A stretch of 64,000 nucleotides of DNA from Thermus thermophilus (GTDB lineage Bacteria; Deinococcota; Deinococci; Deinococcales; Thermaceae): contig NZ_AP025158.1 of assembly GCF_019974155.1 (NCBI RefSeq), forward strand, positions 1,922,001 through 1,986,000. The letters are read 5' to 3'. How positions within the stretch are numbered: the first letter of the stretch is position 1; each line of letters starts with the position of its first letter. Positions 1 through 64,000 of this stretch are shown one piece after another. Under the pieces are notes generated by a model. It had not been told where the DNA came from. It saw only the letters and a list, made by a program, of their open reading frames with translations, and did not search any database. Both the position numbers and the translations under genes were made by a program.

Positions 1-2
1 GC

Positions 3-212
3 GCCTTGCGCACCATCCACCTCAACTTCTTCTGGGCCTACGCCTACAACGTTCTCCTCATCCCCGTGGCCGCGGGGGCCCTCTACCCCTTCACCGGCCT
101 CCTCCTCAACCCCATGCTGGCCGCGGCGGCCATGAGCCTAAGTAGCCTCTTCGTCCTCACCAACTCCCTCAGGCTGAGGGGCTTCCAACCGCGCGGCTTT
201 ACCGTGGCTTAA
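3..212 (+). CDS. C-terminal end of a copper-translocating P1B-type ATPase (partial)
   Basis: Only the last ~69 codons are in the window; the gene starts upstream, so the apparent TTG start at 6 is not a real start. The residues [12 protein letters not shown] followed by [12 protein letters not shown] and [14 protein letters not shown] match the final two transmembrane helices of CopA/CopB-type copper exporters, including the conserved Asn and Met-x-x-Ser-S residues of the last helix that help form the metal site. The 684-residue CopB at 7774 has the same ending, so the locus holds two exporters. Because the CPC/CPH motif lies outside the window, CopA versus CopB cannot be decided. A SHOCT protein and a two-component system follow at short spacing. 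Confidence 0.85.
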
Positions 213-249
213 CCGGACGGGGCTAGGCTGCAACTGGGAGGTGAAGAAC

Positions 250-462
250 ATGTGGTGGTGCGGAAGCGGCTGGTACCTGGGTTGGTGGGGGCCCATCCTT
301 GGCCTCCTCTGGTTCGTGCTTCTGGGGCTTTTTGTCTACTGGCTGGTCCGTGCCCTCGCCCCGGAGAGGCGGGACCGGGCCTTGGAGGTGCTGAGGGAGC
401 GGTACGCCCGGGGGGAGATTGACAAGGAGACCTTTGAGCGGATGAAGCGGGACCTCGCATGA
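250..462 (+). CDS. Small SHOCT-domain membrane protein
   Basis: A 70-residue protein: a Trp/Gly-rich N-terminus, one hydrophobic membrane segment (about residues 12-36), then a SHOCT domain with the typical pattern ALEVLRERYARGEIDKETFERMK. I chose ATG at 250 over the in-frame GTG at 241 because GGAGGTGA at 237-244 is placed correctly for 250 and would overlap a start at 241. It overlaps the response regulator by 4 nt (ATGA), so it is translationally coupled to the sensor system. SHOCT proteins are often next to metal-efflux genes; their biochemical role is not established. A paralogue lies at 4815. Confidence 0.8.
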   Translation: MWWCGSGWYLGWWGPILGLLWFVLLGLFVYWLVRALAPERRDRALEVLRERYARGEIDKETFERMKRDLA

Positions 463-1124
463 AGGTCCTCCTGGTGGACGACGACCCGGCCATCCTCGAG
501 GTCCTGGGGGCTTACCTCCGGGGGGCCGGGTTTGAAGTCCTGGAGGCGGAAAACGGCGAAAACGCCCTGGAGCTCTTCCCCCGGGCCGACCTGGTCATCC
601 TGGATCTCATGCTACCCAAACTAGATGGATTCCACGTGCTGGCGGAAATCCGCCGGGAACGGCCGGAGCTTCCCGTGCTGATGCTGACCGCCAGGGGGGA
701 GGAGGAGGAGCGGGTGCGGGGCTTGGAACTAGGGGCCGACGACTACGTGGTGAAGCCCTTTAGTCCCAAGGAGGTGGTGGCCCGGGTCAAGGCCCTCCTC
801 AGGCGGGCGGGGCTTAGGGAAGAGCTCTGTTACGGCCCTCTCCGCCTCCTCCCCCGGGAGCGCCAGGCCTACCTGGAGGGAAAGCCCCTCCCCCTCTCCC
901 CGCTGGAGTTTGATCTGCTCCTCACCCTGGCCCAGCACCCGGGCATGGTCTTTAGCCGGGAAAGGCTTTTGGAAAAGGTCTGGGGCCCCGACTTCCCCGG
1001 GGTGGACCGGGTGGTGGACGTCCACATTGCCGGGCTTAGAAAAAAGCTCGGAGACGACCCGGACCATCCCCGCTTCATAGAGACGGTGCGGGGAGTAGGC
1101 TACCGCTTCCGGGAAGGCCCCTGA
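459..1124 (+). CDS. OmpR/PhoB-family response regulator, candidate copper response regulator
   Basis: A 221-residue two-domain regulator. The receiver domain (about 1-115) has the acidic pocket DDD at 7-9, the phosphoacceptor Asp49 in VILDLMLPKLDG, a Thr in MLTARG, and the Lys of VVKPF. The C-terminal winged helix (about 125-220) ends with the characteristic DVHIAGLRKKLGDD and TVRGVGYRF. The gene overlaps the upstream SHOCT gene by 4 nt and is 2 nt from the sensor kinase, so the three form one operon. Its copper role is inferred from the surrounding copper-handling genes (CusR-like arrangement), not from sequence specific to a copper regulator. Confidence 0.92.
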   Translation: MKVLLVDDDPAILEVLGAYLRGAGFEVLEAENGENALELFPRADLVILDLMLPKLDGFHVLAEIRRERPELPVLMLTARGEEEERVRGLELGADDYVVKPFSPKEVVARVKALLRRAGLREELCYGPLRLLPRERQAYLEGKPLPLSPLEFDLLLTLAQHPGMVFSRERLLEKVWGPDFPGVDRVVDVHIAGLRKKLGDDPDHPRFIETVRGVGYRFREGP

Positions 1125-1126
1125 GC

Positions 1127-2248
1127 ATGCGCCTTTTCCTCAAGCTTTTCTTGAGCCACCTGCTGGTGGCCTTCTTAGCGCTTGTCCTCCTCTTTCTCCT
1201 GGCCGAGGCCCTCGCTCCCCCCTTCTACCGGGGGCACGTGGAGCGCATGTACCATGCCCTCTCCATGATGGGAGGCCTGATGATGGGCGAAGCCCTGCGG
1301 CGGGACCTGGAGGAGGGGCTTCGCTCCACCCTCACCGCCGCCCTCCTTGCGGCCCTGCCCCTCGCCGCCCTGGGAGCCGCCATCATCGCCTCCTTCGCCA
1401 GCCTCCGGGTTGCCCGCACCGCCCGGCTCCTCATGGAAGGAAGCCGCCGCATGGCCCAAGGAGAGTACCGGGTGCGCCTGCCCGTCTTGGAGAGGGACGA
1501 ACTCGGGGAGCTCGCCCTTCACTTCAACCGCCTGGCCGAGGCCCTGGAGCAGGTGGAAAAGACCAGGGTAGAGCTCATCGGCACCGTGGCCCACGAGCTC
1601 AGGACCCCCCTCTCCGCCCTCCAGGCTTACGCGGAGGCCTTGGCCGACGGCGTTATGGCCCCAGAGAAGGTGGCCCGGAGCATAGAGCGGGAGGTCCGGG
1701 CCATGGCCCGCCTGGTCCAGGACCTGGCCCTGGTCTCCCAGGTGGAGGCCAAGGCGGTGGTCCTCCACCCCAAGCCCCTGGACCCCAAGGCCCTCCTGGA
1801 AGAGGCGGTGGAGCGCTTCCTCCCCGCCTTCCAGGCCAAGGGGGTAGCCCTCCGGGTGTTCTCCACCCCCACCTTGCCCCTGGTCCTGGCGGACGAGGAG
1901 CGGGCTTTGCAGGTTTTCGCCAACCTGCTTTCCAACGCCCTGCGCCACACCCCGGAAGGAGGGGAGGTCCGCCTGAAGGCGGAGGATCGGGGCAAAGAGG
2001 TCCTCTTCAGCGTGGAGGATACCGGGCCCGGCATCCCGGAAGCGCACCTCCCCCGCATCTTTGAGCGCTTTTACCGCATCGACCCCTCCCGCAGCCGCAA
2101 GGACGGAGGCACGGGCGTGGGCCTCACCATCGCCAAGGGCCTGGTGGAGGCCATGGGGGGGAGAATCTGGGCGGAAAGCGAGCCAGGCCAAGGCAGTGCT
2201 TTCCGCTTCACCCTTCCCCTTTACACGGGCTTAACGAAGGGGGAATAG
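1127..2248 (+). CDS. Sensor histidine kinase, candidate copper sensor
   Basis: A 373-residue membrane kinase: TM1 (about 5-28), a short extracytoplasmic loop, TM2 (about 68-92), HAMP (about 93-143), the H box TVAHELRTPLSAL with the phosphorylatable His, then the N, G1 and G2 boxes (NLLSNALRHT, VEDTGPGIP, GGTGVGLTIAKGLV). The extracytoplasmic loop is unusually short (~40 residues) and contains the Met/His-rich stretch MYHALSMMGGLMMGE, which is a plausible soft-metal ligand cluster. This supports direct sensing of Cu(I)/Ag(I), but only as inference. It is cotranscribed with the response regulator, and a CueP-like gene starts 1 nt after its stop. Confidence 0.92.
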   Translation: MRLFLKLFLSHLLVAFLALVLLFLLAEALAPPFYRGHVERMYHALSMMGGLMMGEALRRDLEEGLRSTLTAALLAALPLAALGAAIIASFASLRVARTARLLMEGSRRMAQGEYRVRLPVLERDELGELALHFNRLAEALEQVEKTRVELIGTVAHELRTPLSALQAYAEALADGVMAPEKVARSIEREVRAMARLVQDLALVSQVEAKAVVLHPKPLDPKALLEEAVERFLPAFQAKGVALRVFSTPTLPLVLADEERALQVFANLLSNALRHTPEGGEVRLKAEDRGKEVLFSVEDTGPGIPEAHLPRIFERFYRIDPSRSRKDGGTGVGLTIAKGLVEAMGGRIWAESEPGQGSAFRFTLPLYTGLTKGE

Positions 2249-2249
2249 C

Positions 2250-2774
2250 GTGGGGGCCATGAGGAAGCTCCTCGCCCTTTTCCTGGTGGGCGCGGCCCTA
2301 GGCCTGGCCCAGGCCCCCACGCCCGAGGCGCTCAAGGGGGCCAGCCCGGAGGAAGCCCTGGCCCTCGCCAAGCGGTGGAGGGAGGAAGGGCAAAGGGTCG
2401 TGAGCTACGCGACCTCCGAGGCCCTCTTCTTTGAGTTTCCCGATGGCCGCAAGGCCCAGGTGGCCCTGAAGGACCGCTTCCTCCTGGCGGTGGCCCCCTA
2501 CCGCCACCGCACCCACCCCTGCCAGGTCCACTACTTCTCCAGCTGCACAGGGGAACTCCAAGGGGAGGTGTTTGCGGTGCGGGTGCTAGAAGGGGGAAAA
2601 GAGGTCCTCAAGGCCCAGGTGCAGACGGGCAAGGACGGCTTCTTTGAGCTTTGGCTCCCGCGAAACCGCCGCTACACCCTCGAGGTCCGCCAGGGGGACT
2701 GGGTGGCCCAAGCCCCCGTGGCCACCTTTCGGGATAGCCCCACCTGCCTCACAGGGCTCAGGCTTTCCCGATAG
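2250..2774 (+). CDS. cueP: CueP-family periplasmic copper-binding protein
   Basis: A 174-residue secreted protein. A signal peptide (about 4-21, KLLALFLVGAALGLAQA) precedes the mature domain. The CueP signature is visible: HPCQVHYFSSCTGELQGE near residues 88-105 and the C-terminal TCLTGLR, together giving three conserved Cys plus His for copper. CueP is a periplasmic copper-storage/delivery protein in Salmonella; the same role here is inference. GTG at 2250 has AAGGGGG at 2237-2243 at suitable spacing; ATG at 2259 (three codons in) is the alternative. It follows the sensor kinase immediately, so it probably belongs to the same operon. Confidence 0.8.
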   Translation: MGAMRKLLALFLVGAALGLAQAPTPEALKGASPEEALALAKRWREEGQRVVSYATSEALFFEFPDGRKAQVALKDRFLLAVAPYRHRTHPCQVHYFSSCTGELQGEVFAVRVLEGGKEVLKAQVQTGKDGFFELWLPRNRRYTLEVRQGDWVAQAPVATFRDSPTCLTGLRLSR

Positions 2775-2784
2775 GAGGTGGGGG

Positions 2785-3537
2785 ATGCGGCGCCTTGTAG
2801 GCCTTTTCCTCCTAAGCCTTGGGGCCTTGGCCCAAACCCCTGTGGGCCAGGTGGCCACCCGGGACATCCACGCCCTCCTCTGGCTTCCCAAGGGCTCGCT
2901 CCTCTTCGGCCACCACGACGGCATCCAGGCCTCCGAGGACGAAGGCCGGACCTGGCGGGACCTGGTGCGCAAAACGGGCTTTGACGCCATGGGCCTCGTT
3001 CTGGAGAGGGACCGCATCCTCGCCGCCGGACACTGGGTGCTTTCGGAAAGCCGAAACGGGGGCAGGACCTGGCGGAACCTCCGCCCCAGGGGGCTTCCCG
3101 CCCTGGACCTCCACGGCTACGCCGCCTCAGGGGGCCTCCACTTCGCCCTCGAGGCCACCCACGGCTACTTCGTCAGCGAAGACGGCGGGAAAACCTTCAA
3201 GTCCACCGCCCCTAAAGGGCTTCCCAAGGCGGGCATGGCGGCCATGGTCTTCCAGGGGAAGACCCTTTACGTGGCCCCCATGGGCCAGGGCCTCTACCAA
3301 AGCCCAGACGGCGGCCAGACCTTCACCCAGGTACCGACCCCGGAGCGGGAGATCTACGCCCTCGCGGCAGGGGCGGGGACCCTTTATCTCGGAGGGAAGA
3401 CGGGCCTCTGGCAGAGGACCCCGGCGGGCTGGAAAAGGCTCTGGCAGGGCACGGTCCTGGCCCTCGCCGCCCATCCCCAGGAGGCGGGAAGGCTCGTCTT
3501 CATAGACGGCCGGGGGCGGGTCTGGAAGTTCCCGTGA
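2785..3537 (+). CDS. Secreted BNR/Vps10-like beta-propeller protein
   Basis: A 250-residue protein with a signal peptide (MRRLVGLFLLSLGALAQ). The mature part carries at least three Asp-box/BNR repeats of the SEDEGRTW, SRNGGRTW, SEDGGKTF, SPDGGQTF type, spaced about 40-50 residues apart, typical of sialidase/Vps10-like propeller folds. Enzyme activity cannot be claimed; such repeats occur in many non-enzymatic proteins. ATG at 2785 is supported by AGGAGGTGGGG just upstream. It lies 10 nt after the CueP-like gene and is probably in the same operon, so a role in the metal-stress envelope response is possible but unproven. Confidence 0.75.
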   Translation: MRRLVGLFLLSLGALAQTPVGQVATRDIHALLWLPKGSLLFGHHDGIQASEDEGRTWRDLVRKTGFDAMGLVLERDRILAAGHWVLSESRNGGRTWRNLRPRGLPALDLHGYAASGGLHFALEATHGYFVSEDGGKTFKSTAPKGLPKAGMAAMVFQGKTLYVAPMGQGLYQSPDGGQTFTQVPTPEREIYALAAGAGTLYLGGKTGLWQRTPAGWKRLWQGTVLALAAHPQEAGRLVFIDGRGRVWKFP

Positions 3538-3641
3538 GGGCGCGTCTCTGTCCAAAGCCCAAGGATCCCGAAGGCTGCCTCCAGATCTCCATACTGCTTG
3601 AAGGGAAACCCAAGGGAGGCTACCCTAGCTTTAGGCCCGGC

Positions 3642-3893
3642 ATGGGGAGCCCGGAGTACGTCCTCACCCAGCACGCACGGGAGGTTCTGGAGAAGAGGGG
3701 CATCCCCCTAGAGTGGATAGAGCGGGCGCTGGCCTTTCCAGAAGCCGTGGAAAAGGACCGGGTAGACCCCTCATTGGAGCACCGCCTCGTCCGGATTCCG
3801 GAGAGGGGGAAAGTGCTCCGAGTTGTCGTGAACCCTAAGTCCCACCCCATGCGGGTGGTAACGGCGTTTTTGGACCGGAGGGTAGTCTTATGA
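3642..3893 (+). CDS. DUF4258-like small protein, possible toxin-like partner
   Basis: An 83-residue protein beginning MGSPEYVLTQHAREVLEKRGIP, with the DUF4258 pattern: TxHAREVLEKRGI at the start and a C-terminal strand carrying RVVVNPKSHPMRVVTAF. An upstream in-frame start at 3534 would add 36 residues that do not resemble the family, so ATG at 3642 is preferred. Its stop overlaps the ATG of the DUF2283 gene (ATGA). DUF4258 proteins resemble RelE-like small toxins in organisation and commonly sit next to DUF2283 genes; a toxin-antitoxin role here is inference. Confidence 0.7.
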   Translation: MGSPEYVLTQHAREVLEKRGIPLEWIERALAFPEAVEKDRVDPSLEHRLVRIPERGKVLRVVVNPKSHPMRVVTAFLDRRVVL

Positions 3894-4093
3894 GGCTAAA
3901 GATAGACCGTGAAGCGGATGCGCTCTACTTGACGCTAACCGAAGGTCCGGCCAGCCGCTCGGAGGAAGTAGCCCCCGGGATCATCGTGGACTACGACGAG
4001 CAGGGCCGGATCGTGGGGGTGGAGGTGCTCTACCTCAGCCAGCGGGCCCCTGAAGCGGAGCTGCAAAGGCTTTTGTTTGAAACCGTACCCTAG
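3890..4093 (+). CDS. DUF2283 protein, possible antitoxin-like partner
   Basis: A 67-residue protein with the DUF2283 hallmark: IDREADALYLTL at residues 5-16, then SEEVAPGIIVDYDEQGRIVGVEVL. The family is small, mostly beta, and often encoded next to DUF4258 genes. Overlap of 4 nt with the upstream gene implies coupled translation and a fixed stoichiometry. It is followed after 26 nt by the convergent methyltransferase gene. The biochemical function of the family is not known to me. Confidence 0.8.
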   Translation: MRLKIDREADALYLTLTEGPASRSEEVAPGIIVDYDEQGRIVGVEVLYLSQRAPEAELQRLLFETVP

Positions 4094-4119
4094 GAACGCT
4101 GAAGGGGGGCCCATATCCC

Positions 4120-4743
4120 CTACCCCTTGAAGGCGAGCCCCGCCACGTGGGGGGCCACCACGGGAAAGGGCAGGAAGAAGGCCTCCGCCTCTACCCGAGA
4201 AAAGCGGGCCTGGACCAGAGAGAGGGTCTCCCGGTTGGGGTGGCACCCGTCCCCAAGGAGGGAGAAAAACGGCGTGGCCGCCTCCTGGAGAAAGCGCAAA
4301 GGGGTTCTCCTGGGGGCGGCCACGTGCTCCAGGAAGAGGTAGGCCCCGCCCGGCCGCAAGACCCGGTGGACCTCTTCTATGGCCTTTTCGGGGTTCGCCA
4401 CGGAGCAGAGGACCAGGGTGCCCACCACCAGGTCCACGCTCTCCCCAGGCAAGGGGATGGCCTCCGCCCGCCCGGAAAGGAGGGTGAGGTCTATCCCCAA
4501 GGCCCCCGCCCGGGCCCTGAGCCGGGGGTGGAAGAAGGGGTTGGGCTCGAGAGCCAGGTACCGGACCCCCGGGGGCAGGTAGGCCAGGTTGGTCCCAGGC
4601 CCAGGGCCGATCTCCAGAACCTCCCCCGGCCTCACCCGCCCAAGGGCCTCCTGAAAGAGGACCCGCTTCCTCTCCGCCACCAGGGCCTCGTGCTGGGCGG
4701 AAAGCCACGGATAGATGCGGGCGAAGAGGCGCTTGCGGACCAC
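4120..4743 (-). CDS. Class I SAM-dependent methyltransferase
   Basis: A 207-residue enzyme with the Rossmann SAM-binding motif I VLEIGPGPGTNL (about 39-50), acidic motif II (LALEPNP), and motif IV region VDLVVGTLVLCSV, followed by LRPGGAYLFLEH. The HVAAPRR and the PDGC-like DGCHPNRET stretches resemble METTL7/thiol-methyltransferase-like proteins. The substrate is not determinable from sequence. The start is GTG at 4743. It is the only minus-strand gene in the copper locus and is convergent with the DUF2283 gene and divergent from the second SHOCT gene. Confidence 0.8.
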   Translation of the reverse strand: MVRKRLFARIYPWLSAQHEALVAERKRVLFQEALGRVRPGEVLEIGPGPGTNLAYLPPGVRYLALEPNPFFHPRLRARAGALGIDLTLLSGRAEAIPLPGESVDLVVGTLVLCSVANPEKAIEEVHRVLRPGGAYLFLEHVAAPRRTPLRFLQEAATPFFSLLGDGCHPNRETLSLVQARFSRVEAEAFFLPFPVVAPHVAGLAFKG

Positions 4744-4814
4744 CCTACCAGTCTACCCGCCCCGCTTTATAGGAGCTTAACAATACAGGCCTAGGGTATA
4801 GGTGGAGGTGCACG

Positions 4815-5060
4815 ATGGGCATGATGGGTTGGGGCGGAATGGGCGGATTCGGAGGCTTCTCTGGGCTTTTCGGCATGCTCCTTTTTCTGGGCCTTCTCAT
4901 CCTCCTGGCCTACCTGGGCTTTAAGGCCCTGGAAGGGCGGGAAGGCCGAAAGGGCAAGGACGACGCCCTGGAGGCCTTAAGGCTCCGCTACGCCAAGGGA
5001 GAGTTAGACGAGGCAACCTTTAGAAAGCTCAAGAAGGAACTTGAAGGAGGGGAAGCATGA
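4815..5060 (+). CDS. SHOCT-domain membrane protein, second copy
   Basis: An 81-residue protein: Met/Gly-rich N-terminus (MGMMGWGGMGGFGG), a single membrane segment (about 17-38), and a C-terminal SHOCT domain EALRLRYAKGELDEATFRKLKK. It is a paralogue of the protein at 250. A strong ribosome binding site (GGAGGTG) precedes the ATG. The stop overlaps the next start (ATGA at 5057-5060), coupling it to the Met-rich secreted protein. The Met-rich start and the neighbourhood suggest copper, as inference. Confidence 0.8.
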   Translation: MGMMGWGGMGGFGGFSGLFGMLLFLGLLILLAYLGFKALEGREGRKGKDDALEALRLRYAKGELDEATFRKLKKELEGGEA

Positions 5061-5707
5061 AACGGATCGGTTTTTTAGGTATCGCGGCCCTTCTGCTCTT
5101 AGGGCTCGCCCTCACCCAGGGCATGATGGGGGGCTTTGGGCCGGGAACGATGGGCTATGGCCCCCAGTACGGCCCGGGGATGATGGGCTACGGCATGATG
5201 GGGGGCCATGGGATGATGGGCATGATGGCGGTTTACCCGCCCGAGGCCAGGCCCATCTCCAAGGAAGCCGCCAAGGCTCGCATGGAAGCCTACGCCCAGC
5301 GGCTGTATCCGGGGGCCCGCCTCAAGGATTTCATGGCCTTCAGCCAGAACTACTACGCCCAGGTGGTGGATGAGAAAGGGCAAGGGCTCTTTGAACTCAT
5401 CGCAGACCGCTACACCGGGGTGGTCTCCCCGGAACCGGGCCCCAACATGATGTGGAACACCCGCCTGGGCATGATGGCCTACCCCACGCCAGCCCCACCC
5501 CGTTACCCCTTGGAGGCGGCCAGGAAGCTGGCCGAGGGGTTCTTAGCTGCCTATCTCCCAGGGGCCCGGATCCTGGAGGAAGGAACCTTCCCAGGGTATT
5601 ACACCTTTGACTTTGGCCGGGGAAAGGTGGAGGGCATGCTCTCGGTAAACGCCTACACGGGGGAGGTCTGGATCCACACCTGGCACGGCTTCTTCCTGGG
5701 CGAGTGA
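5057..5707 (+). CDS. Methionine-rich secreted protein, candidate copper-binding protein
   Basis: A 216-residue protein with a signal peptide (about 1-21). Residues ~22-58 are extraordinarily Met/Gly-rich, with repeated MMGG, MMGYG and GMMGMM units that could bind Cu(I). The rest contains two PepSY-like halves (residues ~68-125 and ~150-216; compare DRYTGVVSPEPGP with NAYTGEVWIHTWH). Proteins of this build are common in Thermus and Deinococcus metal loci; no enzymatic function is known to me. It is cotranscribed with the SHOCT protein and ends at a clear terminator. Confidence 0.75.
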   Translation: MKRIGFLGIAALLLLGLALTQGMMGGFGPGTMGYGPQYGPGMMGYGMMGGHGMMGMMAVYPPEARPISKEAAKARMEAYAQRLYPGARLKDFMAFSQNYYAQVVDEKGQGLFELIADRYTGVVSPEPGPNMMWNTRLGMMAYPTPAPPRYPLEAARKLAEGFLAAYLPGARILEEGTFPGYYTFDFGRGKVEGMLSVNAYTGEVWIHTWHGFFLGE

Positions 5708-5712
5708 GCCCC

Positions 5713-5753
5713 GAAGCCCCAGACGGCAGAACCTTGGACCCGTCTGGGGCTTC
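5713..5753 (+). terminator. Intrinsic terminator after the Met-rich protein gene
   Basis: A perfect 14-bp inverted repeat (GAAGCCCCAGACGG at 5713-5726 and CCGTCTGGGGCTTC at 5740-5753) with a 13-nt loop lies 5 nt after the stop codon. The following bases are only mildly T-rich (CTTCGCC), so termination efficiency is uncertain. Confidence 0.7.
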
Positions 5754-5862
5754 CTTCGCCCGAAGCGGCAATACCCCCGGCCGAAGGAAATCCCGCTTGT
5801 GAAAAAAGCTGCTACTCTAGGCCCACCCTCGCGGATTCGGTAGACTGGGACAAGAGGGTATT

Positions 5863-6252
5863 ATGACGGAGCTGCGCAAGACCCTGAAAGGCTCCATCCC
5901 GGAGGTGCGTTCCCGGCTGGAAGCGGCCCTCAAGGAGGAAGGGTTCGGCATCCTCACGGAAATCGACGTGGCCGCCACCTTGAAGGCCCGGCTGGGCCTG
6001 GAGAAGCCCCCCTACCTGATCCTGGGGGCCTGCAACCCCCACCTGGCGGCCCAAGCCCTCGAGGCCCTTCCGGAGATCGGCCTCCTCCTCCCCTGCAACG
6101 TGGTGCTCCGGGAGGCCGAAGAGGGGGTAGAGGTCCTGGTGCAGGACCCCGGGGAGATGTTCCGGGTCCTCCCCGAGGCGGCTCAGAAAACCCTCGCCCC
6201 CGTGGCCGAGGAGGCCCGCACCAGGCTCTCTCGGGCCCTCGCCCGGCTCTAG
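5863..6252 (+). CDS. DUF302 family protein
   Basis: A 129-residue cytoplasmic protein of the DUF302 family. Typical features are the N-terminal helix with EVRSRLEAALKEEGFGILTEID, the LGACNPHLAAQAL segment (about 47-60, with the conserved C-N-P-x-x-A), and LLPCNVVLRE (about 75-84). DUF302 proteins are frequently found in copper and heavy-metal loci and have conserved Cys residues, both present here. The molecular function is unknown to me. The multicopper oxidase gene starts 43 nt downstream. Confidence 0.85.
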   Translation: MTELRKTLKGSIPEVRSRLEAALKEEGFGILTEIDVAATLKARLGLEKPPYLILGACNPHLAAQALEALPEIGLLLPCNVVLREAEEGVEVLVQDPGEMFRVLPEAAQKTLAPVAEEARTRLSRALARL

Positions 6253-6295
6253 GGGCTTTACGCGCCCTTAACACTTCCCCTCTAGCCTAAAGAGC

Positions 6296-7689
6296 ATGCT
6301 GGAGCGCAGGAGCTTTCTCCAAGCGGCGGCGGGCAGTCTGGTCCTGGGCCTGGCCCGGGCCCAAGGCCCTTCCTTCCCCGAGCCCAAGGTGGTGCGGAGC
6401 CAGGGCGGCCTCCTCTCCCTGAAGCTTTCTGCCACCCCCACCCCGCTTGCCCTGGCGGGGCAAAGGGCCACCCTCCTCACCTACGGGGGGAGCTTTCCCG
6501 GGCCCACCCTCCGGGTCCGCCCCAGGGACACGGTGCGCCTCACCCTGGAAAACCGCCTTCCCGAGCCCACCAACCTCCACTGGCACGGCCTGCCCATCTC
6601 CCCTAAGGTGGACGACCCCTTCCTGTCCTGGAGATCCCCCCGGGGGAGAGCTGGACCTACGAGTTCGCCGTTCCCAAGGAGCTGGCAGGTACCTTCTGGT
6701 ACCACCCCCACCTGCACGGCCGGGTAGCCCCCCAGCTCTTTGCCGGCCTCCTGGGAGCCCTCGTGGTGGAAAGCTCCCTGGACGCCATCCCCGAGCTCAG
6801 GGAGGCGGAGGAGCACCTCCTCGTCCTGAAGGACCTGGCCCTCCAGGGCGGGCGCCCGGCGCCGCACACCCCCATGGACTGGATGAACGGGAAGGAGGGC
6901 GACCTGGTCCTGGTGAACGGGGCCCTGCGGCCCACCCTGGTGGCCCAGAAGGCCACCCTGAGGCTTCGCCTCCTCAACGCCTCCAACGCCCGCTACTACC
7001 GCCTGGCCCTGCAGGACCACCCCTTTTACCTCATCGCCGCCGATGGGGGCTTCCTGGAAGAGCCCCTGGAGGTGTCCGAGCTCCTCCTGGCCCCAGGAGA
7101 GCGGGCCGAGGTCCTGGTGCGCTTGCGGAAAGAGGGCCGCTTCCTCCTCCAGGCCCTGCCCTACGACCGCGGGGCCATGGGCATGATGGACATGGGGGGC
7201 ATGGCCCACGCCATGCCCCAAGGGCCAAGCCGGCCCGAAACCCTTCTTTACCTCATCGCCCCCAAGAACCCCAAGCCCTTACCCCTGCCCAAGGCCCTAA
7301 GCCCCTTCCCCACCCTGCCCGCCCCCGTGGTCACCCGCCGCCTGGTCCTCACCGAGGACATGATGGCCGCCCGCTTCTTCATCAACGGCCAGGCCTTTGA
7401 CCCCAGGCGGGTGGACCTGAAGGGGAAAGCCCAGACGGTGGAGGTCTGGGAGGTGGAAAACCAGGGGGACATGGACCACCCCTTCCACCTCCACGTCCAC
7501 CCCTTCCAGGTCCTCTCCGTGGGCGGGAGGCCTTTCCCCTACCGGGCCTGGAAGGATGTGGTCAACCTGAAGGCGGGCGAGGTGGCCAGGCTTCTGGTTC
7601 CCTTGAGGGAAAAGGGCCGGACCGTTTTTCACTGCCACATCGTGGAGCACGAGGACCGGGGGATGATGGGAGTCCTCGAGGTGGGTTAG
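6296..7689 (+). pseudogene. Laccase-type multicopper oxidase interrupted by a 5-bp tandem duplication
   Basis: Read with one frame change this encodes a 462-residue multicopper oxidase very like the known Thermus laccase. The four copper motifs are HWHG (residues 95-98), then in the second frame YHPHLHG, HPFHLHVHPF and HCHIVEHEDRGMMG. A Tat-like signal (RRSFLQAAAGSLVLG) starts the protein and a Met-rich loop (AMGMMDMGGMAHAM) lies near the type 1 site. The frame breaks at 6621-6630, where TCCTG occurs twice in tandem; removing one copy restores PFLEIPPGES. As written, translation stops at 6727, so no active enzyme is made unless slippage or a sequencing error is involved. It lies upstream of copB in the copper locus. 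Confidence 0.9.
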
Positions 7690-7773
7690 GGCTTCCTTCC
7701 CGGCACGAGGCCGGACCTTCCACCCCCCCCCTCCTGGGGAAGGGTATATGCTTGGAAATAAGGAGGCGCTCGG

Positions 7774-9828
7774 ATGAAGCACGAGAACCCTCACCACAAG
7801 CACTCCCACCCCCATTCCGAACCCCAGCACGCGCACCCCTCTGGGGGGCACGCTGCCCACACGGGCCACGACAAGCACGCCGGGCACACCCCGGAGATGT
7901 TCCGGGACCGCTTTTTCGTAAGCCTCCTCCTCACCCTCCCCATCCTCTACTTCTCCGAACACCTCCAAGATTGGTTCGGCTACCGGGCAGCCCAGTTCCC
8001 GGGAAGCGCCTGGGTGAACCCCGTCTTGGGGACGATCCTCTACTTCTACGGCGGCCTGGTCTTCCTAAAGGGGGCGCTTCGCGAGCTTCGGGCGCGCACC
8101 CCCGGGATGATGACCCTCATCGCCCTGGGGATCACCGCGGCCTACGGCTACAGCCTGGCCGTCTCCTTGGGCCTTCCGGGAAAGCCCTTTTACTGGGAGC
8201 TGGCCACGCTCATTGACGTGATGCTCCTCGGGCACTGGCTGGAGATGGCCTCGGTGCAGGCAGCAAGCCGGGCCCTGGAGGAACTCTCCAAGCTCACGCC
8301 CACCACCGCCCACCGGATCTTGGGCGACCGCATAGAAGACATACCCGTCTCCGCCCTCAAAGAGGGGGACCTGATCCTTATCCGCCCCGGGGAGCAGGTG
8401 CCGGCGGACGGGGTGGTGGTGGAGGGCGCTTCCACGATGAACGAGGCCTTCCTCACCGGGGAGTCCCGGCCCGTGCCCAAAGAACCGGGAGACGAGGTGA
8501 TAGCCGGGGCGGTGAACGGGGAGGGCGCCCTCAAGGTCCGGGTCACCCGCACCGGGGAGGCCACCACCCTAAGCCAGATCCTGCGACTGGTACAGGAAGC
8601 CCAAGCCTCCCGGAGCCGCTTCCAGGTCCTGGCAGACCGGGTTGCGGGGTGGCTCTTCTACATCGCCCTTACCCTCGGCACCCTCACCTTCCTCGCCTGG
8701 CTCGCCCTGGGACAGGACTTCAACTTCGCCCTCTCCCTGGCAGTAACCGTGGTGGTCATCGCCTGCCCCCACGCCCTAGGCCTCGCCATCCCCCTGGTCA
8801 TGGTGAACGCCACGGCCCTGGCTGCCCGGCACGGCATCCTGGTCCGGAACCGGGAAGCCTTTGAACGCGCCCGGGAGATCCGCTTCGTGGCCTTGGACAA
8901 GACCGGGACCCTCACCGAGGGGCGCTTCGCCGTTCGGGCGGTCTACGCCCAGGAGGCCTCGGAGGAGGAGGCGCTCTCCCTGGCGGCGGCCCTCGAGGCC
9001 CTCTCGGAGCACCCCCTGGCCCAGGCCATCCTCGAGGCCGCCCAGGCACGGGGTGTTCCCCTCCCCCAGGCCGCGGACTTCCAGGCCATTCCCGGAAAAG
9101 GGGTGGAAGGCGTCCTGGAAGGCAAGAGGTACCGAGTGGGCCGGCCCGAGTGGGCGGAGGAGCTCGGCCTAAAGGTCTCCGAGCCCTTGAAGCGGGGGCT
9201 TAAGGAGGCCGAGGCCCGCGGGGAAAGCGTGGTGGCCCTGATGGACGAGGCGCAGGTCCTGGCCTTCCTCGCCTTGGCCGACCGCATCCGCCCCTCCGCC
9301 AAGGAGGCCATCCAGCGCCTTAAGGCCATGGGGCTCACCCCGGTCATGATCACCGGGGACGCCGAGGCCGTGGCCAAAACCGTGGCCCAGGAGCTGGGGA
9401 TAGAACGCTACCACGCCCGGGTCCTCCCGGAGGAGAAGGCCCGGCGGGTGCGGGAGCTCAAGCGGGAGGGCCCCACCGCCTTCGTGGGGGACGGCATCAA
9501 CGACGCCCCCGCCCTCCTCGAGGCCGACCTCGGCATCGCCATCGGGGCGGGGACCCACGTGGCCATAGAGGCGGCGGACCTGGTGCTGGTGGAGAGCGAC
9601 CCCCTGGACGTGGTCCGCGCCCTGACGCTCGCCCGGGCCACCTACGCCAAAATGGTGCAGAACCTCTTCTGGGCCACGGGCTACAACGCCATCGCCCTCC
9701 CCCTCGCCGCCGGGGTGGCCTACCCTTGGGGGATCGTCCTCTCCCCAGCGGTGGGGGCGCTTTTCATGAGCCTTTCCACCGTCATCGTGGCCCTAAACGC
9801 CATGCTCCTAAGACGGGTGCGGCTTTAA
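7774..9828 (+). CDS. copB: CopB-type copper-translocating P-type ATPase
   Basis: A 684-residue P1B ATPase. The N-terminus (1-50) is a His-rich tail with repeated HxH motifs rather than a CxxC domain. Catalytic motifs are TGES (A domain), the membrane metal motif CPH in [14 protein letters not shown], the phosphorylation motif DKTGTLTEG, the SEHPLA motif and [10 protein letters not shown]. The CPH rather than CPC motif and the His-rich N-terminus are characteristic of CopB exporters of Cu(II)/Cu(I)/Ag(I). AAGGAGG lies upstream of the ATG. It closes the copper locus; sufS begins 16 nt after its stop but is functionally unrelated. Confidence 0.95.
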
Positions 9829-9843
9829 GGCTAAACTTAAGGC

Positions 9844-11058
9844 ATGGACCTAAGCTCCCTGAGGGAGGACTTCCCCCTCCTCGCCAAGCGCCCCGAGCTC
9901 GTCTACCTGGACTCCGCCGCCACGAGCCAGAAGCCGAGGCGGGTCATAGAGGCCCTGAAGCGCTACTACGAGGAGCAAAACGCCAACGTCCACCGGGGGG
10001 CCTACCGCCTCTCCGTGGAGGCCACGGAGGCCTACGAGGAGGCGCGGCGCCGCCTGGCCCGCTTCCTCCACGCCGAGCCCCGGGAGATCGTCTTCGTGCG
10101 CAACACCACGGAGGCCATGAACCTGGTGGCCTACGCCTGGGGCCTTAGGAACCTTAAGGAGGGGGACGAGGTCCTGGTCACGGAGATGGAGCACCATGCG
10201 GGCCTCGTCCCCTGGCACCTGGTGGCGGGCCTCAAGGGGGCCAAGGTGAAGGCCATCCCCCTCACCGAGGAAGGCCGCCTGGACCTAAGCGCCTTGGACG
10301 ACCTCCTCACGGAAAGGACCAAGGTGGTCTCCCTGGTCCACATGTCCAACGTCCTCGGCACCATCAACCCCGTGGCCGAGATCGCCAAGAAGGCCAAGGA
10401 AGTGGGGGCCCTCGTGGTGGTGGACGGGGCCCAGTCCGCCCCCCACCTCCCCGTGGACGTCCAGGCCCTTGGCGCCGACTTCTTCGCCCTTTCCGGGCAC
10501 AAGATGCTCGGGCCCACGGGGGCCGGGGTCCTTTGGGGGCGGTACGAGGTCCTGGAGGGGATGATGCCCTTCTTGGGGGGCGGGGAGATGATCCGGGAGG
10601 TCCACGTGGACCGCTCCACCTACGCCCCCCCGCCCCAGCGCTTTGAGGCGGGCACCCCCCCCATCGCCGAGGCCATCGCCCTGGGCGAGGCCGCGGCCTA
10701 CCTCATGGAAGTCGGGATGGAAAAGGTCTTCGCCCACGACCGGGCCCTTCTGGCGTACGCCCTAGAGCGCCTGGAGGAGGTGCCGCGCCTCCGGGTCTAC
10801 GGGCCCAGGGGCGAGGACCGGGGCGGGGTCATCCCCTTCACCTTAGGCCGCCTCCACGCCCACGACCTCGCCACCTTCCTGGACCAGGAGGGGATCGCCG
10901 TGAGGGCGGGCCACCACTGCGCCCAACCCCTCCACCGGAAGCTCGGCCTTGCGGCCACCGCCCGGGCGAGCTTTTACCTCTACAACACGAAGGAAGAGGT
11001 AGACCGCTTCGTGGAAGCCCTCCTAAGGATAGAGGCCAAGTACCGGGCCTGGCTATAA
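9844..11058 (+). CDS. sufS: Cysteine desulfurase SufS
   Basis: A 404-residue PLP enzyme that releases sulfur from cysteine as a protein persulfide. It shows LDSAATSQKP at the N-terminus, the PLP-binding lysine in ALSGHKMLGPTG, and the catalytic cysteine in GHHCAQPL, all typical of group II desulfurases. SufU follows after 7 nt, an arrangement typical of SufS-SufU systems where SufU accepts the sulfur. SufBCD genes are not in the window. Confidence 0.95.
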   Translation: MDLSSLREDFPLLAKRPELVYLDSAATSQKPRRVIEALKRYYEEQNANVHRGAYRLSVEATEAYEEARRRLARFLHAEPREIVFVRNTTEAMNLVAYAWGLRNLKEGDEVLVTEMEHHAGLVPWHLVAGLKGAKVKAIPLTEEGRLDLSALDDLLTERTKVVSLVHMSNVLGTINPVAEIAKKAKEVGALVVVDGAQSAPHLPVDVQALGADFFALSGHKMLGPTGAGVLWGRYEVLEGMMPFLGGGEMIREVHVDRSTYAPPPQRFEAGTPPIAEAIALGEAAAYLMEVGMEKVFAHDRALLAYALERLEEVPRLRVYGPRGEDRGGVIPFTLGRLHAHDLATFLDQEGIAVRAGHHCAQPLHRKLGLAATARASFYLYNTKEEVDRFVEALLRIEAKYRAWL

Positions 11059-11065
11059 TGGACCA

Positions 11066-11482
11066 ATGAGCGTCCTTGACGAGCTTTACCGGGAGATCCT
11101 CCTGGACCACTACCAGAGCCCCAGGAACTTCGGGGTTCTGCCCCAGGCCACCAAGCGGGCCGGGGGGATGAACCCCTCCTGCGGGGACCAGGTGGAGGTG
11201 ATGGTGCTCCTGGAGGGGGACACCATCGCCGACATCCGCTTCCAGGGCCAGGGGTGCGCCATCAGCACGGCGAGCGCCTCCCTCATGACCGAGGCGGTAA
11301 AGGGCAAGAAGGTGGCGGAGGCTCTGGAGCTATCCCGCAAGTTCCAGGCCATGGTGGTGGAAGGGGCCCCCCCGGACCCCGCCTTGGGCGACCTCCTCGC
11401 CCTCCAGGGGGTGGCCAAGCTCCCCGCCCGGGTGAAGTGCGCCACCCTGGCCTGGCACGCCCTGGAGGAGGCCTTAAGGTGA
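11066..11482 (+). CDS. sufU: SufU sulfurtransferase/Fe-S assembly protein
   Basis: A 138-residue IscU-like protein with the three conserved metal-ligand cysteines in NPSCGDQVEV, GQGCAIS and KCATLAW, plus the Asp of CGD. The spacing and the insert between the second and third cysteine identify SufU rather than IscU. It accepts sulfur from SufS through a zinc site. It overlaps the next start (GTG at 11479) by 4 nt. Confidence 0.93.
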   Translation: MSVLDELYREILLDHYQSPRNFGVLPQATKRAGGMNPSCGDQVEVMVLLEGDTIADIRFQGQGCAISTASASLMTEAVKGKKVAEALELSRKFQAMVVEGAPPDPALGDLLALQGVAKLPARVKCATLAWHALEEALR

Positions 11483-11685
11483 AGCGCTACCCGGCCCACA
11501 AGGTGACGCCCCTCCTGGTGGCCCACCCCGACCTCATGGAGGCCTGGAAGGAGGCGGCCAAGGAGGGCCGGATCCGGGCCAAGACCCTGGGGCGGGAGAA
11601 CGTGGTCATCGTGGAGGACCCAGGCCTCATCGCCCGCCTCGAGGCCTTGGGCCTCAAGGGCGAGCCCGTGGTGGAGGAAGCATGA
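11479..11685 (+). CDS. Hypothetical small protein in the suf operon
   Basis: A 68-residue basic protein starting at GTG 11479, which overlaps the sufU stop (GTGA), and overlapping the next ATG at 11682. The sequence (KRYPAHKVTPLLVAHPDLMEAW onward) is soluble with no membrane segment and no motif I recognise. The tight coupling on both sides supports it being a real gene, perhaps accessory to sulfur trafficking or to the hydrolase. No function is assigned. Confidence 0.65.
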   Translation: MKRYPAHKVTPLLVAHPDLMEAWKEAAKEGRIRAKTLGRENVVIVEDPGLIARLEALGLKGEPVVEEA

Positions 11686-12392
11686 GGGGCGTGGTCTTCC
11701 TGCACGCCTTCCCCTATAGCCCCAGGATGTGGGAGGGCGAGGTGGCCCTCCTCAAGACCCGTCTCCCCGTCCTCGCCCCCCACTACCTGGGCCTTTCCCT
11801 GGGGAAGGCCGCCGAGAAGGTGCTAGGGGAGATGGACGAGGCGGGGCTGGAGCAGGCGGTCTTCGTGGGGCTCTCCATGGGGGGGTACCTCGTCTTTGAG
11901 CTCTTCCGGAAGGCCCCGGAGCGCTTCTTGGGGATGGTCCTCTCCAGCACCCGGGCGGGGCCCGACAGCGAGGAGGCCAAGCGGAACCGCTACGCCCTAA
12001 GGGAGCGGGTCCTGAAGGAAGGGGTGGGCTTCCTGCCCGAAGCCCTCCTCCCAAGCCACCTGGGCCGAACCACCCAGGCCGCCAAGCCCGAGGTGGTGGG
12101 GAAGGCGAGAGCCCTCATCCTGGAGGCCTCCCCCGAGGCCGTGGCGGAAACCCTCGCCGCCCTGGCGGAAAGGCCCGACTCCACCCCCCTCCTTCCCCGG
12201 ATGGGGGTGCCCGCCCTGGTCCTCGTGGGGGAAGAGGACACCCTCACCCCCCCGGAGGAAGCCAGGCGCATGTGGAAGGCCCTCCCCGACGCCCGCATGC
12301 TCATCCTCCCGGAGACGGGCCACCTGGCCAACCTGGAAAACCCCAAGGCCTTCCGCACCGCGCTTCTGGGCTTCCTCGCCGAGTTCTTTTAA
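11682..12392 (+). CDS. Alpha/beta-fold hydrolase
   Basis: A 236-residue alpha/beta hydrolase. The nucleophile elbow is FVGLSMGGY (Ser about residue 65), the acid follows VLVGEEDTLTPP, and the catalytic His is in ETGHLANLENP. A cap insertion lies between about 100 and 160. The substrate cannot be deduced. It is the last gene of the sufS-sufU-small ORF operon and its end overlaps the convergent Uma2-family gene by 4 nt. Confidence 0.9.
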   Translation: MRGVVFLHAFPYSPRMWEGEVALLKTRLPVLAPHYLGLSLGKAAEKVLGEMDEAGLEQAVFVGLSMGGYLVFELFRKAPERFLGMVLSSTRAGPDSEEAKRNRYALRERVLKEGVGFLPEALLPSHLGRTTQAAKPEVVGKARALILEASPEAVAETLAALAERPDSTPLLPRMGVPALVLVGEEDTLTPPEEARRMWKALPDARMLILPETGHLANLENPKAFRTALLGFLAEFF

Positions 12393-12925
12393 AGCCGGAA
12401 GGCGTCCTCGAGGGAGAGGCGAAGGTCCAAACAGGGCACGTACACCTCCTCGGCCTCCTCCTCCACAAACCCCTCCGGGGTGAGGTGGTAGGCGGTGAAG
12501 CGGCACCTCTCCGGGTCCACCAGGAGGTAGACCTGGAGGCTATCCAGACTCAGGTACATGGCCCGTTTTTCCCTGCGGTCCAAGGCCTCGGTGGCGGGGG
12601 AGAGGACCTCCACCACGGCACAGGGGGCTTCCTCGTAGTACGGGTGGGGCGGGCCTTCCCCGCAGACCACCATCACGTCCGGGTAGTAGACCGCCTCGTC
12701 CCGGATGCGAAGCTTCATGTCGCTCATGTAGACCCGGCACCCCCGGGGCCTGGCCGCCTCCAGGAAGCGGGCGGCCACGTTCAGGGCCACGCGGTTGTGG
12801 AGGGCGCTGGCCCCGGCCATGGCGTAGGGAAAGCCCCGGTAGAACTCCCGCTTCACGGGGCTTTTCGCTTCCTCCTCCAGGTAGCGCTCCAGGGAAAGGG
12901 GCTTTCGGGCGAGCATTTTCTCCAT
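12389..12925 (-). CDS. Uma2-family (DUF820) putative restriction-endonuclease-fold protein
   Basis: A 178-residue protein with the PD-(D/E)xK-like core: VYYPDVMVVCG (Asp), AVVEVLSPATEALDRREKRAMYL (Glu and Lys), and an N-terminal EFYRGFPYAM. These are the signature segments of the Uma2/DUF820 family, which is expanded in Thermus and cyanobacteria; the biological role is not known. GGAGGT 3 nt before the ATG at 12925 fixes the start. A second member lies at 45141. Confidence 0.85.
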   Translation of the reverse strand: MEKMLARKPLSLERYLEEEAKSPVKREFYRGFPYAMAGASALHNRVALNVAARFLEAARPRGCRVYMSDMKLRIRDEAVYYPDVMVVCGEGPPHPYYEEAPCAVVEVLSPATEALDRREKRAMYLSLDSLQVYLLVDPERCRFTAYHLTPEGFVEEEAEEVYVPCLDLRLSLEDAFRL

Positions 12926-12960
12926 GCTACCTCCGGACCCCCTCCCCTTTCGCTTCCTTC

Positions 12961-13037
12961 GCCCGGCTGGTCCGAGGAAGCCCCTTGAAAACCCTTTGCC
13001 GGGGCCCCCATGCCGGCGCAAGCCGGCATGGGGTGGC
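12961..13037 (-). repeat. Intergenic hairpin repeat downstream of gpsA
   Basis: Immediately 3' of gpsA is a 12-bp stem (CCCCATGCCGGC 13006-13017 with GCCGGCATGGGG 13022-13033, 4-nt loop) followed, in the minus direction, by GGGGCCCCGGCAAAGGG and a GCTTCCTCGG segment. The same element recurs downstream of rtcB at 62335 with compensating base changes in the stem, so it is a dispersed structured repeat. It may act as a terminator or a 3' end stabiliser. Confidence 0.75.
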
Positions 13038-13038
13038 C

Positions 13039-14007
13039 TCACTCCTCCTTGGGCTCCCGGGCCATGAGGGCCCTGAGGGCCGCCAGAGGGTCCAGGCCCT
13101 CGTAGGCCACCCCGTGGACCGCCTCGGCGATGGGAAGCTCCACGCCCCGGGCCTTCCCCCAGGCCACCATGGCCTTCACCGCGTAGAGCCCCTCCACCAC
13201 CCCCCGGTCCTCCAGACGCTCCCGGGCCTCCCCCCGCACGAGCCGCTCCCCCGCCCCGCGGTTTCGCGAAAGGGGGCTGTAGGCCGTGGCCAGGAGGTCC
13301 CCAAGGCCCGCAAGCCCGTAGAAGGTGGCCTCCTCTCCCCCAAGGGCGGTGCCGAAGCGGACCATCTCCTTAAGGCCCCGGGTGAGGAGGGCGGCCTTGG
13401 CGTTGTCCCCAAGCCTAAGCCCGTCCACCATCCCCGCCGCCAGGGCCAGGACGTTCTTCACCGCCCCCCCGAGCTCCACCCCCCGCCGGTCCCGGCCGGT
13501 GTAGACCCGGAAGGTGGGCCCGGAGAAGAGGGCCTGGACCCGCCGGGCGAGGTCCTCCGGCCCCGCGGCCACGCTCGCCGTGGGGAGGAAGCGGGCCACC
13601 TCCTCGGCGTGGTTGGGGCCAGAGAGGGCCACGGCGGGCCTTTGGGTCAGGGCCTCCACCACCTCCGAGGGCGTCCGGACCCCCTCCTCCTCGTAAAAGA
13701 GGCCCTTGGTGGCGGAGACGTACCAGGGGGCCGGGGGAAGGCCGGCCAAGGTCTCCCGGAGGGCCTTGGAGGGCACCGCCACCACGGCGAGCTCCGCCCC
13801 CTCCAGGGCCTCCTCGGGGTCGTGGGTGGGGTAGAGGTAGGCGGGAAGGGCCACCCCCGGGAGGTAGTCCCGGTTCTCCCGCATGACCTTCAGGGCCTCC
13901 GCCTGCTCCCTCCGCCGGGCCCAGAGGGCCGTGGGAACCCCTTTGCTGGAGAGGAGCACGGCCAAGGCCGTCCCCCAGGCCCCCGCCCCCAGGACCGCCA
14001 CCCTCAT
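13039..14007 (-). CDS. gpsA: Glycerol-3-phosphate dehydrogenase [NAD(P)+]
   Basis: A 322-residue enzyme that makes sn-glycerol-3-phosphate from dihydroxyacetone phosphate for phospholipids. It begins with the dinucleotide motif VLGAGAWGTALA, and carries ALSGPNHAEE, the catalytic lysine region GGAVKNVLALAAG and the GLGDL segment. Its start overlaps the stop of the upstream membrane protein gene by 4 nt. With plsX nearby it fits lipid precursor synthesis. Confidence 0.95.
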   Translation of the reverse strand: MRVAVLGAGAWGTALAVLLSSKGVPTALWARRREQAEALKVMRENRDYLPGVALPAYLYPTHDPEEALEGAELAVVAVPSKALRETLAGLPPAPWYVSATKGLFYEEEGVRTPSEVVEALTQRPAVALSGPNHAEEVARFLPTASVAAGPEDLARRVQALFSGPTFRVYTGRDRRGVELGGAVKNVLALAAGMVDGLRLGDNAKAALLTRGLKEMVRFGTALGGEEATFYGLAGLGDLLATAYSPLSRNRGAGERLVRGEARERLEDRGVVEGLYAVKAMVAWGKARGVELPIAEAVHGVAYEGLDPLAALRALMAREPKEE

Positions 14008-15008
14008 AGGAGGAAGACCACCTCCCAGGCCTCGTACCAGGCGGCGGCGAGGAGGAAAAGCGCCCCCAGGTAGAAGGCGAGGAGAAGCCCCCTGAGCCCC
14101 GACCTGTACCCCTCCCTCCGGAGGGTCTTCGCCAGGAGCACGAGCCCCCCAAAGGTCACCAAGATGTAGGCCTGAAGCTCCAGGACCAGGGTGGGCAGGT
14201 GGAAGAGGAAGGCGTTCCCGAGAAGGGCCGGGGAGAGGGCGAAGCCAAAGGCGAAGTAGCGGAGAGCATTGAGGAGGAGCACGGGAACCCCGAAAAGCAG
14301 GGCAGGGAGGAACCCCGTGAGGAAAAGCCCCTGGCTGAAATTCCAGTGAAAGATGACCCCAGCGAGGACCAAAACGCCCTTCCCCACCGCCTCCCGGAGG
14401 CCGATGGCCTCCAAAGCGCCCCCGAAGAGGACCTGCACCGCCCGGGCGAGCTCGGGCATGGCGTAGGCGAGAAGGCTCCCCAGGGCGAAGAGGCCGTAGA
14501 GGAAGAGGTTGGTGAAGAGGTAAAGGCCCCTGTGGGAAAGGACCAAGGCCCAGGCCTCAAGAAGCCACGCCCGGAAGGGGGAGGGCCTGAGGAGGAGGAG
14601 GGCCCAGAAGAGGGAGAGGAGGAGAAAGCCCCACCCCGCAAGGGGGGTAAGGAGGTAGGCGGGCACCCCAAGCCCCTCGGGGCGGAAGTAGACCCGCCTG
14701 GCCTCCCCCCCTTCCAGGACCACCACCACCTCCCCCACCTCCTCCCCCAGGGCCGCCGGGAAGAAGACCCGGTTTCCCTCCACCTTCGGGGCCTGGAGGT
14801 TCACGGAAAGCCCCTCGGGAGGGGGAGGAAAGAGGGCGAAGCGCTCAAGGAGCCTCGGGGCCTCCTCCGGAGGGGCCCTAAGGACCTCCTCGAGGCTCGG
14901 GGAGAGCTCCCCCCTAAGCCAGCGGGCCACGGCCTCTTTGGCCGCTTCCTCCGGGCCCGCCAGGGCAAGGGAAAAGAGGGCGAGGAGAAGGGGGCTAAGC
15001 AAGCGCAT
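14004..15008 (-). CDS. Multi-pass membrane protein with signal peptide, possibly SpoIIM/DUF95-like
   Basis: A 334-residue protein: a signal peptide (1-17), an extracytoplasmic domain of about 110 residues, and then at least six hydrophobic segments from about residue 115 to the end. The last half (the long loop-helix region ending AFYLGALFLLAAAWYEAWEV) resembles stage II sporulation protein M/DUF95 membrane proteins, but the match is weak by eye. It is coupled to gpsA by a 4-nt overlap and follows pyrE by 1 nt, giving the order pyrF-pyrE-this gene-gpsA. Confidence 0.7.
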   Translation of the reverse strand: MRLLSPLLLALFSLALAGPEEAAKEAVARWLRGELSPSLEEVLRAPPEEAPRLLERFALFPPPPEGLSVNLQAPKVEGNRVFFPAALGEEVGEVVVVLEGGEARRVYFRPEGLGVPAYLLTPLAGWGFLLLSLFWALLLLRPSPFRAWLLEAWALVLSHRGLYLFTNLFLYGLFALGSLLAYAMPELARAVQVLFGGALEAIGLREAVGKGVLVLAGVIFHWNFSQGLFLTGFLPALLFGVPVLLLNALRYFAFGFALSPALLGNAFLFHLPTLVLELQAYILVTFGGLVLLAKTLRREGYRSGLRGLLLAFYLGALFLLAAAWYEAWEVVFLL

Positions 15009-15009
15009 C

Positions 15010-15561
15010 CTAGACCTCCTCCAAGGGCACCCCCTCCCGGCAGAGGGGGCAGGCCTCCTCGGGGTACTGGGGGAACTCCAAGGCGAGGAGGGCGCGGAAG
15101 GGCACCCCGAAGTCCACCCTCCCCCCGCTTCGGTCCACGATGGCCCCCACGCCCACCAGCACCCCGCCCAAGGCCTCCGCCGCCCGGATGGCCTTGCGGA
15201 CGCTTTCCCCGGTGGTCACCACGTCCTCCACCGCCAGGAAGCGGTCCCCGGGGTTCACGGTGAGCCCCTTGCGGATGAGCATCCCCCCCCTCCCGTCCTT
15301 CTCGGCGAAGAGGGCCCGGGCCCCGAGGGCCTTCGCCACCACGAAGGAGAGGACCACGCCCCCGATGGCGGGGGCGATGACGAAGTCCACCCTCTCCTCC
15401 TCAAAGAGCTTGGCCAGGGCCTCCCCCACCGCCTCGGCGTAGAGGGGGTGCTGGAGGAGGGCCGCCGACTGCAAAAAGAGGGGGGAGTGGAGGCCCGACC
15501 TCAGGAGGAAGTGGCCCTCCAAAAGAGCCCCCGTCCTCCGGTAAAGCTCCAGGACGTCCAT
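15010..15561 (-). CDS. pyrE: Orotate phosphoribosyltransferase
   Basis: A 183-residue enzyme of UMP synthesis. The PRPP-binding signature is FLAVEDVVTTGESV (about 100-113); the N-terminal half has the orotate-binding FLLRSGLHSPLFLQ pattern. It follows pyrF after 5 nt, so the last two steps of UMP synthesis are cotranscribed. A C-terminal CPLCREG motif (CxxC) suggests a small metal or disulfide site, as in some long-form archaeal and thermophile enzymes. Confidence 0.93.
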   Translation of the reverse strand: MDVLELYRRTGALLEGHFLLRSGLHSPLFLQSAALLQHPLYAEAVGEALAKLFEEERVDFVIAPAIGGVVLSFVVAKALGARALFAEKDGRGGMLIRKGLTVNPGDRFLAVEDVVTTGESVRKAIRAAEALGGVLVGVGAIVDRSGGRVDFGVPFRALLALEFPQYPEEACPLCREGVPLEEV

Positions 15562-15566
15562 CCCCC

Positions 15567-16340
15567 CTACTCTACCAGAGCCTTCAAGAGGGCCTCCGCC
15601 GCCTCCAGGGCGGCCTTTAGGTCCGGCCTTCCTTCGGGGTAGTAGAGGGCCCGGCTCGCGGCGAGGAGAAGCCCCGCCCCCTTGAGGGGCCTTCCCCCCT
15701 GGGCCCCCACCCCGGGGAGGAGGAGGGGGGCGTGGGGCGCCCTTTCCCGCACCCCGGCCACGGCCTCCGGGTAGGTGGCCCCCACCACCATCCCCACCCG
15801 GCTCCAGGGGCCCTCCCGGTACCCTTCCCCCTCCCGCTCCAGGGCCTCGGCCAAGTGGAGGTAGAGGGGCCTCCCCTCCACGGGGAGGTCCTGGAGAAAG
15901 CCGGAGCCGGGGTTAGAGGTCTTCGCTAGGACGAAGACCCCGCCCCCCGTGCGGGAGGCCGCCTGGAAGAAGGGCTTGAGGGCGTCTAGGCCCAGGTACG
16001 GGTTCACGGTGAGGGCGCTTCCCGGGAAGGCCTCCAGGTAGGCCCGGGCGTAGGCCTCGGCGGTGGAGCCGATGTCCCCCCGCTTCCCGTCAAAAATCAC
16101 GGGAAGCCCCATGACCCGGGAGGCGCTGGCGAGCTCCCATAGGAGGGCCATCCCCTCAGGGCCCAAGGCCTCAAAGAAGGCGAGCTGGAACTTGGCCGCC
16201 GCAAGGCGCGGGGCCAGGGCCTCGAGGAGCTCCAGGGTGTAGCGGCGGATGTGGGCCAAGGGCTCGGGGCCGTGGAGCTTGGGCCTCGGGTCCACCCCGA
16301 GAACGAGGGGCGGCCGGGAAAGGGCCTCCAGGAAGTCCAT
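15567..16340 (-). CDS. pyrF: Orotidine 5'-phosphate decarboxylase
   Basis: A 258-residue type-2-like decarboxylase that forms UMP. It begins [20 protein letters not shown] and has the catalytic segment [14 protein letters not shown] with the Lys-Asp pair, followed by [10 protein letters not shown]. The longer reading frame upstream (to 16622) runs into the 16S terminators and is not coding, so ATG at 16340 is the start. The 16S terminators lie just upstream, so pyrF needs its own promoter within 16341-16478; GTTGACG-like TTGACG is absent, but CTATAGGGGTTGACG sits directly before the start on the plus strand reading, and I cannot assign a promoter confidently. Confidence 0.93.
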
Positions 16341-16478
16341 GGGCTTCACTATAGGGGTTGACGCCCCGAACGCCCAAGAGGACCCAGGCCCTTCTGCAAA
16401 ACGCTGAAAGCACCGCGGGCTGGACCAGCACCTCGGGCCACCCCCACCCCGAGCCCTTACCCAACGTGCACGGCCTTT

Positions 16479-16541
16479 AAAAAAAGCCCCGCCGGGGCCT
16501 GGCCTCGGCGGGGAAAAAAAGCACCCCCCCAAGGGGGGTGC
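16479..16541 (-). terminator. Tandem intrinsic terminators of the 16S rRNA gene
   Basis: In the minus direction two hairpins each end in seven Ts. The first has arms GCACCCCCC/GGGGGGTGC (16521-16541) followed by T7 at 16514-16520. The second has arms CCCCGCCG/CGGCGGGG (16487-16513) followed by a T7 run at 16479-16485. Such doubled terminators are usual after rRNA genes and separate it from pyrF. Confidence 0.9.
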
Positions 16542-16562
16542 GCTGCCAGCGGAGCGGGGCGG

Positions 16563-16583
16563 CTTGAAAGCGCGGGAACAGGC
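16563..16583 (-). other. 3' arm of the 16S rRNA processing stem
   Basis: This 21-nt arm (plus strand starts CTTGAAAGCGCGGG, ends ACAGGC) is the exact inverted complement of 18157-18177 on the other side of the gene. In the transcript the two arms pair to form the long stem cut by RNase III before final 16S trimming. Confidence 0.85.
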
Positions 16584-16594
16584 TTTTGTTTGCT

Positions 16595-18120
<1,526 letters not shown>

Positions 18121-18156
18121 TCAACGCCCTAAAAGGGCGTAGGACGCAGATGCTTG

Positions 18157-18177
18157 GCCTGTTCCCGCGCTTTCAAG
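18157..18177 (-). other. 5' arm of the 16S rRNA processing stem
   Basis: Twenty-one nucleotides (GCCTGTTCCCGCGC followed by TTTCAAG on the plus strand) exactly complementary to 16563-16583. It lies in the 5' leader between promoter and mature 16S. Confidence 0.85.
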
Positions 18178-18208
18178 ATCCCCCGCCGGCCCTGCCGGCG
18201 CAACTATG

Positions 18209-18237
18209 AATCTACCAAGCCCCCCTCCTTCTGTCAA
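18209..18237 (-). promoter_or_regulatory. 16S rRNA promoter
   Basis: On the minus strand TTGACA (18232-18237) and TAGATT (18209-18214) are separated by exactly 17 nt. The sequence downstream of the -10 (CATAGTTGCGCC) is GC-rich. Transcription would start near 18202, leaving a leader of about 80 nt. The promoter backs onto the plus-strand PIG-L deacetylase gene. Confidence 0.85.
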
Positions 18238-18246
18238 GATGGGGGC

Positions 18247-18912
18247 ATGGACCTCCTCGTGGTGGTGCCCCACCCGGACGACGAGAGCTTCGGCGCGGGC
18301 GGAGCCCTCCTCCTCGCCAAGGAGGCGGGGCTTAAGACCGGGGTCCTCACCCTGACCCGGGGGGAAGCCGGGAGAACCCTTGGCCTCTGTCCCCCGGAGG
18401 AGCTGCCCCGGGTGCGCGTGGAGGAGTTAAGGCGGGCTGCGGCCGTCCTCCAAGTGGACTACCTCGAGGTGCTGGACTACCCCAACGCCCTCCCCGAGGG
18501 CGCCCAGGGGGAGCGGGGGCCCGCCACGGGCCGGGGGCTCGCCGACCACCCCGAGGCGGTGGAGGCGATCCGAGGGCGGCTCCTCCGCCTCCGTCCCCGC
18601 TTCGTCCTCACCTTCCCCCCGGACGGCATCAACGGCCACCCCGACCACGTCGCGGCGAGCCGCTACGCCCGCGAGGCCGCCCAAGGCCTCGCCCAGGTGG
18701 TCTACCTGGTCCGCCCCGACGGGCCCTGGCCCGTGACCCACCGCCTCCGCCTCCCCGAGAGGGTCTTGGCGCGGAAGCTCCAGGCCATCGCCCAACACAA
18801 GACCCAGGCCCTCTCCGTGCTGAAGTTCCTGGAGATGTTCCCCGAGCGCCTCTGGACCGAGACCTTCCACCTGCCGGGCACCTCCGGTCTCCGGGAGGGA
18901 CCGTGGTGGTGA
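18247..18912 (+). CDS. PIG-L family deacetylase (LmbE-like), candidate bacillithiol-type deacetylase
   Basis: A 221-residue zinc-dependent N-acetylglucosamine-type deacetylase. Metal and catalytic residues are in PHPDDESFGAGG (8-19) and NGHPDHVAASR. The overall pattern, including TLTRGEAGRTLG, resembles BshB-type enzymes that make bacillithiol in Firmicutes and Deinococcus-Thermus; the precise substrate is inference. ATG at 18247 gives the usual family start; upstream in-frame sequence overlaps the 16S promoter. The following archease gene overlaps by 10 nt. Confidence 0.88.
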   Translation: MDLLVVVPHPDDESFGAGGALLLAKEAGLKTGVLTLTRGEAGRTLGLCPPEELPRVRVEELRRAAAVLQVDYLEVLDYPNALPEGAQGERGPATGRGLADHPEAVEAIRGRLLRLRPRFVLTFPPDGINGHPDHVAASRYAREAAQGLAQVVYLVRPDGPWPVTHRLRLPERVLARKLQAIAQHKTQALSVLKFLEMFPERLWTETFHLPGTSGLREGPWW

Positions 18913-19322
18913 AGCCCCTGGACCACACCGCCGACGTGGGGTTTGCCCTCGAGGCCCCAGGCCTGGAGGAGCTCTTTCAGGCGGCCCTGAAGGGCCTTCT
19001 AGACGTGATGTTCACCACCCCTCCCCAAGGGGGCAGGAGGCGGCGGCGCCTCAGGCTTTTCGCCGAGGACCTGGAAACCCTCCTCGTCCGCTTCCTCAAC
19101 GAGCTGATCTACCTGATCCAGACCAAGGGCTTCGTCCCGGGAAGGGCCCGCATCCGGGTGGAGGAGGAAGAGGGCGGGTACCGCCTCACCGCCACCCTCT
19201 TCGGCGAGCCCTTCCAGGAGGGTTTCGGCTTCCAGGGGGAGGTGAAGAGCGCCACCTTCCACGGCCTCTCCGTCCGCAAGGAGGACGGCCGCTGGAAGGC
19301 TCAGGTCATCCTAGACGTGTAG
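18903..19322 (+). CDS. Archease
   Basis: A 139-residue archease, the protein that activates the RNA ligase RtcB. It begins with the family signature HTADVGFALEAPGLEELFQ (8-26) and ends with the GEVKSATFHGLSV and VILDV segments, which carry the metal-binding acidic residues. The GTG start at 18903 lies inside the deacetylase gene. An rtcB gene is also in the window at 59458, so both partners are present but 40 kb apart. It converges with plsX with a 12-nt overlap. Confidence 0.88.
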   Translation: MVVKPLDHTADVGFALEAPGLEELFQAALKGLLDVMFTTPPQGGRRRRRLRLFAEDLETLLVRFLNELIYLIQTKGFVPGRARIRVEEEEGGYRLTATLFGEPFQEGFGFQGEVKSATFHGLSVRKEDGRWKAQVILDV

Positions 19323-20291
19323 GGCGGAAAGCCTCTGCCGCACCCGCTCTAGGAGGCCCGCCTCCACCATGGCCTTGGCCCGCAGAAGGGCGCTTTTCAC
19401 CGCCAGGGCGTCGGCGGAGCCGTGCCCGATGAAGACCGCTCCCTCCACGCCGAGGAGGGGCATGGCCCCGTACTCGGCCGGGTCCACCCGGGCCTTCACC
19501 CGGGCGAGGGCCTCCCGGACCAGGAGGGCCCCAAGGCGCGCCCGGAAGGAGGAGGTCAAGGCCTCCTTGATCCAGGTGAGGAGGACCCGGGCCTCCCCCT
19601 CGGCGAGCTTCAGGGCCACGTTGCCCGTAAACCCATCGGTGACCACCACCTCCGTGGTCCCGAGGAAGATGTCCCGCCCCTCCACGTTGCCGTAGAACCG
19701 CTCGCCCAAGGCGGCCCGGAGCAGGGGGTAGGCCTCCTGGACGAGGGCGTTCCCCTTCCCCTCCTCCTCCCCGATGGAGAGGAGGCCCACCCTTGGGGCC
19801 AAAGCCCCGCCCGCCTCGGCGTAGGCCAAGCCCATGGCGGCGAACTGGACGAGGAAGGAAGGGCGGCAGTCGGCGTTGGCCCCTCCGTCCAGGAGGAAGG
19901 TGCGACCCCTGAGGCTGGGGAACTCCACGAGGAGGGCGGGCCGCTCCACCCCCTTCACCCGCCCGAGGACGAAGAGGGCGGCGGCCAGGGTGGCGCCGCT
20001 GTGCCCCATGGAGACCACCGCCTGGACCTCGCCCCGCTTGAGGAGCTCCATGGCTACCCTCACGGAGGCCCGGGGGCGGCGGCGGACCTCCGTGGCCGCC
20101 TCCTCCATGCGGATGTGGTCCGGGGCGTGCCAAACGGGAAGGTCGGCCCCCAAGCGGGCAAGCTCCGCCCGCACCTGGGCCTCGTCGCCCACCAGGAGGA
20201 CCTCCACCCCCTCCCGGGCCGCGGCCACCGCCCCGGCCACCACCACCTGGGGGGCCCGGTCGCCCCCCATGGCGTCCAGGGCGATGCGCAT
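19311..20291 (-). CDS. plsX: Phosphate acyltransferase PlsX
   Basis: A 326-residue enzyme that converts acyl-ACP to acyl phosphate for phospholipid synthesis. Motifs are IALDAMGGDRAPQVVVAGA at the start, GHSGATLAAAL, LLDGGANADCRP, and TEVVVTDGFTGNVALKLAEG. ATG at 20291 matches the family start; it lies 2 nt after the thioredoxin stop. It shares a locus with gpsA-type lipid precursor enzymes about 6 kb away. Confidence 0.95.
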   Translation of the reverse strand: MRIALDAMGGDRAPQVVVAGAVAAAREGVEVLLVGDEAQVRAELARLGADLPVWHAPDHIRMEEAATEVRRRPRASVRVAMELLKRGEVQAVVSMGHSGATLAAALFVLGRVKGVERPALLVEFPSLRGRTFLLDGGANADCRPSFLVQFAAMGLAYAEAGGALAPRVGLLSIGEEEGKGNALVQEAYPLLRAALGERFYGNVEGRDIFLGTTEVVVTDGFTGNVALKLAEGEARVLLTWIKEALTSSFRARLGALLVREALARVKARVDPAEYGAMPLLGVEGAVFIGHGSADALAVKSALLRAKAMVEAGLLERVRQRLSALHV

Positions 20292-20293
20292 CC

Positions 20294-20626
20294 TCAGGCG
20301 GTGGCGGGCAGGTGCTTCTCGATCTTGGCCTGGTAGTTGCGCTTGGGCTGGGCCCCCACCAGGACCTCCACCGGTTGGCCGTCCTTGAAGAGGATCACCG
20401 TGGGGATGCTCATCACCCGGTAGCGCATGGCGGTCTTGGGGTTCTCGTCCACGTCCAGCTTGGCCACCAAGAGCTTCCCCTCGTACTCTTTGGCGATCTC
20501 CTCCAGGACGGGGGCGATCATCCGGCAGGGGGCGCACCACTCCGCCCAGAAGTCCACCAGGACCAAGGGGTGTTGGCCGAGGGTCTCGTCAAAGTTCTGG
20601 TCGGTCACCTCAATGGGCTTCGCCAT
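20294..20626 (-). CDS. trxA: Thioredoxin
   Basis: A 110-residue thioredoxin with the active site WCAPC (Cys31 and Cys34), the buried Asp in LVDFWAEW, and the cis-proline loop [11 protein letters not shown]. Length and features match TrxA; it reduces protein disulfides in the cytoplasm. It heads a short operon with plsX. Confidence 0.96.
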
Positions 20627-20689
20627 ACCCCCCTACTCTACGGCAAACCCCCTGGGAGGACAACGCCCCGGGGGAGCCTTCCTCAGCCT

Positions 20690-21067
20690 TCAGCGCTTCT
20701 TCCGGCCGCCCTTTTTGCCCTTGCCCCCAAACCCTCCGGTGCCCCGGAGAAAGCTCTTGAGCTTGTTCTCAAACTCGGGGGATTGCTTGGGAAGCCGCCT
20801 GGGCCTAGGCGGGGGCGCGCCCCTTTCGGGGACCGGGATCAGGTCCTTGATGGAGAGGTCCAGCCGCCCCTTGGCGTCCCGCCCTTTAATGAGGACCTGG
20901 ACGATGTCCCCCTCGTTGAGGTAGTCCCGGACGTTCGTCACGTACTCGTGGGCGATCTGGGAGATGTGGACCAGGCCCTGCTCCCCCCCTGCAAGCTCCA
21001 CGAACGCGCCAAAGCTTACTACCCGCACCACGCGGCCTTCCACAACGGTTCCTGCTTCTAGTTCCAC
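20690..21067 (-). CDS. S1 RNA-binding domain protein
   Basis: A 125-residue protein consisting of one S1 OB-fold domain (residues ~4-75: GTVVEGRVVRVVSFGAFVEL, GLVHISQIAHEYV, GRLDLSIKDL) and a basic Gly/Lys-rich tail (GGFGGKGKKGGRKKR). The S1 domain resembles the C-terminal domain of polynucleotide phosphorylase and the general stress protein 13 family. The GTG start at 21067 is supported by AGGAGAAGG upstream. It likely binds mRNA or ribosomes; this is inference. Confidence 0.85.
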   Translation of the reverse strand: MELEAGTVVEGRVVRVVSFGAFVELAGGEQGLVHISQIAHEYVTNVRDYLNEGDIVQVLIKGRDAKGRLDLSIKDLIPVPERGAPPPRPRRLPKQSPEFENKLKSFLRGTGGFGGKGKKGGRKKR

Positions 21068-21107
21068 GTTCCTTCTCCTCGCGCGGAGTTCCCCCGCGGT
21101 GCCCCCA

Positions 21108-21587
21108 CTATACCACATGGGGCCGGACCCCAGAAGGGTCCAGCCCCGCGAGAAGCTCGGCGAAGGTCCGGCCCAAGAGGGGGTGCCGCCCTTGGGGAAC
21201 GAGGTCGCAAAGGGGCACGAGGACGAAGGCCCGCTCGTGAAGCCTCGGGTGGGGCAGCACCAGGTCCTCCTCCTCCAAGACGAGGTCCCCGTAGAGGAGG
21301 AGGTCCAGGTCCAGGGTCCTGGGGCCGTAGCGCTCCCTGCGCTCCCGCCCCAAAGCCCGCTCTATGGCGAGCATGGCCTCGAGGAGGCCCCTAGGGGGGA
21401 GGGCCGTCTCCACCTCGGCCACCAGGTTCAGGTAGGGGGGCTGGGGCGGGCCTAAAGGCTCGGTCTCATAGAGGGAGGAGAGGCGGAGGAGGCGGGTTTC
21501 CGGGAGGCGGGAGAGCCGGGAAAGCCCCTCCAAGAGGTAGGCCGCGCGGTCCCCGAGGTTGGAGCCCAAGGCCACGTAGGCCGTCAT
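21108..21587 (-). CDS. folK: 6-hydroxymethyl-dihydropterin pyrophosphokinase
   Basis: A 159-residue HPPK of folate synthesis. It starts MTAYVALGSNLGDR, and contains SSLYETEPLG, FLNLV-like YLNLVAEVET, and RTLDLDLLLYGDLV with the two metal-binding aspartates, followed by LPHPRLHERAFVLVPL. The start overlaps the stop of the manC-type gene (ATGA), so it is translated as part of that operon. Confidence 0.94.
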   Translation of the reverse strand: MTAYVALGSNLGDRAAYLLEGLSRLSRLPETRLLRLSSLYETEPLGPPQPPYLNLVAEVETALPPRGLLEAMLAIERALGRERRERYGPRTLDLDLLLYGDLVLEEEDLVLPHPRLHERAFVLVPLCDLVPQGRHPLLGRTFAELLAGLDPSGVRPHVV

Positions 21588-22597
21588 TCCTGGGCCTCGA
21601 GGCGTTTCACCACTTCCCGCACCTCCCGGGCCCGGTCCTTGGGGACCACCAGGACCTCGTCCCCCACCTTGGCCACCACCAGCCCGGAAACCCCCAGGGT
21701 GGCCACCACGCCCCGGTCGGCGTAGACCACGCACCCAAAGGTGTCCAGGGCCACGTGCCGCCCCTCCCCCAGGACCACGTTCTCGTGGGGGTCCTGGGAG
21801 AAGACCCGCTCCAGCGCCCGCCAGTTCCCCACATCGTCCCAGGGGAAGCGGCCGAGGACCACCCGCACCTTCTCCGCCTTCTCCATCACCCCGTAGTCAA
21901 TGGAGATCTTGGGGAGGCCGGCGTAGACCTCCTCCAGAGAAGCCCCGGCGAGGAGGCGCTCCAGGGCCTCGTGGTGGCTCGGGAGGTGGCGCCGGAAGAG
22001 CTCGGCCATGGTGGCGGGGGCGAAGGCGAAGACCCCGCCGTTCCAAACGTAGCCCTTGCGGATGTACTCCAGGGCCTTGGCGTAGGAGGGCTTCTCCACG
22101 AACCCCTCTCCCCGGTACCAGGCCCCCTCCCTGGGACCCAGGCGGATGTAGCCGTACTCCGTCTCCGGGCGGGTGGGCCTCAGGCCCAGGGCCACCACAA
22201 AACCCTCCTCCGCCGCCTCCAGCATGGTGGCCAAGGCCTCCCGGTAGGCCTCGTCGTCCCCCACGTAGTGGTCGGCGGGGAGGACGAGGAGCCGCTCGGC
22301 CCCCTCCTTCAGGGCCTCGGCCACCCCCAAGAGCACCGCCCCCGCGGTGTCCCGGCCCAAGGGCTCCAGGAGGAGCCGGACCCCGTCCGCATAGGGACGG
22401 GCCGCCGCCTCCTGGTCCCGGCGCACGGCGAGGAGGGTGCGCTCGGGGGGAACGAGGGGGACGAGGCGCTCCAGGGTGGCCTCGAGGAGGGTCTTCCCCT
22501 CAAAGATGGGCAGAAAGGGCTTGGGGCGGTCCTCCCGGGAGAGGGGCCAAAGCCTCTCCCCGCGTCCGCCCGCCATCACCAGGGCGTAGGTCTTCAC
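21584..22597 (-). CDS. manC: Mannose-1-phosphate guanylyltransferase
   Basis: A 337-residue nucleotidyltransferase that makes GDP-mannose. The signature VMAGGRGERLWPLSREDRPKP (8-28), LPADHYV, and FVEKPSYAKA with WNGGVFAF are all present. It ends without a phosphomannose isomerase domain. The adjacent glycosyltransferases probably use the GDP-mannose it makes, perhaps for glycolipid or mannosylglycerate-like compounds; the end product is inference. Confidence 0.9.
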   Translation of the reverse strand: MKTYALVMAGGRGERLWPLSREDRPKPFLPIFEGKTLLEATLERLVPLVPPERTLLAVRRDQEAAARPYADGVRLLLEPLGRDTAGAVLLGVAEALKEGAERLLVLPADHYVGDDEAYREALATMLEAAEEGFVVALGLRPTRPETEYGYIRLGPREGAWYRGEGFVEKPSYAKALEYIRKGYVWNGGVFAFAPATMAELFRRHLPSHHEALERLLAGASLEEVYAGLPKISIDYGVMEKAEKVRVVLGRFPWDDVGNWRALERVFSQDPHENVVLGEGRHVALDTFGCVVYADRGVVATLGVSGLVVAKVGDEVLVVPKDRAREVREVVKRLEAQE

Positions 22598-23604
22598 GCT
22601 CCCACCACCTTTCGGTAAAGCTCCAGGTAGTCCCGGGCCATGCGTTCCCGGGAGAAGCGGGCCTCCGCGTAGCGACGGATGGCCCAGCGGTCCAGGCGCC
22701 TCACGGCCTCCAGGTACTCCAAGGCCTCCTCCCAGTCCCTCACCAGAAACCCCGTCTCCCCGTGGCGCACCGTCTCGGGGAGGGCCCCTAGGGGCCTTGC
22801 CAGGACGGGGACGCCGCTCATCATGGCCTCCACCGGAGCAAGGCCGAAGGGCTCCTTAAAGTTTACAAAGTGGAGGAGGGCGATGGCCCCATCCAAGAGG
22901 GCCCTTCGGGTCTCGGGGTCCACGGGGCCCAGGAACTCCACCCCTTCCCCGAGCAGGGGGGCCACCTCGTTTTGGAAGTAGGCCTCGTCCTGGATGGGCC
23001 CGGCGATCTTCAGGGGAAGGCGCGACTTTCGGGCGAAGAGGATGGCCTCCCGGATGCCCTTGTCCGGGTGGATGCGGGAGAGGACGAGGAGGTGCCTCCC
23101 CCCCTCCCCCACCCGGAAGCGCCGCGGGTCCACCCCGTGGTGGACCACCCCCAGGTAGGGAAGGCCCGGGTCCTTGTCCGCCTCGGAGATGGCCACGTAG
23201 TGGACGTGGGGAAGGGCGGCGTAGCGGCGGTAGACCTTCTTGATCTTCTCGCTGGAGAAACCGTGGATGGTGGTGAGGACCGGGACCTTCACAAAGGGGG
23301 CGAAGTAGAGGGGCATGAAGTCGTAGTGGTTGTGGACCAGGTCAAACTCCCCCGCCTCCTCCATGGCGCGGGCGATGTGGAGGAACTCCTCCACCTTCCA
23401 GTCGGCCTCCCTGTCCTCCCAGAGGGGCTTCGCCGCGGTGCACCGCAGAGGCGCCCGGGTCTCGGCGTCGCAGGTGGCGTAGAGGACCACCTCCACCCCG
23501 AGGTCCAGAAGGGCCTCGGTGAGGTCGTAGACCACCTGTTCCCAGGGTCCGTACCGCCTGGGGGGAACCCGCCAGGCGATGGGGGCCAGCATGGCCACCC
23601 TCAC
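22594..23604 (-). CDS. Family 4 glycosyltransferase (GT-B fold)
   Basis: A 336-residue glycosyltransferase. The N-terminal domain has RRYGPWEQVVYDLTEAL (acceptor side) and DLVHNHYDF; the C-terminal nucleotide-sugar domain has VLSRIHPDKG and the E-x7-E motif in FKEPFGLAPVEAMMSGVPV. The start is GTG at 23604, overlapping the upstream stop (GTGA). Two of its neighbours act on sugars as well, so a glycan assembly operon is likely. The donor is probably GDP-mannose because manC overlaps it, but UDP-sugars cannot be excluded. Confidence 0.88.
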   Translation of the reverse strand: MRVAMLAPIAWRVPPRRYGPWEQVVYDLTEALLDLGVEVVLYATCDAETRAPLRCTAAKPLWEDREADWKVEEFLHIARAMEEAGEFDLVHNHYDFMPLYFAPFVKVPVLTTIHGFSSEKIKKVYRRYAALPHVHYVAISEADKDPGLPYLGVVHHGVDPRRFRVGEGGRHLLVLSRIHPDKGIREAILFARKSRLPLKIAGPIQDEAYFQNEVAPLLGEGVEFLGPVDPETRRALLDGAIALLHFVNFKEPFGLAPVEAMMSGVPVLARPLGALPETVRHGETGFLVRDWEEALEYLEAVRRLDRWAIRRYAEARFSRERMARDYLELYRKVVGA

Positions 23605-24623
23605 GGCCGCCCTCCCAAGGCGAAGACCCGCCCCAGGGCCACGCCCTCGTCCACCTGGGGGAAGACCCCCTGGACCAGGGCCTGCCAGGCGAGGAGGTAG
23701 GCGAGGAGGGCCTCCGCCCCGCGGTTTTGGTTGGGGCCGTGGGGGGTGAGGCCGTCCATGGGGCCGAAGGCGTCCACCAGGGGGGCACGGAGGCGGTTCC
23801 GCCCGTGGAACCAGAGGAAGGCCACCTCGGCGAGGACCCGCTCCCCGAAGCGCAGGTGGGCGAGGAGGGCGCACTTGGCCTCAATGGGCTGCTGGTCAAA
23901 GAGGGGCTTATCCCGGCCCCGGGCCATGAAGCGGTTGCCCACGGGGTCAAAGAAGAGGCCCTCCTCCCCCGGGGTGAAGTAGTGCTCCTTGAGGAAGGCG
24001 AGGGCCCTCCGGGCCAGGGCCACCGCCTCTTGGCGGCGGAAGGCGAGGCCGTAGGCGTACAGGGCCTCCACAGGGCGGTGGTTGGCGTAGGTGAGGGGGC
24101 CGGGGTAGGGCCAGGCGGGCTCGGCCTCCCGGAAGGCGCGAAGGAGCCCCTCCCCTAAGGCCTCGGCCGCCTCGAGGAAGGGCTCCTTGGGCAGGGCGAG
24201 AAGCCCGAGGAGGGCGTAGGCCCGCCCCCTCAGGGAGGTGAAGCCCTCGAGGGCGGGAAGGGCCCGGAGAAGGGCCTCCCGGGCGGGGCCCGCGTAGGGG
24301 GGAGGAAGCCTCTGGGCAGCGGCGAGGGCGAGGACGGCCCGGCCCGTGGGGTCCTCCGCCTCCCCCTCGTCCTCAAAGCGGCCGTCCAGGGTGAGGCCGT
24401 TCCGGAAGCGGCCGTCCTCCTTCTGCATGTGGAGGAGGAAGGCGAGGTAGGTCCGCACAAGCCCCTCGTCCCGGGCCCCCTCGGGGAGGAGGCTGAGGTA
24501 GAGGAGGGCCCGGGCGTTGTCGTCCGTGGTGTACCCCTCGCCGAGCCTGGGCACCCCGTGGTGGGCGTGCTCCAGAAGCCCGCGGGCGTCGGTCAGGCCC
24601 CTAAGCCACCCGAGGCCGAACAT
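23601..24623 (-). CDS. Alpha/alpha-toroid glycosidase-like protein of the glycosyltransferase operon
   Basis: A 340-residue soluble protein with repeated helical hairpins, including YTTDDNARALLYL, DEGEAEDPTGRAVLAL, YANHRPVEALYAY, FDQQPIEAKCALLA and GPNQNRGAEALLAYLLA. These D/N-rich repeats are typical of an (alpha/alpha)6-barrel like that of unsaturated glucuronyl hydrolases or N-acylglucosamine epimerases. Proteins of this group commonly sit between two glycosyltransferases in thermophiles; the activity is unknown. It overlaps the upstream gene by 23 nt and the downstream one by 4 nt. Confidence 0.75.
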   Translation of the reverse strand: MFGLGWLRGLTDARGLLEHAHHGVPRLGEGYTTDDNARALLYLSLLPEGARDEGLVRTYLAFLLHMQKEDGRFRNGLTLDGRFEDEGEAEDPTGRAVLALAAAQRLPPPYAGPAREALLRALPALEGFTSLRGRAYALLGLLALPKEPFLEAAEALGEGLLRAFREAEPAWPYPGPLTYANHRPVEALYAYGLAFRRQEAVALARRALAFLKEHYFTPGEEGLFFDPVGNRFMARGRDKPLFDQQPIEAKCALLAHLRFGERVLAEVAFLWFHGRNRLRAPLVDAFGPMDGLTPHGPNQNRGAEALLAYLLAWQALVQGVFPQVDEGVALGRVFALGGRP

Positions 24624-25746
24624 CCGCCACCTCCTCCAAAAGCCGCCGGTAGGCCCGGGCCACCCGGGGCCAGGTGAAGTCCCGGGCGTAGGCGTAGGCC
24701 CGCTCCTCCATCTCCCTCAGGCGCTCGGGGCTTTCCGCGAGGGCCAAAACCGCCTGGGCCCAGGCCTCCTCTTCCAGGGGAAGCAAGACCCCTCGGCCCG
24801 CAGCGAGGGCGGCGCGGGCGTGCCAGAAGGGGGTGGAGAGGACGGCCTTGCCCAGGGCCAGGGCGTAGGAGAGGGTCCCGGAGGAAACCTGCCCCAGGTT
24901 GGGGTAGGGCAGGAGGAAGAGGTCCGCTGCCCCCGCCAGGCGGTAGAGCGCTTCCTCGGAGAGGTACCCCTCCCTCAGGACGAAGGCCTCCCCCACCCCC
25001 AGGGCCTCGGCCATTTCCAGCACACGCTCCAGATACTGCCGCCCCTCGCGCCGCTCCAGGTTCGGGTGGAGCCTTCCCGCCACCAGGTAGCGGACCCTGG
25101 GGTTGTGGGGCAGGACGCGGGCGAGCACCCTCAAGGCGAACTCCAGCCCCTTACCGGGCCCAAGGAGGCCATAGGTGAAGAGGAGGAAGGCGCCCTCCAG
25201 CCCCAAGGCCCGCTTCAGGGCCTCCTTAGGGGGCCGCGGAAGATCGGGGACCCCGTGCGGAATGTGGGCCACGGGGATCCGCACCCCCAAGTTCCGCAGG
25301 AAACCTTCCCCTTCCGGGTGGAGGGCGACGAAGGCCTGGGCCCTCTCGGCCATGCCCCGGAGAAGGCCCTGCATGTAGCGGAGGTCCTCCTCGCCGAGCC
25401 CGGGGGGCGGGGCCTGGAGAAGGGTGTGGAGGACCACCAGCTTGGGACCCCGGGCCTCGAGGAGGTCCAGGACGTAGTCGCCCCACTTCCCGCCGTAAAG
25501 CCCGTACTCGTGCTGGAGGATCACCGGCCCCCGGAGGAGGCGCGCCAAGGCCCTGTACCCCTCCCGGTCCTCCCTGGCCACCACCCGGACCACCTCCTCA
25601 GGGAAGGGCAGGGCCACCTCCTCGGGGTGGGCCACCACCGCCACCTGGGAAGGCACCCCTTCCCGCAAGAGGGCCTCCCGCAGGTCGCGGTTAAAGGTGG
25701 CGATGCCGCAACGGATGGGAGGATAGGTGCCCACCAGGGTCAGCAT
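24601..25746 (-). CDS. Family 1-like glycosyltransferase (GT-B fold)
   Basis: A 381-residue glycosyltransferase: TYPPIRCGIATFNRDLREAL at the N-terminus, the central LHPEGEGFL, and the C-terminal FTYGLLGPGKGLEFALRVL with PYPNLGQVSSGTLSYALALGKAV, where the catalytic E-x7-E motif is replaced by a Ser-rich loop. This loop variant is normal in some GT4 subfamilies. It is the first gene of the manC operon and has a promoter with an operator-like palindrome upstream. Confidence 0.88.
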   Translation of the reverse strand: MLTLVGTYPPIRCGIATFNRDLREALLREGVPSQVAVVAHPEEVALPFPEEVVRVVAREDREGYRALARLLRGPVILQHEYGLYGGKWGDYVLDLLEARGPKLVVLHTLLQAPPPGLGEEDLRYMQGLLRGMAERAQAFVALHPEGEGFLRNLGVRIPVAHIPHGVPDLPRPPKEALKRALGLEGAFLLFTYGLLGPGKGLEFALRVLARVLPHNPRVRYLVAGRLHPNLERREGRQYLERVLEMAEALGVGEAFVLREGYLSEEALYRLAGAADLFLLPYPNLGQVSSGTLSYALALGKAVLSTPFWHARAALAAGRGVLLPLEEEAWAQAVLALAESPERLREMEERAYAYARDFTWPRVARAYRRLLEEVADVRPRVA

Positions 25747-25792
25747 GCCCGACCTCCGGTCCGTTTAAGGGGATACGCCCCCTTATCAACTA

Positions 25793-25823
25793 AGTATAGC
25801 ACATATGCTAATGATGTGCTCAA
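25793..25823 (-). promoter_or_regulatory. Promoter with operator-like palindrome for the glycosyltransferase operon
   Basis: On the minus strand TATACT (25793-25798) is a good -10. Directly upstream, AGCACAT (25798-25804) and ATGTGCT (25814-25820) form an inverted repeat of 7-bp arms with a 9-nt centre, covering the -10 to -35 spacer. TTGAGC at 25818-25823 is a poor -35 at 19 nt. The arrangement suggests a dimeric regulator. A second inverted repeat (AAGGGG/CCCCTT, 25768-25785) lies in the leader. Confidence 0.45.
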
Positions 25824-25861
25824 TCAACATGCGCCAAACAGACCCTGCAGCCGCCCCACCC

Positions 25862-25966
25862 CTACAGGGGAAAGACCAGGGTGAGGTCCAGGAGGTTATA
25901 CACGAGGCCATAGAAGTCTCCCAAGCTCCGCTCCGCCGAAACCCGGAAGGGGGCCTGCAAGCGGAG
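25862..25966 (-). other. In-frame continuation beyond the premature stop of the barrel-like protein
   Basis: After the TAG the same frame encodes LRLQAPFRVSAERSL then GDFYGLVYNLLDLTLVFPL and a stop. It has an amphipathic beta-strand ending in a hydrophobic residue, as in the last strand of outer-membrane proteins, which the truncated product lacks. This supports a recent nonsense mutation or a base-calling error at 25967-25969. Confidence 0.65.
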
Positions 25967-26677
25967 CTAGCCCTCCATCCTTTCTCCCAGACGGAAGCGG
26001 TAGCCCAGGTAGGGGAAGGCCATCCAGGTGTCCCCCAAACCGTAGCCCGTCCCCAGGCCGAAGAAGGCGTCCCCCAGGTAGGCGTGGGCGCCCAAAGCGG
26101 GCCAGAGGGCCCCAAAGCCCAAGAAGGCCCAGCCGCCAAGCCAGAGGGCGTAGCCTTCCTCCTCGTAGGCCAGGGCCGCGACCACAGGCGTGCCGACAGG
26201 GATGGGCACGTACAGGCGGAAGCGGCGCTCGGGGTCAAGGGCAGGCGTGAAGGCCTCCCGCCCGGAGGGGTAGTAGCGAAGGCCAATCCCGAAGTGGGGC
26301 CCGCCGACGTCTAGGACCGGGCCCATGCCCTCCAGGAAGACCGCAAAACCCTCGCCCAAGAAGGCCTCGAGGCCCACGAGGCCGGAAACGCGCCTCCCGC
26401 CATGCCCCACCTCCACTCCAAGCCCCAGGTAGTAGGCCCCGGGGAGGCCGAGCCCCATAAAGCCCAAAGGGGAAAAGAGGGGATTGGTAAGCCCTTCCCG
26501 GCGCAGGTGGAGGTGGGCGCTCGCCTCCAGGTTGTGGTCCACCCCCACCCGCCACCAAAACCCAGCGGGAAAGGCCTGACCGAAGCCGAAGACGTTCCTG
26601 TCCACCGCACTAAGGCCGAAAAAGCTCTGGGCCTGGGCCAGGGCCAGGAAGAGGAAAAACGCCGACCACCTTCGCAT
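25967..26677 (-). CDS. Secreted or outer-membrane barrel-like protein, C-terminus cut by a stop codon
   Basis: A 236-residue protein with a signal peptide (MRRWSAFFLFLALAQAQ). The mature part is Gly/aromatic-rich with alternating hydrophobic strands (FWWRVGVDHNLEASAHL, YYLGLGVEVGHGG, GFGALWPALGAHAYLG), resembling an outer-membrane beta-barrel. The reading frame stops at TAG 25967-25969, but the same frame continues for 34 sensible codons to a second stop at 25862 (see the next entry). The function is unknown. Confidence 0.6.
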   Translation of the reverse strand: MRRWSAFFLFLALAQAQSFFGLSAVDRNVFGFGQAFPAGFWWRVGVDHNLEASAHLHLRREGLTNPLFSPLGFMGLGLPGAYYLGLGVEVGHGGRRVSGLVGLEAFLGEGFAVFLEGMGPVLDVGGPHFGIGLRYYPSGREAFTPALDPERRFRLYVPIPVGTPVVAALAYEEEGYALWLGGWAFLGFGALWPALGAHAYLGDAFFGLGTGYGLGDTWMAFPYLGYRFRLGERMEG

Positions 26678-26701
26678 GCGTCCATGTTACCGGGGCCGCG
26701 G

Positions 26702-26731
26702 TTGACACCCCACCCACCCTCCCCCTAGGCT
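26702..26731 (+). promoter_or_regulatory. Promoter of the lysJ operon
   Basis: TTGACA (26702-26707) and TAGGCT (26726-26731) are 18 nt apart. Initiation would fall at about 26738-26741, i.e. at the ATG of the leader peptide, so that transcript would be essentially leaderless, as is common in Thermus. Confidence 0.7.
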
Positions 26732-26740
26732 TAAGGGGAG

Positions 26741-26764
26741 ATGCGCGCCCGGGGCAAAAGCTGA
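26741..26764 (+). CDS. Candidate attenuator leader peptide MRARGKS
   Basis: ATG at 26741 opens a 7-codon reading frame, Met-Arg-Ala-Arg-Gly-Lys-Ser, stopping at TGA 26762-26764. Two arginine and one lysine codon in seven suit a peptide that senses charged Arg/Lys tRNA. It starts at the predicted transcription start and ends 2 nt before a GC-rich hairpin in front of lysJ. Leader-peptide attenuation has been reported for Thermus lysine biosynthesis, as I recall; its presence here is inference from sequence. Confidence 0.55.
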
Positions 26765-26766
26765 GC

Positions 26767-26814
26767 CCGCCTGGGAAGCCTGGCTTCCCGGGCGGCCCCC
26801 CGGGGCTTTTCTTT
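26767..26814 (+). terminator. Candidate attenuator hairpins before lysJ
   Basis: CCGCCTGGGAAGCC (26767-26780) pairs with GGCTTCCCGGGCGG (26782-26795), with one G-U pair. It is followed by a C6G4 block that can pair with itself (GCCCC/GGGGC) and by TTTTCTTT (26807-26814). The order leader peptide, hairpin, T-run, then a GGAGGTG site (26817) is that of a ribosome-dependent transcription attenuator. Which hairpin terminates cannot be decided by eye. Confidence 0.55.
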
Positions 26815-26828
26815 ATGGAGGTGCGGGC

Positions 26829-28016
26829 GTGGAGACGAGAACCCTGGAAGACTGGCGGGCCCTTCTGGAGGCGGAGAAGACCCTGGACACCGGGGTCTAC
26901 ACCAAGCACGACCTCCTCCTCGTCCGGGGCCAAGGCGCGAAGGTGTGGGACGCCGAGGGGAACGAGTACATAGACTGCGTGGGGGGCTACGGGGTGGCCA
27001 ACCTGGGCCACGGCAACCCCGAGGTGGTGGAGGCGGTGAAGCGGCAGGCGGAAACCCTCATGGCCATGCCCCAGACCCTCCCCACCCCCATGCGGGGGGA
27101 GTTCTACCGCACCCTCACCGCCATCCTCCCCCCGGAGCTCAACCGGGTCTTCCCGGTGAACTCCGGCACCGAGGCCAACGAGGCCGCCCTCAAGTTCGCC
27201 CGGGCCCACACGGGCAGGAAGAAGTTCGTGGCCGCCATGCGGGGCTTCTCGGGAAGGACCATGGGAAGCCTCTCCGTCACCTGGGAGCCCAAGTACCGGG
27301 AGCCCTTTTTGCCCCTGGTGGAGCCCGTGGAGTTCATCCCCTACAACGACGTGGAGGCCCTTAGGCGGGCCGTGGACGAGGAGACGGCGGCGGTGATCCT
27401 GGAGCCCGTGCAGGGGGAAGGGGGCGTGCGCCCGGCCACGCCGGAGTTCCTGAAGGCCGCCCGGGAGATCACCCAGGAGAAGGGGGCCCTCCTCATCTTG
27501 GACGAGATCCAGACCGGCATGGGCCGCACGGGGAAGCGCTTCGCCTTTGAACACTTCGGCATCGTCCCCGACATCCTCACCCTGGCCAAGGCCCTAGGGG
27601 GCGGGGTGCCCCTGGGGGCCGCGGTCATGCGGGAGGAGGTGGCGAGGAGCATGCCCAAGGGGGGGCACGGGACCACCTTCGGGGGGAACCCCCTGGCCAT
27701 GGCCGCCGGGGTGGCCGCCATCCGCTACCTGGAGCGGACGCGGCTTTGGGAGAGGGCCGCGGAGCTTGGCCCATGGTTCATGGAAAGGCTCAGGGAAATC
27801 CCCTCCCCCAAGATCCGGGAGGTGCGGGGCATGGGCCTCATGGTGGGGCTGGAGCTCAAGGAGAAGGTGGCCCCCTATATCGCCAGGCTGGAGAAGGAGC
27901 ACCGCGTCCTCGCCCTCCAGGCGGGCCCCACGGTGATCCGCTTCCTGCCGCCCTTGGTCATTGAAAAGGAAGACCTGGAGCGGGTGGTGGAGGCGGTGCG
28001 GGCGGTGCTAGCATAG
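26829..28016 (+). CDS. lysJ: LysJ: [LysW]-aminoadipate semialdehyde transaminase
   Basis: A 395-residue class III PLP aminotransferase. It has the PLP lysine in [16 protein letters not shown], the phosphate-loop [15 protein letters not shown] and [15 protein letters not shown]. It resembles Thermus LysJ, which transaminates LysW-linked aminoadipate semialdehyde in the alpha-aminoadipate route to lysine; such enzymes are also ArgD-like. GTG at 26829 with GGAGGTG 5 nt upstream. Pairing with LysK downstream supports the lysine assignment. Confidence 0.88.
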
Positions 28017-28020
28017 GGAG

Positions 28021-28220
28021 ATGAGGCGGCGTTACCGCGTGGTGGTGGAGCGGGACGAGGAGGGCTACTTCGTGGCCCACGTGCCTGAGCTCCACGCCCA
28101 CACCCAGGCCCAAAGCTTTGAGGAGCTCCTCCGGCGCCTGCAGGAGGCCATCGCCGTATCCCTGGAGGAGGAGAGGGCGGAAGTCGTAGGCCTGGAGGGC
28201 GCGCTGGAAATTGAAGCGGC

Positions 28221-28224
<4 letters not shown>
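28021..28224 (+). CDS. hicB: HicB-family antitoxin-like protein
   Basis: A 67-residue protein with the HicB pattern YRVVVERDEEGYFVAHVPEL followed by SFEELLRRLQEAIAVSLEE, a degraded RNase H-like fold. HicB proteins neutralise the HicA mRNA interferase. There is no C-terminal DNA-binding extension, so it is a short form. It starts 4 nt after lysJ and overlaps hicA by 4 nt, so it is part of the lysine operon. Confidence 0.85.
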
Positions 28225-29517
<1,293 letters not shown>

Positions 29518-29531
29518 GCTAAGCTAAACGC

Positions 29532-30287
29532 GTGATCCTCCCCTCGCTGGCCCTGCCCCTCCTGGTCCTCCTCGCCCTCTACCCCCCCACCGCCCCCTGG
29601 AGCGAGCGCTTCCTCACCCCCCTGGTCGCGGTGGGATGCGGCCTCTACCTCCTGAGGCGGCGGGAGAACCTCCCCTGGGGCCTGGGCCTTCTCCTCTGGG
29701 GGTTAGGGGACCTGGTGTGGGCCCTCGAGGACCTGGCCGCCTCCCCCCGGGGCTTCCTCTGGGAGTCCCCCCACCTCGCGGGCTACCTGGCCCTGACCTA
29801 CGCCCTGTGGCGCCTGCCCCCTAGACCCCCAAGGCTCACCCTGGGCCTCCTTCCCCTAGGGCTTCTGGGGCTTTTGGCCCTCCTCCACCCCGAGCTGGGG
29901 ATGGACCGGCTCTACGTGGCCTGGGACGCCCTTCTCCTCCTTCTTCTCCTCCCCAGGCTTGAGGGGCTTTTCCAGGAGCGCTTCCAGCCGGGCCGGGCCC
30001 TCCTTGGGGTGGGGGTTCTCCTCGTGCTGGTGGCGGACCTGGCCCACGGCTACCTGGAGGCGATGGGGGGCTACCCCACGGGCCACCCCCTCCACCTTCT
30101 TTACCCCCTGGGCTACCTCCTCCTCGCCTTGGGGGTGGAGGTCCAGAACGTCCCCACCTTTCCCGCCCTGGTCCTGGGCCTCGGGGGGCCGGAGGAAAGG
30201 GAAGCCCTGGAGGCGTGGATCCTCAAGGCCGACTACGCCCTCCTCCGGGTTAAGGAAACGGGGCGGGACCGGGTGACCCTGGCCTAA
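29532..30287 (+). CDS. Hypothetical multi-pass membrane protein
   Basis: A 251-residue Leu-rich protein with about seven hydrophobic helices between residues 1 and 200 and a short soluble tail (GPEEREALEAWILKADYALL) at the end. No family motif is recognised. GTG at 29532, 14 nt after lysK, makes it likely to be the last gene of that operon. Its 3' end meets a bidirectional terminator-like hairpin. Confidence 0.65.
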   Translation: MILPSLALPLLVLLALYPPTAPWSERFLTPLVAVGCGLYLLRRRENLPWGLGLLLWGLGDLVWALEDLAASPRGFLWESPHLAGYLALTYALWRLPPRPPRLTLGLLPLGLLGLLALLHPELGMDRLYVAWDALLLLLLLPRLEGLFQERFQPGRALLGVGVLLVLVADLAHGYLEAMGGYPTGHPLHLLYPLGYLLLALGVEVQNVPTFPALVLGLGGPEEREALEAWILKADYALLRVKETGRDRVTLA

Positions 30288-30290
30288 GCA

Positions 30291-30325
30291 CCCCACCGCA
30301 GCGAAAGCCGCGGTGGGGGCCCCAG
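30291..30325. repeat. Hairpin repeat, likely bidirectional terminator
   Basis: Arms CCCCACCGC (30291-30299) and GCGGTGGGG (30310-30318) with the following GGGCCCC lie between two converging genes. The same stem with the same flanking GGGGCCCC recurs at 45726 and 62402, so this is a partial copy of the dispersed repeat described there. Confidence 0.75.
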
Positions 30326-30331
30326 GAAGGG

Positions 30332-30943
30332 CTACTTCTTGGGCATCATCTTGGCCATCATGGCCTCGAGGGCCTTCCGCTCCTCGCTCATGTGGCCGAA
30401 GGCCTTGCCCAGGGCCTTAAGGAGGAGGAAGAGCACCCCCAGGGCCTGCTGCACCTCGGGGTCGGAAAGCTGCTTGAAGAGCCCGGCGAGGCCCACCCGG
30501 GGCGGGTCTTGCATCACCTCAGGGGTGAAGGTCTCCGCCAGGCCCTTTTGCAGGGCCCCCGCCATCATGCCCACCGCGGCGGGCTCAATGCGGGAAAGGA
30601 GGTCCAAGACGTTGGCCCCGTGGGAGACAAGGCGGAGGAGCTGGGGCTCCATGAGCATCCCCAGGCCCTCCCCGAAGTTCTCCGAGAGGTGCCCGAGGAA
30701 GGCGAGGGCCCCGGACTTGTCCAGCTTCTCCAGGGTCTCGGCCAGCTTCTCCAGGGCCTCCGCCTGGTCCAGGAAGCGGGCCAGGAGGGAGACGAGCTGG
30801 AGGTTCTTGGGGTCCATGAGGAGGCCCAGGTTCTCGGCAAGGGTCTCCCCCACCTCCATCCGAGCGAGGAGGGCGAGGCCGCTTTTTTCCAGGACCTCCT
30901 CAATGCGGTCTAGGCGTTCTTCCACCGTCAAGGTCTTCTCCAT
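30332..30943 (-). CDS. DUF1641 protein
   Basis: A 203-residue helical protein with the DUF1641 pattern (repeated LLxMDP/LLRLVSHGANVLDLLSRIEP-like segments; PPRVGLAGLFKQLSDPEVQQALGVLFLLLKALG). The family is often encoded next to sulfide:quinone reductase-like flavoproteins, exactly as here. It probably acts as an accessory or membrane-associated partner; the function is unknown. Confidence 0.8.
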   Translation of the reverse strand: MEKTLTVEERLDRIEEVLEKSGLALLARMEVGETLAENLGLLMDPKNLQLVSLLARFLDQAEALEKLAETLEKLDKSGALAFLGHLSENFGEGLGMLMEPQLLRLVSHGANVLDLLSRIEPAAVGMMAGALQKGLAETFTPEVMQDPPRVGLAGLFKQLSDPEVQQALGVLFLLLKALGKAFGHMSEERKALEAMMAKMMPKK

Positions 30944-30952
30944 GGCCGCCTC

Positions 30953-32086
30953 CTACTCAATCAGCGTGGCGAACCAGAAGCCTTCAAAGAGCATCTTGGT
31001 CACCCGCACCCACTTGCCCACGGCCATGACCCCGCAGGAGGGCATGCCCGTACCCGCCAGCACCCGGTCAAAGGCGCACTGGGGCAGGAGGGCGTTGTCG
31101 CCGAAGTCCATGATGCACATGGCCACGGGGTTGAAGGGCTCGCCGATGTAGGCCCCCTTGAGGTCGGAGGCGATCACCCCGGCCACGTACTCCCCCTGGA
31201 AGTGGGCCACCACCCCGGCCGGGGGAAGCATGAGGGCGGGGTTCACCGTGTCCCCGATGACGAAGACGTTGGGGAACCTGGGGGAGCGGAAGGTCATGCG
31301 GTCCACCTCGGGGAAGCCCTGGGGCCCGGCGAGGGGGCTTTCCCGCACCACCCGGTTGGGGGCGAAGGGGGGAGTGAGGATGAGGAGGTCGTAGGAAAGC
31401 TCCCGGCCGTCCTTGGCCTTGACCTTTCCCCCCGCGAACTCCACCGGCTCAAATCCCCCGTGGAAGGCGATGCCCTTGGACTTCAGGATCTCCAAGACCT
31501 TCCCCGAGATCACCGGCCCCATGCCCGCCAGGGGCGCGGGGTTGATGTGGAAGACCTCCACGGTGCTCTTTCCCCGCACCCCCTTGACCTTAAGGGCGAA
31601 CTCCACCTGCCCTGCCACCTCGTAGGGCGCCGGGGGGCAGGGGTAGTAGGGGGAGGAGACCCCCACCACCACTTTCCCGCCCTTGAAGGCCCGCAAGGCC
31701 TCCCGGAGTTTCAAGGCCCCCTCCAGGCTCCAGGGAGCATGGCCGTCGGGGGCCGGAGAGGGCAAGGCCTCGGCCCCCAAGGAAACGATGAGGTAGTCGT
31801 AGGCGAGCTCCCCGGCGGTGGTCTTCACCTTGTTGTGGGCCGGGTCCAGGGCCTCCACCGTGGCCTGCAGGTACTGGATGCCCCGCTTCTCCAGGTTGGC
31901 CAGAGGGCGGCGGATGTCCTCGGGCTCCCGCATGCCGAAGGCCACCCAGGGGTAGGCGGGCATGAACTCGTGGTGGGTGTTCCGGTCCACCAGGGTGACC
32001 TCCACCTCCTTCCCCAGAAGCCGCTTCACCTTGTTCGCCGCCACCAGGCCGCCGGAGCCACCGCCCAAAACCAGAACCCTCGTCAT
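30953..32086 (-). CDS. Sulfide:quinone oxidoreductase-like FAD protein
   Basis: A 377-residue two-dinucleotide-fold flavoprotein: FAD motif VLVLGGGSGGLVAANKVKRLLG at 4-25 in part, EVTLVDRN, NVFVIGDTVNPALMLPPAG for FAD, and the conserved region with the second motif at FHGGFEP. It resembles SQR/flavocytochrome c family proteins rather than NDH-2; two Cys residues (PYYPCPPAPYE and AMCIMDFGDN, plus LLPQCAF) are in positions compatible with sulfide redox. Partner of the DUF1641 gene; acts on the quinone pool at the membrane. Confidence 0.82.
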   Translation of the reverse strand: MTRVLVLGGGSGGLVAANKVKRLLGKEVEVTLVDRNTHHEFMPAYPWVAFGMREPEDIRRPLANLEKRGIQYLQATVEALDPAHNKVKTTAGELAYDYLIVSLGAEALPSPAPDGHAPWSLEGALKLREALRAFKGGKVVVGVSSPYYPCPPAPYEVAGQVEFALKVKGVRGKSTVEVFHINPAPLAGMGPVISGKVLEILKSKGIAFHGGFEPVEFAGGKVKAKDGRELSYDLLILTPPFAPNRVVRESPLAGPQGFPEVDRMTFRSPRFPNVFVIGDTVNPALMLPPAGVVAHFQGEYVAGVIASDLKGAYIGEPFNPVAMCIMDFGDNALLPQCAFDRVLAGTGMPSCGVMAVGKWVRVTKMLFEGFWFATLIE

Positions 32087-32102
32087 CCTTCACCTCCCGG
32101 AT

Positions 32103-32115
32103 ACGCGTACCGCGT
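32103..32115. promoter_or_regulatory. Operator-like palindrome upstream of the SQR-like gene
   Basis: ACGCG-TAC-CGCGT is a perfect 13-bp inverted repeat, sitting 17-29 nt upstream of the ATG at 32086. Position suits a repressor site around the transcription start. No regulator can be named. Confidence 0.35.
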
Positions 32116-32169
32116 ACTCCTATCCCCAGGGTGCGCCCGGGAGGCTTGTGAGGGTAGGTGCAAATGCCC

Positions 32170-33168
32170 CTACCCCCGCAGGCGGGCGGCGAAGAGGAGG
32201 CCGAGGCCCAAAAGGCCCAAGGCCTCCCCCACTCCAAACCCCCGCCCCAGGGCGGGGAGGAGGTACCAGGCGAGGTGCACCAGGCGGAAGAAGGCCACCC
32301 AAAGGGCGGCGGGGAGGAGGTAGCGGGCCTCCCGCTTGGGCAGGTTGGTGAGGAGGTAGAGGAAGGGAAGGAAGAACCCCCCCACCACCCAGAAGGCGGC
32401 CACCTCGTCCCAATAACCTTGTAAGCGCTTCAGGTAGAACTCCACCTCGTGGGGGAAGTCCGCCCCCCAGACGATGATGAGGGTGGTGGCCTCCAGGTAG
32501 ATCCAGACGATGGAGAGGGCGAGGAGGAGGTTGGTGTGGTTCTGGGCCTGGCCGCGGAGGGCGGCCGTGCCCTGCCTCGCCGCAAGGCCCACGGCCACGG
32601 CGAGGGCCAGGAGGGCGGCGGAGAGGAGGAGGATGGCCCCGAAGGAGGCGGAGTAGAAGTGGGCCTCGAGGCTCTTGAAGAGGTCAAAGGAGAGGAAGGT
32701 GCCCGCCACGAAGACCAAGGGCAGCCCCCAGGCCCCCACCTCCGCCCGGTGCTCCCCGGGGCGGAGCCGGGAGAGGACGAAGGCGAAGAGGGCGAAAGCG
32801 AGGGCGTAGCGGAGGAACATGAAGGGCGCGTTCAGGTAGGGGGCCCGGTGGAGCAAAACGGGGTCCAGGCGGGCCTCGGGCCTCGCCCAGGGGAAAAGCT
32901 CCGGGAGAAAGAGGAAGAAGGGGAGGCCCAGAAGCCCCATCAGGGGAAGGAGCCGGGCCAAGGGGTAGAGGTAGGGCTCCAAAGGCAGGCCCCAGTGGCT
33001 CCTTAGGGCGTTGTGCAGGAGGAGGACGAGGAGGGCCCCCAAGGAGAGGAGGAGGAAGAAGGCGAAGGGGAAGTAGGCGGCGGGCGCGCCGAAGAGGAAG
33101 GCCGAGGCGTAGAGCAAAAGCCCCAGGGCCCCCGGGGCCAGGCGGCTTGCCTCAATGGACCTCTGCAT
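32170..33168 (-). CDS. actF: Alternative complex III subunit ActF
   Basis: A 332-residue membrane protein with about ten transmembrane segments (ALGLLLYASAFLFGA, FPFAFFLLLSLGALLVLLL, TFLSFDLFKSLE, ALSIVWIYLEATTLI, GFFLPFLYLLTNLP). It is the last gene of the actA-F operon, overlapping actE by 17 nt. ActF subunits in Rhodothermus are ActC-related membrane anchors. No ActG gene follows; the SQR-like gene starts 84 nt further on. Confidence 0.8.
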   Translation of the reverse strand: MQRSIEASRLAPGALGLLLYASAFLFGAPAAYFPFAFFLLLSLGALLVLLLHNALRSHWGLPLEPYLYPLARLLPLMGLLGLPFFLFLPELFPWARPEARLDPVLLHRAPYLNAPFMFLRYALAFALFAFVLSRLRPGEHRAEVGAWGLPLVFVAGTFLSFDLFKSLEAHFYSASFGAILLLSAALLALAVAVGLAARQGTAALRGQAQNHTNLLLALSIVWIYLEATTLIIVWGADFPHEVEFYLKRLQGYWDEVAAFWVVGGFFLPFLYLLTNLPKREARYLLPAALWVAFFRLVHLAWYLLPALGRGFGVGEALGLLGLGLLFAARLRG

Positions 33169-33664
33169 GCACCACCTCCTCAGGGCAGGCCTCCAAGAGG
33201 AGGCACCGCTTGATGTAGTGGGCGATGAGCCAGCGCTCCCTCTCGGGGATGCGGCTCTTGTAGGGGAGCATGCGGCCGAAGCCGTTGGTGGCGGCGAAGT
33301 AGAAGTAGCCCTCGGGCTGGTCCCGCACGGCGGGGTCGTGGAAGGAGCGGGGCTTGGGCACGCCCAAGGGGATGGCCCTCCCGTCCCCTTCCCCCCTTAC
33401 CCCGTGGCAGATGGCGCAGAAGCTCTGGTAGAGCGCCTTTCCCCGGAGGAGGTCCGCCTCGGTGAAGGCGTAGGGGCTTTCCGCAAAACCCCCCTCGGGC
33501 TTGAGCCCAAGCCGCACCGCCTGGTCCAGGTTCTCCCCCAGGGCGACCCGGTCCTCGGGGAAGGCGAGGGGGAGGGGGCTTTCCCGGAAGGCCTTGACCT
33601 TGGGCTGGTCCCACATCCAGCCGCATCCGGAAAGGAGAAGGGCGAGCAGGAGAAGGCTACGCAC
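33152..33664 (-). CDS. actE: Alternative complex III monohaem cytochrome c subunit ActE
   Basis: A 170-residue lipoprotein cytochrome: lipobox LLSGC at 10-14, haem motif CAICH (about 83-87) and distal methionine in GRMLPYKSRI. Membrane anchored on the periplasmic side, where it passes electrons from ActA to a downstream oxidase or carrier. GTG start at 33664, overlapping actD by 8 nt. It is the ActE of the operon by position. Confidence 0.85.
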   Translation of the reverse strand: MRSLLLLALLLSGCGWMWDQPKVKAFRESPLPLAFPEDRVALGENLDQAVRLGLKPEGGFAESPYAFTEADLLRGKALYQSFCAICHGVRGEGDGRAIPLGVPKPRSFHDPAVRDQPEGYFYFAATNGFGRMLPYKSRIPERERWLIAHYIKRCLLLEACPEEVVHAEVH

Positions 33665-34175
33665 GCCGCACCTCCTCCACCTCCGCCCCTAAGGCCCGAA
33701 GGAGGTCCCGGGTGGCCTCCGGGTCAAACCGGGGGTCGGTGGCGTAGACGAAGAGGGCGGGCCGGTCCACGAGGGCCTCCCGGTAGCGGGGGGCGAGAAC
33801 GGCGGGGTGGGCGGCCAGGGGGAGGCCGTTCAGGTAGAGGAGGTAGAGGAAGATCCCCACGGTGATGGTGAGGATGGTGATCTCAAAGGTGACGGGGATG
33901 AAGGCGGGCCAGCCCAAAAGGGGCTTCCCCCCGGCGTTGTGGGGGTAGTCCAGGGTGGTGTAGACCTGGAGGAAGAGGCCGAGGCCTGCCCCCAAGACCC
34001 CCAGGAAGAAGGCCATCCAGGGAATGCGCTCGTCGTGGCCGTACACCGCCTCGAGGCCCTCCAACGGGGTCGGGGTGATGGCCTCCAGGTGGCGGTACCC
34101 CGCCTTCTTGAGGGCCTTCAGGGCCTCAAGAAGCTTCTCCTGCGCGTCAAAGTAGGCCATGTACCCGTACAGCAT
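33657..34175 (-). CDS. actD: Alternative complex III subunit ActD (DUF3341)
   Basis: A 172-residue protein of the DUF3341/ActD family: an N-terminal soluble part, two transmembrane helices (AFFLGVLGAGLGLFLQVY and FEITILTITVGIFLYLLYL), and a C-terminal FATDPRFDPEATRDLLRALGAEEVEEVR-like domain here ending LRALGAEVEEV. It follows actC after 9 nt. Confidence 0.85.
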   Translation of the reverse strand: MLYGYMAYFDAQEKLLEALKALKKAGYRHLEAITPTPLEGLEAVYGHDERIPWMAFFLGVLGAGLGLFLQVYTTLDYPHNAGGKPLLGWPAFIPVTFEITILTITVGIFLYLLYLNGLPLAAHPAVLAPRYREALVDRPALFVYATDPRFDPEATRDLLRALGAEVEEVRRA

Positions 34176-34184
34176 GGCGCCTCC

Positions 34185-35531
34185 CTAGTGCTTCCTAAGC
34201 TTGTGGTAGAGGTGCAGCATCTCCGCCACGGCGATGGGGGGGAAGAGGCGGATGAGGACCGCAAGGCCGAAGAGGAAGAAGCCCAGGGTGCCCAGGAAGA
34301 GGGTCCAGTCCACCCAGGTGGGGGAGTAGAGGTGGAAGTTCCCGGGGAGGAAGTCGTGGGAGAGGCTGATGATCACGATGACGAAACGCTCAAGCCACAT
34401 GCCCACGTTGGCCAAAATGGAGAAGACAAAAAGCCAGGCCACGTTCCTGCGGAACCTGGGGAACCAGAGGGTCTGGAGGAGGACCACGTTGATGAGCATC
34501 ATGGCCCAGTAGTAGGGGGCGTAGGGCCCGGTCATGCGCCAAAGTTGCTGGGCCCACTCCGCGGGTTCCGCCGAGTACCAGGCGATGAAGATCTCCAAGA
34601 GGTAGGTGTAGGCCACCCCGAGGCCGCTGGCCAGGGTCACCTTGCCCATCCAGTCCAGGTGGCGCTCGGTGATGACCCCCTCGAGGCGGTACCACTTCCT
34701 CAAGGGGATGAGGAGGGTGAGGGCCATGGCGAAGCCCGAGTAGATGGCCCCGGCGGCGAAGAAGGGGGGGAAGAGGGTGAGGTGCCAGCCCGGCACCACC
34801 CCGTAGGCGAAGTCCATGCTCACCACGGAGTGCACGGAGATGACCACGGGGGTGGCGAGGCCCGCCAAGAGGACGTAGGCCGCCCGGTAGCGCCGCCAGT
34901 GGAGGGCGCTCCCCGTCCAGCCTAAGGAAAGCCAACCGTAAAGCTTCTTCCGCCAGCCCTGGCTCCTCTCCCTGAGGAGGGCGAGGTCGGGGATGAGGCC
35001 CAGGTAGAGGAAGAGGGTGGAGATGGTGAGGTAGGTCATGATGGCCAAGACGTCCCAGGAGAGGGGGCTTTTGTACTGGGGCCAGAGGGCCAGGTGGGTG
35101 GGGTAGGGCAGGATCCAGTAAAAGTTCTGGGGCCGGCCCATGTGGATCAGGGGGTAAGTGGCGGCGCAGAGGACGGCGAAGAGGGTCATGGCCTCGGTGA
35201 TCCGGTTTAAGGAGTCCCGCCAGTTTTGGCGCATGAGGACGAGGATGGCGCTGATCAGGGTCCCGGCGTGGCCGATGCCGATCCACCATACGAAGTGGAC
35301 GATGTCAAACCCCCAGAGGACGGGCTGGTTGATCCCCCAGGTGCCGAGGCCCTTGGTGAAGGTGACGAAGATGGCGTAGAGCCAGGCCAGGGTCAGGACG
35401 AAGCCCACGGCCACCACCACCTTCCAGGGCCTGGGCGGGGGCTTCTCCACGGGCTCTAAGAGCTTCTCCACCAGGGTCTTTTCCGTCCACTCCCCCTGGA
35501 TGAGGTCGTGGTCCGGGTGCCGTTCAGGCAT
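34185..35531 (-). CDS. actC: Alternative complex III quinol-oxidising membrane subunit ActC
   Basis: A 448-residue NrfD/PsrC-type protein with about ten transmembrane helices (GFVLTLAWLYAIFV, IVHFVWWIGIGHAGTLISAILVLM, ILPYPTHLALWPQ, TPVVISVHSVVSMDFAYG, SPTWVDWTLFLGTLGFF). NrfD-like subunits bind menaquinol; the HAGTLIS and HSVVSMDFA segments are conserved sites. It overlaps actB by 8 nt. Confidence 0.93.
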   Translation of the reverse strand: MPERHPDHDLIQGEWTEKTLVEKLLEPVEKPPPRPWKVVVAVGFVLTLAWLYAIFVTFTKGLGTWGINQPVLWGFDIVHFVWWIGIGHAGTLISAILVLMRQNWRDSLNRITEAMTLFAVLCAATYPLIHMGRPQNFYWILPYPTHLALWPQYKSPLSWDVLAIMTYLTISTLFLYLGLIPDLALLRERSQGWRKKLYGWLSLGWTGSALHWRRYRAAYVLLAGLATPVVISVHSVVSMDFAYGVVPGWHLTLFPPFFAAGAIYSGFAMALTLLIPLRKWYRLEGVITERHLDWMGKVTLASGLGVAYTYLLEIFIAWYSAEPAEWAQQLWRMTGPYAPYYWAMMLINVVLLQTLWFPRFRRNVAWLFVFSILANVGMWLERFVIVIISLSHDFLPGNFHLYSPTWVDWTLFLGTLGFFLFGLAVLIRLFPPIAVAEMLHLYHKLRKH

Positions 35532-38154
35532 GGCCTCCCTCCTTCCTAAGCCTGGGGTTGGGGTTCTTCAGGTGGGCGAGGTAGGTGGTCCGGGGCCAGG
35601 TGTTCGCTTCCTCCAAGAGGACGTAGTGGCGGCCCTCCCTCCGGTGGGCGTGGATGGGGTCCTCGGGGTCCAGGAGGTCCCCGAAGTGGATGGCCTGACC
35701 GGGGCAGACCTCCTGGCAGGCGGTCACCACCTCCCCGGTGCGGATCCTCCGCCCCTCCCTCGCGGCCTCGGCCCGGGCGAGCTCAATCCGCTGCACGCAG
35801 TAGGTGCACTTCTCCATGACGCCCCGGCTTCTCACCGTCACCTCGGGGTTCATGAGGAGGGCGAGGGGGCTTTCCTTGGCCCGCCTCGGGTCCCCTTGGC
35901 CGATGAAGGCCTCGGCGTAGGGGAAGAAGTTGAAGCGCCGCGCCTTGTAGGGACAGTTGGCGGAGCAGTACTTCGTGCCCACGCAGCGGTTGTAGACCAT
36001 GAGGTTGAGCCCCTCGGGGGAGTGCTCCGTGGCGGCCACGGGGCAGACCGCCTCGCAAGGGGCCTTCTCGCAGTGCTGGCACATCACGGGCTGGTGGAAG
36101 ACGCCCTCCTCGGCGAAGTAGCGGTCCAGGCGGATCCAGTGCATCTCCCGGCCCTTCCCCACCTCCTCCTTCCCCACCACGGGGATGTTGTTCTCCACCT
36201 GGCAGGCAAGGACGCAAAGCCCACACCCCACGCAGCGGGCGAGGTCCACGGTCATGGCCCAGGCGTGCTCCCCCTGGGGCCAGGGGGGGTAGAAGGAGAC
36301 GCGCTTCTCCTCCTTGGGCTGGGCCTTGCGCGCCTCCTCCTCGGTGAGGACCTTCACCGCCTCCACCTCCCCCAACTCGCCGTGGTATTGGGTGGAGACG
36401 AGGGGGTAGTCCCGGCCCGTGGGCAGGACCTCCGCGGGGAAGACCGTCCCTTCAGGGTGGAAGAAATGGGAGAGGGGGGCCACGAGGCTTCCCTCGGGAA
36501 GGAGGGGGAGGGGCCAGAGGGGGAGGAGGGCCTCCCGCTCCCCGGCCCGCACCCGAAGGAGGGGCCTCCTGGGGTCGGCGCGCCGCTCCCGGGCGCGGAT
36601 CCCCTCAAGAAGCCCCCAGGCCTCCGCCTCCCTCTCCCCGGCGAGGAGGGCCCCGTCCCAGACCAAGAGGGAGAGGGGCCGGGGAAGCTCTTGGAGGTAG
36701 GGGTTTTCCCGGTAGCGGCCGTCAAAAAGGCGCGCGTCCGGGCGGAGGGTGAGCTCCAGGGGGGCCTCCCGGCGCAAGGCGGGAAGGCGGCCCTCCAGGC
36801 CGGGGAGGGGCTCCAGGGCCAAAGGCTCCGCTTCCTCCAGGGGGCGGCCCTCGGCCAGGGCCCGCTTCTCCTCCGGGGAGAGGGCGGGAAGTTCCTCCCC
36901 AAGAAGCCCCGCCAGCACCTCCTCCAGGCCCTTCCCGCCGTAGAGGGGCTTGAGGAGGGCTTGGGCGGGCCAGAGGCGGCCCCAGGCGTCCCGGGCAGGG
37001 CTTGCCGCCTCCAGGGGGTGGGCCAAGGGGAGGCTATAGGGGGCCTCCTTCGGGTAGAGGGAGAGGACCGCGGCGAAGGCCTTTCCCCGAAGGCCCGGCA
37101 AGGGGCCTTCCGCCGCCCAGACGAGGCGGGAAGCCTCTTCCGCCTCGAGGAAGGCCCGGGGGGTGGCGGGCTCGGCCTCGGGGGGCGATACGTAGGCCAC
37201 GGGGGCCCCAAGCCTCGCGTTCACCGCCATGGCCAGGGCCTGGGCCGCGGGGGTGAGGTGGACCCCGGGGAGGAGGAGCCCTCCCCGCCCGAGGTCCTCC
37301 ACCAAGGCGGGGAGGAAGCCCCCGTAGTCCGAGGCGGGGCTTCCCGGGAGGACCCCGAGGGCCTTCGCCAGGTCCAGGAGGAAGGCCTCGAGGGCGCTGG
37401 GCTTTAGGGCCAGGCGGTGGTCGGCCACGGCGCCAAGGAGCCCCGCCCCGCTCTCCACGGCGTAGATGCGGTTCATGGGGGGAAGGCGCCTCTGGCTTAG
37501 GGCGGCCCACCAACCGTAGCCCGCGGGGTGCTCGTGGAGGTCCACGTCCAAGAGGAGGACCGTCTCCGCCTTCTCGGGGCTATAGACGGGCCAGGCCCTC
37601 TGCCCGAAGGCGAGTTCCGCCCCCCGGTAGACGTTCTCCAGGCTCCAGGCCTCAAACCGGGCCACCTTGAGGTTGGGAAAGCGGGCCTGGGCCCGCTGGA
37701 GGAGGGCCTCGAGGCGGGGCGAGGTGGTGCGGGGGAGGACGAGGAGGGTCTCCCCTTCCCCCAAGGCCTTCCGCCAGGCGGCGTAAAACCCCTCCCAGTC
37801 CGGGGCTTTGCCCTTGCGGGCCGGGTCGTAAAGGCTGTAAAGCCCCGCAAGGGGGTAGGGCCCCATGGCCTCCCCTTGGGGGACGAGGAAGAGGGGCCTT
37901 CCCTGGTAGGTGCGCACCCGCACGGGCTCAGCGAAGCCCGCGTGGGGCAGGGCGGTGAAGAACTCCCTGCGCCCGCCCTCCACCACCCCCTCGGGCTGGC
38001 GCACGTAGGGCACCCCCTTGCGCCGCACCACCGGGGTGCAGGCCGCCAAGGAGACGAGGCCCAAGGCCAAAAACCCCCTCCGGGTCACGGGACCGAAGGG
38101 AAACTCCTCCCGGAAAAGCGCTCGCTCCAACGCCTCCTGGGGTCCTCTGCGCAT
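35524..38154 (-). CDS. actB: Alternative complex III subunit ActB (molybdopterin-like plus ferredoxin domains)
   Basis: An 876-residue periplasmic protein. A Tat-type signal with lipobox (TRRGFLALGLVSLAAC) is near residue 30. The first ~560 residues resemble molybdopterin oxidoreductases but the cofactor ligands are not evident, as is usual for ActB. The C-terminal part holds ferredoxin-like clusters: CVGCGLCVLACQ, CQHCEKAPCEAVCP, CVGTKYCSANCPYKARR and CTYCVQRIE with CQEVCP, i.e. four [Fe-S] sites. RBS GGAGGAGGT precedes ATG at 38154. Confidence 0.93.
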   Translation of the reverse strand: MRRGPQEALERALFREEFPFGPVTRRGFLALGLVSLAACTPVVRRKGVPYVRQPEGVVEGGRREFFTALPHAGFAEPVRVRTYQGRPLFLVPQGEAMGPYPLAGLYSLYDPARKGKAPDWEGFYAAWRKALGEGETLLVLPRTTSPRLEALLQRAQARFPNLKVARFEAWSLENVYRGAELAFGQRAWPVYSPEKAETVLLLDVDLHEHPAGYGWWAALSQRRLPPMNRIYAVESGAGLLGAVADHRLALKPSALEAFLLDLAKALGVLPGSPASDYGGFLPALVEDLGRGGLLLPGVHLTPAAQALAMAVNARLGAPVAYVSPPEAEPATPRAFLEAEEASRLVWAAEGPLPGLRGKAFAAVLSLYPKEAPYSLPLAHPLEAASPARDAWGRLWPAQALLKPLYGGKGLEEVLAGLLGEELPALSPEEKRALAEGRPLEEAEPLALEPLPGLEGRLPALRREAPLELTLRPDARLFDGRYRENPYLQELPRPLSLLVWDGALLAGEREAEAWGLLEGIRARERRADPRRPLLRVRAGEREALLPLWPLPLLPEGSLVAPLSHFFHPEGTVFPAEVLPTGRDYPLVSTQYHGELGEVEAVKVLTEEEARKAQPKEEKRVSFYPPWPQGEHAWAMTVDLARCVGCGLCVLACQVENNIPVVGKEEVGKGREMHWIRLDRYFAEEGVFHQPVMCQHCEKAPCEAVCPVAATEHSPEGLNLMVYNRCVGTKYCSANCPYKARRFNFFPYAEAFIGQGDPRRAKESPLALLMNPEVTVRSRGVMEKCTYCVQRIELARAEAAREGRRIRTGEVVTACQEVCPGQAIHFGDLLDPEDPIHAHRREGRHYVLLEEANTWPRTTYLAHLKNPNPRLRKEGGHA

Positions 38155-38163
38155 ACCTCCTCC

Positions 38164-38802
38164 CTAGCGGTGGCAGGTGTTGCAGCTCGTGAGCTCCTCG
38201 GGGGGCCGGACGTGGTAGAGCTTGAGGAGCTCCCGTCCCAACTCGGGGTCCGGAACGTAGGCCATGTTGAAGACCTGCTCCCGAGGCCTCAGGTGCGGTG
38301 CGGGGTTCCGGTGGCAGTCCAGGCAGAACTTCATGGTGAAGGCTTGGGGCTGGTAGACCACGGGCATCTGGTCCACCCGGCCGTGGCACTCGGCGCAACC
38401 CACCCCCTTGGCCACGTGAGGGGCGTGGTGGAAGTAGACGAAGTCGGGGAGGTTGATCACCCGGTTCCAGCGGAGGGGCTCCCCTTTCTCCCAGCTCTCC
38501 CGCACGAGGGCCAGGTTGGGGCTATCCGGCTTCACGTAGAGGTGGCAGGTCATGCAGGTCTCCGTGGGGGGAAGCCCGGCGTAAGGGGCGTACTCCACGG
38601 CGGAATGGCAATAGCGGCAGGAAAGGCCGAGCCCCCCGGCGTGGAAGGCGTGGTTGAAGGGGACGGGCTGGGGCACGGGCCGCCCTTCCCGCTGCTCCAA
38701 GGCCCCCACCGCCACCCCGGAGAAGACCAGGACCAAGGCGAGAAAGACCCCCAACACCGACCCCCAGAAGAGGGTCTTGAGCCAGCGGTTTCTCCGTCTC
38801 AT
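38164..38802 (-). CDS. actA: Alternative complex III pentahaem cytochrome c subunit ActA
   Basis: A 212-residue multihaem cytochrome with one N-terminal transmembrane anchor (residues ~10-33) and five haem motifs: CRYCH, CMTCH, CAECH, CLDCH and CNTCH. It is the first gene of the ActABCDEF operon and is on the periplasmic side. ATG at 38802 is preferred over TTG at 38817 (MTGWP) because MRRRNRWLK gives a normal positive-inside start. The complex oxidises menaquinol and reduces a periplasmic carrier or oxidase. Confidence 0.93.
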   Translation of the reverse strand: MRRRNRWLKTLFWGSVLGVFLALVLVFSGVAVGALEQREGRPVPQPVPFNHAFHAGGLGLSCRYCHSAVEYAPYAGLPPTETCMTCHLYVKPDSPNLALVRESWEKGEPLRWNRVINLPDFVYFHHAPHVAKGVGCAECHGRVDQMPVVYQPQAFTMKFCLDCHRNPAPHLRPREQVFNMAYVPDPELGRELLKLYHVRPPEELTSCNTCHR

Positions 38803-38859
38803 AGGCCACCCCGTCAAAGAGGTCCACCCGATACCCGCTCCTAAGGCTTGCTCAGGGGT

Positions 38860-38892
38860 ACACTACACCAGGGGCCTCGGGACATTTGTCCC
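38860..38892 (-). promoter_or_regulatory. Act operon promoter region with operator palindrome
   Basis: The minus strand has TAGTGT at 38860-38865 as a possible -10, with no good -35; instead a perfect palindrome GGGACA-TT-TGTCCC (38879-38892) covers the -35 position. This is the arrangement for an activator-dependent promoter (CRP/FNR-like factors read TGT...ACA halves). A terminator for the PEGA protein gene lies 7 nt further upstream. Confidence 0.45.
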
Positions 38893-38898
38893 TAACGC

Positions 38899-38931
38899 AA
38901 AAGGGCCGCCCGGGAAGACCCGAAAGCGGCC
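38899..38931 (-). terminator. Terminator of the PEGA-domain protein gene
   Basis: Minus-strand hairpin with arms GGCCGC (38926-38931) and GCGGCC (38904-38909), followed by CTTTT. It lies about 30 nt after the PEGA gene stop and just upstream of the act operon promoter, insulating it. Confidence 0.65.
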
Positions 38932-38959
38932 TCTTCGCCTTCGCTCTCTGGGGAACGCC

Positions 38960-40582
38960 TCAGCGCCCTAGGGGCACCATCTGGAAGCGGAGGACCCGGT
39001 CCCCGCTCACCTGGAGCGTCTGGACCAAGGTGCGGTAGCCCGGGGCCACCAGGGTGAGCTCGTGCTCGCCGAAAGGCGCCTCCAGGCGGAGGTAGCCCCC
39101 CTTGGCCACGCCCACCTCCTCCCCGTCCAGGAAGACCCGGGCCTCCACGTTGAGGTAAAGCTCCAGGACCGCCCGCACGGGAAGGAGCTCCACGAAGAGG
39201 CGCAGGCTCTCCCCGGGGCGCACCTCCACCTGGGCCCGGTACTCCGCGTGCCCCGGGGCCAGGACCCGGACCTCGTGGAGCCCGGCCTCGAGGCTCACCC
39301 TAAGGGGAGCCCGCCCCGCGAAGCGGCCGTCCAGGTAGACCTCGGCCCCCTCGGGCCTGGCCTCCAGGAAGAGCTCCCCGGTGCGCAGGGGCCTGAGGCT
39401 CGCAACAAGCCTGGTCTCCCGGCCCCTTTCCACCCGCACCGTGGCCCCATAGGGCTCGTACCCCGGGAGGCGGAGCTCCACCCGGTAGGTGCCCTCGTTC
39501 AGGGTGAGGCGCAGAGGGGTGCGGCCCTGGAGGCGGCCGTCCAGGTAGACCTCGGCCCCTTGGGGGCTAGACTCCAGGAAAAGGGTGCCGGTGCGGGGGA
39601 TGGGGGTGAGGCGCACGTCCAGCCGGGTGGTCTCCCCCCGGCGCACCGACACCTGGGCCCGGTAAGGCTCGTGGTCCGCAAGCCTAAGCTCCACCCCGTA
39701 CCGCCCCTCGGGCAGGCTCAGGGTGAGGGGCGTGCGGCCCCGCAACGCCCCGTCCACGTAGACCTCGGCCCCCGGAGGGGTAGAGCTCACGCTCAAGGTC
39801 CCCTGCCGGGGCTCGGGGGAGAGGGGGGCGAAGACCTGCACCCGCTCCCCCGGCTTGGGGTTCACCGTCACCCGGTAGGGCTGGTAGCCCGCAAGCCGAA
39901 GCTCCACCTCGTGCCGCCCGGGGTTCACGGAGAGGACGAGGGGGGTGCGGCCCTGGAGGCGGCCGTCCAGGTAGACCTCGGCCCCCTGGGGCCTGGAGTC
40001 CACCGCCAGGGTGGCCGTGGCCGGGGTGGGGGGCGGGGCGGAGGTCCGGCCCACGTAGTAGCGGGCCACGTCCGTCACCCAGTCCTTGGCGGGAACCGGC
40101 CTAACGACAATGGAGAGGGCGCGGGCCAAGCCCTCCCAGCCCTGGACCCGCGCCTCGCCCCGCTCCACGTCCAGGATCTCCGCCACGGAGAGGGGGCGGC
40201 GGCTCGCCACCGCCAAGATCCTGTCCTCCCCCTCGGGGCCGGTGATGGTGTAGCGGTAGCGGGCCCCCTCCGGGGGAAAACGCCGGGTCTCCCCCGCCCG
40301 GAGGAGGTTCTCCCTCTCGTAGGGGTTGGGCAGGATGGGGTCAATGCGGCCGTCGGCGTTGATGTTGAAGAGGTAGACGTAGGCGTCCTGGTTGACGCGC
40401 ACGTAGATGTAAATGGACTCGCCGATCTGGTAGACGGCGTTCCCCCGCTTGGCCGGATCCTTGTCCACCCAGACCCGGACCTCGAGGTCCGTGGGCACCG
40501 GGTTGACGATGATCCCCTGGGGGTTGATCTCCTGGGCCAACGCGGCCCCAAGCCCTAAGACCGCCAGCCAAAGCTTCCGCAT
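38960..40582 (-). CDS. Secreted DUF4384/PEGA repeat protein
   Basis: A 540-residue exported protein. Signal peptide MRKLWLAVLGLGAALAQ, then a DUF4384-like domain (about 18-190: IGESIYIYVRVNQDAYVYLFN), then four clear PEGA repeats of ~70 residues (each with PxGAEVYLDGRLQGRTPL) and one weak terminal copy (ARVFLDGEEVGVAKGGYL). PEGA repeats bind surface polysaccharide or act as S-layer-like modules. GGAGGTGAGG upstream fixes the ATG at 40582 over GTG/ATG 15 nt earlier. The PEGA-encoding DNA is itself repetitive. Confidence 0.85.
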   Translation of the reverse strand: MRKLWLAVLGLGAALAQEINPQGIIVNPVPTDLEVRVWVDKDPAKRGNAVYQIGESIYIYVRVNQDAYVYLFNINADGRIDPILPNPYERENLLRAGETRRFPPEGARYRYTITGPEGEDRILAVASRRPLSVAEILDVERGEARVQGWEGLARALSIVVRPVPAKDWVTDVARYYVGRTSAPPPTPATATLAVDSRPQGAEVYLDGRLQGRTPLVLSVNPGRHEVELRLAGYQPYRVTVNPKPGERVQVFAPLSPEPRQGTLSVSSTPPGAEVYVDGALRGRTPLTLSLPEGRYGVELRLADHEPYRAQVSVRRGETTRLDVRLTPIPRTGTLFLESSPQGAEVYLDGRLQGRTPLRLTLNEGTYRVELRLPGYEPYGATVRVERGRETRLVASLRPLRTGELFLEARPEGAEVYLDGRFAGRAPLRVSLEAGLHEVRVLAPGHAEYRAQVEVRPGESLRLFVELLPVRAVLELYLNVEARVFLDGEEVGVAKGGYLRLEAPFGEHELTLVAPGYRTLVQTLQVSGDRVLRFQMVPLGR

Positions 40583-40650
40583 AGGCCTCACCTCCACCCC
40601 CAGGGTACGCCTTCCCTGTGAAAACCCTGAGGGACCTGGCCCAACGTCCC

Positions 40651-41601
40651 TTAAGGCTCGGCAAAGACGCCCAGGGAGCGGAAGCGGCGGTAGCGGTCCT
40701 CGTAGAGGGCCTCCGGGGAGAGGCCCCTAAGCTCCTCCAGGGCCTTTAGGAGGGCCTCCTTGATGTTCTGGATGGCCTTCTCGGGGTCCTTATGGGCCCC
40801 GCCCTCGGGCTCGGGGACGATGGCGTCCACCACCTTGAGCTGGAGGAGGTCCTTCGCCGTGAGCTTCAAGGCCTCGGCGGCCTTGGGGGCCTCCTTGGCG
40901 TCCCGCCAGAGGATGGCGGCGCAGGACTCGGGGCTGATCACGGAGTACCAGGCGTTCTCCAGGATGAGGACCCGGTTGGCCACGGCGATGGCCAAGGCCC
41001 CCCCGCTTCCCCCCTCCCCCAGGATCACCGTCACGGCGGGGACCCGGAGGCGGCTCATCCGCTGGATGCTCTGGGCGATGACCCAGGCCTGGCCCCGCTC
41101 CTCGGCGGAGACCCCGGGATAGGCCCCGGGGGTGTCCACGAAGGTGAGAAAGGGGTAGCCGAAACGGTCTGCCAGGTCCATGAGGCGCATGGCCTTGCGG
41201 TACCCCTCGGGGTGGGGCATGCCGAAGTTGCGCTGGAGGTTCTCCTTGGTGTCCCGGCCCTTCTGGTGCCCCACCACCACCACCTTCTCCCCCTCGAGGT
41301 AGGCGAGCCCCCCCACGATGGCGGGGTCGTCGGCGAAGGCCCGGTCCCCGTGGAGCTCTATGAAGTCCTGGAAGGCCTTCTCCAGGACGTCTAAGGTGGT
41401 GGGCCGCCCTTGGGCGCGGGCGAGCTGGACCCGTTGCCAGGGGGTGAGGTTCTCGTAGGTCTCCTTCTTGAGCCGGGCCAGGCGCTCCTCCAGGAGGCGG
41501 ATCTCGGCCTCCAGGTCCACCCCCGTGGCCTTGGCCGTCTCCTTGAGCTCCTGAATGCGCCGTTCCAGCTCCAGAATGGGCTTTTCAAACTCCAGGGGCA
41601 T
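40651..41601 (-). CDS. accA: Acetyl-CoA carboxylase carboxyltransferase subunit alpha
   Basis: A 316-residue subunit that with AccD transfers CO2 from carboxybiotin to acetyl-CoA, the first step of fatty acid synthesis. Visible are [58 protein letters not shown] and [12 protein letters not shown]. It overlaps accD by 17 nt. Confidence 0.96.
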
Positions 41602-42442
41602 AGGCTACTCCCGGGTGCAGGTGGCGGAGGACCCGCACGAGCTCCGCCTTGAGGCGGCGCCGGTCCGTGACCCGGTCCACCATGCCGTGCTTCAAGAGGA
41701 ACTCGGAGCGCTGGAAGCCCTCGGGAAGCTCCTGGCGGATGGTCTGGCGGATGACCCTAGGCCCGGCGAAGCCGATCAGGGCCCCGGGCTCGGCGAAGAT
41801 CACGTCGGCCAGGGCGGCGAAGCTCGCCGTGACCCCTCCCGTGGTGGGGTCGGTGAGGACGGAGACGTAGGGCAGGCGCCGGGCCCAGACCCGGTCCAGG
41901 CTCATCACCGTCTTGGCCATCTGCATGAGGGAAAGGGCGGCTTCCTGCATCCTCGCCCCCCCCGAGGCGGCCACGATGACGAGGGCCCTCCCCTCCTCCG
42001 CCGCCCTCTCCGCCCCGCGGGCGATCTCCTCCCCCACCACGCTCCCCATGGAGCCCCCGGCGAAGGCGTAGTCCATGACGAGGAGGACCGCGGGCACCCC
42101 GCCGATCTGGCAGGTGCCCCCGAGGACGGCATCGGGCCTACCCGTCTCCTCCTGGTAGGCCTTGAGGCGCTCGGTGTAGGGCTTGGTGTCCACGAAGCCC
42201 AAGGGGTCCAGGGGCCGAAGCCTCGTGGTCTCCCGGAAGGTCCCAGGGTCGGCCAGCATGGCCACCCGCTCCTGGGCGGGGAGGCGGTGGTGGTGGCCGC
42301 ACTTGGGGCAGACGTGGAGGTTTTCCTGGAACTCCTTCTTGTAAATCTGGGCCCCGCAGGCCTCGCACTTGGTCCAAAGCTCGGGAACGTCCCGGTTGCC
42401 CCCGCTCGGGCGCTTTCTGCGGAAGAGCCTTTCCAGGGCCAT
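41585..42442 (-). CDS. accD: Acetyl-CoA carboxylase carboxyltransferase subunit beta
   Basis: A 285-residue subunit with the N-terminal four-cysteine zinc finger (CEACGAQIY... [13 protein letters not shown]), [11 protein letters not shown]-like core (here [23 protein letters not shown]) and [13 protein letters not shown]. The start codon overlaps the bactofilin gene stop by 1 nt. Encoded immediately before accA. Confidence 0.96.
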
Positions 42443-42813
42443 CAGGCCTCCTTGGGGGCCTCGAGGGCCTTGTGCTCCCCGGTCACGCTCTGTCCCACGA
42501 AGACCGCCCCCGCCTCCACCTCGAGGGCCTGGGCCTTGAGCTGGCCGGTGAAGCGGGCCGTCTTGGAGAGGACCACCTTCTCGGCGGTGAGCTCCGCCTT
42601 GACCTCGCCGTGGATGACCACGGACCTGGCCTCCACCCTCTCCCCTTCCACCCGGCCCGTGGGGCCGAACTCCAGCTCCCCTTCCACCAGGACGGAACCC
42701 CGCACCAGGCCGTCAATGCGCACCTGGCCCTTGGCCCTCATGTCGCCCAGGACCTCGGTGTCGGGGCCGAGGTAGGTGAGGGTGCGCTCCCTTCTTCCCA
42801 GCATCCGCCCCAT
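42442..42813 (-). CDS. Bactofilin (polymer-forming cytoskeletal protein)
   Basis: A 123-residue protein of bactofilin type: the beta-helix repeat region [29 protein letters not shown] then [21 protein letters not shown]. Bactofilins assemble into filaments that organise the cell envelope. ATG at 42813 is preferred (1 nt after the M23 peptidase stop); ATG at 42804 is the alternative. It is coupled to an M23 endopeptidase, a common bactofilin partner in cell shape control. Confidence 0.88.
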
Positions 42814-42814
42814 T

Positions 42815-43714
42815 CTACCGGGTGTACCAGGTGGGGTCCAGGTAGGCCCTGGGGTCCACCGGCGTCCCGTAGCGGTAGACGCCGTAGTGGAGGTGGGGAC
42901 CCGTGGACCGGCCCGTGGAGCCCACAAAGCCCAATAGCTCGCCCCGGGCCACCCGCTGGCCTGGGCGGACGGCCAAGCGGGAGAGGTGGCCGTAGAGGGT
43001 CTGGTAGCCCCGGGCGTGGTCCACCACCACGGCGAGGCCATAGGCCCCCATCCACCCTGCCTGGACCACCACCCCACTCCCCGTGGCGTAGACGGGGGCC
43101 CCGTAGGGGGCGGAAAAGTCCAGGCCGTCGTGGAACTCCACACCGGGGCCGAAGGGGTTTTTGCGGTAGCCGAAGTAGGAGGTGACCCCCCCGTGCCCCC
43201 GGAGGGGAAGGCCGGCGGGGAGGCTTCGCTCCACCTCCAGGGTCCGCTCCAAGGCGGGGGCGAGCTCGGCGAGCTGGGCCTTCAGGTCCAAAACCTCCAC
43301 CCGCACCGCCCTCCACCCCTCCATGGCCCCGCCCCCTTGCCCGCCCTCCTGGTAGCGGACGGGGAGGGCGTTGATGGGGGAAAGCCCGGCGCGGCGGCGG
43401 AGCTCGTTGATGGCCTCCTTGAGGGCCTCAAGCTCCTTCTTGGTGCGCTCCGCCTCCTGGGAGAGGACCCCGTTTTTGGCCTTCTCCGCCTCCAGGGCCA
43501 GGGAAAGCCGCCTCGCCTCTTGGGAGAGGGCGTAGAGCCTGGCCTCGAGGGCCCGCACCTCCCGGGCCCGGTGCCAGAGGTAGAGGTTCACCCCCGTCCA
43601 GAGGGCGAGGAAGGCCAGGAAGAGGCCAAAGGCCCAGCCGGGAAAGGTGAGGGCCCGGCTCCCCCCACCGCTTCGGGCAAGGAGGAGGGTGTACCGGACA
43701 GGCCGCCTTTTCAT
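42815..43714 (-). CDS. M23-family metallopeptidase (LytM type)
   Basis: A 299-residue cell wall endopeptidase: N-terminal membrane anchor (about 26-46), a coiled coil (about 55-110), and the C-terminal M23 domain with HDGLDFSAPYG (first zinc ligands) and STGPHLHYGVYRYG (His-x-His). ATG at 43714 is fixed by a -10 box 7 nt upstream; longer in-frame extension to 43834 reads through the promoter. Pairs with the bactofilin gene. Confidence 0.9.
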   Translation of the reverse strand: MKRRPVRYTLLLARSGGGSRALTFPGWAFGLFLAFLALWTGVNLYLWHRAREVRALEARLYALSQEARRLSLALEAEKAKNGVLSQEAERTKKELEALKEAINELRRRAGLSPINALPVRYQEGGQGGGAMEGWRAVRVEVLDLKAQLAELAPALERTLEVERSLPAGLPLRGHGGVTSYFGYRKNPFGPGVEFHDGLDFSAPYGAPVYATGSGVVVQAGWMGAYGLAVVVDHARGYQTLYGHLSRLAVRPGQRVARGELLGFVGSTGRSTGPHLHYGVYRYGTPVDPRAYLDPTWYTR

Positions 43715-43721
43715 CCCCGGA

Positions 43722-43727
43722 AGTATA
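43722..43727 (-). promoter_or_regulatory. -10 box of a leaderless transcript for the M23 peptidase
   Basis: Minus-strand TATACT (43722-43727) lies 7 nt before the ATG at 43714, so transcription probably starts at or next to the start codon. A clear -35 was not found; the spacing region is GC-rich. Confidence 0.6.
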
Positions 43728-43846
43728 CCATCCCCCCGGGGGCCCAAGCCCCCGCGCCTGGGGTCGGCGCGGGGCGGCCCCGGTTTGGGCCCGGGGACCC
43801 GCTTTTTGGGCATTTCACCCCTTGGTTGCGCCACCGGTTGGGGTAC

Positions 43847-45118
43847 CTAGATGGCCTCCAAGACCAAGGGGGCGGGGTGCGCCTCCTCCCCCAGGGCGTA
43901 GGCCTCGCGCAGGTGCCCAAGGGCCTCCTCCAGGCCCCGCCTCCGGTGGTAGACCAGGGCCAAGGCCTCCCCCCGTTCCACCCGGTCCCCGGGCTTCTTG
44001 AGCAGGTAGACCCCCACCCCGTGGTCAATGGCCTCCCCCTTCCGCCTCCGCCCCCCGCCCAGGGCGAGGACGGCGAGGCCCACCTTGTAGGCGTCCACCT
44101 CCCGCACCACGCCCTCCTCCTCGGCGAGTAGGGGGTGCTCTTCGGCGAGGGGAAGAAGGGAGAAGTCCTCCACCACCCTAGGGTCTCCCCCCTGGGCCTC
44201 GAGGAAGGCCCGGAACTTCTCCAAGGCCGCCCCGCTCTCCAGGGCCTTCCGGGCGAGGGCGGGGTCCAGGCCCTCAAGCTTTAGGGCCTCCTCCGCCAGG
44301 GCCAGGGCCACCTCCAAAAGGTCCCCGGGGCCTTCCCCCTTGAGGGCCCGTATGGCCTCCCGCACCTCCAGGGCGTTTCCCACCGCCCGCCCCAGGGGGG
44401 CCTCCATGGAGGTGAGGAGGGCCCTCACCCGCCTTCCCGCCCCCTGGCCGATGGCCACCATGGTCTTAGCGAGAAGCCTCGCCTCCTCCAGGGTCTTCAT
44501 GAAGGCCCCCCGGCCCACCTTCACGTCCAAGACGAGGCTCCGCGCCCCGGCGGCGAGCTTTTTGCTCATGATGGAGCTCGCGATCAAGGGCACGCTCTCC
44601 ACCGTGGCGGTCACGTCGCGGAGGGCGTAAAGCTTCCCGTCCAGGGGGGCGAGGTCCGGGCTTTGGGCGGCGATGACGAGGCCCACCCTCCGGGCCCTCT
44701 CCAAAAACTCCGCCTCCGTCATCTCCCCCCGCCAGCCCGGGACGGATTCCAGCTTGTCTATGGTCCCCCCGGTGTGGGCCAGGCCCCGGCCCGACATCTT
44801 GGCGAAGGTGCACCCGCTTGCGGCGAGGATCGGCCCCACCACCAGGCTCACCTTGTCCCCCACGCCCCCCGAGGAGTGCTTGTCCACGGGGTGGGGAAGG
44901 CCGGAGAGGTCCAGGACCTTCCCCGAGCGGGCCATGATCTCGGTGAGCCAGAGGGTCTCCTCGGCGTCCAGGCCCCGCAGAAAGGCCGCCATGAGCCAGG
45001 CGGAAACCTGGTAGTCCGGCACCTCGTCCCGCAGGTAGCCGAGGAGGAAGGCCTCGAGGTCCTCCCGGCGGTGCTTGCCTCCTTCCCGCTTCTCCCGGAT
45101 GAAGGCCACGGGGTTCAT
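43847..45118 (-). CDS. pdp: Pyrimidine-nucleoside (thymidine) phosphorylase
   Basis: A 423-residue phosphorylase of pyrimidine salvage. The N-terminal signature [54 protein letters not shown] and the C-terminal domain with [29 protein letters not shown] are present. It converges on no gene but is preceded on the plus strand by a Uma2-family gene in divergent orientation. Confidence 0.95.
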
Positions 45119-45140
45119 GGGCCCATGCTACGCTATAGCC

Positions 45141-45659
45141 ATGGCCACCCGGTACCGGTTCGGCCTGGAGGAGTACGAGAGGCTCTTCCGGGGGGTACGG
45201 GGCGTGGAGCTTTTGGGAGGGGAGGTCTACCGGATGAGCCCCATCGGCCCCAAGCACGCCTGGAGCGTGGCCCGGCTAACCCGGCTTTTCACGGAGGCCC
45301 TGGGGGATCGGGCCGTGGTCTGGCCGCAAAACCCCATCCGCATCCCCCCCCACTCCGAACCCCAGCCCGACCTGGCCCTCCTCCGGCCCAAAAGCTATGG
45401 GGAGGGGCTTCCCACCCCCGAGGACGTACTCCTCCTGGTGGAGGTGGCCGAAACGAGCCTAGAGCACGACCAGGGTCTTAAGCTTTCCCTCTACGCCCAG
45501 GCGGGCATCCCCGAGGTGTGGATCCTGGACCTCAAGGAAAACCGCCTCCACGTCTACCGCACCCCCAAGGCCGGGGTCTACACGGAGCACCGCATTCTCC
45601 TCCCCGGGGAGGAGGCGGAGCCTCTGGCCTTTCCCGGGGTGCGGATTCCCTGGAGCTAA
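45141..45659 (+). CDS. Uma2-family (DUF820) protein, second copy
   Basis: A 172-residue Uma2-type protein: EEYERLFRGVRGVELLGGEVYRM, SEPQPDLALLRP (Asp), LLLVEVAETSLEHDQGLKLSLYAQAGIPEVWILDL (Glu and Lys-like positions), and YRTPKAGVY. The family has a PD-(D/E)xK-like fold. ATG at 45141 is preferred over upstream starts that run into the divergent pdp promoter region. Its 3' end meets a dispersed repeat. Confidence 0.83.
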   Translation: MATRYRFGLEEYERLFRGVRGVELLGGEVYRMSPIGPKHAWSVARLTRLFTEALGDRAVVWPQNPIRIPPHSEPQPDLALLRPKSYGEGLPTPEDVLLLVEVAETSLEHDQGLKLSLYAQAGIPEVWILDLKENRLHVYRTPKAGVYTEHRILLPGEEAEPLAFPGVRIPWS

Positions 45660-45757
45660 GTGGCTGCACGTTGATTTCGCAACACGGGTTGCCCGAAATA
45701 AGGCTTGGGAAGGTCCTTTTGGGGCCCCCACCGCGGCGAAAGCCGCGGTGGGGTACT
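45660..45757 (+). repeat. Dispersed ~97-bp intergenic repeat, copy 1
   Basis: From TAAGTGG (starting at the Uma2 stop) through GCACGTTGATTTCGCAACAC, CCCGAAATAAGGCTTGGGA and CCTTTTGGGG to a 12-bp stem (CCCCACCGCGGC/GCCGCGGTGGGG, GAAA loop). The reverse complement of 62398-62503 matches with about 6 mismatches over 97 nt by my count. It is therefore an inverted repeat 16.7 kb apart. Its stem ends 4 nt before the fba stop codon and may serve as the terminator for both genes. Confidence 0.85.
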
Positions 45758-46674
45758 TAAGCCCGCCCCACGGAGCCGAAGAGCTCCATGCGGCTTTTCA
45801 CCACCTCCTTCACCGCCTCCCGGGCGGGGCCCAGGTACTTCCTGGGGTCAAACTCCTTGGGGTTTTTCCCCAGGGCCTCCCGGATGAGGGCGGTGAAGGC
45901 GAGGCGCAGGTCGGTGTCGGTGTTGATCTTGGCGACGCCCAAGGAGATGGCCTTCTTGATGTCCTCGGGGTGGATGCCCGCGGCCTCCCCGATCTCGCCC
46001 CCTGCGGCCCGGAAGCGCTCCACGAGCTCTTGGGGCACGGCGCTTGCCCCGTGGAGGACGAGGGGGGCCGGGACGAGCTCGGCGATGCGGGCAAGCCGGG
46101 GGTGGTCAATGAAGGGCCTCCCCTTCCCCTTGTAGGCCCCGTGGCTCGTGCCGATGGCCACCGCCAGGTAGTCGGCCCCCGTGCGCTCCATGAAGATCCG
46201 GGCCTCCTCGGGGTTGGTGAGGAGGGCGTCCTTCTCGTCCACGGCCACGTGCTCCTCAATCCCCGCAAGCCGCCCAAGCTCCGCCTCCACCGTGACCCCC
46301 ACGGCGTGGGCCGCCTCCACCACCCGCTTGGTCTCCCGGACGTTCGTCTCAAAGTCCTCGTGGGACTTGTCAATCATGACGCTGGTGAAGCCCTCCCTGA
46401 GGGCCTTGAGGACGCTCTCGTAGCTAGAGCCGTGGTCCAGGTGCACGGCCACGGGCACCCGGGCCTCCTGGGCCAAGGCCACCACCATGCGGGTGAGGGC
46501 CCGGCCCCCGTACTTCATCGCCCCCTCGGAGAGGGCGAGGATCACGGGGCTCCGCATTTCCTCGGCGGCCTCGAGGATGGCCTGGGTGAACTCCATGTTG
46601 TTGGTGTTGAAGGCCCCGACCCCGTAGCCTTCCGCCCGCGCCTTGCGCAAGATCTCTAGACCCGTTACCAGCAT
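45757..46674 (-). CDS. fba: Class II fructose-bisphosphate aldolase
   Basis: A 305-residue zinc aldolase of glycolysis/gluconeogenesis. It has VGAFNTNNMEF, the zinc site PVAVHLDHGSS, EAELGRLAGIEE, and the substrate segment GTSHGAYKG and KINTDTDLRLAF. GGGAGG before the ATG at 46674 and a -10 box upstream support the start; the longer frame to 46935 is not coding. Confidence 0.95.
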   Translation of the reverse strand: MLVTGLEILRKARAEGYGVGAFNTNNMEFTQAILEAAEEMRSPVILALSEGAMKYGGRALTRMVVALAQEARVPVAVHLDHGSSYESVLKALREGFTSVMIDKSHEDFETNVRETKRVVEAAHAVGVTVEAELGRLAGIEEHVAVDEKDALLTNPEEARIFMERTGADYLAVAIGTSHGAYKGKGRPFIDHPRLARIAELVPAPLVLHGASAVPQELVERFRAAGGEIGEAAGIHPEDIKKAISLGVAKINTDTDLRLAFTALIREALGKNPKEFDPRKYLGPAREAVKEVVKSRMELFGSVGRA

Positions 46675-46690
46675 AAACGCCTCCCGCCCG

Positions 46691-46696
46691 ATTATA
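46691..46696 (-). promoter_or_regulatory. -10 box of the fba promoter
   Basis: A perfect TATAAT (minus strand, 46691-46696) is 16 nt before the fba ATG. The -35 region is not evident. Between 46697 and 46810 I see no gene; it contains the end of the pilT transcript and this promoter. Confidence 0.6.
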
Positions 46697-46810
46697 CCCC
46701 CTCTGGAAGCGTGGAACGGCCCCATCCCATATGGACTCGGGCCAGCGTGGGGGCCCGGAAAAGGGTTTCCAGGGGGCTTCTTTTGGGCCAGGCAGGCGAG
46801 GGGAAGAGCG

Positions 46811-47917
46811 TCAGTAAGTCTGCCCCGTGGCCTTGGTGAGGAGGAGCCGGAACTCGTGGGGGCCGGTGGCGGCGGAAAGGGCGTCCTCCAGGGAGATGAG
46901 CCCCTCGGTGTAGAGCTCCACCAGGTGCTGGTCAAAGGTGCGCATCCCGTAGAGGGACCCCTCCATCATGGCCTCCTTGATCTGGGGCGTCTTCTCCTCG
47001 TCCTTGAGAAGCTCCCGCACGTAGGGGGTGGCGATGAGGATCTCCAAGGCGAGGACCCGGCCCTGGCCGTCGGCCTTGGGGAGGAGGCGCTGGGAGAGGA
47101 TGCCGAGGAGGGACTCGGCGAGGAGGATGCGCACCTGACGGTGCTCGTGCAGGGGGAAGAAGTCAATGATCCGGTTGATGGTCCGCCAGGCGTCCAGGGT
47201 GTGGAGGGTGGAGAGGACCAGGTGGCCCGTCTGCGCCGCCATGAGGGCGGCCTCCACCGTCTCCTTATCCCGCATCTCCCCCACCATGATCACGTCGGGG
47301 TCCTGGCGGAGGGCGTACTTGAGGCCGGTGTAGAAGCTGTCCGTGTCCAGCCCCACCTCCCGCTGGACCACGAGGCTCTTCTTGTGCTTGTGCAGGAACT
47401 CAATGGGGTCCTCAATGGTGATGATGTTCTTGGCGTAGTGGAGGTTGATGTGGTCAATGAGGGCCGCCAGGGTGGTGCTCTTGCCGCTCCCCGTGGGCCC
47501 CGTGACCAGGATGAGGCCCCGCTCCTTGGCGGCGAGGCCCTCCATCACCTCCCGGGGGAGGCCCAGGGCCTCAAAGCTCGGGATCACCTCGGAGACCACC
47601 CGCATCACCAGGCCTAAGCTCCCCCGTTGCCTCAGGAGGTTGCAGCGGAAGCGGGCCACCCCGGGAATGGTGTAGGCGAAGTCCATCTCCTTGCGGTACT
47701 CCAGCTCCTCCAGCTGTTCCGGGGTGAGGAGGGCCCGGGCGATGGCCTCGGTGTCCTTGGGGGTGAGGGGGCGGCTACCGAAGGGGCGGAGCTTGCCGTC
47801 TATCCGGACGGTGGGGGGGGCTCCGGCCTGCAGGTGGATGTCCGAGGCCCGGGCCTGGACCATGGCCTTCAGCATCTCCACGAGGCTCTGCTTGCCCTGG
47901 CCTTGGGCCTCGCTCAT
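46811..47917 (-). CDS. pilT: Twitching motility ATPase PilT
   Basis: A 368-residue hexameric ATPase that retracts type IV pili. Walker A is GPTGSGKSTTLAALID (with ITIEDPIEFLHKHK), the Asp box SEEDPDVIMVGEM-like DPDVIMVGEMRDKET and the His box GHLVLSTLHT are present. Related secretion ATPases (PilF, PilB) would be longer. Its start overlaps the panC stop by 4 nt, an operon of two unrelated genes. Confidence 0.92.
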   Translation of the reverse strand: MSEAQGQGKQSLVEMLKAMVQARASDIHLQAGAPPTVRIDGKLRPFGSRPLTPKDTEAIARALLTPEQLEELEYRKEMDFAYTIPGVARFRCNLLRQRGSLGLVMRVVSEVIPSFEALGLPREVMEGLAAKERGLILVTGPTGSGKSTTLAALIDHINLHYAKNIITIEDPIEFLHKHKKSLVVQREVGLDTDSFYTGLKYALRQDPDVIMVGEMRDKETVEAALMAAQTGHLVLSTLHTLDAWRTINRIIDFFPLHEHRQVRILLAESLLGILSQRLLPKADGQGRVLALEILIATPYVRELLKDEEKTPQIKEAMMEGSLYGMRTFDQHLVELYTEGLISLEDALSAATGPHEFRLLLTKATGQTY

Positions 47918-48744
47918 GGGTAGACCTCCAAGTTGTCAATAAGCCGCGCCTCGGGGAACCTCCCGGCCACGATCCCCCTGGCCCCTGCGACCCAGTCGGA
48001 AAGGGGCAGGAGGGTCTCGGGGTGGACGATGGCGAGGTAGTCCTTGCGGAACTCGGGCACCCCCGCCAAGACCTCCTCCCCCGCCCGGAGCGCCTCGGCC
48101 ACGCTTCCCCCCCGCCCCGCCACCTCCCGCATGGCCAAAAGGGCCCGGTAGAGCACGGGGGCCTTCCTGCGGGTCTCGGGGGAGAGGTAGACGTTGCGGC
48201 TGGAAAGGGCGAGGCCGTCCTCCTCCCGCACCGTGGGCACCCCCACCACCTCCACGGGGAAGCCCAGGTCCCGGACCATCCGCCGCACCACGAGGAGCTG
48301 CTGGTAGTCCTTCTCCCCGAAGTAGGCCCTTTGGGGCTGGACCAAAAGGAAAAGCCGCGCCACCACCGTGGCCACCCCCTGGAAGTGGCCGGGGCGCACC
48401 GCCCCCTCCCAAAGGGCGGTGAGGGGACCCTCCACCTGGACCCGGGTGGCGAAGCCCTCGGGGTACATCTCCTCCACGCCGGGGGCGAAGAGGAGGTCCA
48501 CCCCCGCCTCCTCCAAAAGGGCCCGGTCCCGCTCCAGGTCCCGAGGGTAGCGGTGGTAGTCCTCCCCGGGGCCGAACTGGAGGGGGTTGACGAAGACGGA
48601 GACCGCCACGAAGGGGTTCTCCCGCCGGGCCCGTTCCACCAGGGCGAGGTGCCCCCGGTGGAGGTAGCCCATGGTGGGGACGAAGCCCACGCCCTCCCGG
48701 GGCAGGGCCCGGCGCAGCTCGGCCACGGTGCTCACGGTTCTCAC
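47914..48744 (-). CDS. panC: Pantothenate synthetase
   Basis: A 276-residue enzyme that ligates pantoate and beta-alanine. The nucleotide motifs PTMGYLHRGHLALVERAR and SSRNVYLSPETR and GDRPL-like loop RAYFGEKDYQQL are present. GTG at 48744 lies 7 nt after a minus-strand -10 box; GTG at 48735 is the alternative. Divergent from the membrane protein at 48766 across a shared promoter. Confidence 0.93.
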   Translation of the reverse strand: MRTVSTVAELRRALPREGVGFVPTMGYLHRGHLALVERARRENPFVAVSVFVNPLQFGPGEDYHRYPRDLERDRALLEEAGVDLLFAPGVEEMYPEGFATRVQVEGPLTALWEGAVRPGHFQGVATVVARLFLLVQPQRAYFGEKDYQQLLVVRRMVRDLGFPVEVVGVPTVREEDGLALSSRNVYLSPETRRKAPVLYRALLAMREVAGRGGSVAEALRAGEEVLAGVPEFRKDYLAIVHPETLLPLSDWVAGARGIVAGRFPEARLIDNLEVYP

Positions 48745-48751
48745 GGTCCCC

Positions 48752-48759
48752 AGTATACT
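48752..48759. promoter_or_regulatory. Shared palindromic -10 box between panC and the 92-residue membrane protein
   Basis: AGTATACT (48752-48759) is its own reverse complement, giving TATACT on both strands. The GTG of panC is 7 nt away on one side and the GTG of the plus-strand gene is 6 nt away on the other, so both would be transcribed as leaderless mRNAs from overlapping promoters. No -35 box was found on either side. Confidence 0.65.
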
Positions 48760-48765
48760 TTCCCC

Positions 48766-49044
48766 GTGGGCAAGAAGAAGCGGCAGGAGAAGCTCAAGAA
48801 GAAGGCCCTGAAGGAGTGGGAGGCCCGCAGGCCCAAGACCTTCCGGCAGTTCCTCCCCTACCTTCCCGGGATCTTCCTCCGGACCACCCTGGTCATGACG
48901 GCGGCCGTGACGGTGATCGTGGTCCTCGGGGCCCTGGGCCTCCCTTGGGCCGCCCACTTCTGGTTCCAGTTCGCCGTCTACTTGGCCTTCTACCTGGCCT
49001 TTCAGCGGTTCATCATGGGGCCCCTGGCCCCGCCCAAGGTCTAG
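48766..49044 (+). CDS. Small basic membrane protein
   Basis: A 92-residue protein: a strongly basic head (GKKKRQEKLKKKALKEWEARR), then two transmembrane segments (about 44-62 and 66-84). No family known to me. GTG at 48766 is set by the -10 box 6 nt upstream; upstream in-frame sequence is antisense to panC. It converges on rsfS. Confidence 0.7.
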   Translation: MGKKKRQEKLKKKALKEWEARRPKTFRQFLPYLPGIFLRTTLVMTAAVTVIVVLGALGLPWAAHFWFQFAVYLAFYLAFQRFIMGPLAPPKV

Positions 49045-49101
49045 GCCTACCCCCACGTCGGCCTGCGCCCGCACGGGGCGGTCCCCAGGGGGCCGGGGTA
49101 C

Positions 49102-49443
49102 TTAAAGCCGCTCGGCGTCGGCCCAGAAGCCCTCGAGGTCGTAGTACTCCCGGGCCTCGGGGGTCATGAGGTGGACGACCACCTCCCCGTAGTCCAGGAC
49201 CACCCAACGGGGGCTCTGGCCCGCGGTGGGCCGGGGGCGGAGGTCCTCCTCCTCCAGCTTTTCCAGGAGGTGCCGCTCCAGGGCCTGCAAGTGGGGGGTG
49301 CTGGTGGCGCTGGCGACCACGAAGTAGTCCAGGGTCTCCGAGACCCGGCGCAGGTCCAGGGCCACCACGTTTTCCGCCTTCTTTTCCGCGAGGAGTTCCT
49401 TGATCCGCTGGATCAGCGCTACCGCCTCCTTGGTCTTGACCAT
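49102..49443 (-). CDS. rsfS: Ribosomal silencing factor RsfS
   Basis: A 113-residue protein of the RsfS/Iojap family: VALDLRRVSETLDYFVVASATSTPHLQAL and SPRWVVLDYGEVVVHLMTPEAREYYDLEGFWADA. It binds L14 to block subunit joining in starved cells. Last gene of the obg-nadD-yqeK-LCP operon. The upstream intergenic gap to the plus-strand gene is 57 nt. Confidence 0.95.
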   Translation of the reverse strand: MVKTKEAVALIQRIKELLAEKKAENVVALDLRRVSETLDYFVVASATSTPHLQALERHLLEKLEEEDLRPRPTAGQSPRWVVLDYGEVVVHLMTPEAREYYDLEGFWADAERL

Positions 49444-49449
49444 CTGCCC

Positions 49450-50547
49450 CTAGTGTAGCAGGTCCGGCCCGAGCTCCACCACCACCTCGGCCAAGGGCTG
49501 GTGGGGGGCGATGACGGGAAGGTGGAACAGGCCCGCGTAGTAACGGCCCACCGCCGGGTCGGTGGCGTAAACGGCGCTCCGGGCCACCTCGGCCTCCTCC
49601 GTCCACACCTCCACCCCCTCCCGCTCCAGGAAAGCCCGGCCCCAGGCGATGAGCCCGGCGTCCCCCCTCAAGCGCACCGGGAGGCCGGGGGGCGGGGTGA
49701 GGGGCGGCCCCCCGAAAAGGGCGGAAAGAAGCTCCCCCCTGCGCGCCTCGTCCACGTAGAGGTAGGTGCCCGCCCCCTCCCGCGTGGGCAGGGTGGCCAG
49801 GGCCACCTGGAAATCCCGGGCGTAGGGAAGGTAATCCAGAACCTCCTCCAGGCTGAGGTCGGTGTCCAGCTCGCGCCACACCTCCCGCAGGGCGGCCGCC
49901 AGGGCGGGCCAGACCCGGGGGTCCTGGGCCTTTCGGGCCACCTGGGTGGCCACAGCCTTGATCCGGTCCAGGCGAGCGTAGTCCCCCAGGGCATCGTGGC
50001 GGAAGCGCATGTACTTCACCGCCTCTTCCCCGGAGAGGTGGAGCCTGCCGGCGGGGAAGTCAATGTAGAGGTTCGCCGCCCGGTCCACGTAGCGCATGGG
50101 GCGGTCCAGGTACACCTCCACCCCCCCCACGGCGTCCACCACGCGGGCCACCCCCTCCAGGGTGAAGACGAGGTGCCGCTCCGCCACGAGGCCCGTGGCC
50201 TCCTCCACCGCTCGTTTCAAGAGCTCAGGGCCTCCCCGGCCGTAGGCGGCGTTGATCTTCCCGCCCACAAGGGGGCTGTAGAGGTCCCGGGGAACGGCCA
50301 CGCCCACGGCCTCCCCCCCGCGGACGCGGACGTAGAAGATGGTGTCCGTCCGGCTTCCCGGGCCGCAAGGGGTGCGGGGGGCGCAGTAGTCGATGTCCCG
50401 GGCGGCCACCACCACCCCCATCTCCGGCACCGGGCCCGTCCGCTTGGGGGCGGAGGTGGAAAGGGCGGCGGGCCTCGGCCAGGAGAGGACCCCCCCAAGG
50501 GCGAAAAGGGCCAAGGCGAGGAGGAAGAAGGAGAGGCGGGGACGCAT
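49450..50547 (-). CDS. LytR-CpsA-Psr (LCP) family protein
   Basis: A 365-residue membrane-anchored protein (TM about 5-22) with the LCP core: RTDTIFYVRVRGGEAVGVAVPRDLYSPL, GGKINAAYGRGGPELLKRAVEEATG, and GGVEVYLDRPMRYVD with the Arg/Asp residues that bind polyprenyl pyrophosphate. The C-terminal LytR_C-like region starts near 240. LCP enzymes attach glycans to peptidoglycan or anchor proteins. ATG 50547 overlaps yqeK by 1 nt. Confidence 0.9.
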   Translation of the reverse strand: MRPRLSFFLLALALFALGGVLSWPRPAALSTSAPKRTGPVPEMGVVVAARDIDYCAPRTPCGPGSRTDTIFYVRVRGGEAVGVAVPRDLYSPLVGGKINAAYGRGGPELLKRAVEEATGLVAERHLVFTLEGVARVVDAVGGVEVYLDRPMRYVDRAANLYIDFPAGRLHLSGEEAVKYMRFRHDALGDYARLDRIKAVATQVARKAQDPRVWPALAAALREVWRELDTDLSLEEVLDYLPYARDFQVALATLPTREGAGTYLYVDEARRGELLSALFGGPPLTPPPGLPVRLRGDAGLIAWGRAFLEREGVEVWTEEAEVARSAVYATDPAVGRYYAGLFHLPVIAPHQPLAEVVVELGPDLLH

Positions 50548-51092
50548 CAGAGGCTGTGGTAGACCTCCAGGGTCCTGGGGTGGATGGGGATCTTCTTGGC
50601 CTTGAGGTAGTGGACCTTGTTCCGCACCGCCAGGCGGTACGCCTCCTTAAGCCGGCCCGCCAGGGCGAGCTCTCGGATCTCCCCGTTCACCCCCCGGCCG
50701 GGCTCGGAGACGTCCGCCACGTAGAGGGCCATGCCGATCCCGTTTTCGGGGTCCACGCCGTAGACGTGGCCCTCGATGGCCTCGAGGACCTCCTCGTCCC
50801 GCACCCCCCAGGAGGCGGCCAAGGCCCGGGCCGCCCGCCCGTGGAGGGCGAGGGGGTGGGCCTCCTCCACCTCGTTCTCCGGGGGGGCGAGGCGCCTCAG
50901 CTCCTCCTCCGGGAGGTCCCGGGCGGCATCGTGGAGCAGGCCCGCCAGGTAAGCCCGCTCGGGGTCCAGCCCGTTGTTGCGGGCGATCTCCCGGGCGAGC
51001 TCCGCCACCCGGCGGATGTGCTCCATGCGCTCGGGACGGACGAGGCTTTGGACCTTGGCCTCCAGATCAGCGATAGAGACCGTGCTTTTCAA
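50547..51092 (-). CDS. yqeK: YqeK HD-domain bis(5'-nucleosyl)-tetraphosphatase
   Basis: A 181-residue HD-domain hydrolase: RPERMEHIRRVAELAREIARNNGL, LLHDAARDLPEEELR (His-Asp), HALHGRAARALA-like LALHGRAARAL, and GHVYGVDPENGIGMALYVADVSEPGR. It hydrolyses Ap4A. The start TTG at 51092 is inside nadD but is preceded by GGAGGTG with 4 nt spacing, so it is the best start. Confidence 0.88.
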   Translation of the reverse strand: MKSTVSIADLEAKVQSLVRPERMEHIRRVAELAREIARNNGLDPERAYLAGLLHDAARDLPEEELRRLAPPENEVEEAHPLALHGRAARALAASWGVRDEEVLEAIEGHVYGVDPENGIGMALYVADVSEPGRGVNGEIRELALAGRLKEAYRLAVRNKVHYLKAKKIPIHPRTLEVYHSL

Positions 51093-51627
51093 TGTACACC
51101 TCCACCGCGCGCGGAACCCAGTAGCGCACGCTCCTTCCCTCCCTTAGCCGGCGGCGGATCTCGGTGCTGGAGATGCCCACCTCGGGCACGAAGAGGGGCA
51201 CCACCGGGAGGGGCGCCTCCTCCAAAGGGTAGCCGGGCCGGGCCACGGCCACCAGGGTGGCGTACTCGGGAAGCCGCTCCCCTTCCTTCCAGGTGAGAAC
51301 GTCCCGGTAGGCGTCGGCCCCGGTAATGAAGAAGAGCTCGTCCTCGGGGAAAAGGCGCCGCGCCTCGCGCAGGGTGTCCACCGTGTAGCTCGGGCCCGGG
51401 CGGTCCAGCTCCAGCCGGGAGACCGTAAACCGCGGGTCCTCCGCCACGGCCAGGAGGGTCATCTCGTAGCGGGCCTCGGCAGAGGCCACGGGGACCTTGT
51501 GGGGCGGGCGGGCCGCCACCACGAAGAGCACCCGGTCCAGGCGCAAAACCTCCTGGGCTTGGCTTGCCGCCAGGAGGTGACCCAGGTGGATGGGGTCAAA
51601 ACTCCCCCCGAAGAGCCCGATCCGCAC
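51067..51627 (-). CDS. nadD: Nicotinate-nucleotide adenylyltransferase
   Basis: A 186-residue NaMN adenylyltransferase of NAD synthesis: [20 protein letters not shown] at the start, [34 protein letters not shown], and [13 protein letters not shown]. Its GTG start at 51627 directly abuts the obg stop (TGA GTG), and its 3' end overlaps the yqeK start by 26 nt. Confidence 0.95.
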
Positions 51628-52878
51628 TCAGACCTCCGGGATGTACTCAAACTCCAGCCCCCCGATGCGCACCAGGTCCCCCGCCCGCACGCCCTTGGCC
51701 CGGAGGGCGGCCTCCACCCCCTGGCGCCGGAAGACCTCCTGCAGGTATCCGGCCGCCTCCATCAAATCCCCCTTGATCCGGGCGAGGTACCGCTCCACCT
51801 CGGGGGCCCGGACCTCGTAGACCCCCTCGGCCACGGGCACCACCTCCACCCCGGCCTGGACCTCCTTCCGGGGCACGGGCTTGGGCATCTCCGGCGGGGG
51901 GGTGGAACGGACCAGGGCGTGGAGCGCCTCTTTAAGGGCAGGAAGCCCCGTCCCCGTGAGGGCGCTTACGGGAAGCACGGCGAGCCCCTCCCGGGCCAGG
52001 GCGTCCGCCAGGGCCTTCACCGCCTCCTCCTCGAGGAGGTCCACCTTGTTGAGGGCCACGAGGCTCGGCCGGCGCAGGAGGGCGGGGTCGTAGGCCCCGA
52101 CCTCCTTCCTGAGGGTCTCCAGGGTCTTAAGGGGTTCGTCTGCGGCGTCCAGCACGTAGAGCAGGACCCGGGTGCGGGCGATGTGGCGCAGGAACTCGAG
52201 GCCCAAACCCTTCCCCTCGCTCGCCCCCTCAATGATCCCGGGAATGTCCGCCAGGGTGAAGCGCTCCTCCTCGGAAACCTCCACCACCCCGAGGTTGGGG
52301 CTCAGGGTGGTGAAAGGGTAGGGGGCGATCTTCGGGTGGGCCCGCGTCATGGCGGCGAGGAGGCTGGACTTCCCCGCGTTGGGGTAGCCCACGAGGCCCA
52401 CGTCGGCGATGAGCATGAGCTCCAGCCGGAGCCTGCGCTTCTCCCCTTCTTCCCCCGCCTCGGCGAAGCGGGGAGCCTGGCGGGTAGGGGTGACGAAGTG
52501 CATGTTGCCCCGGCCGCCCGCGCCGCCCCGGGCCACCAGAACCGTCTGCCCCTCCTCGGTGAGGTCGGCGAGGAGCTCCCCAGTGTCGGCGTCAAAGACC
52601 CGGGTCCCCCGAGGAACCTCGATGACGAGGTCCGCCCCCCCGCGGCCGTGCTGCTGGCTTCCCCGGCCGTGCTCCCCGTCCTCCGCCTTGTAGATGCGTT
52701 TGGAGAGGCGGGAAAGGGAGTCCACGCTCCCCCGGGCCCGGAGGTAGACGGACCCTCCCCGTCCCCCGTCCCCCCCGTCGGGCCCCCCTTTGGGAACGAA
52801 CTTCTCCCGGCGGAAGGAAACGGCGCCGTCGCCACCCCTACCGGCGGCGACGGTGATCACCAGGACGTCTTGGAACAT
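51628..52878 (-). CDS. obg: GTPase Obg
   Basis: A 416-residue Obg GTPase. The Gly-rich OBG fold (about 1-158: [29 protein letters not shown]) is followed by the G domain with [11 protein letters not shown] (G1), [16 protein letters not shown] (G3) and NKVDLL (G4), and a C-terminal OCT-like domain. It works with the ribosomal proteins L21 and L27 in the same operon to mature the 50S subunit. Confidence 0.96.
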
Positions 52879-52887
52879 TACGCCCGC

Positions 52888-53145
<258 letters not shown>

Positions 53146-53148
53146 ACC

Positions 53149-53454
53149 TCACCCCCGGATCTCCTTGATGAGGAGCTCGGTATAGGGCTGGCGGTGGCCC
53201 TTCTTCCTGCGGTACTGGACCTTGGCCTTGAACTTGGAAACCAGGATCTTCTTGCCCCGGCCATGGCCCAGCACCTCGGCCACCACGCTGGCCCCCTCCA
53301 CCACCGGGGTGCCCACCACGGTCTTCTCCCCGCCCAGGAGGAGGACGGGAAGCTCCACGGTGGCCCCGGGCTCCGCGTCCAGCTTCTCCACCCGAAGCTT
53401 AAGGCCGGGCTCTACCCGGTACTGTTTGCCGCCTGTCTTCACGATCGCGAACAT
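53149..53454 (-). CDS. rplU: 50S ribosomal protein L21
   Basis: A 101-residue L21: [21 protein letters not shown], then [34 protein letters not shown]. It is the first gene of the rplU-rpmA-obg operon with its own promoter upstream. Confidence 0.97.
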
Positions 53455-53494
53455 GCCACACCTCTGCCGGGCCCCCGGGCCCTACCGGTCTTCC

Positions 53495-53523
53495 ACTATA
53501 GACCAGCGGGGGCGTAACCGCAA
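53495..53523 (-). promoter_or_regulatory. Promoter of rplU-rpmA-obg operon
   Basis: Minus strand TTGCGG (53518-53523) and TATAGT (53495-53500) with 17 nt spacing. Transcription would start near 53488, giving a ~33-nt leader. It sits between the tRNA-Ala terminator and rplU. Confidence 0.75.
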
Positions 53524-53526
53524 GCT

Positions 53527-53547
53527 AAAACCCCCCTTTCGGGGGGT
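53527..53547 (-). terminator. Terminator of tRNA-Ala
   Basis: Minus-strand hairpin CCCCCC-GAAA-GGGGGG (arms 53541-53546 and 53531-53536) followed by TTTT, directly after the tRNA 3' end. Confidence 0.85.
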
Positions 53548-53551
53548 GTTT

Positions 53552-53627
53552 TGGTGGAGCCGAGGGGATTCGAACCCCTGACCTCCTCAATGCCATTGAG
53601 GCGCGCTCCCAACTGCGCCACGGCCCC
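53552..53627 (-). tRNA. tRNA-Ala (anticodon GGC)
   Basis: A 76-nt tRNA with encoded CCA. The acceptor stem is GGGGCCG/CGGCTCC with a G3-U70 pair, the identity element of tRNA-Ala. The anticodon stem is CCTCA/TGAGG with loop ATGGCAT, giving anticodon GGC (Ala). The T loop GTTCGAATC is intact. Confidence 0.96.
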
Positions 53628-53638
53628 AGGCAACGCCC

Positions 53639-53667
53639 ATGGTACCGAGGAGGGCCCGCTTTGTCAA
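53639..53667 (-). promoter_or_regulatory. Promoter of tRNA-Ala
   Basis: Minus strand TTGACA (53662-53667) and TACCAT (53639-53644), 17 nt apart. The -35 overlaps the last codons of secG, so tRNA transcription does not depend on the secG transcript. Confidence 0.75.
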
Positions 53668-53891
53668 CGGGGCCAGAGGCCGATGACCAAGGCCAGGGCC
53701 GCGAAAACCACCCCCAGGATCACCGTGAGGCGGTAGAGCCCTCCCGTCACGCCCCGGGCGGAGAAGAGGTCGGCCGAGCCCCCCATGAGGTCCCCGGCCC
53801 CCTGCTTGGGCTCCTGCACCAGCACGAGGTAGACCAGTAGCCCGGCCACGCCGAGGTAGATGAGGATGACCAAGGTGTAGAGCAGGTCCAT
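53664..53891 (-). CDS. secG: Preprotein translocase subunit SecG
   Basis: A 75-residue SecG: first membrane helix LVILIYLGVAGLLVYLVLVQEPKQGAG, cytosolic GGSADLF, second helix TVILGVVFAALALVIGL. It completes the SecYEG channel. ATG at 53891 (MDLLYTL) is the family start; longer frames overlap the tRNA-Thr promoter. Confidence 0.93.
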   Translation of the reverse strand: MDLLYTLVILIYLGVAGLLVYLVLVQEPKQGAGDLMGGSADLFSARGVTGGLYRLTVILGVVFAALALVIGLWPR

Positions 53892-53919
53892 GCCCCCCAC
53901 TCTACCAGAGGGGGACCGG

Positions 53920-53948
53920 TTGCGGGAAGTGGCCCCTTGGTTTACACT
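53920..53948 (+). promoter_or_regulatory. Promoter of tRNA-Thr
   Basis: TTGCGG (53920-53925) and TACACT (53943-53948) 17 nt apart; transcription would begin about 53955, 6 nt before the tRNA. Divergent from secG. Confidence 0.75.
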
Positions 53949-53960
53949 CTCAAGGGGCGG

Positions 53961-54035
53961 GCCGGTGTAGCTCAGCGGTAGAGCAACCGCCTCGTAAGCG
54001 GTAGGCCGCCGGTTCAAATCCGGCCACCGGCTCCA
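53961..54035 (+). tRNA. tRNA-Thr (anticodon CGT)
   Basis: A 75-nt tRNA with encoded CCA. Acceptor stem GCCGGTG/CACCGGC, anticodon stem ACCGC/GCGGT with loop CTCGTAA, anticodon CGT (Thr), T loop GTTCAAATC. It is intact, and its 3' 45 nt are also found at 59280-59324; it is the integration site of the island described below. Confidence 0.96.
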
Positions 54036-54049
54036 CACCAGAACGCAAA

Positions 54050-54085
54050 AACCCCCGCCTTACTCTCAGGGCGGGGGTTGCTTTT
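54050..54085 (+). terminator. Terminator after tRNA-Thr (island side)
   Basis: AACCCCCGCC (54050-54059) pairs with GGCGGGGGTT (54070-54079), then GCTTTTG. It lies 15 nt after the tRNA and belongs to the island sequence. Confidence 0.8.
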
Positions 54086-54147
54086 GACCAATACCTTCGT
54101 GTGCTACTTGATCTGGACCCTCGGGGTGTGAAAAAAGAGGGGGTGCT

Positions 54148-54807
54148 ATGCAGCAAAATCGTGAGCACCCCCTTTACCATCTTGACGCAGAAACCCTCCT
54201 CGTGGCTACCTACATCTGGGTAGGTCACGGGCTTAGCCCGTACCTTGCTGACGAACCGAAAGCCCTGCAGGCCCAAGGATTCAAGCTCCCCCCAAAGCAA
54301 AAGCACCAGAAAGCTACCCTGGCCGAGCTCCTGACCCTCGCCATCTGCAAGATACGGCCTTCGGCCGTGACCCTCCTGTTGCAAGGCCAGGACCTCGCCA
54401 AAGGCTACCTGGCCGCCAAGACCACCCTCAAGGCCTACTTCCCCTCCCTCCCCCACCTCTCCCGCTTCTATCGGGTCCTTCAGAAGGCTCAGGGGTTGTT
54501 GGCTCACCTGGCCATAAGGCTCTCCGGAGGGCAAGGTCTTCTGCAGGTGGTGGCCCCCAAGCTACGGGCCTCGCCCGTGACCAAACCCATCCCCCTGGCC
54601 CACGGCCACCGGATTCACGGCTTGGACCTCCCTGAGGCCGCTGTGGGGGTGGGCCCCCTGGGGGCTTTCGCGGGCTACGTTCTCATGCCGGTGATGAACG
54701 AGCGCGGCCTCTTTTGGAACCTAGCCCCTTCGGGGCTGACCCGTTGGGCTATCCTCGTGGCAGGAAGGGGTGGTGCCCCCGGGGGCGGAGGCCCTGCCGC
54801 GCCCTGA
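54148..54807 (+). pseudogene. Truncated DDE transposase
   Basis: The first ~150 residues (LDAETLLVATYIWVGHGLSPYL, ATLAELLTLAICKIRPSAVTLLL, PSLPHLSRFYRVLQ) and the segment HGLDLPEAAVGVGPLGAFAGYVLMPVMNERGLFW look like an IS4/IS982-type DDE transposase. The first catalytic Asp expected before PIPLAHGH is replaced (VTKPIP) and the chain breaks off into unrelated sequence after about residue 200; the last ~30 residues probably continue in another frame at 54800-54895 (ALTKKGRVVHDALEAV). It is not a working transposase. RBS-like GAGGGGG precedes ATG 54148. Family assignment is tentative. Confidence 0.65.
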
Positions 54808-54895
54808 CCAAGAAGGGACGGGTGGTCCACGACGCCCTCGAGGCCGTGGTCCGGGCGGTGATGACGCGGGGGGCAGAGGGAAGGGGGCGGGCGTT

Positions 54896-55123
54896 TTAAA
54901 GCGCCTCGAACTCCTCGGGGGTGAGCCCTGCCTGGCGTAGGATGCTCCTCAGGGTGCCCACGGCGATTTCCCGGTGGGCGGGGACGATGGCCACGTGAAG
55001 CCCGTGCGGGTCTTCCCTGACGAACTTCACGTGACTTCCCTTCTAGGAGTGGACGACAAACCCCGCCGCCTCGAGGCGGCGCTTCACCTCCCGGTAGGGA
55101 AGCGGCCTAAGCGGCGGGGCCAA
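54896..55123 (-). pseudogene. hicA: HicA-like toxin gene with an in-frame stop
   Basis: In the frame starting TTG at 55123: PLRPLPYREVKRRLEAAGFVVHS, then TAG (55043-55045), then KGSHVKFVREDPHGLHVAIV and GTLRSILRQAGLTPEEFEAL to the TAA at 54896. This is a textbook HicA apart from the stop codon two residues before the catalytic GSH motif. Without it the protein would be about 75 residues. The intact HicB antitoxin gene is directly upstream. Confidence 0.75.
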
Positions 55124-55316
55124 GCTCCACCTCTACCGTGCGCACCACGGGGGCGCGCTCCGGGGTGGGAGGCTCGAAGTAGAGCTCCAGGGCCTCCTTA
55201 AGGTTCTTCAAGGCCTCCTCCTCGGTTTCCCCCTGAGAGGCCACGTCTACCTCGAGGCACTGGGCCACCCAGAGGTCCCCTTCCCGCCAGAGGTGGGCCG
55301 TAAAGCGCCGGGTCAT
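55107..55316 (-). CDS. hicB: HicB-like antitoxin
   Basis: A 69-residue HicB: FTAHLWREGDLWVAQCLEVDVASQGETEEEALKNLKEALELYFE, typical of the short HicB form. Its 3' end overlaps the hicA frame by 17 nt, as in other hicBA pairs. With the toxin frame broken, this antitoxin has no obvious partner inside the island. Confidence 0.85.
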   Translation of the reverse strand: MTRRFTAHLWREGDLWVAQCLEVDVASQGETEEEALKNLKEALELYFEPPTPERAPVVRTVEVELGPAA

Positions 55317-55400
55317 GACCTCATGATAGCGCCCTCTACACCGGCGGGAGGCTCACGCGGCGGCGGGAAGGAGGGGGCGGGGCGTTTCTGCAAGTTTTGA

Positions 55401-55700
55401 GTCAACCTGGACGTGGCCGAGGTGTTCAGGCCCGTCCTCGCCGACCGGTTGGTCTTCCGCCTCGTGCGCAGGGGGCAGGTGAAGCCGGGGCACTTCCTCC
55501 GAGAGGGGGAAGGGGTCTTCCTCTCCGAGGCGGGAAGGAGGCTTGTAGTGGAGGAGTGGGAGAAGACCCTCCAGACCACCTACCAGCACCGCGCCTTGAG
55601 GCGGGCCGTCTCCTACAGGACCACCTTGCGCCTGGAGCTCTACAAGCTGGAAAAGCACCTGATTGGGGAACAGCCCTACACCCCCTACCGCCTGCGCTGA
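55401..55700 (+). pseudogene. cas1: C-terminal fragment of cas1
   Basis: From 55401 the frame reads VNLDVAEVFRPVLADRLVFRL, and continues with GHFLREGEGVFLSEAGRRLVVEEWEKTL, RRAVSYRTTLRLELYKLEKHLIGEQPYTPY. This matches the last ~100 residues of type I-B-like Cas1, including the LDxAE-F-RP segment of the active-site region; the catalytic Glu and His upstream are missing. There is no cas2, and the array starts 188 nt further on. A stop precedes the fragment (55398-55400), so it is a remnant. Confidence 0.85.
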
Positions 55701-55757
55701 ACTTTGACCAAGTCCAAGTTGGCGCCAACCCCCAATCCCCCCCAAAACCCGGGGGGG

Positions 55758-55786
55758 TTGACGCACACCCCCCGACCTGCTACATT
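55758..55786 (+). promoter_or_regulatory. CRISPR leader promoter
   Basis: TTGACG (55758-55763) and TACATT (55781-55786) with 17 nt spacing lie in the AT-richer leader between cas1 remnant and first repeat. Transcription from about 55793 would give a ~95-nt leader RNA before the first repeat. The repeats end GAAAC in the same direction, as expected for crRNA 5' handles. Confidence 0.75.
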
Positions 55787-55887
55787 GACCCTAGGCGGCT
55801 GGGCCTTTTCCACCTCGGCCGCAGGGGTTCTTGAAAACGAAGATTAGAGTTCCGTGAGAGCCTAGCGTGCAGGACAGCATTTTGGCT

Positions 55888-57996
55888 CTTTTGACCGTAC
55901 CTATGAGGGTTTGAAACAATACGCCCTGGCCTGGGAGGGCCTAGGGGTGCGCACCTTTTGACCGTACCTATGAGGGTTTGAAACTGGTACGGGACTGCCC
56001 GAAGTATCTCCGCCACAGGAACCTTTTGACCGTACCTATGAGGGTTTGAAACCCTGCCCACCTGGTCCGACGAGGAGCTGGAAGAGTGGGCTTTTGACCG
56101 TACCTATGAGGGTTTGAAACTTCAAGTCGGATGGCTGGTTCACCATTCCGAGGCTGCTTTTGACCGTACCTATGAGGGTTTGAAACAGCCAAATGTCCTG
56201 CCCACCCTCTTCATCGGGGGGCTTTTGACCGTACCTATGAGGGTTTGAAACTAGCATTACCAGTCGGTTTTGCAAAGTCCCACCCCTCTTCTTTTGACCG
56301 TACCTATGAGGGTTTGAAACAGCCCCGCGAAGGCCCAGGGGGGCACCCCCAGGGCCCTTTTGACCGTACCTATGAGGGTTTGAAACATGGGGAGTGGAGT
56401 TTCGGCGAGCGTGGTTTCTAGGCGCTTTTGACCGTACCTATGAGGGTTTGAAACAGCGTCACGGTCACGAGGTTGGAGGAGGTCCGCTTTTGACCGTACC
56501 TATGAGGGTTTGAAACCGTGAATAGCTCCCACCCTTTCATGTGGTCCTCGCGAGCTCCTTTTGACCGTACCTATGAGGGTTTGAAACAAGGCCTGGGCGC
56601 TCCATGCCACCTGGCTGGACCTTCTTTTGACCGTACCTATGAGGGTTTGAAACAGGTCTTCGGGAGGGGGTGGGTGCGCCGCGTGGCCGCCCTTTTGACC
56701 GTACCTATGAGGGTTTGAAACCGAATAGCCATAGCGGCTTTCTCTTCTGTAGCCACCCTTTTGACCGTACCTATGAGGGTTTGAAACGCCGCCCTGGGCT
56801 CATCCCGAGGACTGGGAGGCTTCCTTTTGACCGTACCTATGAGGGTTTGAAACTTGAGGAGCCTATCTTCCGCCAGCAACTTAAGCATCGCTTTTGACCG
56901 TACCTATGAGGGTTTGAAACCCCTTTACGCCCGCAAGGACGCGGCGGACCAGCTCCGCTTTTGACCGTACCTATGAGGGTTTGAAACATCAATTCGGCAA
57001 CTTGGCAAGAGGCTGAGCGGCTTCTTTTGACCGTACCTATGAGGGTTTGAAACCGCCTACCCCTCGGCCTCGCCGAGGGGCTTAAGCGCCCCTTTTGACC
57101 GTACCTATGAGGGTTTGAAACCTGGTAGACCTCAACCGAGCGGCGCCAGAAACCGGGCCTTTTGACCGTACCTATGAGGGTTTGAAACTTGCGGTTCCCC
57201 GGAGTGGCCTCCCGGGCGAACTCGTCTTTTGACCGTACCTATGAGGGTTTGAAACAGGAACTGGTGGGGGTGCTCAAGGCTCTCACCGCGGCCCCTTTTG
57301 ACCGTACCTATGAGGGTTTGAAACGCCCCACAAGTGGAAAGCCTTATGGCCCGCGCCCTGGCTTTTGACCGTACCTATGAGGGTTTGAAACTTAGTAGAG
57401 ATTCTCCGTCTCCTCCAATGCACTTTGCTTTTGACCGTACCTATGAGGGTTTGAAACCCTCAAAGGCAATCTCCGGGGCGATGCTATAAACCTTGCTTTT
57501 GACCGTACCTATGAGGGTTTGAAACCGCAGAGTTCCCCCCGGAGGGGGGGTCCCCCCCAGAAGCTTTTGACCGTACCTATGAGGGTTTGAAACTTTTTTT
57601 CCTTCATCTCCTCCTCCTTTCCCCCTGGCTTTTGACCGTACCTATGAGGGTTTGAAACAGTTCTCCCTCGATCCACCAGCGGTGCTTCACGTTTCCCCTT
57701 TTGACCGTACCTATGAGGGTTTGAAACTCTTTAGGGGGGGTTATAGGGGGGGAGGTGGGAGATTTCTTTTGACCGTACCTATGAGGGTTTGAAACTTTGC
57801 TGCCAATAGATTGCGTCACGAGCGGCCCCCACCTTTTGACCGTACCTATGAGGGTTTGAAACTTGTAGTCCACGGACTGGATGATGCACCGCTGCCACAC
57901 CTTTTGACCGTACCTATGAGGGTTTGAAACCCGGGTATAAGACCCACTCCGATTATGGGCCCGGTCGTTTTGACCGTACCTATGAGGGTTTGATAA
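55888..57996 (+). CRISPR. CRISPR array, 32 repeats, type I-B-like 30-nt repeat
   Basis: Thirty-one identical 30-nt repeats plus one degenerate terminal repeat (57967, GTTTTG start and TGATAA end) with 31 spacers of 32-41 nt. The repeat begins CTTTTGACCGTACC and ends GAGGGTTTGAAAC. The degenerate end repeat and the promoter on the left place the leader at the 55888 side. The repeat has a weak hairpin (CCTATGAGG). The cas1 fragment next to it is of type I-B-like kind; no other cas gene is in the window. Confidence 0.97.
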
Positions 57997-58018
57997 GAAA
58001 TCCCCCTGATCCATTCCC

Positions 58019-58996
58019 TCAGCATCCTCCCGGCCACCAGTGAAAGAGGGTATGGCTCCGAATCAGGCCCGGCTGGGTCTGCAGGTAGGCGCACCGGGCC
58101 TCCACCCTCGCCCAAAGCTCCTCCTCCGTCTCCACCCGCCCGTTGGCCACCACCGCGTCCACCAGGGGCCACACCCGCGTCCAAGACCAAAAGCAAAAGC
58201 TTCCCCTCCCCAGCCCCACGCAACCGGGCAAAGCGCCCCAGGACCTCCGAGAAGGCCACAGCGTTCACCGTGGGCAAAAGCCAAAACTCGCTCTCCCCTG
58301 TACCCGGACGCACGAAGCCGTACACGTAAAGCCACCGGTACCGCGGCCGCACCCAGGCCAGGGGCGTCTTCCCCCGGGGCGCCCACACCCGCCGGTACAC
58401 GGGCTTCAGGCCCAACCTGTGTTCGTCAAAAGCCCAAAGCTCCAGGACAAGCCAGGGGAAGAGGCACTTCAGGAGGACAACGGTGAAGAAGAGTTTTTTT
58501 TGAAGGCCTCCCCCTCTTCCACGTCCCTCTCCCGGTGCCGGGGACGGGGGCGGAGGGGGGCGAAGCCCAGGCGCTTCATCCAGGTCCAGGCCCGCCTGGG
58601 GTCCACGGGACGGCCCAGCCTCTCCGAGAGCCACAGGGCGGCGTTCCTTATCGTCCATATCCCCTCCTGGGGATGGGGCTGGAGGAGGGCCTGGCGGAAG
58701 GCTTCCTGAAGCTCCGGGGAGAGCAAGGGGGGCTGGCCTGGGTTTTGGTGCCGGAGGTCGGCCATGGGCTGGCCTTCGTTGTAGCGGTGGAGGGTGTTGC
58801 GGACCCAGCGGGTGGAGTAGCCCAGGGTCTGGGCCACCTGGGGGATGGAGTGGCCTGTGGCGAGGAGCCAGATGGCGTGCCAGCGGGCGCGTTCCACGGG
58901 GTCCTCGCTTTCCCGGTAGAGGGCGTGCAGGTTGTCCGGGTGATGCCGCAGCTTGAGTTCCAGCCGGGGGCGGCGTTGGTGTTTGGTCAGCCGCAT
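58019..58996 (-). pseudogene. Broken IS630-family transposase
   Basis: Frame 1 (58996-58469) starts MRLTKHQRRPRLELKLR and carries the helix-turn-helix domain IWLLATGHSIPQVAQTLGYSTRWVRNTLHRYN. It ends at an A8 run (58494-58501), where a -1 slip gives KKKLFFTVVLLKCLFPWLVLELWAFDEHRLGL with the first catalytic Asp-Glu and then LLLLVLDAG with the second Asp. The rest of the DDE domain is missing: near 58165 the sequence jumps to PLVDAVVANGRVETEEELW and FHWWPGG in another frame. So the frameshift may be programmed (as in active IS630 elements) but the element is also internally deleted. 58997-59279 shows no gene. Confidence 0.8.
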
Positions 58997-59279
58997 GACC
59001 CCATACTAAGAGAAAAACCCAGGGGGAGTTCTTATGAGGGACTTGGCCCGCTTCCTTTGGGAGATGGCAAACCGCTTGGAGGGGTGGGCGCGGCAAAACT
59101 CCTCCAAAGCGCAGTCCCTGAGGGAAAAAGTCAGGGGTTTGGCCTGAGGATAGACCAAGATTTTGACCAATAAGCAACGGGGAACAGCAAGAACCAACGG
59201 CAACCAAAACCCCCCTAAAGTACCCTTTTGAACGCTTTTCGCCACAACCGCCTTCCCCAAAAGCCCGGTTTTAGGGGAG

Positions 59280-59324
59280 CTCGTAAGCGGTAGGCCGCCG
59301 GTTCAAATCCGGCCACCGGCTCCA
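59280..59324 (+). repeat. attR-like copy of the tRNA-Thr 3' end
   Basis: The 45 nt from CTCGTAAGCGG to the CCA end are identical to 53991-54035. The 5' half of the tRNA is absent, so this is not a second tRNA gene. Upstream sequence (TTTTAGGGGAG) differs completely from the tRNA, as expected at an integration boundary. Confidence 0.9.
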
Positions 59325-59329
59325 GCCGA

Positions 59330-59351
59330 GGCCCCGGGTGCACCCGGGGCC
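59330..59351 (+). terminator. Former tRNA-Thr terminator
   Basis: A 22-bp perfect palindrome (GGCCCCGGGTG/CACCCGGGGCC) followed by TTCTCCTT, 5 nt after the tRNA fragment. It would have terminated the tRNA before the island inserted. Confidence 0.75.
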
Positions 59352-59376
59352 TTCTCCTTGCCCTCAAGCGCAAGCC

Positions 59377-59405
59377 TTGACGCATAACGCATAAGGGGTT
59401 AGCCT
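59377..59405 (+). promoter_or_regulatory. Promoter of rtcB
   Basis: TTGACG (59377-59382) and TAGCCT (59400-59405), 17 nt apart. Transcription would begin near 59411, about 45 nt before the rtcB start, and through a hairpin. Confidence 0.7.
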
Positions 59406-59415
59406 AAAGATGAGC

Positions 59416-59445
59416 CCGGGCCGTCTGGCCCGGACGTTGTTTTTA
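59416..59445 (+). promoter_or_regulatory. Hairpin and T-run in the rtcB leader (possible attenuator)
   Basis: CCGGGCC (59416-59422) pairs with GGCCCGG (59427-59433), loop GTCT, and is followed by ACGTTGTTTTTAG. This resembles an intrinsic terminator placed between the promoter and the rtcB start. The short frame ATG at 59410 overlaps it and continues in frame with rtcB, so a leaderless longer product (16 extra residues) is another possibility. Confidence 0.5.
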
Positions 59446-59457
59446 GAGGAGGGCCCC

Positions 59458-62334
59458 ATGCGCTTTGAGAAGATCGCCCCCTACACCTACCGCATCCCCC
59501 GGCAGGGGAAGATGCGGGTGGACGCTGTTTTCTTCGCCTCAAAGGAGATCCTAAAGGACCTCGAGGCGGAAAACTACGCCTCCTTGCAGCAGCTCATGAA
59601 CGTGGCCACCCTCCCGGGCATCGTGGAGCCCGCCCTGGCCATGCCCGACATCCACTGGGGCTACGGCTTCCCCATCGGGGGGGTGGCGGCCTTTGACCCG
59701 GAGGAGGGCGGGGTGGTGAGCCCGGGCGGCGTAGGGTTTGACATCAACTGCCTGCCCCCAGGAACCCGGATCCTCTTCCGCGACGGGTACACCCGCCCCA
59801 TAGAGGAGCTGGCGGAGGAAAGAGCCCCCAACCTGGTGGTGTGGCGGCTTGGGGAGCGCCCGGAAGCGGCCCAGGCGGCGCTTCTCCTTTCCCGGGAGGC
59901 GGAAGAACTCCTTAGGCTCCGCACCGAGGGCGGGTTCGTCCTGGAGGCGACCCCGGACCACCCCCTCTACACCCCCGAGGGGATGCGGCCTGCGGGCGCC
60001 TTGCGGCCGGGGGACCGGGTGGCGGTCCACCCCTTCCGGGGCCTTCCCTACGAGCCCCCTCCACCCCTATCCCTCCTCGAGGAGGAGGAAGCGGAAGCCT
60101 GGGCCCGGACCCTCGGCTTTCCCCAGGCGCCCCGGGAACTCCGGGCGCGGGGCCTTCTTCCCCTCCGGGCGGACCATCCCCACCTCCCCGCCCTCCTCCG
60201 CCTCCTGGGCTACGCCTTCGGGGACGGCACCCTTTACCGCTCGGGGGGGCGGGCCTACCTGGTCCTCTACGGGGAGGAGGAGGGGTTGCGGGAGGCCAAA
60301 GCCGACCTGGAGCGTCTGGGTTTCCGGGCAGGGGGACCCTACTTGCGCCGCCGCAACCCCACCTTCCGGGGGCGGACCTTTGACGCGGCGGAGGCGGGTC
60401 TGAAGGTGTCTTCCCGTGCCCTCTTCCTCCTCTTCCGCGCCCTCGGCCTCCCTGAGGGGGCCAAGGCCAAGCAGGGCTTCAGGCTGCCTGCTTGGCTCTT
60501 TGCCCTTCCTCCCTGGCTTAAGGCGAACTTCCTCGCGGGCCTTTTCGGGGCAGAGCTTTCCGCGCCCAAGGCCGTAAGCGGCCACGAGTACAACCTGGTC
60601 CCTCCGGTGCTTTCCCAATCCAAGCGCCGAAGCTTCCTGGAGGAAGGGCGTGCCTTCACCGAAGACCTCGCCCGCCTGGTGGCCTCCTTGGGCCTCGAGG
60701 TCCAGGACCTTCGCGAGGAGGCCGACTGGGAGGAACCCGAGGACCCCTCTCACCGCTTCAAGCTCATCCTCCGCTCCACGCCGGAGAACCTCGCCCGGCT
60801 TTACGAGGAGGTGGGCTACGCCTACGCTCCTAAGAAGGCGCGCCTCGCCCTTCTCGCCGCCCTTTACCTCCGCCTGAAACAGGCCCACCTGGCTCGGAGG
60901 GAGTCTATGGCCGCGGAGGTTTTGGCCCTGCGGGAGGCCGGCGAGAAGGTGGCGGCCATCGCCCACCGGCTTGGGGTGCCCCGCCGCTTCGCAGAGCGGA
61001 CGCTTTACGAGAAGCGGGGCGCTTTCCGGCCCCAGGGCCTTCCCACCTTCCCCGAGTTCGTGGCGGCGCAGGGGGCGATGCTCTTTGACCGGGTGGTGGC
61101 CGTGGAGCGGGTGCCTTACGGGGGGAAGGTGTACGACCTTTCCATGGCCCACCCGGACCACAACTTCGTGGCCGAGGGGTTCGTGGTCTCCAACTGCGGC
61201 GTCCGCCTCCTCGCCTCCCACCTCACCCTGGAAGACCTCCTCCCCCGCCAGAAGGAGCTCGCCGACGCCCTCTATCGCCTCGTCCCCTCGGGGGTGGGAA
61301 GCGAAAGGCGGGACGTGCGCTTTAGCAAAAAGGAGCTCAAAGAAATCCTCAAGGAGGGGGCGGGCTGGCTCGTGAAGCGGGGCTTTGGCTACCCCGAGGA
61401 CCTGGGCTTCATTGAGTCCCAAGGCCGCCTCCCCTGGGCCAACCCCGACAAGGTCTCGGAAAGGGCCTTTGAGCGGGGGGCCCCCCAGATCGGCACCTTG
61501 GGAAGCGGGAACCACTTCCTGGAGGTGCAGTACGTGGACGAGGTCTACGACGAGGAGGCGGCCGAGGCCTACGGGCTCTTCCGGGGACAGGTCACCGTCC
61601 TCATCCACACGGGAAGCCGGGGCTTAGGCCACCAGGTCTGCCAGGACTACGTGGAGCGCTTCCTCAAAGCCGCCCCCCGGTACGGCATTGAGCTCGTGGA
61701 CAAGCAGCTCGCCGCCGCCCCCATAAAGAGCCCCGAGGGCCAGGACTACCTCCAGGCCATGGCCGCCGCCGCCAACTTCGCCTTCGCCAACCGCCAGCTC
61801 ATCGCCCACTTCGTACGGGAGGCCTTTGAGAAGGTGGGCTTTACCCCCAGGGACCACGGCCTTAGGGTCCTCTACGACCTCGCCCACAACAACGCCAAGT
61901 TTGAGGAGCACGGGGGCAGGCGGGTCCTCGTCCACCGCAAGGGGGCCACCCGGGCCTTCGGCCCCGGCCACCCGGAGGTCCCCGAGGCCTACCGCCGGGT
62001 GGGCCAGCCCGTTTTGGTGCCCGGGGACATGGGCCGATACTCCTACGTCCTCGCGGGGACGGAAAAGGCCATGGCGGTTTCCTTCGGAAGTAGCTGCCAC
62101 GGGGCCGGGCGCAAGATGAGCCGCCACCAGGCCAAAAAGGTGGCCCGGGAGCGGAACCTGGTGAAGGAGCTTGCGGAAAGGGGCATCCTGGTGCGGGCCG
62201 CCACCCGGGCCACGGTGGACGAGGAGATGCCCGAGGCCTACAAGGACGTCTCCTTGGTGGTGGAGGCGGTGGAGGGAGCGGGGATCGGGAAAAAGGTGGC
62301 CCGCCTCAGGCCCCTCATCGTGGTCAAGGGGTAA
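59458..62334 (+). CDS. rtcB: RNA-splicing ligase RtcB with an intein
   Basis: A 958-residue precursor: 476 residues of RtcB interrupted by a 482-residue intein. RtcB joins 2',3'-cyclic phosphate to 5'-OH RNA ends using GTP and Mn2+. The extein has the metal-binding FDIN|CGVRLLAS, GTLGSGNHFLEVQ, AHNNAKFEEH and SSCHGAGRKMSRHQA with the guanylated-His region. GAGGAGGG precedes ATG at 59458; an in-frame ATG at 59410 would add 16 residues. It needs archease, found at 18903. Excision of the intein before Cys98 is required for activity. Confidence 0.95.
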   Translation: MRFEKIAPYTYRIPRQGKMRVDAVFFASKEILKDLEAENYASLQQLMNVATLPGIVEPALAMPDIHWGYGFPIGGVAAFDPEEGGVVSPGGVGFDINCLPPGTRILFRDGYTRPIEELAEERAPNLVVWRLGERPEAAQAALLLSREAEELLRLRTEGGFVLEATPDHPLYTPEGMRPAGALRPGDRVAVHPFRGLPYEPPPPLSLLEEEEAEAWARTLGFPQAPRELRARGLLPLRADHPHLPALLRLLGYAFGDGTLYRSGGRAYLVLYGEEEGLREAKADLERLGFRAGGPYLRRRNPTFRGRTFDAAEAGLKVSSRALFLLFRALGLPEGAKAKQGFRLPAWLFALPPWLKANFLAGLFGAELSAPKAVSGHEYNLVPPVLSQSKRRSFLEEGRAFTEDLARLVASLGLEVQDLREEADWEEPEDPSHRFKLILRSTPENLARLYEEVGYAYAPKKARLALLAALYLRLKQAHLARRESMAAEVLALREAGEKVAAIAHRLGVPRRFAERTLYEKRGAFRPQGLPTFPEFVAAQGAMLFDRVVAVERVPYGGKVYDLSMAHPDHNFVAEGFVVSNCGVRLLASHLTLEDLLPRQKELADALYRLVPSGVGSERRDVRFSKKELKEILKEGAGWLVKRGFGYPEDLGFIESQGRLPWANPDKVSERAFERGAPQIGTLGSGNHFLEVQYVDEVYDEEAAEAYGLFRGQVTVLIHTGSRGLGHQVCQDYVERFLKAAPRYGIELVDKQLAAAPIKSPEGQDYLQAMAAAANFAFANRQLIAHFVREAFEKVGFTPRDHGLRVLYDLAHNNAKFEEHGGRRVLVHRKGATRAFGPGHPEVPEAYRRVGQPVLVPGDMGRYSYVLAGTEKAMAVSFGSSCHGAGRKMSRHQAKKVARERNLVKELAERGILVRAATRATVDEEMPEAYKDVSLVVEAVEGAGIGKKVARLRPLIVVKG
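59749..61194 (+). other. RtcB intein with LAGLIDADG homing endonuclease
   Basis: Inserted before the active-site Cys of FDIN-CGVR (same site as known RtcB inteins). Splicing block A starts CLPPGTRILFRDG with Cys1, block B has LEATPDHPLYTPEG (TxxH), and the C-terminus is VAEGFVVSN with terminal Asn and Cys+1 in the extein. The middle holds LAGLIDADG motifs LLGYAFGDGTL and FLAGLFGAELS separated by ~110 residues, plus a helix-turn-helix stretch (LALREAGEKVAAIAHRLGVPRRFAERTL). The acidic D/E of the second motif is present as E, so activity is uncertain. Confidence 0.92.
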
Positions 62335-62395
62335 TCCCACCCCATGCTGGCTTGCGCCAGCATGGGGGTCCTGGCAAAGGGCTTCCTCGAGCCAG
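62335..62395 (+). repeat. Intergenic hairpin repeat downstream of rtcB
   Basis: CCCCATGCTGGC (62340-62351) and GCCAGCATGGGG (62356-62367), TTGC loop, then GTCCTGGCAAAGGG and GCTTCCTCGAGCCAGC. It is the same element as at 12961-13037 (read in reverse complement), with a C-to-T/G-to-A pair change in the stem that keeps the pairing. It lies right after the rtcB stop, like the other copy after gpsA. Confidence 0.8.
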
Positions 62396-62397
62396 CT

Positions 62398-62503
62398 AAG
62401 GCCCCCACCGCGGCCTTCGCCGCGGTGGGGGCCCCAAAAGAACCTCCCCGAGCCTTATTTCGGGTAACCCGTGTTGCGAAATCAACGTGCAACCACTTAG
62501 GCG
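62398..62503 (-). repeat. Dispersed ~97-bp intergenic repeat, copy 2 (inverted)
   Basis: The reverse complement matches 45660-45757: stem CCCCCACCGCGG/CCGCGGTGGGGG, then CCCCAAAAG, CCTTATTTCGGGTAACCCGTG, TTGCGAAATCAACGTGCA and CCACTTA. About 6 mismatches in 97 nt. Only in this copy is the short GCATG-type hairpin repeat directly adjacent. Confidence 0.85.
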
Positions 62504-62569
62504 AAGGAAGCTCTGGGAAAGGGTATAAGGCTCCATCCGCTTCTCAGAAAGTTTTGGTTTCCTGGGAGG

Positions 62570-64000
62570 ATGAGGCGGTTCGCCCTCCTCCTCTTTTTCG
62601 GCCTCGCCCTAGGCCAGACCCTCCTTCCCGTGGAACAGCTGGGGCTCACCTTCCGGGAGGAAGGGGGGGCCTGGGTGTACCAGGGGAGCGGGAAGCGCTT
62701 CGTCTACGTCCCCGGGGTGGGCTGGAGCGAGCCCCTTGGGGCGGAGCTCCCCCCGCCCCAAGAAGACCTCTTTCCCTTGGAGGCCCTGAAGGCCCTGGGG
62801 TACTTCCGGGTGGCGGAGGCGGGGGTGCGTTTCGGGGAGAGGCCCTCGGGGCTAAGGGTGGTCCTGGACCTGCCCGCCCCCTACCCGGCCGAGCCCCGGG
62901 AAGAGCGGGGTAAGGCGGGGGCCACCCTCTACCTGCCCTACCTCGCCCCAGACCTCCTCAAGGCCCCCTGGCCTAAGGGCCTAAAGGCCAGGGTCCGCCT
63001 CCTCCCCGAGGCCACCGAGCTCGCCCTGCGGGCGGAAGAGGGCCACCTCTACTACCGCCTCTTTCCCCTCGAGGACCCCCCCCGCCTGGTCCTGGACCTC
63101 TACCTCCTCGCCCCCGAGGTGGAGGAGGTCCTCTCCCCCGGGGTGCGCTACCGGGAGGTCTACGGCTTCGCCCCCGAGCCCCTTAGGCTTTACCTGGTGG
63201 AGGCGGAACGGGGAAGGCTCCTCCCCGTGGGCACCCCGGGGAAGAGGGCGCTTCCCAAGGACCTGGCCCCGGGGGCCCTCGCCGTCTTAAACGGCGGCTA
63301 CTTTGACCCGAAGACGGGCACCCCCATCGGGCTTTGGGTGCAGGACGGGGTGACCCTCTCCTACCCCTACGGCCGGGTGGCCCTCCTCTGGGACGGCTTC
63401 GCTTTCTTTCTGGGTTTCCCCCAGTTCGTCGCCGAGGCGGTGGGGCCGGACGGGAGCCGGGTACGGGTGGGGGTGAACGCCTCCCGCGCCCGCTACACCG
63501 CCCACACGGTGCCGGGGACCGTGGGGCGGGAGGGGGAGGAGGTGGCCCTGGTACGGGAGGACCGGGTGGTGGACCTCCTCCCCGCCCCGGCCGAGCTTCC
63601 CCCGGGGCACTGGGCCCTTACCTTCCCCAGGGACGCCCCTCCTTTTCCCCTCGAGGTGGGAGGCAGGCTCGCCCTCTACGGCACCCTCACCCCCCCCTTC
63701 CGCTACGCCCTGGAGGGAGGCCCCCTCCTCCTCAAGGAGGGCCGGTACGCCTACGACCCCGCCAAGGAGAACTTCAAGGACCCGAGACCCCTCCAGGCCG
63801 TAGCCCCCCAGGCGGCGGTGGCCTGGACGAAGGAGGGGAAGCTCTGGCTCCTCGTCTCCGAACCCACCACCCCCGGGGCCCTGGCCCGGGCCCTCCTCTC
63901 CTTAGGCGCCTGGAACGCGCTCAGGATGGACGGGGGCGGTTCGGCCCAGCTCTGGGTGAAGGGGCAGCTCAGGAGCCCCTACACGGGCTCCCCCAGGCCC
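62570..64000 (+). CDS. Secreted phosphodiester glycosidase (NAGPA/DUF2233) family protein (partial)
   Basis: At least 477 residues, running off the window. Signal peptide RRFALLLFFGLALGQ. The NAGPA core is clear: VLNGGYFDPKTGTPIGLWVQDG, GVNASRARYTAHTVPGT, LEGGPLLLKEGRYAYDP and the LRMDGGGSAQLWVKG near the end, which is the conserved DGGGSS-like motif. The N-terminal ~200 residues are a separate, less conserved domain. Secreted protein of envelope or polysaccharide metabolism; substrate unknown. The ATG at 62570 directly follows GGGAGG, so an overlapping ribosome site or leaderless start is possible. Confidence 0.85.
   Translation, partial: MRRFALLLFFGLALGQTLLPVEQLGLTFREEGGAWVYQGSGKRFVYVPGVGWSEPLGAELPPPQEDLFPLEALKALGYFRVAEAGVRFGERPSGLRVVLDLPAPYPAEPREERGKAGATLYLPYLAPDLLKAPWPKGLKARVRLLPEATELALRAEEGHLYYRLFPLEDPPRLVLDLYLLAPEVEEVLSPGVRYREVYGFAPEPLRLYLVEAERGRLLPVGTPGKRALPKDLAPGALAVLNGGYFDPKTGTPIGLWVQDGVTLSYPYGRVALLWDGFAFFLGFPQFVAEAVGPDGSRVRVGVNASRARYTAHTVPGTVGREGEEVALVREDRVVDLLPAPAELPPGHWALTFPRDAPPFPLEVGGRLALYGTLTPPFRYALEGGPLLLKEGRYAYDPAKENFKDPRPLQAVAPQAAVAWTKEGKLWLLVSEPTTPGALARALLSLGAWNALRMDGGGSAQLWVKGQLRSPYTGSPRP

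Follow-up and report, generated by a model that had tools for sequence, protein, structure and literature searches.

The lysJ locus and its leader

The region considered here belongs to a window of 64 kb, which is the whole stretch of DNA that was analysed out of a 2.17-Mb Thermus thermophilus genome. It contains the lysine genes lysJ and lysK, and a short segment in front of lysJ in which the following features, all on the + strand, can be distinguished.

26702..26707, +: -35 element TTGACA, read from the sequence
26726..26731, +: -10 element TAGGCT, 18-nt spacer after TTGACA
26741..26764, +: putative leader-peptide ORF MRARGKS-stop with a (near-)leaderless start, based on sequence and conservation (26/26)
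26750..26752, +: codon 4 of the leader, CGG (Arg); TGG (Trp) in 7/26 relatives
26756..26758, +: codon 6 of the leader, AAA (Lys), the proposed control codon; invariant (26/26)
26767..26795, +: predicted antiterminator hairpin 2:3, in which 26767-26779 pairs with 26783-26795 (13 bp)
26786..26805, +: predicted terminator hairpin 3:4, in which 26786-26792 pairs with 26799-26805; excludes 2:3
26794..26807, +: short alternative terminator hairpin GGCCC-CCCG-GGGCT of this genome
26807..26814, +: U tract TTTTCTTT, from the sequence
26817..26823, +: lysJ ribosome-binding site GGAGGTG, from the sequence
26829..28016, +: lysJ, [LysW]-aminoadipate semialdehyde transaminase (NF042418 LysJ_Th_th, 803 bits, cut-off 700), start codon GTG at 26829
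28432..29517, +: lysK, [LysW]-lysine hydrolase (NF003367, 485 bits, cut-off 363), probably on the same transcript as lysJ

All elements that the initial annotation had placed at 26702-26829, i.e. a promoter, a short MRARGKS frame, hairpins, the run TTTTCTTT and the ribosome site of lysJ, are present in the sequence. The leader codons are ATG CGC GCC CGG GGC AAA AGC TGA, with the ATG at 26741, 9 nt after TAGGCT. The promoter is absent from the output of a generic sigma-70 scan because TAGGCT is a -10 element of the Thermus type rather than the E. coli type. Searches with Rfam (lysine riboswitch, T-box and other families) gave nothing relevant between positions 26000 and 27500 at E values up to 1, and no hit at the gathering score in four further loci (L014, L034, L038 and L085).

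Two small genes on the + strand (28021-28436) separate lysJ from lysK. The product of the first is weakly HicB-like (E 0.005, below the Pfam cut-off) and that of the second is a HicA toxin family protein (78 bits, cut-off 27), so that the two resemble a toxin-antitoxin pair within the lysine operon. In two other genomes (L025 of G007 and L027 of G003) lysJ carries a frameshift close to a run of G and at nearly the same position in both, for which a homopolymer assembly error is the likely cause.

Conservation of the reading frame and its lysine codon

The same-genus set consisted of 27 genomes, all of which possess lysJ, and minus-strand loci were reoriented before comparison. In 26 of the 27, lysJ is preceded by TTGACA (which the search pattern demanded), a spacer of 17-18 nt, a TANNNT hexamer (mostly TACCCT, TAGGCT or TAGCCT), 7-9 nt, an ATG-initiated ORF of seven codons and the same hairpins. 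Recurrence of the whole layout at this position in almost the entire genus indicates that the arrangement is beyond chance. The single genome without it, G010 (locus L005), has a promoter that directly abuts the lysJ ATG, with the whole attenuator missing; since G010 is nested among leader-bearing species, this absence probably represents a loss.

The predicted peptides (n=26) follow the pattern M-x-x-[R 19, W 7]-[G 25, R 1]-K-[T, S, A or P], and every leader has seven codons plus a stop, with no indel. Because the leaders share ancestry, such sequence counts are not counts of events, whereas changes on the lysJ gene tree are. On that tree the stop position (TGA in 16 leaders, TAA in eight, TAG in two) has undergone at least six changes, each time to another stop, and codons 2, 3 and 7 are free to vary, a pattern expected of a translated ORF of fixed length. 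Codon 6 is AAA throughout, although AAG predominates among the lysine codons of the window (412 AAG against 53 AAA, 465 codons in total, counted in 39 long ORFs selected by GC3). The genome contains one tRNA-Lys(UUU) and one tRNA-Lys(CUU) locus (ARAGORN, overlapping loci merged), and by standard decoding rules AAA is read only by the former. The leader is thus a short, presumably translated ORF that carries a codon for the product of the pathway.

The start of the transcript

The distance between the -10 element and the ATG is 9 nt in 22 of the 26 leaders, 8 nt in one and 7 nt in three, which predicts an RNA that is leaderless or has a 5' untranslated region of about 0-3 nt. According to PMC12340547, Deinococcus ORFs frequently have a -10 motif about 6-7 bp upstream, as described for D. 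radiodurans; compared with this value the spacing of 7-9 nt leaves room for an untranslated region of 0-3 nt. Arrangements of the type TTGAC-N16-21-TANNNT-N5-11-ATG occur 26 times in the T. thermophilus genome, against one match for the backward-read control.

The initial annotation had regarded a leaderless start as unusual for an attenuator peptide. This is contradicted by the hcs leader of the same genome, discussed below, and by the ilvBNC leader of Corynebacterium glutamicum, for which PMC11857589 gives a transcription start one nucleotide before the leader ATG, so that the trait as such is not new.

Mutually exclusive RNA structures

Segment 2 of the leader RNA has the sequence CC[T/C]GGGAAGC, segment 3 is GCTTCCCGGG, and segment 4 is CCCGGG in front of the U tract. 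Since 2:3 and 3:4 share segment 3, they are mutually exclusive, and the cores of both can be formed in 26/26 leaders: for 2:3 these are the pairs k=-1 to 8, and for 3:4 seven pairs that enclose a loop of 4-6 nt and end 2-3 nt before the U tract. As most core pairs do not vary, they are silent as evidence by themselves; both-sided changes are found at outer and apical pairs of 2:3. At k=-3 there are 5 C-G, 12 G-C and 2 G-U pairs (7/26 unpaired), at k=-2 there are 2 C-G and 16 G-C (8/26 unpaired), and at k=10 there are 19 C-G, 2 G-C and 2 G-U (3/26 unpaired); k=2 is U-G in 24 and C-G in 2. These variable pairs give modest backing to the 2:3 helix. A near-copy of the segment also occurs in the first codons, as CCCGGG in 13 leaders, CCTGGG in 6, TCCGGG in 4 and three other forms once each (n=26), which makes an additional 1:2 or 1:4 pairing possible.

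The minimum free energy of the stretch is ordinary in comparison to shuffled sequences (z -0.66). Thermodynamic stability alone was for this reason dropped as evidence, and the weight was placed on conservation and alternative pairing.

The influence of a ribosome was modelled by folding at 70 C with pairing forbidden in the 5' part as far as 15 nt from the first base of the P site. For a ribosome whose A site holds the Lys codon, the mean probability over the 26 leaders was 0.85 for 2:3 and 0.05 for 3:4; with the stop codon in the A site, 2:3 was near 0 and 3:4 reached a mean of 0.91, exceeding 0.5 in 25/26. The lone exception is the sequence of the window itself. When mask length was varied, the flip occurred at 31-33 nt and fell between the Lys and stop masks, which were 27 and 33 nt, respectively, or 30 and 36 nt if 12 nt are covered past the A-site codon, a footprint taken from PMC4833913. 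At 30 nt the flip is already under way (P(3:4) 0.31; above 0.5 in 7/26), and the outcome thus depends on the footprint that is assumed. An increase of more than 0.5 in the terminator measure was seen in 15/22 distinct real sequences as compared to 56/440 dinucleotide-shuffled copies. In silico, the position of the ribosome at the control codon or at the stop thus selects the structure.

Two aspects of the model deserve mention. When no ribosome is present (unmasked folding), 2:3 forms, and the model consequently predicts read-through in the absence of translation; the trp attenuator of E. coli differs in that it shows no such read-through. Furthermore, in this genome the local 5-bp hairpin by the U tract already forms in part under the mask of the Lys stall. 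The terminator measure of the sequence changes from 0.71 to 0.82 between Lys stall and stop, and 3:4 reaches only 0.39-0.44 at the stop. Due to this competing hairpin, the window sequence is among the weaker and least clean switches.

A probable lysine-dependent switch

The comparison of genomes shows conservation of the ORF, its lysine codon and the RNA segments, together with the mutual exclusion of the two helices. On these grounds we consider it highly probable that the lysJ leader functions as a ribosome-mediated transcription attenuator with a leaderless seven-codon peptide; we infer where the RNA starts, that the ORF is translated, that the outcome depends on the tRNA and that transcription terminates. 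A 70S ribosome would initiate at the AUG, no more than about 3 nt from the 5' end, and synthesize M-x-x-R/W-G-K-T/S. With charged Lys-tRNA(UUU) available, it would proceed to the stop codon and cover the left arm of 2:3, upon which 3:4 and the U tract could form and transcription would halt before lysJ. If lysine is scarce, the ribosome would pause six nucleotides before the stop position, its A site occupied by AAA. Helix 2:3, of which the left arm begins a few nucleotides past the stop codon, would then tie up the terminator's left arm, letting polymerase continue into lysJ and probably lysK. The proposal in the initial annotation of an attenuator with a lysine codon before lysJ is supported by the invariant Lys-6, by the mutually exclusive helices in all 26 leaders and by the in silico flip. 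Among the points against it are that the leader has a single Lys codon, whereas classical leaders have runs of control codons, and that one member of the genus (G010) as well as one genome of a close genus (G071) manage without the leader.

Related leaders offer a useful comparison. An attenuator in the leader of Thermus hcs, the homocitrate synthase gene, was reportedly described by Tsubouchi and coworkers in the Journal of Biological Chemistry in 2005. In the genome studied here the leader before hcs, MLARAKKLGRRGVG-stop, is leaderless, contains lysine codons and shares the arrangement from promoter to ATG; we take it to be that attenuator. A leader with KK at codons 6-7 was found at 27 of 28 hcs loci (24 by pattern and three by eye; the 28th locus is incomplete and was left out of the inspection). 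In these leaders the lysine pair does not change but the Arg at codon 4 does, and lysine is thereby favoured as the signal. The hcs and lysJ leaders have in common a leaderless start after TTGACA/TANNNT, AAA codons, the lysine pathway, their occurrence in the same genome and an antiterminator that overlaps a terminator with a U tract. They differ in that the hcs leader has 14 codons, two AAA and segment 2 inside the ORF, whereas the lysJ leader, with seven codons, one AAA and segment 2 after the stop, falls outside the 14-codon KK type. The lysJ leader would work like the hcs type: it is of the same class but not the same element. The trp and his attenuators of E. coli likewise let a stall decide between antiterminator and terminator, but their leaders are led by a Shine-Dalgarno sequence and carry runs of control codons, as opposed to the single control codon and (near-)leaderless start of the lysJ leader. 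The C. glutamicum ilvBNC system (PMC11857589) also combines leader-peptide attenuation with an almost leaderless start that has no ribosome site, but its leader has 15 codons, responds to branched-chain amino acids, lies in a leader region of 292 nt and is unrelated in sequence.

Arginine and other possible signals

The initial annotation had linked the leader to both lysine and arginine. Within the genus the lysine part is supported, and the arginine part has become weak. A dual attenuator, in which a stall at either Arg-4 or Lys-6 permits read-through and LysJ serves both pathways, is in our opinion rather unlikely, even though it is the most serious alternative. Masks for a stall at codon 4 also yield 2:3 (26/26 above 0.5), Arg is present at this position in 19/26 leaders, leaders with an RKP motif occur in other genera, and LysJ also scores above the cut-off of the argD subfamily model (453 vs 410 bits). 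However, codon 4 is Trp in 7/26, with at least four changes on the lysJ tree; these substitutions argue that arginine is not a required signal in the genus, and strict Arg sensing is weakened for the same reason. In addition, the CCYGGG sequence at codons 3-5 can also be explained by base pairing, and could be kept for that purpose rather than for Arg/Gly.

Outside the genus, 27 distinct lysJ-type loci were examined (L033-L060, L060 being a repeat of L039). Upstream of lysJ, nine of these, from three genera (g2, g3 and g13), have a leaderless leader that contains RKP and is followed by a hairpin; all nine leaders are longer than seven codons. The peptides are MLPRSRKPRHRGLG and MLPRSRKPRHRGSG in g2, MFASSRKPMQREVG and MFASSRKPVQREVG in g3, and MKALKPRKPEVRGKP or a near variant in 5/5 examined loci of g13. 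At the other 18 loci no such leader was found by pattern or by eye, including the two g4 loci whose match to lysJ is strong; the single genome of g5, a near genus (L033), carries a leader before hcs and none before lysJ. In the nine RKP leaders, as in eight hcs leaders that were folded, the antiterminator takes away the base of the terminator stem. As a consequence, the terminator measure of the RKP leaders shifts little (from 0.70-0.89 to 0.99-1.00). With Arg and Lys codons adjacent in these nine loci, a dual Lys/Arg signal is plausible for the distant relatives.

A neat link between pathway and leader codon in the other genera, by which absence of hcs would leave arginine only, is not claimed, since the evidence from lysA and Lys codons conflicts. 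Genes for hcs score above cut-off in tested genomes of g1, g5, g12 and g13 and not in g2, g3 and g4, lysA-type genes do so in g2, g3 and g4 but equally in the hcs-bearing g13, and Lys is retained in the g2 and g3 leaders. The 14-codon g2 leader MLPRSRKPRHRGLG (L034, L035) resembles by eye the hcs leader MLARAKKLGRRGVG, the two having the same length, M-L, R4, K7, R11-G12 and G14 in common; judged from these sequences, it looks as if one attenuator was copied and retuned from KK to RK.

Dominant control at the promoter by a protein such as ArgR, with a secondary role for the leader, seems improbable: involvement of ArgR in Thermus lysine genes was reportedly described by Fujiwara (2006), but a conserved leader would still require another explanation. 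We consider it very improbable that the hairpins are a constitutive weak terminator or RNA-stability element next to an incidental ORF, as the GC-rich region folding overall no better than shuffles might suggest, in view of the stop-to-stop drift, fixed length and invariant AAA of the ORF and the conserved, mutually exclusive helices. Hardly credible is an arrest in which the peptide itself, through its nascent chain or a small molecule and not through tRNA charging, slows the ribosome, since R-G-K, a '+X+' motif known from macrolide-stalling work, or R-R-K is found in 19/26 leaders but W-G-K in 7/26, the peptide has just seven residues, and a lysine codon before a lysine gene is explained without arrest.

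Leaderless leaders in Thermus and implications

Further leaderless leader ORFs precede other genes of the same genome (L064, L065, L066 and L072): MRPRLRNNER lies before an aspartate--tRNA(Asn) ligase gene, MRRAVTLVLDRAGPV before leuC, MRAGLVLSLALVLIVGPAGGRA before ilvB and MWTLGRYFGFYYPAGGALRSA before a DAHP synthase gene. Upstream of mgtE, which encodes a Mg2+ channel, a leaderless ORF of about 11-13 codons was observed in 25/26 examined loci (L164-L189, with the incomplete L190 left out; G000:C1:1059429-1059549 in the T. thermophilus genome). Its peptide is typically M-x-x-x-LPSSP-R-P-stop with a nearly fixed CCCTCGAGTCC, followed by a GGCCGCC/GGGCGGCC hairpin and then GGAGGCCGCC at the ribosome site of mgtE. 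Rfam gave no match for two of these loci (L164 and L169). By analogy with the mgtL leader peptide, the mgtE leader may possibly be linked to Mg2+ or to proline.

A description of the lysJ leader was not found in the open-licence PMC literature, a scope outside which subscription papers mostly fall; the attenuator appears not to have been described before, absence from that collection being no proof of novelty. More tentatively, and with somewhat less than even confidence, it may be ranked among the smallest ribosome-coupled switches (74 nt, seven codons and one decisive AAA) and as one of a Thermus set of leaderless leader-peptide switches that would also cover hcs, leuC, ilvB, DAHP synthase, the AspRS for tRNA-Asn and, with its LPSSP peptide, mgtE.

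If this is true, attenuation in Thermus would as a rule begin with leaderless initiation, a non-amino-acid signal included.

The proposed lysJ attenuator would place lysJ-lysK, the second lysine operon of Thermus, under a lysine gauge of the class that also serves the hcs cluster. The leader would also provide a minimal, single-codon leaderless test case for the question how few codons suffice, in a setting of roughly 70 C and 70S initiation, for which the loss in G010 and the Arg/Trp variation at codon 4 may serve as ready natural comparisons.

Follow-up and report, generated by a model that had tools for sequence, protein, structure and literature searches.

A 64,000-nucleotide stretch of Thermus thermophilus DNA (hereafter the window; its genome is G000) contains an intact tRNA-Thr(CGT) gene whose 3′ end is repeated exactly further downstream, with a CRISPR array, insertion sequences (ISs) and several gene remnants lying between the two copies. 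In order, the features are as follows.

53961–54035, + strand: intact tRNA-Thr(CGT) gene, the integration target, on the attL side (ARAGORN)
53991–54035, + strand: left copy of the att core, 45 nt from anticodon loop to CCA (same boundary in four genomes)
54036–54093, + strand: left end of an integrative element, of which 58 bp survive, up to and including the AATA target of IS-L (identity to L099)
54094–54715, + strand: IS-L, 5′ part of a 915-bp IS lacking its right side, with the last clear similarity at about 54715–54757 (multi-copy in G000)
54896–55316, − strand: HicA/HicB-like toxin–antitoxin remnant, with a hicB-like frame at 55107–55316 and a hicA-like frame containing a stop (weak Pfam matches for the HicB-like ORF)
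55402–55754, + strand: 3′ end of cas1 and start of the intergenic region, a duplicate of the corresponding part of the main cas locus in this genome (G000:C1:917577-917225)
55755–55887, + strand: CRISPR leader (comparison with the main-locus leaders)
55888–57993, + strand: CRISPR array of 31 repeats CTTTTGACCGTACCTATGAGGGTTTGAAAC, closed by a truncated repeat of the G type, with 31 unique spacers (repeat scan)
57994–59035, − strand: IS630-family IS, internally deleted, with inverted ends TAAGAA(A/C)TCCCCCTG, running from TA to TA (NCBIfam IS630, 1e-25)
59036–59279, + strand: right end of the integrative element, 244 bp, including the last codons of an AAA-ATPase (59036–59148; identity to L099)
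59280–59324, + strand: right copy of the att core, the displaced tRNA 3′ end, attR (exact repeat; collinearity with G021)
59325–59373, + strand: displaced native terminator of the tRNA-Thr gene, with the region 3′ of it (equivalent to the sequence directly 3′ of the single tRNA of G021)

The repeat begins with the first base of the anticodon loop (CTCGTAA), matches over 45/45 positions at a spacing of 5,289 bp, and has a negligible probability of arising by chance in 64 kb (below 1e-15 by a rough estimate). The preliminary description of this locus had claimed that the tRNA 3′ end recurs exactly 5.3 kb downstream, as the ARAGORN call and the exact match at 59280–59324 confirm, and had taken this as the signature of site-specific integration at the 3′ end of a tRNA. 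That reading is now strongly supported by an empty site in a related genome and by the intact, integrase-bearing elements of two others, which occupy this tRNA and have an identical 45-nt boundary.

The empty site is found in G021, the closest relative at this locus, which has a single tRNA-Thr. Window positions 53000–54035 (97.9%) and 59280–59740 (93.7%) both align to G021 and overlap there by exactly 45 bp, meaning that 5,289 bp were either gained in the window genome or lost in G021. Collinearity extends over 46001–54035 at 96.8% and over 59280–62389 at 94.6%, the latter segment starting at G021's only tRNA copy, and there is no CRISPR DNA at the G021 site, both sides of which are collinear with the window. 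The preliminary description had predicted that a strain lacking the island would have one uninterrupted tRNA-Thr followed directly by the terminator now displaced in the window, and this is the arrangement in G021, where the uninterrupted gene is followed by sequence matching the window's terminator region. The juxtaposition of tRNA-Thr with rtcB was not seen in Thermus genomes other than the window genome and G021; in the others, it is mostly a terminator and promoter-like sequence that lie 3′ of this tRNA.

It is informative to compare the island with its intact relatives. When the 45-mer was searched in 27 genomes of the genus Thermus, second copies were found in three more of them, namely G012 (Thermus arciformis; 9,429 bp apart), G003 (9,418 bp) and G023 (1,442 bp). 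The inserts of about 9.4 kb in G012 and G003 are intact elements (L099 and L100) that are 99.5% alike. Each has a 395-aa tyrosine recombinase that adjoins the tRNA and reads towards it (PF00589, 1.5e-29), and their other products include a DUF7146/Toprim primase-like protein, a DUF3987 protein, a PIN-like protein of the VapC type and an AAA protein. No capsid or secretion genes were recognised in the ~9.4-kb element, and neither L099 nor L100 contains a CRISPR array. The search for a matching integrase in other strains, which the preliminary description had suggested, thus finds a tyrosine integrase beside the same tRNA in these two genomes; it is absent from the window island. Element-like left ends lie 3′ of the same tRNA gene in G012, G003 and G023, and left-end-like scars without a recognisable integrase are present at this tRNA in G002 and G025. 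More broadly, among 40 Thermus regions that contain related integrases, the integrase lies beside a tRNA 3′ end in 30, a partial tRNA copy is found 7–9.3 kb away in seven (in an eighth match of the listing the second tRNA is complete), and a CRISPR array occurs in none. This tRNA-targeting integrase family is therefore genus-wide in Thermus. The element end had no match in viral contigs, and the best plasmid matches listed for the intact element comprise only a VapC-region module of T. thermophilus megaplasmids, with no free form of the element among them.

Very little of such an element survives in the window. Positions 53961–54093 are 99% identical to L099 and positions 59035–59326 are 97% identical, but what the island itself has in common with the intact elements is confined to 54036–54093 and 59036–59279. 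The latter DNA is present only in G000, G012 and G003. On the left, L099 reads GACCAATAACT at the place where the window reads GACCAATA and then enters the IS. There is no integrase next to the att site in the window island, and the replication genes are likewise gone. Because only the ends are left, without an integrase, the island is a remnant rather than an active member of the family, and it is now immobile in itself. In addition, both tRNA copies of the window genome carry the allele TTCAAAT, whereas the elements of G012, G003 and G023 brought TTCGAAT, so the actual donor variant is not among the elements seen. The view that everything between the two tRNA copies is accessory thus needs adjustment: it holds for the CRISPR array, the cas1 tail, the hicBA-like remnant and the two damaged ISs, but the 58 bp at one edge and the 244 bp at the other are the element's own ends, and the interval is of mixed origins.

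The two ISs mark where these origins meet. Both had been described as broken transposases, and both are damaged, IS-L by truncation on its right and the IS630 copy by an internal deletion. Full copies of IS-L are 915 bp long and are flanked by 4-bp target duplications (AATA, CATT and TATA). The window copy, whose transposase ORF starts at 54148, begins at 54094 directly after AATA, and the intact element also has AATA at this position; together with the 4-bp duplications, this indicates that the element's left end was the site of IS-L insertion. IS-L lacks its right part and is followed by the HicBA-like remnant. On the other side, the IS630 copy adjoins the truncated last CRISPR repeat at one end and element DNA at the other; both of its ends are intact and about 94 bp are missing inside. 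Direct insertion of this IS into the element was considered, but the intact element has no TA at the junction, which weakens that idea and suggests instead a deletion from the IS630 end. The CRISPR segment is therefore bounded by ISs that form both of its seams with the element.

The CRISPR segment itself has a recognisable source. The 95 aa encoded at 55413–55700 are the C-terminus of Cas1 (Pfam Cas_Cas1, 5e-13; NCBIfam cas1_HMARI, 8e-31), and the island's cas1 tail is identical at 353/353 positions to cas1 of the main locus of the same genome (C1:917225–917577), as compared with only 91.5% identity to the cas1 tail of the G025 locus. In the main locus, cas1 is now separated from the main-locus array by another IS. 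Past the cas1 tail the relationship is less simple, in that the first 46 nt of the island leader (55755–55800) are identical to both main-locus leaders and the last 87 nt differ at 15 positions, an abrupt change that we take for a recombination seam. The repeat also differs in its first base, which is C in the island array (C-type) and G in the two main-locus arrays (G-type), and a C-type array lies directly after cas1 in G025, which belongs to another species. Because its leader and repeat type are unlike those of both main-locus arrays, the island array was not recently copied from either of them as they now stand. It has no spacer in common with either main array or with G025, which means that its spacers give no date for the move. 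In the simplest reading, we infer that the island holds the array that formerly came after cas1 in its own lineage, whose main locus now has an array of the other type. The identical cas1 tail could also reflect later gene conversion and, given the C-type array in G025, a source outside the lineage is possible for the array part. DNA related to the hicBA-like remnant is present in G026, G002, G009 and G004.

The array appears to be in good condition, with 32 nearly perfect repeats, 31 unique spacers of 32–41 nt and a leader. The same genome has a cas1/cas4/cas3 locus with the same repeat family; its Cas1 scores best as I-B, although this repeat family appears as I-A in a listing for Thermus (PMC6452258). 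Spacer 20 matches phage Riverbug at 37/37 positions, and spacer 5 matches phage MN1 at 34/35. The target of spacer 13, at 36/36, is an integrase region at a Thermus tRNA-Ala(CGC), probably part of a prophage; in a shuffled-spacer control for such regions the best match reached 0.75 of spacer length. Spacers of the main arrays likewise match Thermus tRNA integrase regions. A 5′ flank of TTG is found at the targets of three island spacers and two main-array spacers, but not at three other, mismatched matches. A match of 21/22 nt between spacer 22 and the intact element was rejected, as over the whole spacer it does not rise above chance in the shuffled control. Given the intact repeats, the leader, the phage-matching spacers and the common TTG flank, the island array is likely to be expressed and to work in trans with the main-locus Cas proteins.

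Taken together, these observations make it probable that an element integrated and decayed and that a piece of the host's own CRISPR locus was then captured through IS-associated rearrangement. Comparison with the intact relatives shows that a tyrosine-recombinase element of about 9.4 kb integrated at the 3′ end of tRNA-Thr(CGT), its own 45-nt copy rebuilding the tRNA and the original 3′ end being pushed downstream. Next, an AATA in the left end would have received IS-L. As the locus now stands, some 9 kb of element interior is gone, the integrase included, and a host CRISPR–cas segment (cas1 tail, leader and array) lies in its place, flanked by IS-L and the hicBA fragment on one side and by the IS630 copy on the other. 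This order of events, and the part given to IS-associated recombination or deletion, are our reconstruction from the present state of the locus.

Other accounts must be weighed against this one. The second tRNA copy could be a separate tandem or segmental duplication enclosing ordinary accessory DNA, with no integration at all, but nothing besides the existence of the repeat speaks for this. The 45-nt boundary recurs in four genomes, an integrase lies beside the tRNA in two of them, element ends common to relatives lie immediately inside both copies, and G021 has an empty site. A tandem duplication, and the lack of any empty-site genome, had been named at the outset as what would overturn integration; the G021 site and the intact relatives exclude both and refute the duplication, which we consider extremely improbable. 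It is hardly more plausible that the array is native to this chromosomal spot and that the element integrated next to or around it. We found no support for this; CRISPR DNA is lacking from the G021 site, whose two flanks are collinear with the window, other Thermus genomes have a terminator and promoter-like sequence 3′ of the tRNA, and the array lies between two element ends, the presence of which outside the array on both sides refutes the idea.

A more serious possibility is that the array is genuine cargo, picked up before integration in a different cell belonging to this lineage or a near one, with the integrase lost later or supplied in trans. Consistent with this, the array lies inside exact attL and attR, its proximal leader and C-type repeat are unlike those of the genome's other arrays and C-type arrays occur in another species, and integrated elements of Thaumarchaeota with standalone arrays of the host repeat type are known (PMC6563490). 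However, there is no array in the intact elements or in any of the 40 related integrase regions, the cas1 tail and the resident cas1 are identical, and the CRISPR segment stands where the integrase and replication genes would be; such a composite would therefore need an integrase in trans. We therefore consider cargo unlikely, and less likely than capture after integration. The broader suggestion of the preliminary description, that arrays move as cargo of tRNA-integrated elements, does not find support here: besides the evidence just given, the seams are formed by ISs and the integrase has been lost.

In light of known systems, the integration itself is familiar. In Thermus, ICETh1 integrates at the 3′ end of tRNA-Ile (PMC7767461), and phages do so at tRNA 3′ ends, with IN93 and Tsatsa using 45 bp of tRNA-Ile and the Lalka phages using tRNA-Ala (PMC11437467). 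The present family resembles these in having a tyrosine integrase beside the tRNA, about 45 bp of duplicated tRNA 3′ end and a restored tRNA (PMC7767461, PMC11437467), but differs in its target, tRNA-Thr(CGT), and in its ~9.4-kb content with DUF3987, primase and PIN genes, and the window copy has been gutted. As to the array, the Thaumarchaeota ICEs NCAV2-E1 and NitIsl-E1 likewise contain a cas-less array whose repeat matches the Cas system of the host (PMC6563490); those arrays are described as ICE-borne, whereas here the element is dead and the array comes with a cas1 tail identical to the resident locus. CampyICE1, an ICE of Campylobacter with CRISPR-Cas9 and anti-plasmid arrays, also places spacers on an integrative element (PMC8743540), but has its own Cas9 and a conserved structure, whereas there is no CRISPR conservation here. 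In T. thermophilus HB27, CRISPR-1 and CRISPR-11 are separated by two transposase copies (PMC10989782), another instance of arrays of one repeat type being split or displaced by ISs (PMC10989782); the HB27 arrays adjoin each other, whereas the segment described here lies over a megabase from the main locus, in a tRNA island.

The case thus joins known kinds, that is, arrays in integrated elements and arrays split by ISs, with unusually clear seams. It provides a well-resolved example of how a standalone array may originate, in which every step has left a visible seam, from site-specific integration through decay and insertion of an IS to the capture of a cas1 tail, leader and array. There is also independent value in the intact Thermus tRNA-Thr element of 9.4 kb and in the family of comparable tRNA elements that extends across the genus. 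One can tentatively imagine, although we lean against it, that dead tRNA elements serve as safe landing sites that host arrays enter by IS-associated recombination, and through which they disperse and diversify within the genome, with the island array growing independently. More generally, the locus cautions against assuming that every array found between attL and attR is cargo of the element that those sites delimit.

Both copies of tRNA-Thr(CGT) in the genome studied here, that at 53991-54035 and the displaced copy, have the T-loop sequence TTCAAAT. In three other Thermus genomes (G012, Thermus arciformis; G003; and G023), the intact tRNA has TTCGAAT while the displaced copy has TTCAAAT; it is as if the G allele of these intact genes had been delivered by the element integrated at tRNA-Thr. 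Beside the island, the 974-aa product of rtcB (59410-62334) seems to be interrupted between GFDINC and VVSNCGVR by an insertion resembling an intein.

Other tRNA genes, specifically tRNA-Val(CAC), tRNA-Ala(TGC) and tRNA-Arg(TCT), host sibling integrative elements in several Thermus genomes, and one at tRNA-Val is also present in the window's own genome. These elements, and two further integrase regions, are:

L197, L199, L201, L202, L216, L217 and L218: sibling integrative elements, with partial tRNA copies (47-53 nt, 7-9.3 kb distant)
L190 and L192: in G007 and G019, regions with an integrase, located at tRNA-Ala(CGC) or close to it

Spacers from the island array and from the main arrays both match L190 and L192, frequently with a 5′ TTG flank at the match, and these two integrase regions are probably prophages resembling the Thermus phage Riverbug. 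Within the main locus, an insertion sequence with ends CTGAGCTCTCATCACTTT (L103, G000:C1:916050-917224) separates the cas1 stop codon from the array 1 leader; without it, the cas1-leader sequence would match that of the island's junction.

DNA of the HicB-like segment (55107-55316) recurs in G026, G002, G009 and G004. Because it adjoins a tRNA and an integrase remnant in G004, this segment may be a common cargo of tRNA elements.

Follow-up and report, generated by a model that had tools for sequence, protein, structure and literature searches.

Array C, its leader and the adjoining cas1 fragment

The analyzed sequence (the window) is a 64-kb part of the 2.15-Mb chromosome of a Thermus strain, and it contains a CRISPR array, here called array C. 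The features around the array are listed below by window position.

53961-54035, + strand: tRNA-Thr (anticodon CGT, predicted by ARAGORN), the integration site; the same tRNA is also present where relatives have the empty site or the elements
53991-54035, + strand: attL-like 45-bp direct repeat, the 3' end of tRNA-Thr, a perfect match to 59280-59324
54036-54096, no strand assigned: remnant of the left end of an integrative element; positions 53956-54096 share 98.6% identity with the corresponding end of a 9.4-kb element (L098)
54091-54715, no strand assigned: fragment of a multi-copy repeat element, likely an IS, with about 9 other genomic copies
54900-55379, - strand: hicA/hicB-like toxin-antitoxin region, 91% identical to hicBA of pAA3-7c, as on T. 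thermophilus plasmids
55402-55700, + strand: cas1 3' fragment, the last 99 of about 327-336 codons, a copy from the intact gene
55701-55887, + strand: leader of array C, homologous to leaders A and B and to those of other Thermus arrays
55758-55786, + strand: promoter-like TTGACG-17-TACATT within the leader, identical in leaders A and B
55888-57993, + strand: array C, 32 repeats and 31 spacers, with an incomplete trailer repeat (57967-57993)
57994-59034, - strand: internally deleted IS630-family element at the trailer repeat (transposase E 9.6e-26), with other genomic copies
59035-59279, + strand: right-end remnant, the C terminus of the AAA ATPase gene of the element, with an identity of 97% with L098 and 96% with L099
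59280-59324, + strand: attR-like 45-bp direct repeat, a perfect match to 53991-54035

The repeat of array C is CTTTTGACCGTACCTATGAGGGTTTGAAAC (30 nt, first copy from 55888). The earlier note on this DNA had described a long array of 31 spacers with perfect repeats. The count was reproduced, with 31 unique spacers of 37 nt on average (range, 32 to 41 nt), and repeats 1 to 31 were identical letter for letter; the description fails only for repeat 32 at the trailer, which starts with G and is interrupted after GTTTGA by the end of the IS630 element. A search of viral contigs gave no match to the repeat. The leader promoter, which had been considered intact in appearance, was located at 55758-55786. 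Two promoter-like matches were found in this region, compared with 0.1 expected from shuffled sequences, and the -35 box and approximate spacing are kept in the leaders of other Thermus strains.

The cas1 fragment matched positions 229 to 322 of the 324-position Cas1b profile (E 7.7e-31). It begins with NLDVAE immediately downstream of an in-frame TGA and retains the catalytic Asp, while the Glu and His of the metal site are missing, as the earlier note had proposed. That cas2, cas4 and interference genes are missing nearby was also borne out, since tblastn with eight type I-B Cas proteins detected no other I-B cas remnant in the 64-kb window.

The type I-B locus and the origin of the cas1 fragment

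A search of the genome for a cas locus with the same repeat, as suggested in the earlier note, found a complete type I-B locus on the same chromosome, about 1.06 Mb from array C, between two arrays at 913.8-915.9 kb and 925.8-926.9 kb.

C1:913795-915913: array A, 32 repeats
C1:925759-926924: array B, 17 full repeats

Between these arrays, cas1, cas4 and cas3 run in one direction and cas6, cas8b, cas7, cas5 and cas2 in the opposite direction. The eight genes are uninterrupted, their reading frames contain no internal stops, and they match the models Cas1b, Cas4b, Cas3b, Cas6b, Cas8b, Cas7b/Csh2, Cas5b and Cas2b. The type I-B assignment rests on Csh2, which scored above its cut-off (202 bits), and on Cas8b, Cas5 of type I-B and Cas3b as best models in PADLOC; Cas8b was weak in NCBIfam. 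The genome contains one full I-B Cas1 and one other Cas1, in addition to the fragment beside array C. The repeats of arrays A and B are identical to that of array C at 29 of 30 bases and differ only at base 1 (G in arrays A and B, C in array C), so that the 8-nt 3' end is common to the three arrays. In type I-B systems, these last eight bases would become the handle of the crRNA. With an uninterrupted locus and two such arrays on the same chromosome, array C is not an orphan, and the suggestion that it is served in trans by Cas proteins elsewhere is supported.

Two irregularities were seen at the main locus. Leader A is separated from the intact cas1 by an IS of 1,169 bp, which lies shortly before the conserved promoter (L024:5056-6224; genome C1:916056-917224); its inverted ends measure 18 bp, and it is accompanied by a 9-bp duplication of the target (AACCCGGGG). 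Array B carries a truncated repeat of about 20 nt between two spacers (L024:15665-15762), and its trailer has an additional partial repeat.

The 353 bp at window positions 55402-55754 showed 100% identity with the final part of the intact cas1 and the sequence that follows it. When the IS at the main locus was disregarded together with its 9-bp duplication, the identity extended through the leader promoter, with no difference in 402 bp (the cas1 fragment plus 103 nt downstream). In contrast, the 84 bp nearest array C showed 15 differences from leader A (Fisher p about 1e-12), some of which were absent from every other leader compared. Because 402 bp are 100% identical to the intact locus, the cas1 piece is a copied 3' end of the intact gene and not, as the earlier note had it, a decapitated gene. 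The lack of cas2, cas4 and interference genes beside array C is likewise not a loss, because the intact cas1 persists in the genome and the piece copies its 3' end; the proposed recent decay is thus not upheld. A decayed cas locus, with remnants of several cas genes and no intact copy in the genome, was considered and rejected, as only a cas1 end was found, identical to the intact cas1. Because 402 bp without a difference are followed by 15 differences in the last 84 bp, the block of cas1 end, leader and array is a mosaic: its cas1 end and promoter agree with the resident locus, and its proximal leader and repeats are of another lineage. The left junction of the block (GTTTCTGCAAGTTTTGAG) has no second copy elsewhere in the genome. 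None of the array C spacers was seen in array A or B. A recent origin of array C by copying of array A in its present state is therefore ruled out, also by repeat base 1 and the differences in the proximal leader.

The tRNA-Thr insertion and the spacer targets

Array C lies within a 5,289-bp insertion flanked by perfect 45-bp repeats of the 3' end of tRNA-Thr(CGT), which the earlier note had missed. The 45-bp repeat has only these two copies in the genome. In a relative (G017), window positions 53301-54035 and 59280-59900 align to adjoining DNA with an overlap of exactly 45 bp, which represents the empty site. Direct repeats of a tRNA 3' end together with an empty site in a relative mark the insertion as a tRNA-site integrative element. 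In two other relatives (G006 and G016), this tRNA is occupied by elements of 9.4 kb with ends matching those of the insertion. The one in G006 has genes for a tyrosine integrase, a Toprim-domain protein, a DUF3987 protein and a ribbon-helix-helix protein. Around array C, about 60 bp and 245 bp of the element ends are left, and the middle consists of the repeat-element fragment, the hicBA-like region, the block with the cas1 end and array, and the IS630 element. No match to the related integrase was found in the insertion. The island probably no longer moves, because only the element ends remain and the four related integrases elsewhere in the genome have 45-49% identity and lie close to other tRNAs.

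These four integrases, of ICE type, are located near 160, 1088, 1455 and 1829 kb of the chromosome (G000:C1), each at most about 0.2 kb from a tRNA gene (Val, Val, Arg and Arg, respectively), which suggests several further integrated elements in the genome. In another Thermus genome (G013; L100:2436-3922), a 1.4-kb stretch lies between tRNA-Thr repeats and contains a gene similar to the one for a PIN-domain protein in the G006 element. The tRNA-Thr gene is a recurrent integration site in Thermus. Beyond the island, window positions 59410-62334 hold an RtcB-like RNA ligase frame of 974 aa with an apparent in-frame intein, judged by eye from the translation.

Nine of the 31 spacers of array C matched protospacers in Thermus phages or in prophage-like stretches of other Thermus genomes with 0 to 6 mismatches, a frequency similar to that in array A (8 of 31). 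The matched spacers were scattered through the array, from spacer 1 to spacer 29. Spacer 20 matched phage Riverbug perfectly (37/37), spacer 5 matched phage MN1, and the newest spacer, spacer 1, matched a stretch of a putative T. brockianus genome with one mismatch and a TCG flank. A putative T. brockianus genome (G007) carries a Riverbug-like prophage at 1464-1486 kb (94.8% identical over 4.4 kb), which is matched by spacers from arrays A, B and C. The upstream (5') flanks of the array C protospacers gave the consensus TTG (T in 8/9, T in 6/9 and G in 6/9), and the same positions agreed in 6/8, 5/8 and 4/8 cases for array A and in 3/6, 5/6 and 4/6 cases for array B. Exactly TTG was found in five of the nine array C flanks, for which the chance is about 5e-9 with assumed Thermus base frequencies. 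No target other than the array itself was found in the same genome when the concatenated spacers were searched, and the plasmid search gave no match. The common targets and PAM are consistent with one adaptation machinery and common exposure; they are silent on whether spacer uptake by array C postdates its arrival in the island.

Array C as a probable remote array served in trans, and comparison with known systems

Taken together, array C is most likely a working remote array, served in trans by the type I-B locus and situated inside a dead integrative element. In this reading, the complete type I-B system, at a distance of about 1 Mb, has array C as its third memory bank; we are less sure of continued spacer acquisition. 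The leader promoter would drive a precursor RNA, which Cas6 from the distant locus would cut at the common repeat, leaving the TTTGAAAC handle, and with these guides the resident Cascade and Cas3 would act against Thermus phages. Spacers would have been added in trans at the leader by Cas1-Cas2-Cas4. In a published survey, arrays with identical repeats in one genome are reported to have comparable spacer acquisition rates whatever their distance from cas (PMC12814883). Because the proximal 84 bp of the leader and the first repeat base differ from those of array A, trans acquisition at array C could be weaker or could date from before the move. The cas1 fragment would be a passive copy carried along with the block, because cas1 lies directly upstream of the leader in this system, and the block presumably came to rest in the remains of the tRNA-Thr-integrated element together with IS elements and the hicBA-like region. 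The interrupted trailer repeat was counted against a working array.

It is possible, although we consider it the less probable account, that array C is a relic, which may still be transcribed and used but stopped acquiring spacers once it had moved away from cas1 and will erode. The 15 differences in the proximal leader, some of them unique among the leaders compared, and the IS630 element at the trailer end would fit such a state. However, repeats 1 to 31 are identical, the promoter is the same as in arrays A and B, phage matches are no rarer among its spacers than among those of array A, and the newest spacer matches the putative T. brockianus stretch. Horizontal arrival of array C as cargo of the tRNA-Thr element, that is, as portable immune memory, is unlikely. 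The perfect att repeats, the exact empty site in G017 and the related elements at the same site in G006 (with its integrase) and G016 agree with it, as do the leader and first repeat base, which differ from those of arrays A and B and of which base C also occurs in T. thermophilus HB5018 and Thermus sp. JCM 17653; on the other side, the element is reduced to its two ends without the integrase, the related elements have no array of the same repeat, and the identity of the cas1 end with the resident copy suggests copying within the genome or gene conversion at a later time. We give very little credence to the further idea that the att-flanked island moves, or recently moved, the leader-array block between Thermus cells with an integrase acting in trans, as memory useful only to recipients with matching I-B cas genes. 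Least probable of all is that the site derives from a second complete cas locus that lost its other genes by deletion, since the order of cas1 end, leader and array, which is normal for the intact locus and for other Thermus strains, is outweighed by the 100% identity to the resident cas1, the window without any other cas remnant, the hicBA-like region at the left junction and the position of the entire block in a 5.3-kb insertion missing from one relative.

With array C read as a remote array of the resident system, an apparently dead array becomes the remote member of a natural set, alongside proximal arrays, within one system on one chromosome. Arrays A, B and C have distinguishable leaders and first repeat bases, and therefore trans acquisition and trans crRNA use would be directly measurable in a thermophile. 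In addition, a cas gene fragment next to an array need not signal decay, which calls for caution in automated calls of degraded CRISPR loci.

Among relatives, repeats starting with C occur in both arrays of T. thermophilus HB5018 and in the array of JCM 17653. The I-B locus on the HB5018 plasmid pHB5018b (L027) has a split cas1, truncated cas3 and cas8 and no match to cas7, with both arrays still in place; it is truly degraded and represents a case of decay, in contrast to the array C window. A leader-like stretch of the same family was seen near a contig end in another Thermus (G016:C10 near 10992-11167; L196). A Cas1 search of a collection of genome contigs retrieved relatives but no second island-borne array.

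The array C repeat fits exactly the consensus of a 30-nt Thermus repeat class, GTTTCAAACCCTYATAGGTACGGTYMRAAG (reverse complement GTTTCAAACCCTCATAGGTACGGTCAAAAG), which was labeled I-A (PMC6452258), whereas the cas genes here score as I-B. A third, cas-less array on the chromosome of the putative T. brockianus GE-1 (L096) belongs to the same array family and, like array C, has a conserved leader and lies far from the cas locus; unlike array C, it has no cas1 fragment and lies between metabolic genes and, within the stretch examined, not in an insertion flanked by tRNA repeats. ICETh1 of T. thermophilus HB27 is also inserted at a tRNA 3' end with direct repeats (47 bp there and 45 bp here), but it occupies tRNA Ile, is 14.9 kb long, keeps its integrase and excises (PMC5365140), whereas only the element ends remain in the array C island. 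Remote arrays used in trans have been described across CRISPR types (PMC12814883); like them, array C has an identical repeat core, its own leader, no local cas genes and one complete cognate cas locus, and it additionally has the copied cas1 end and the tRNA-site island. A remote array in a tRNA-site element is a neat combination rather than a new kind, and the arrangement is of a known type.
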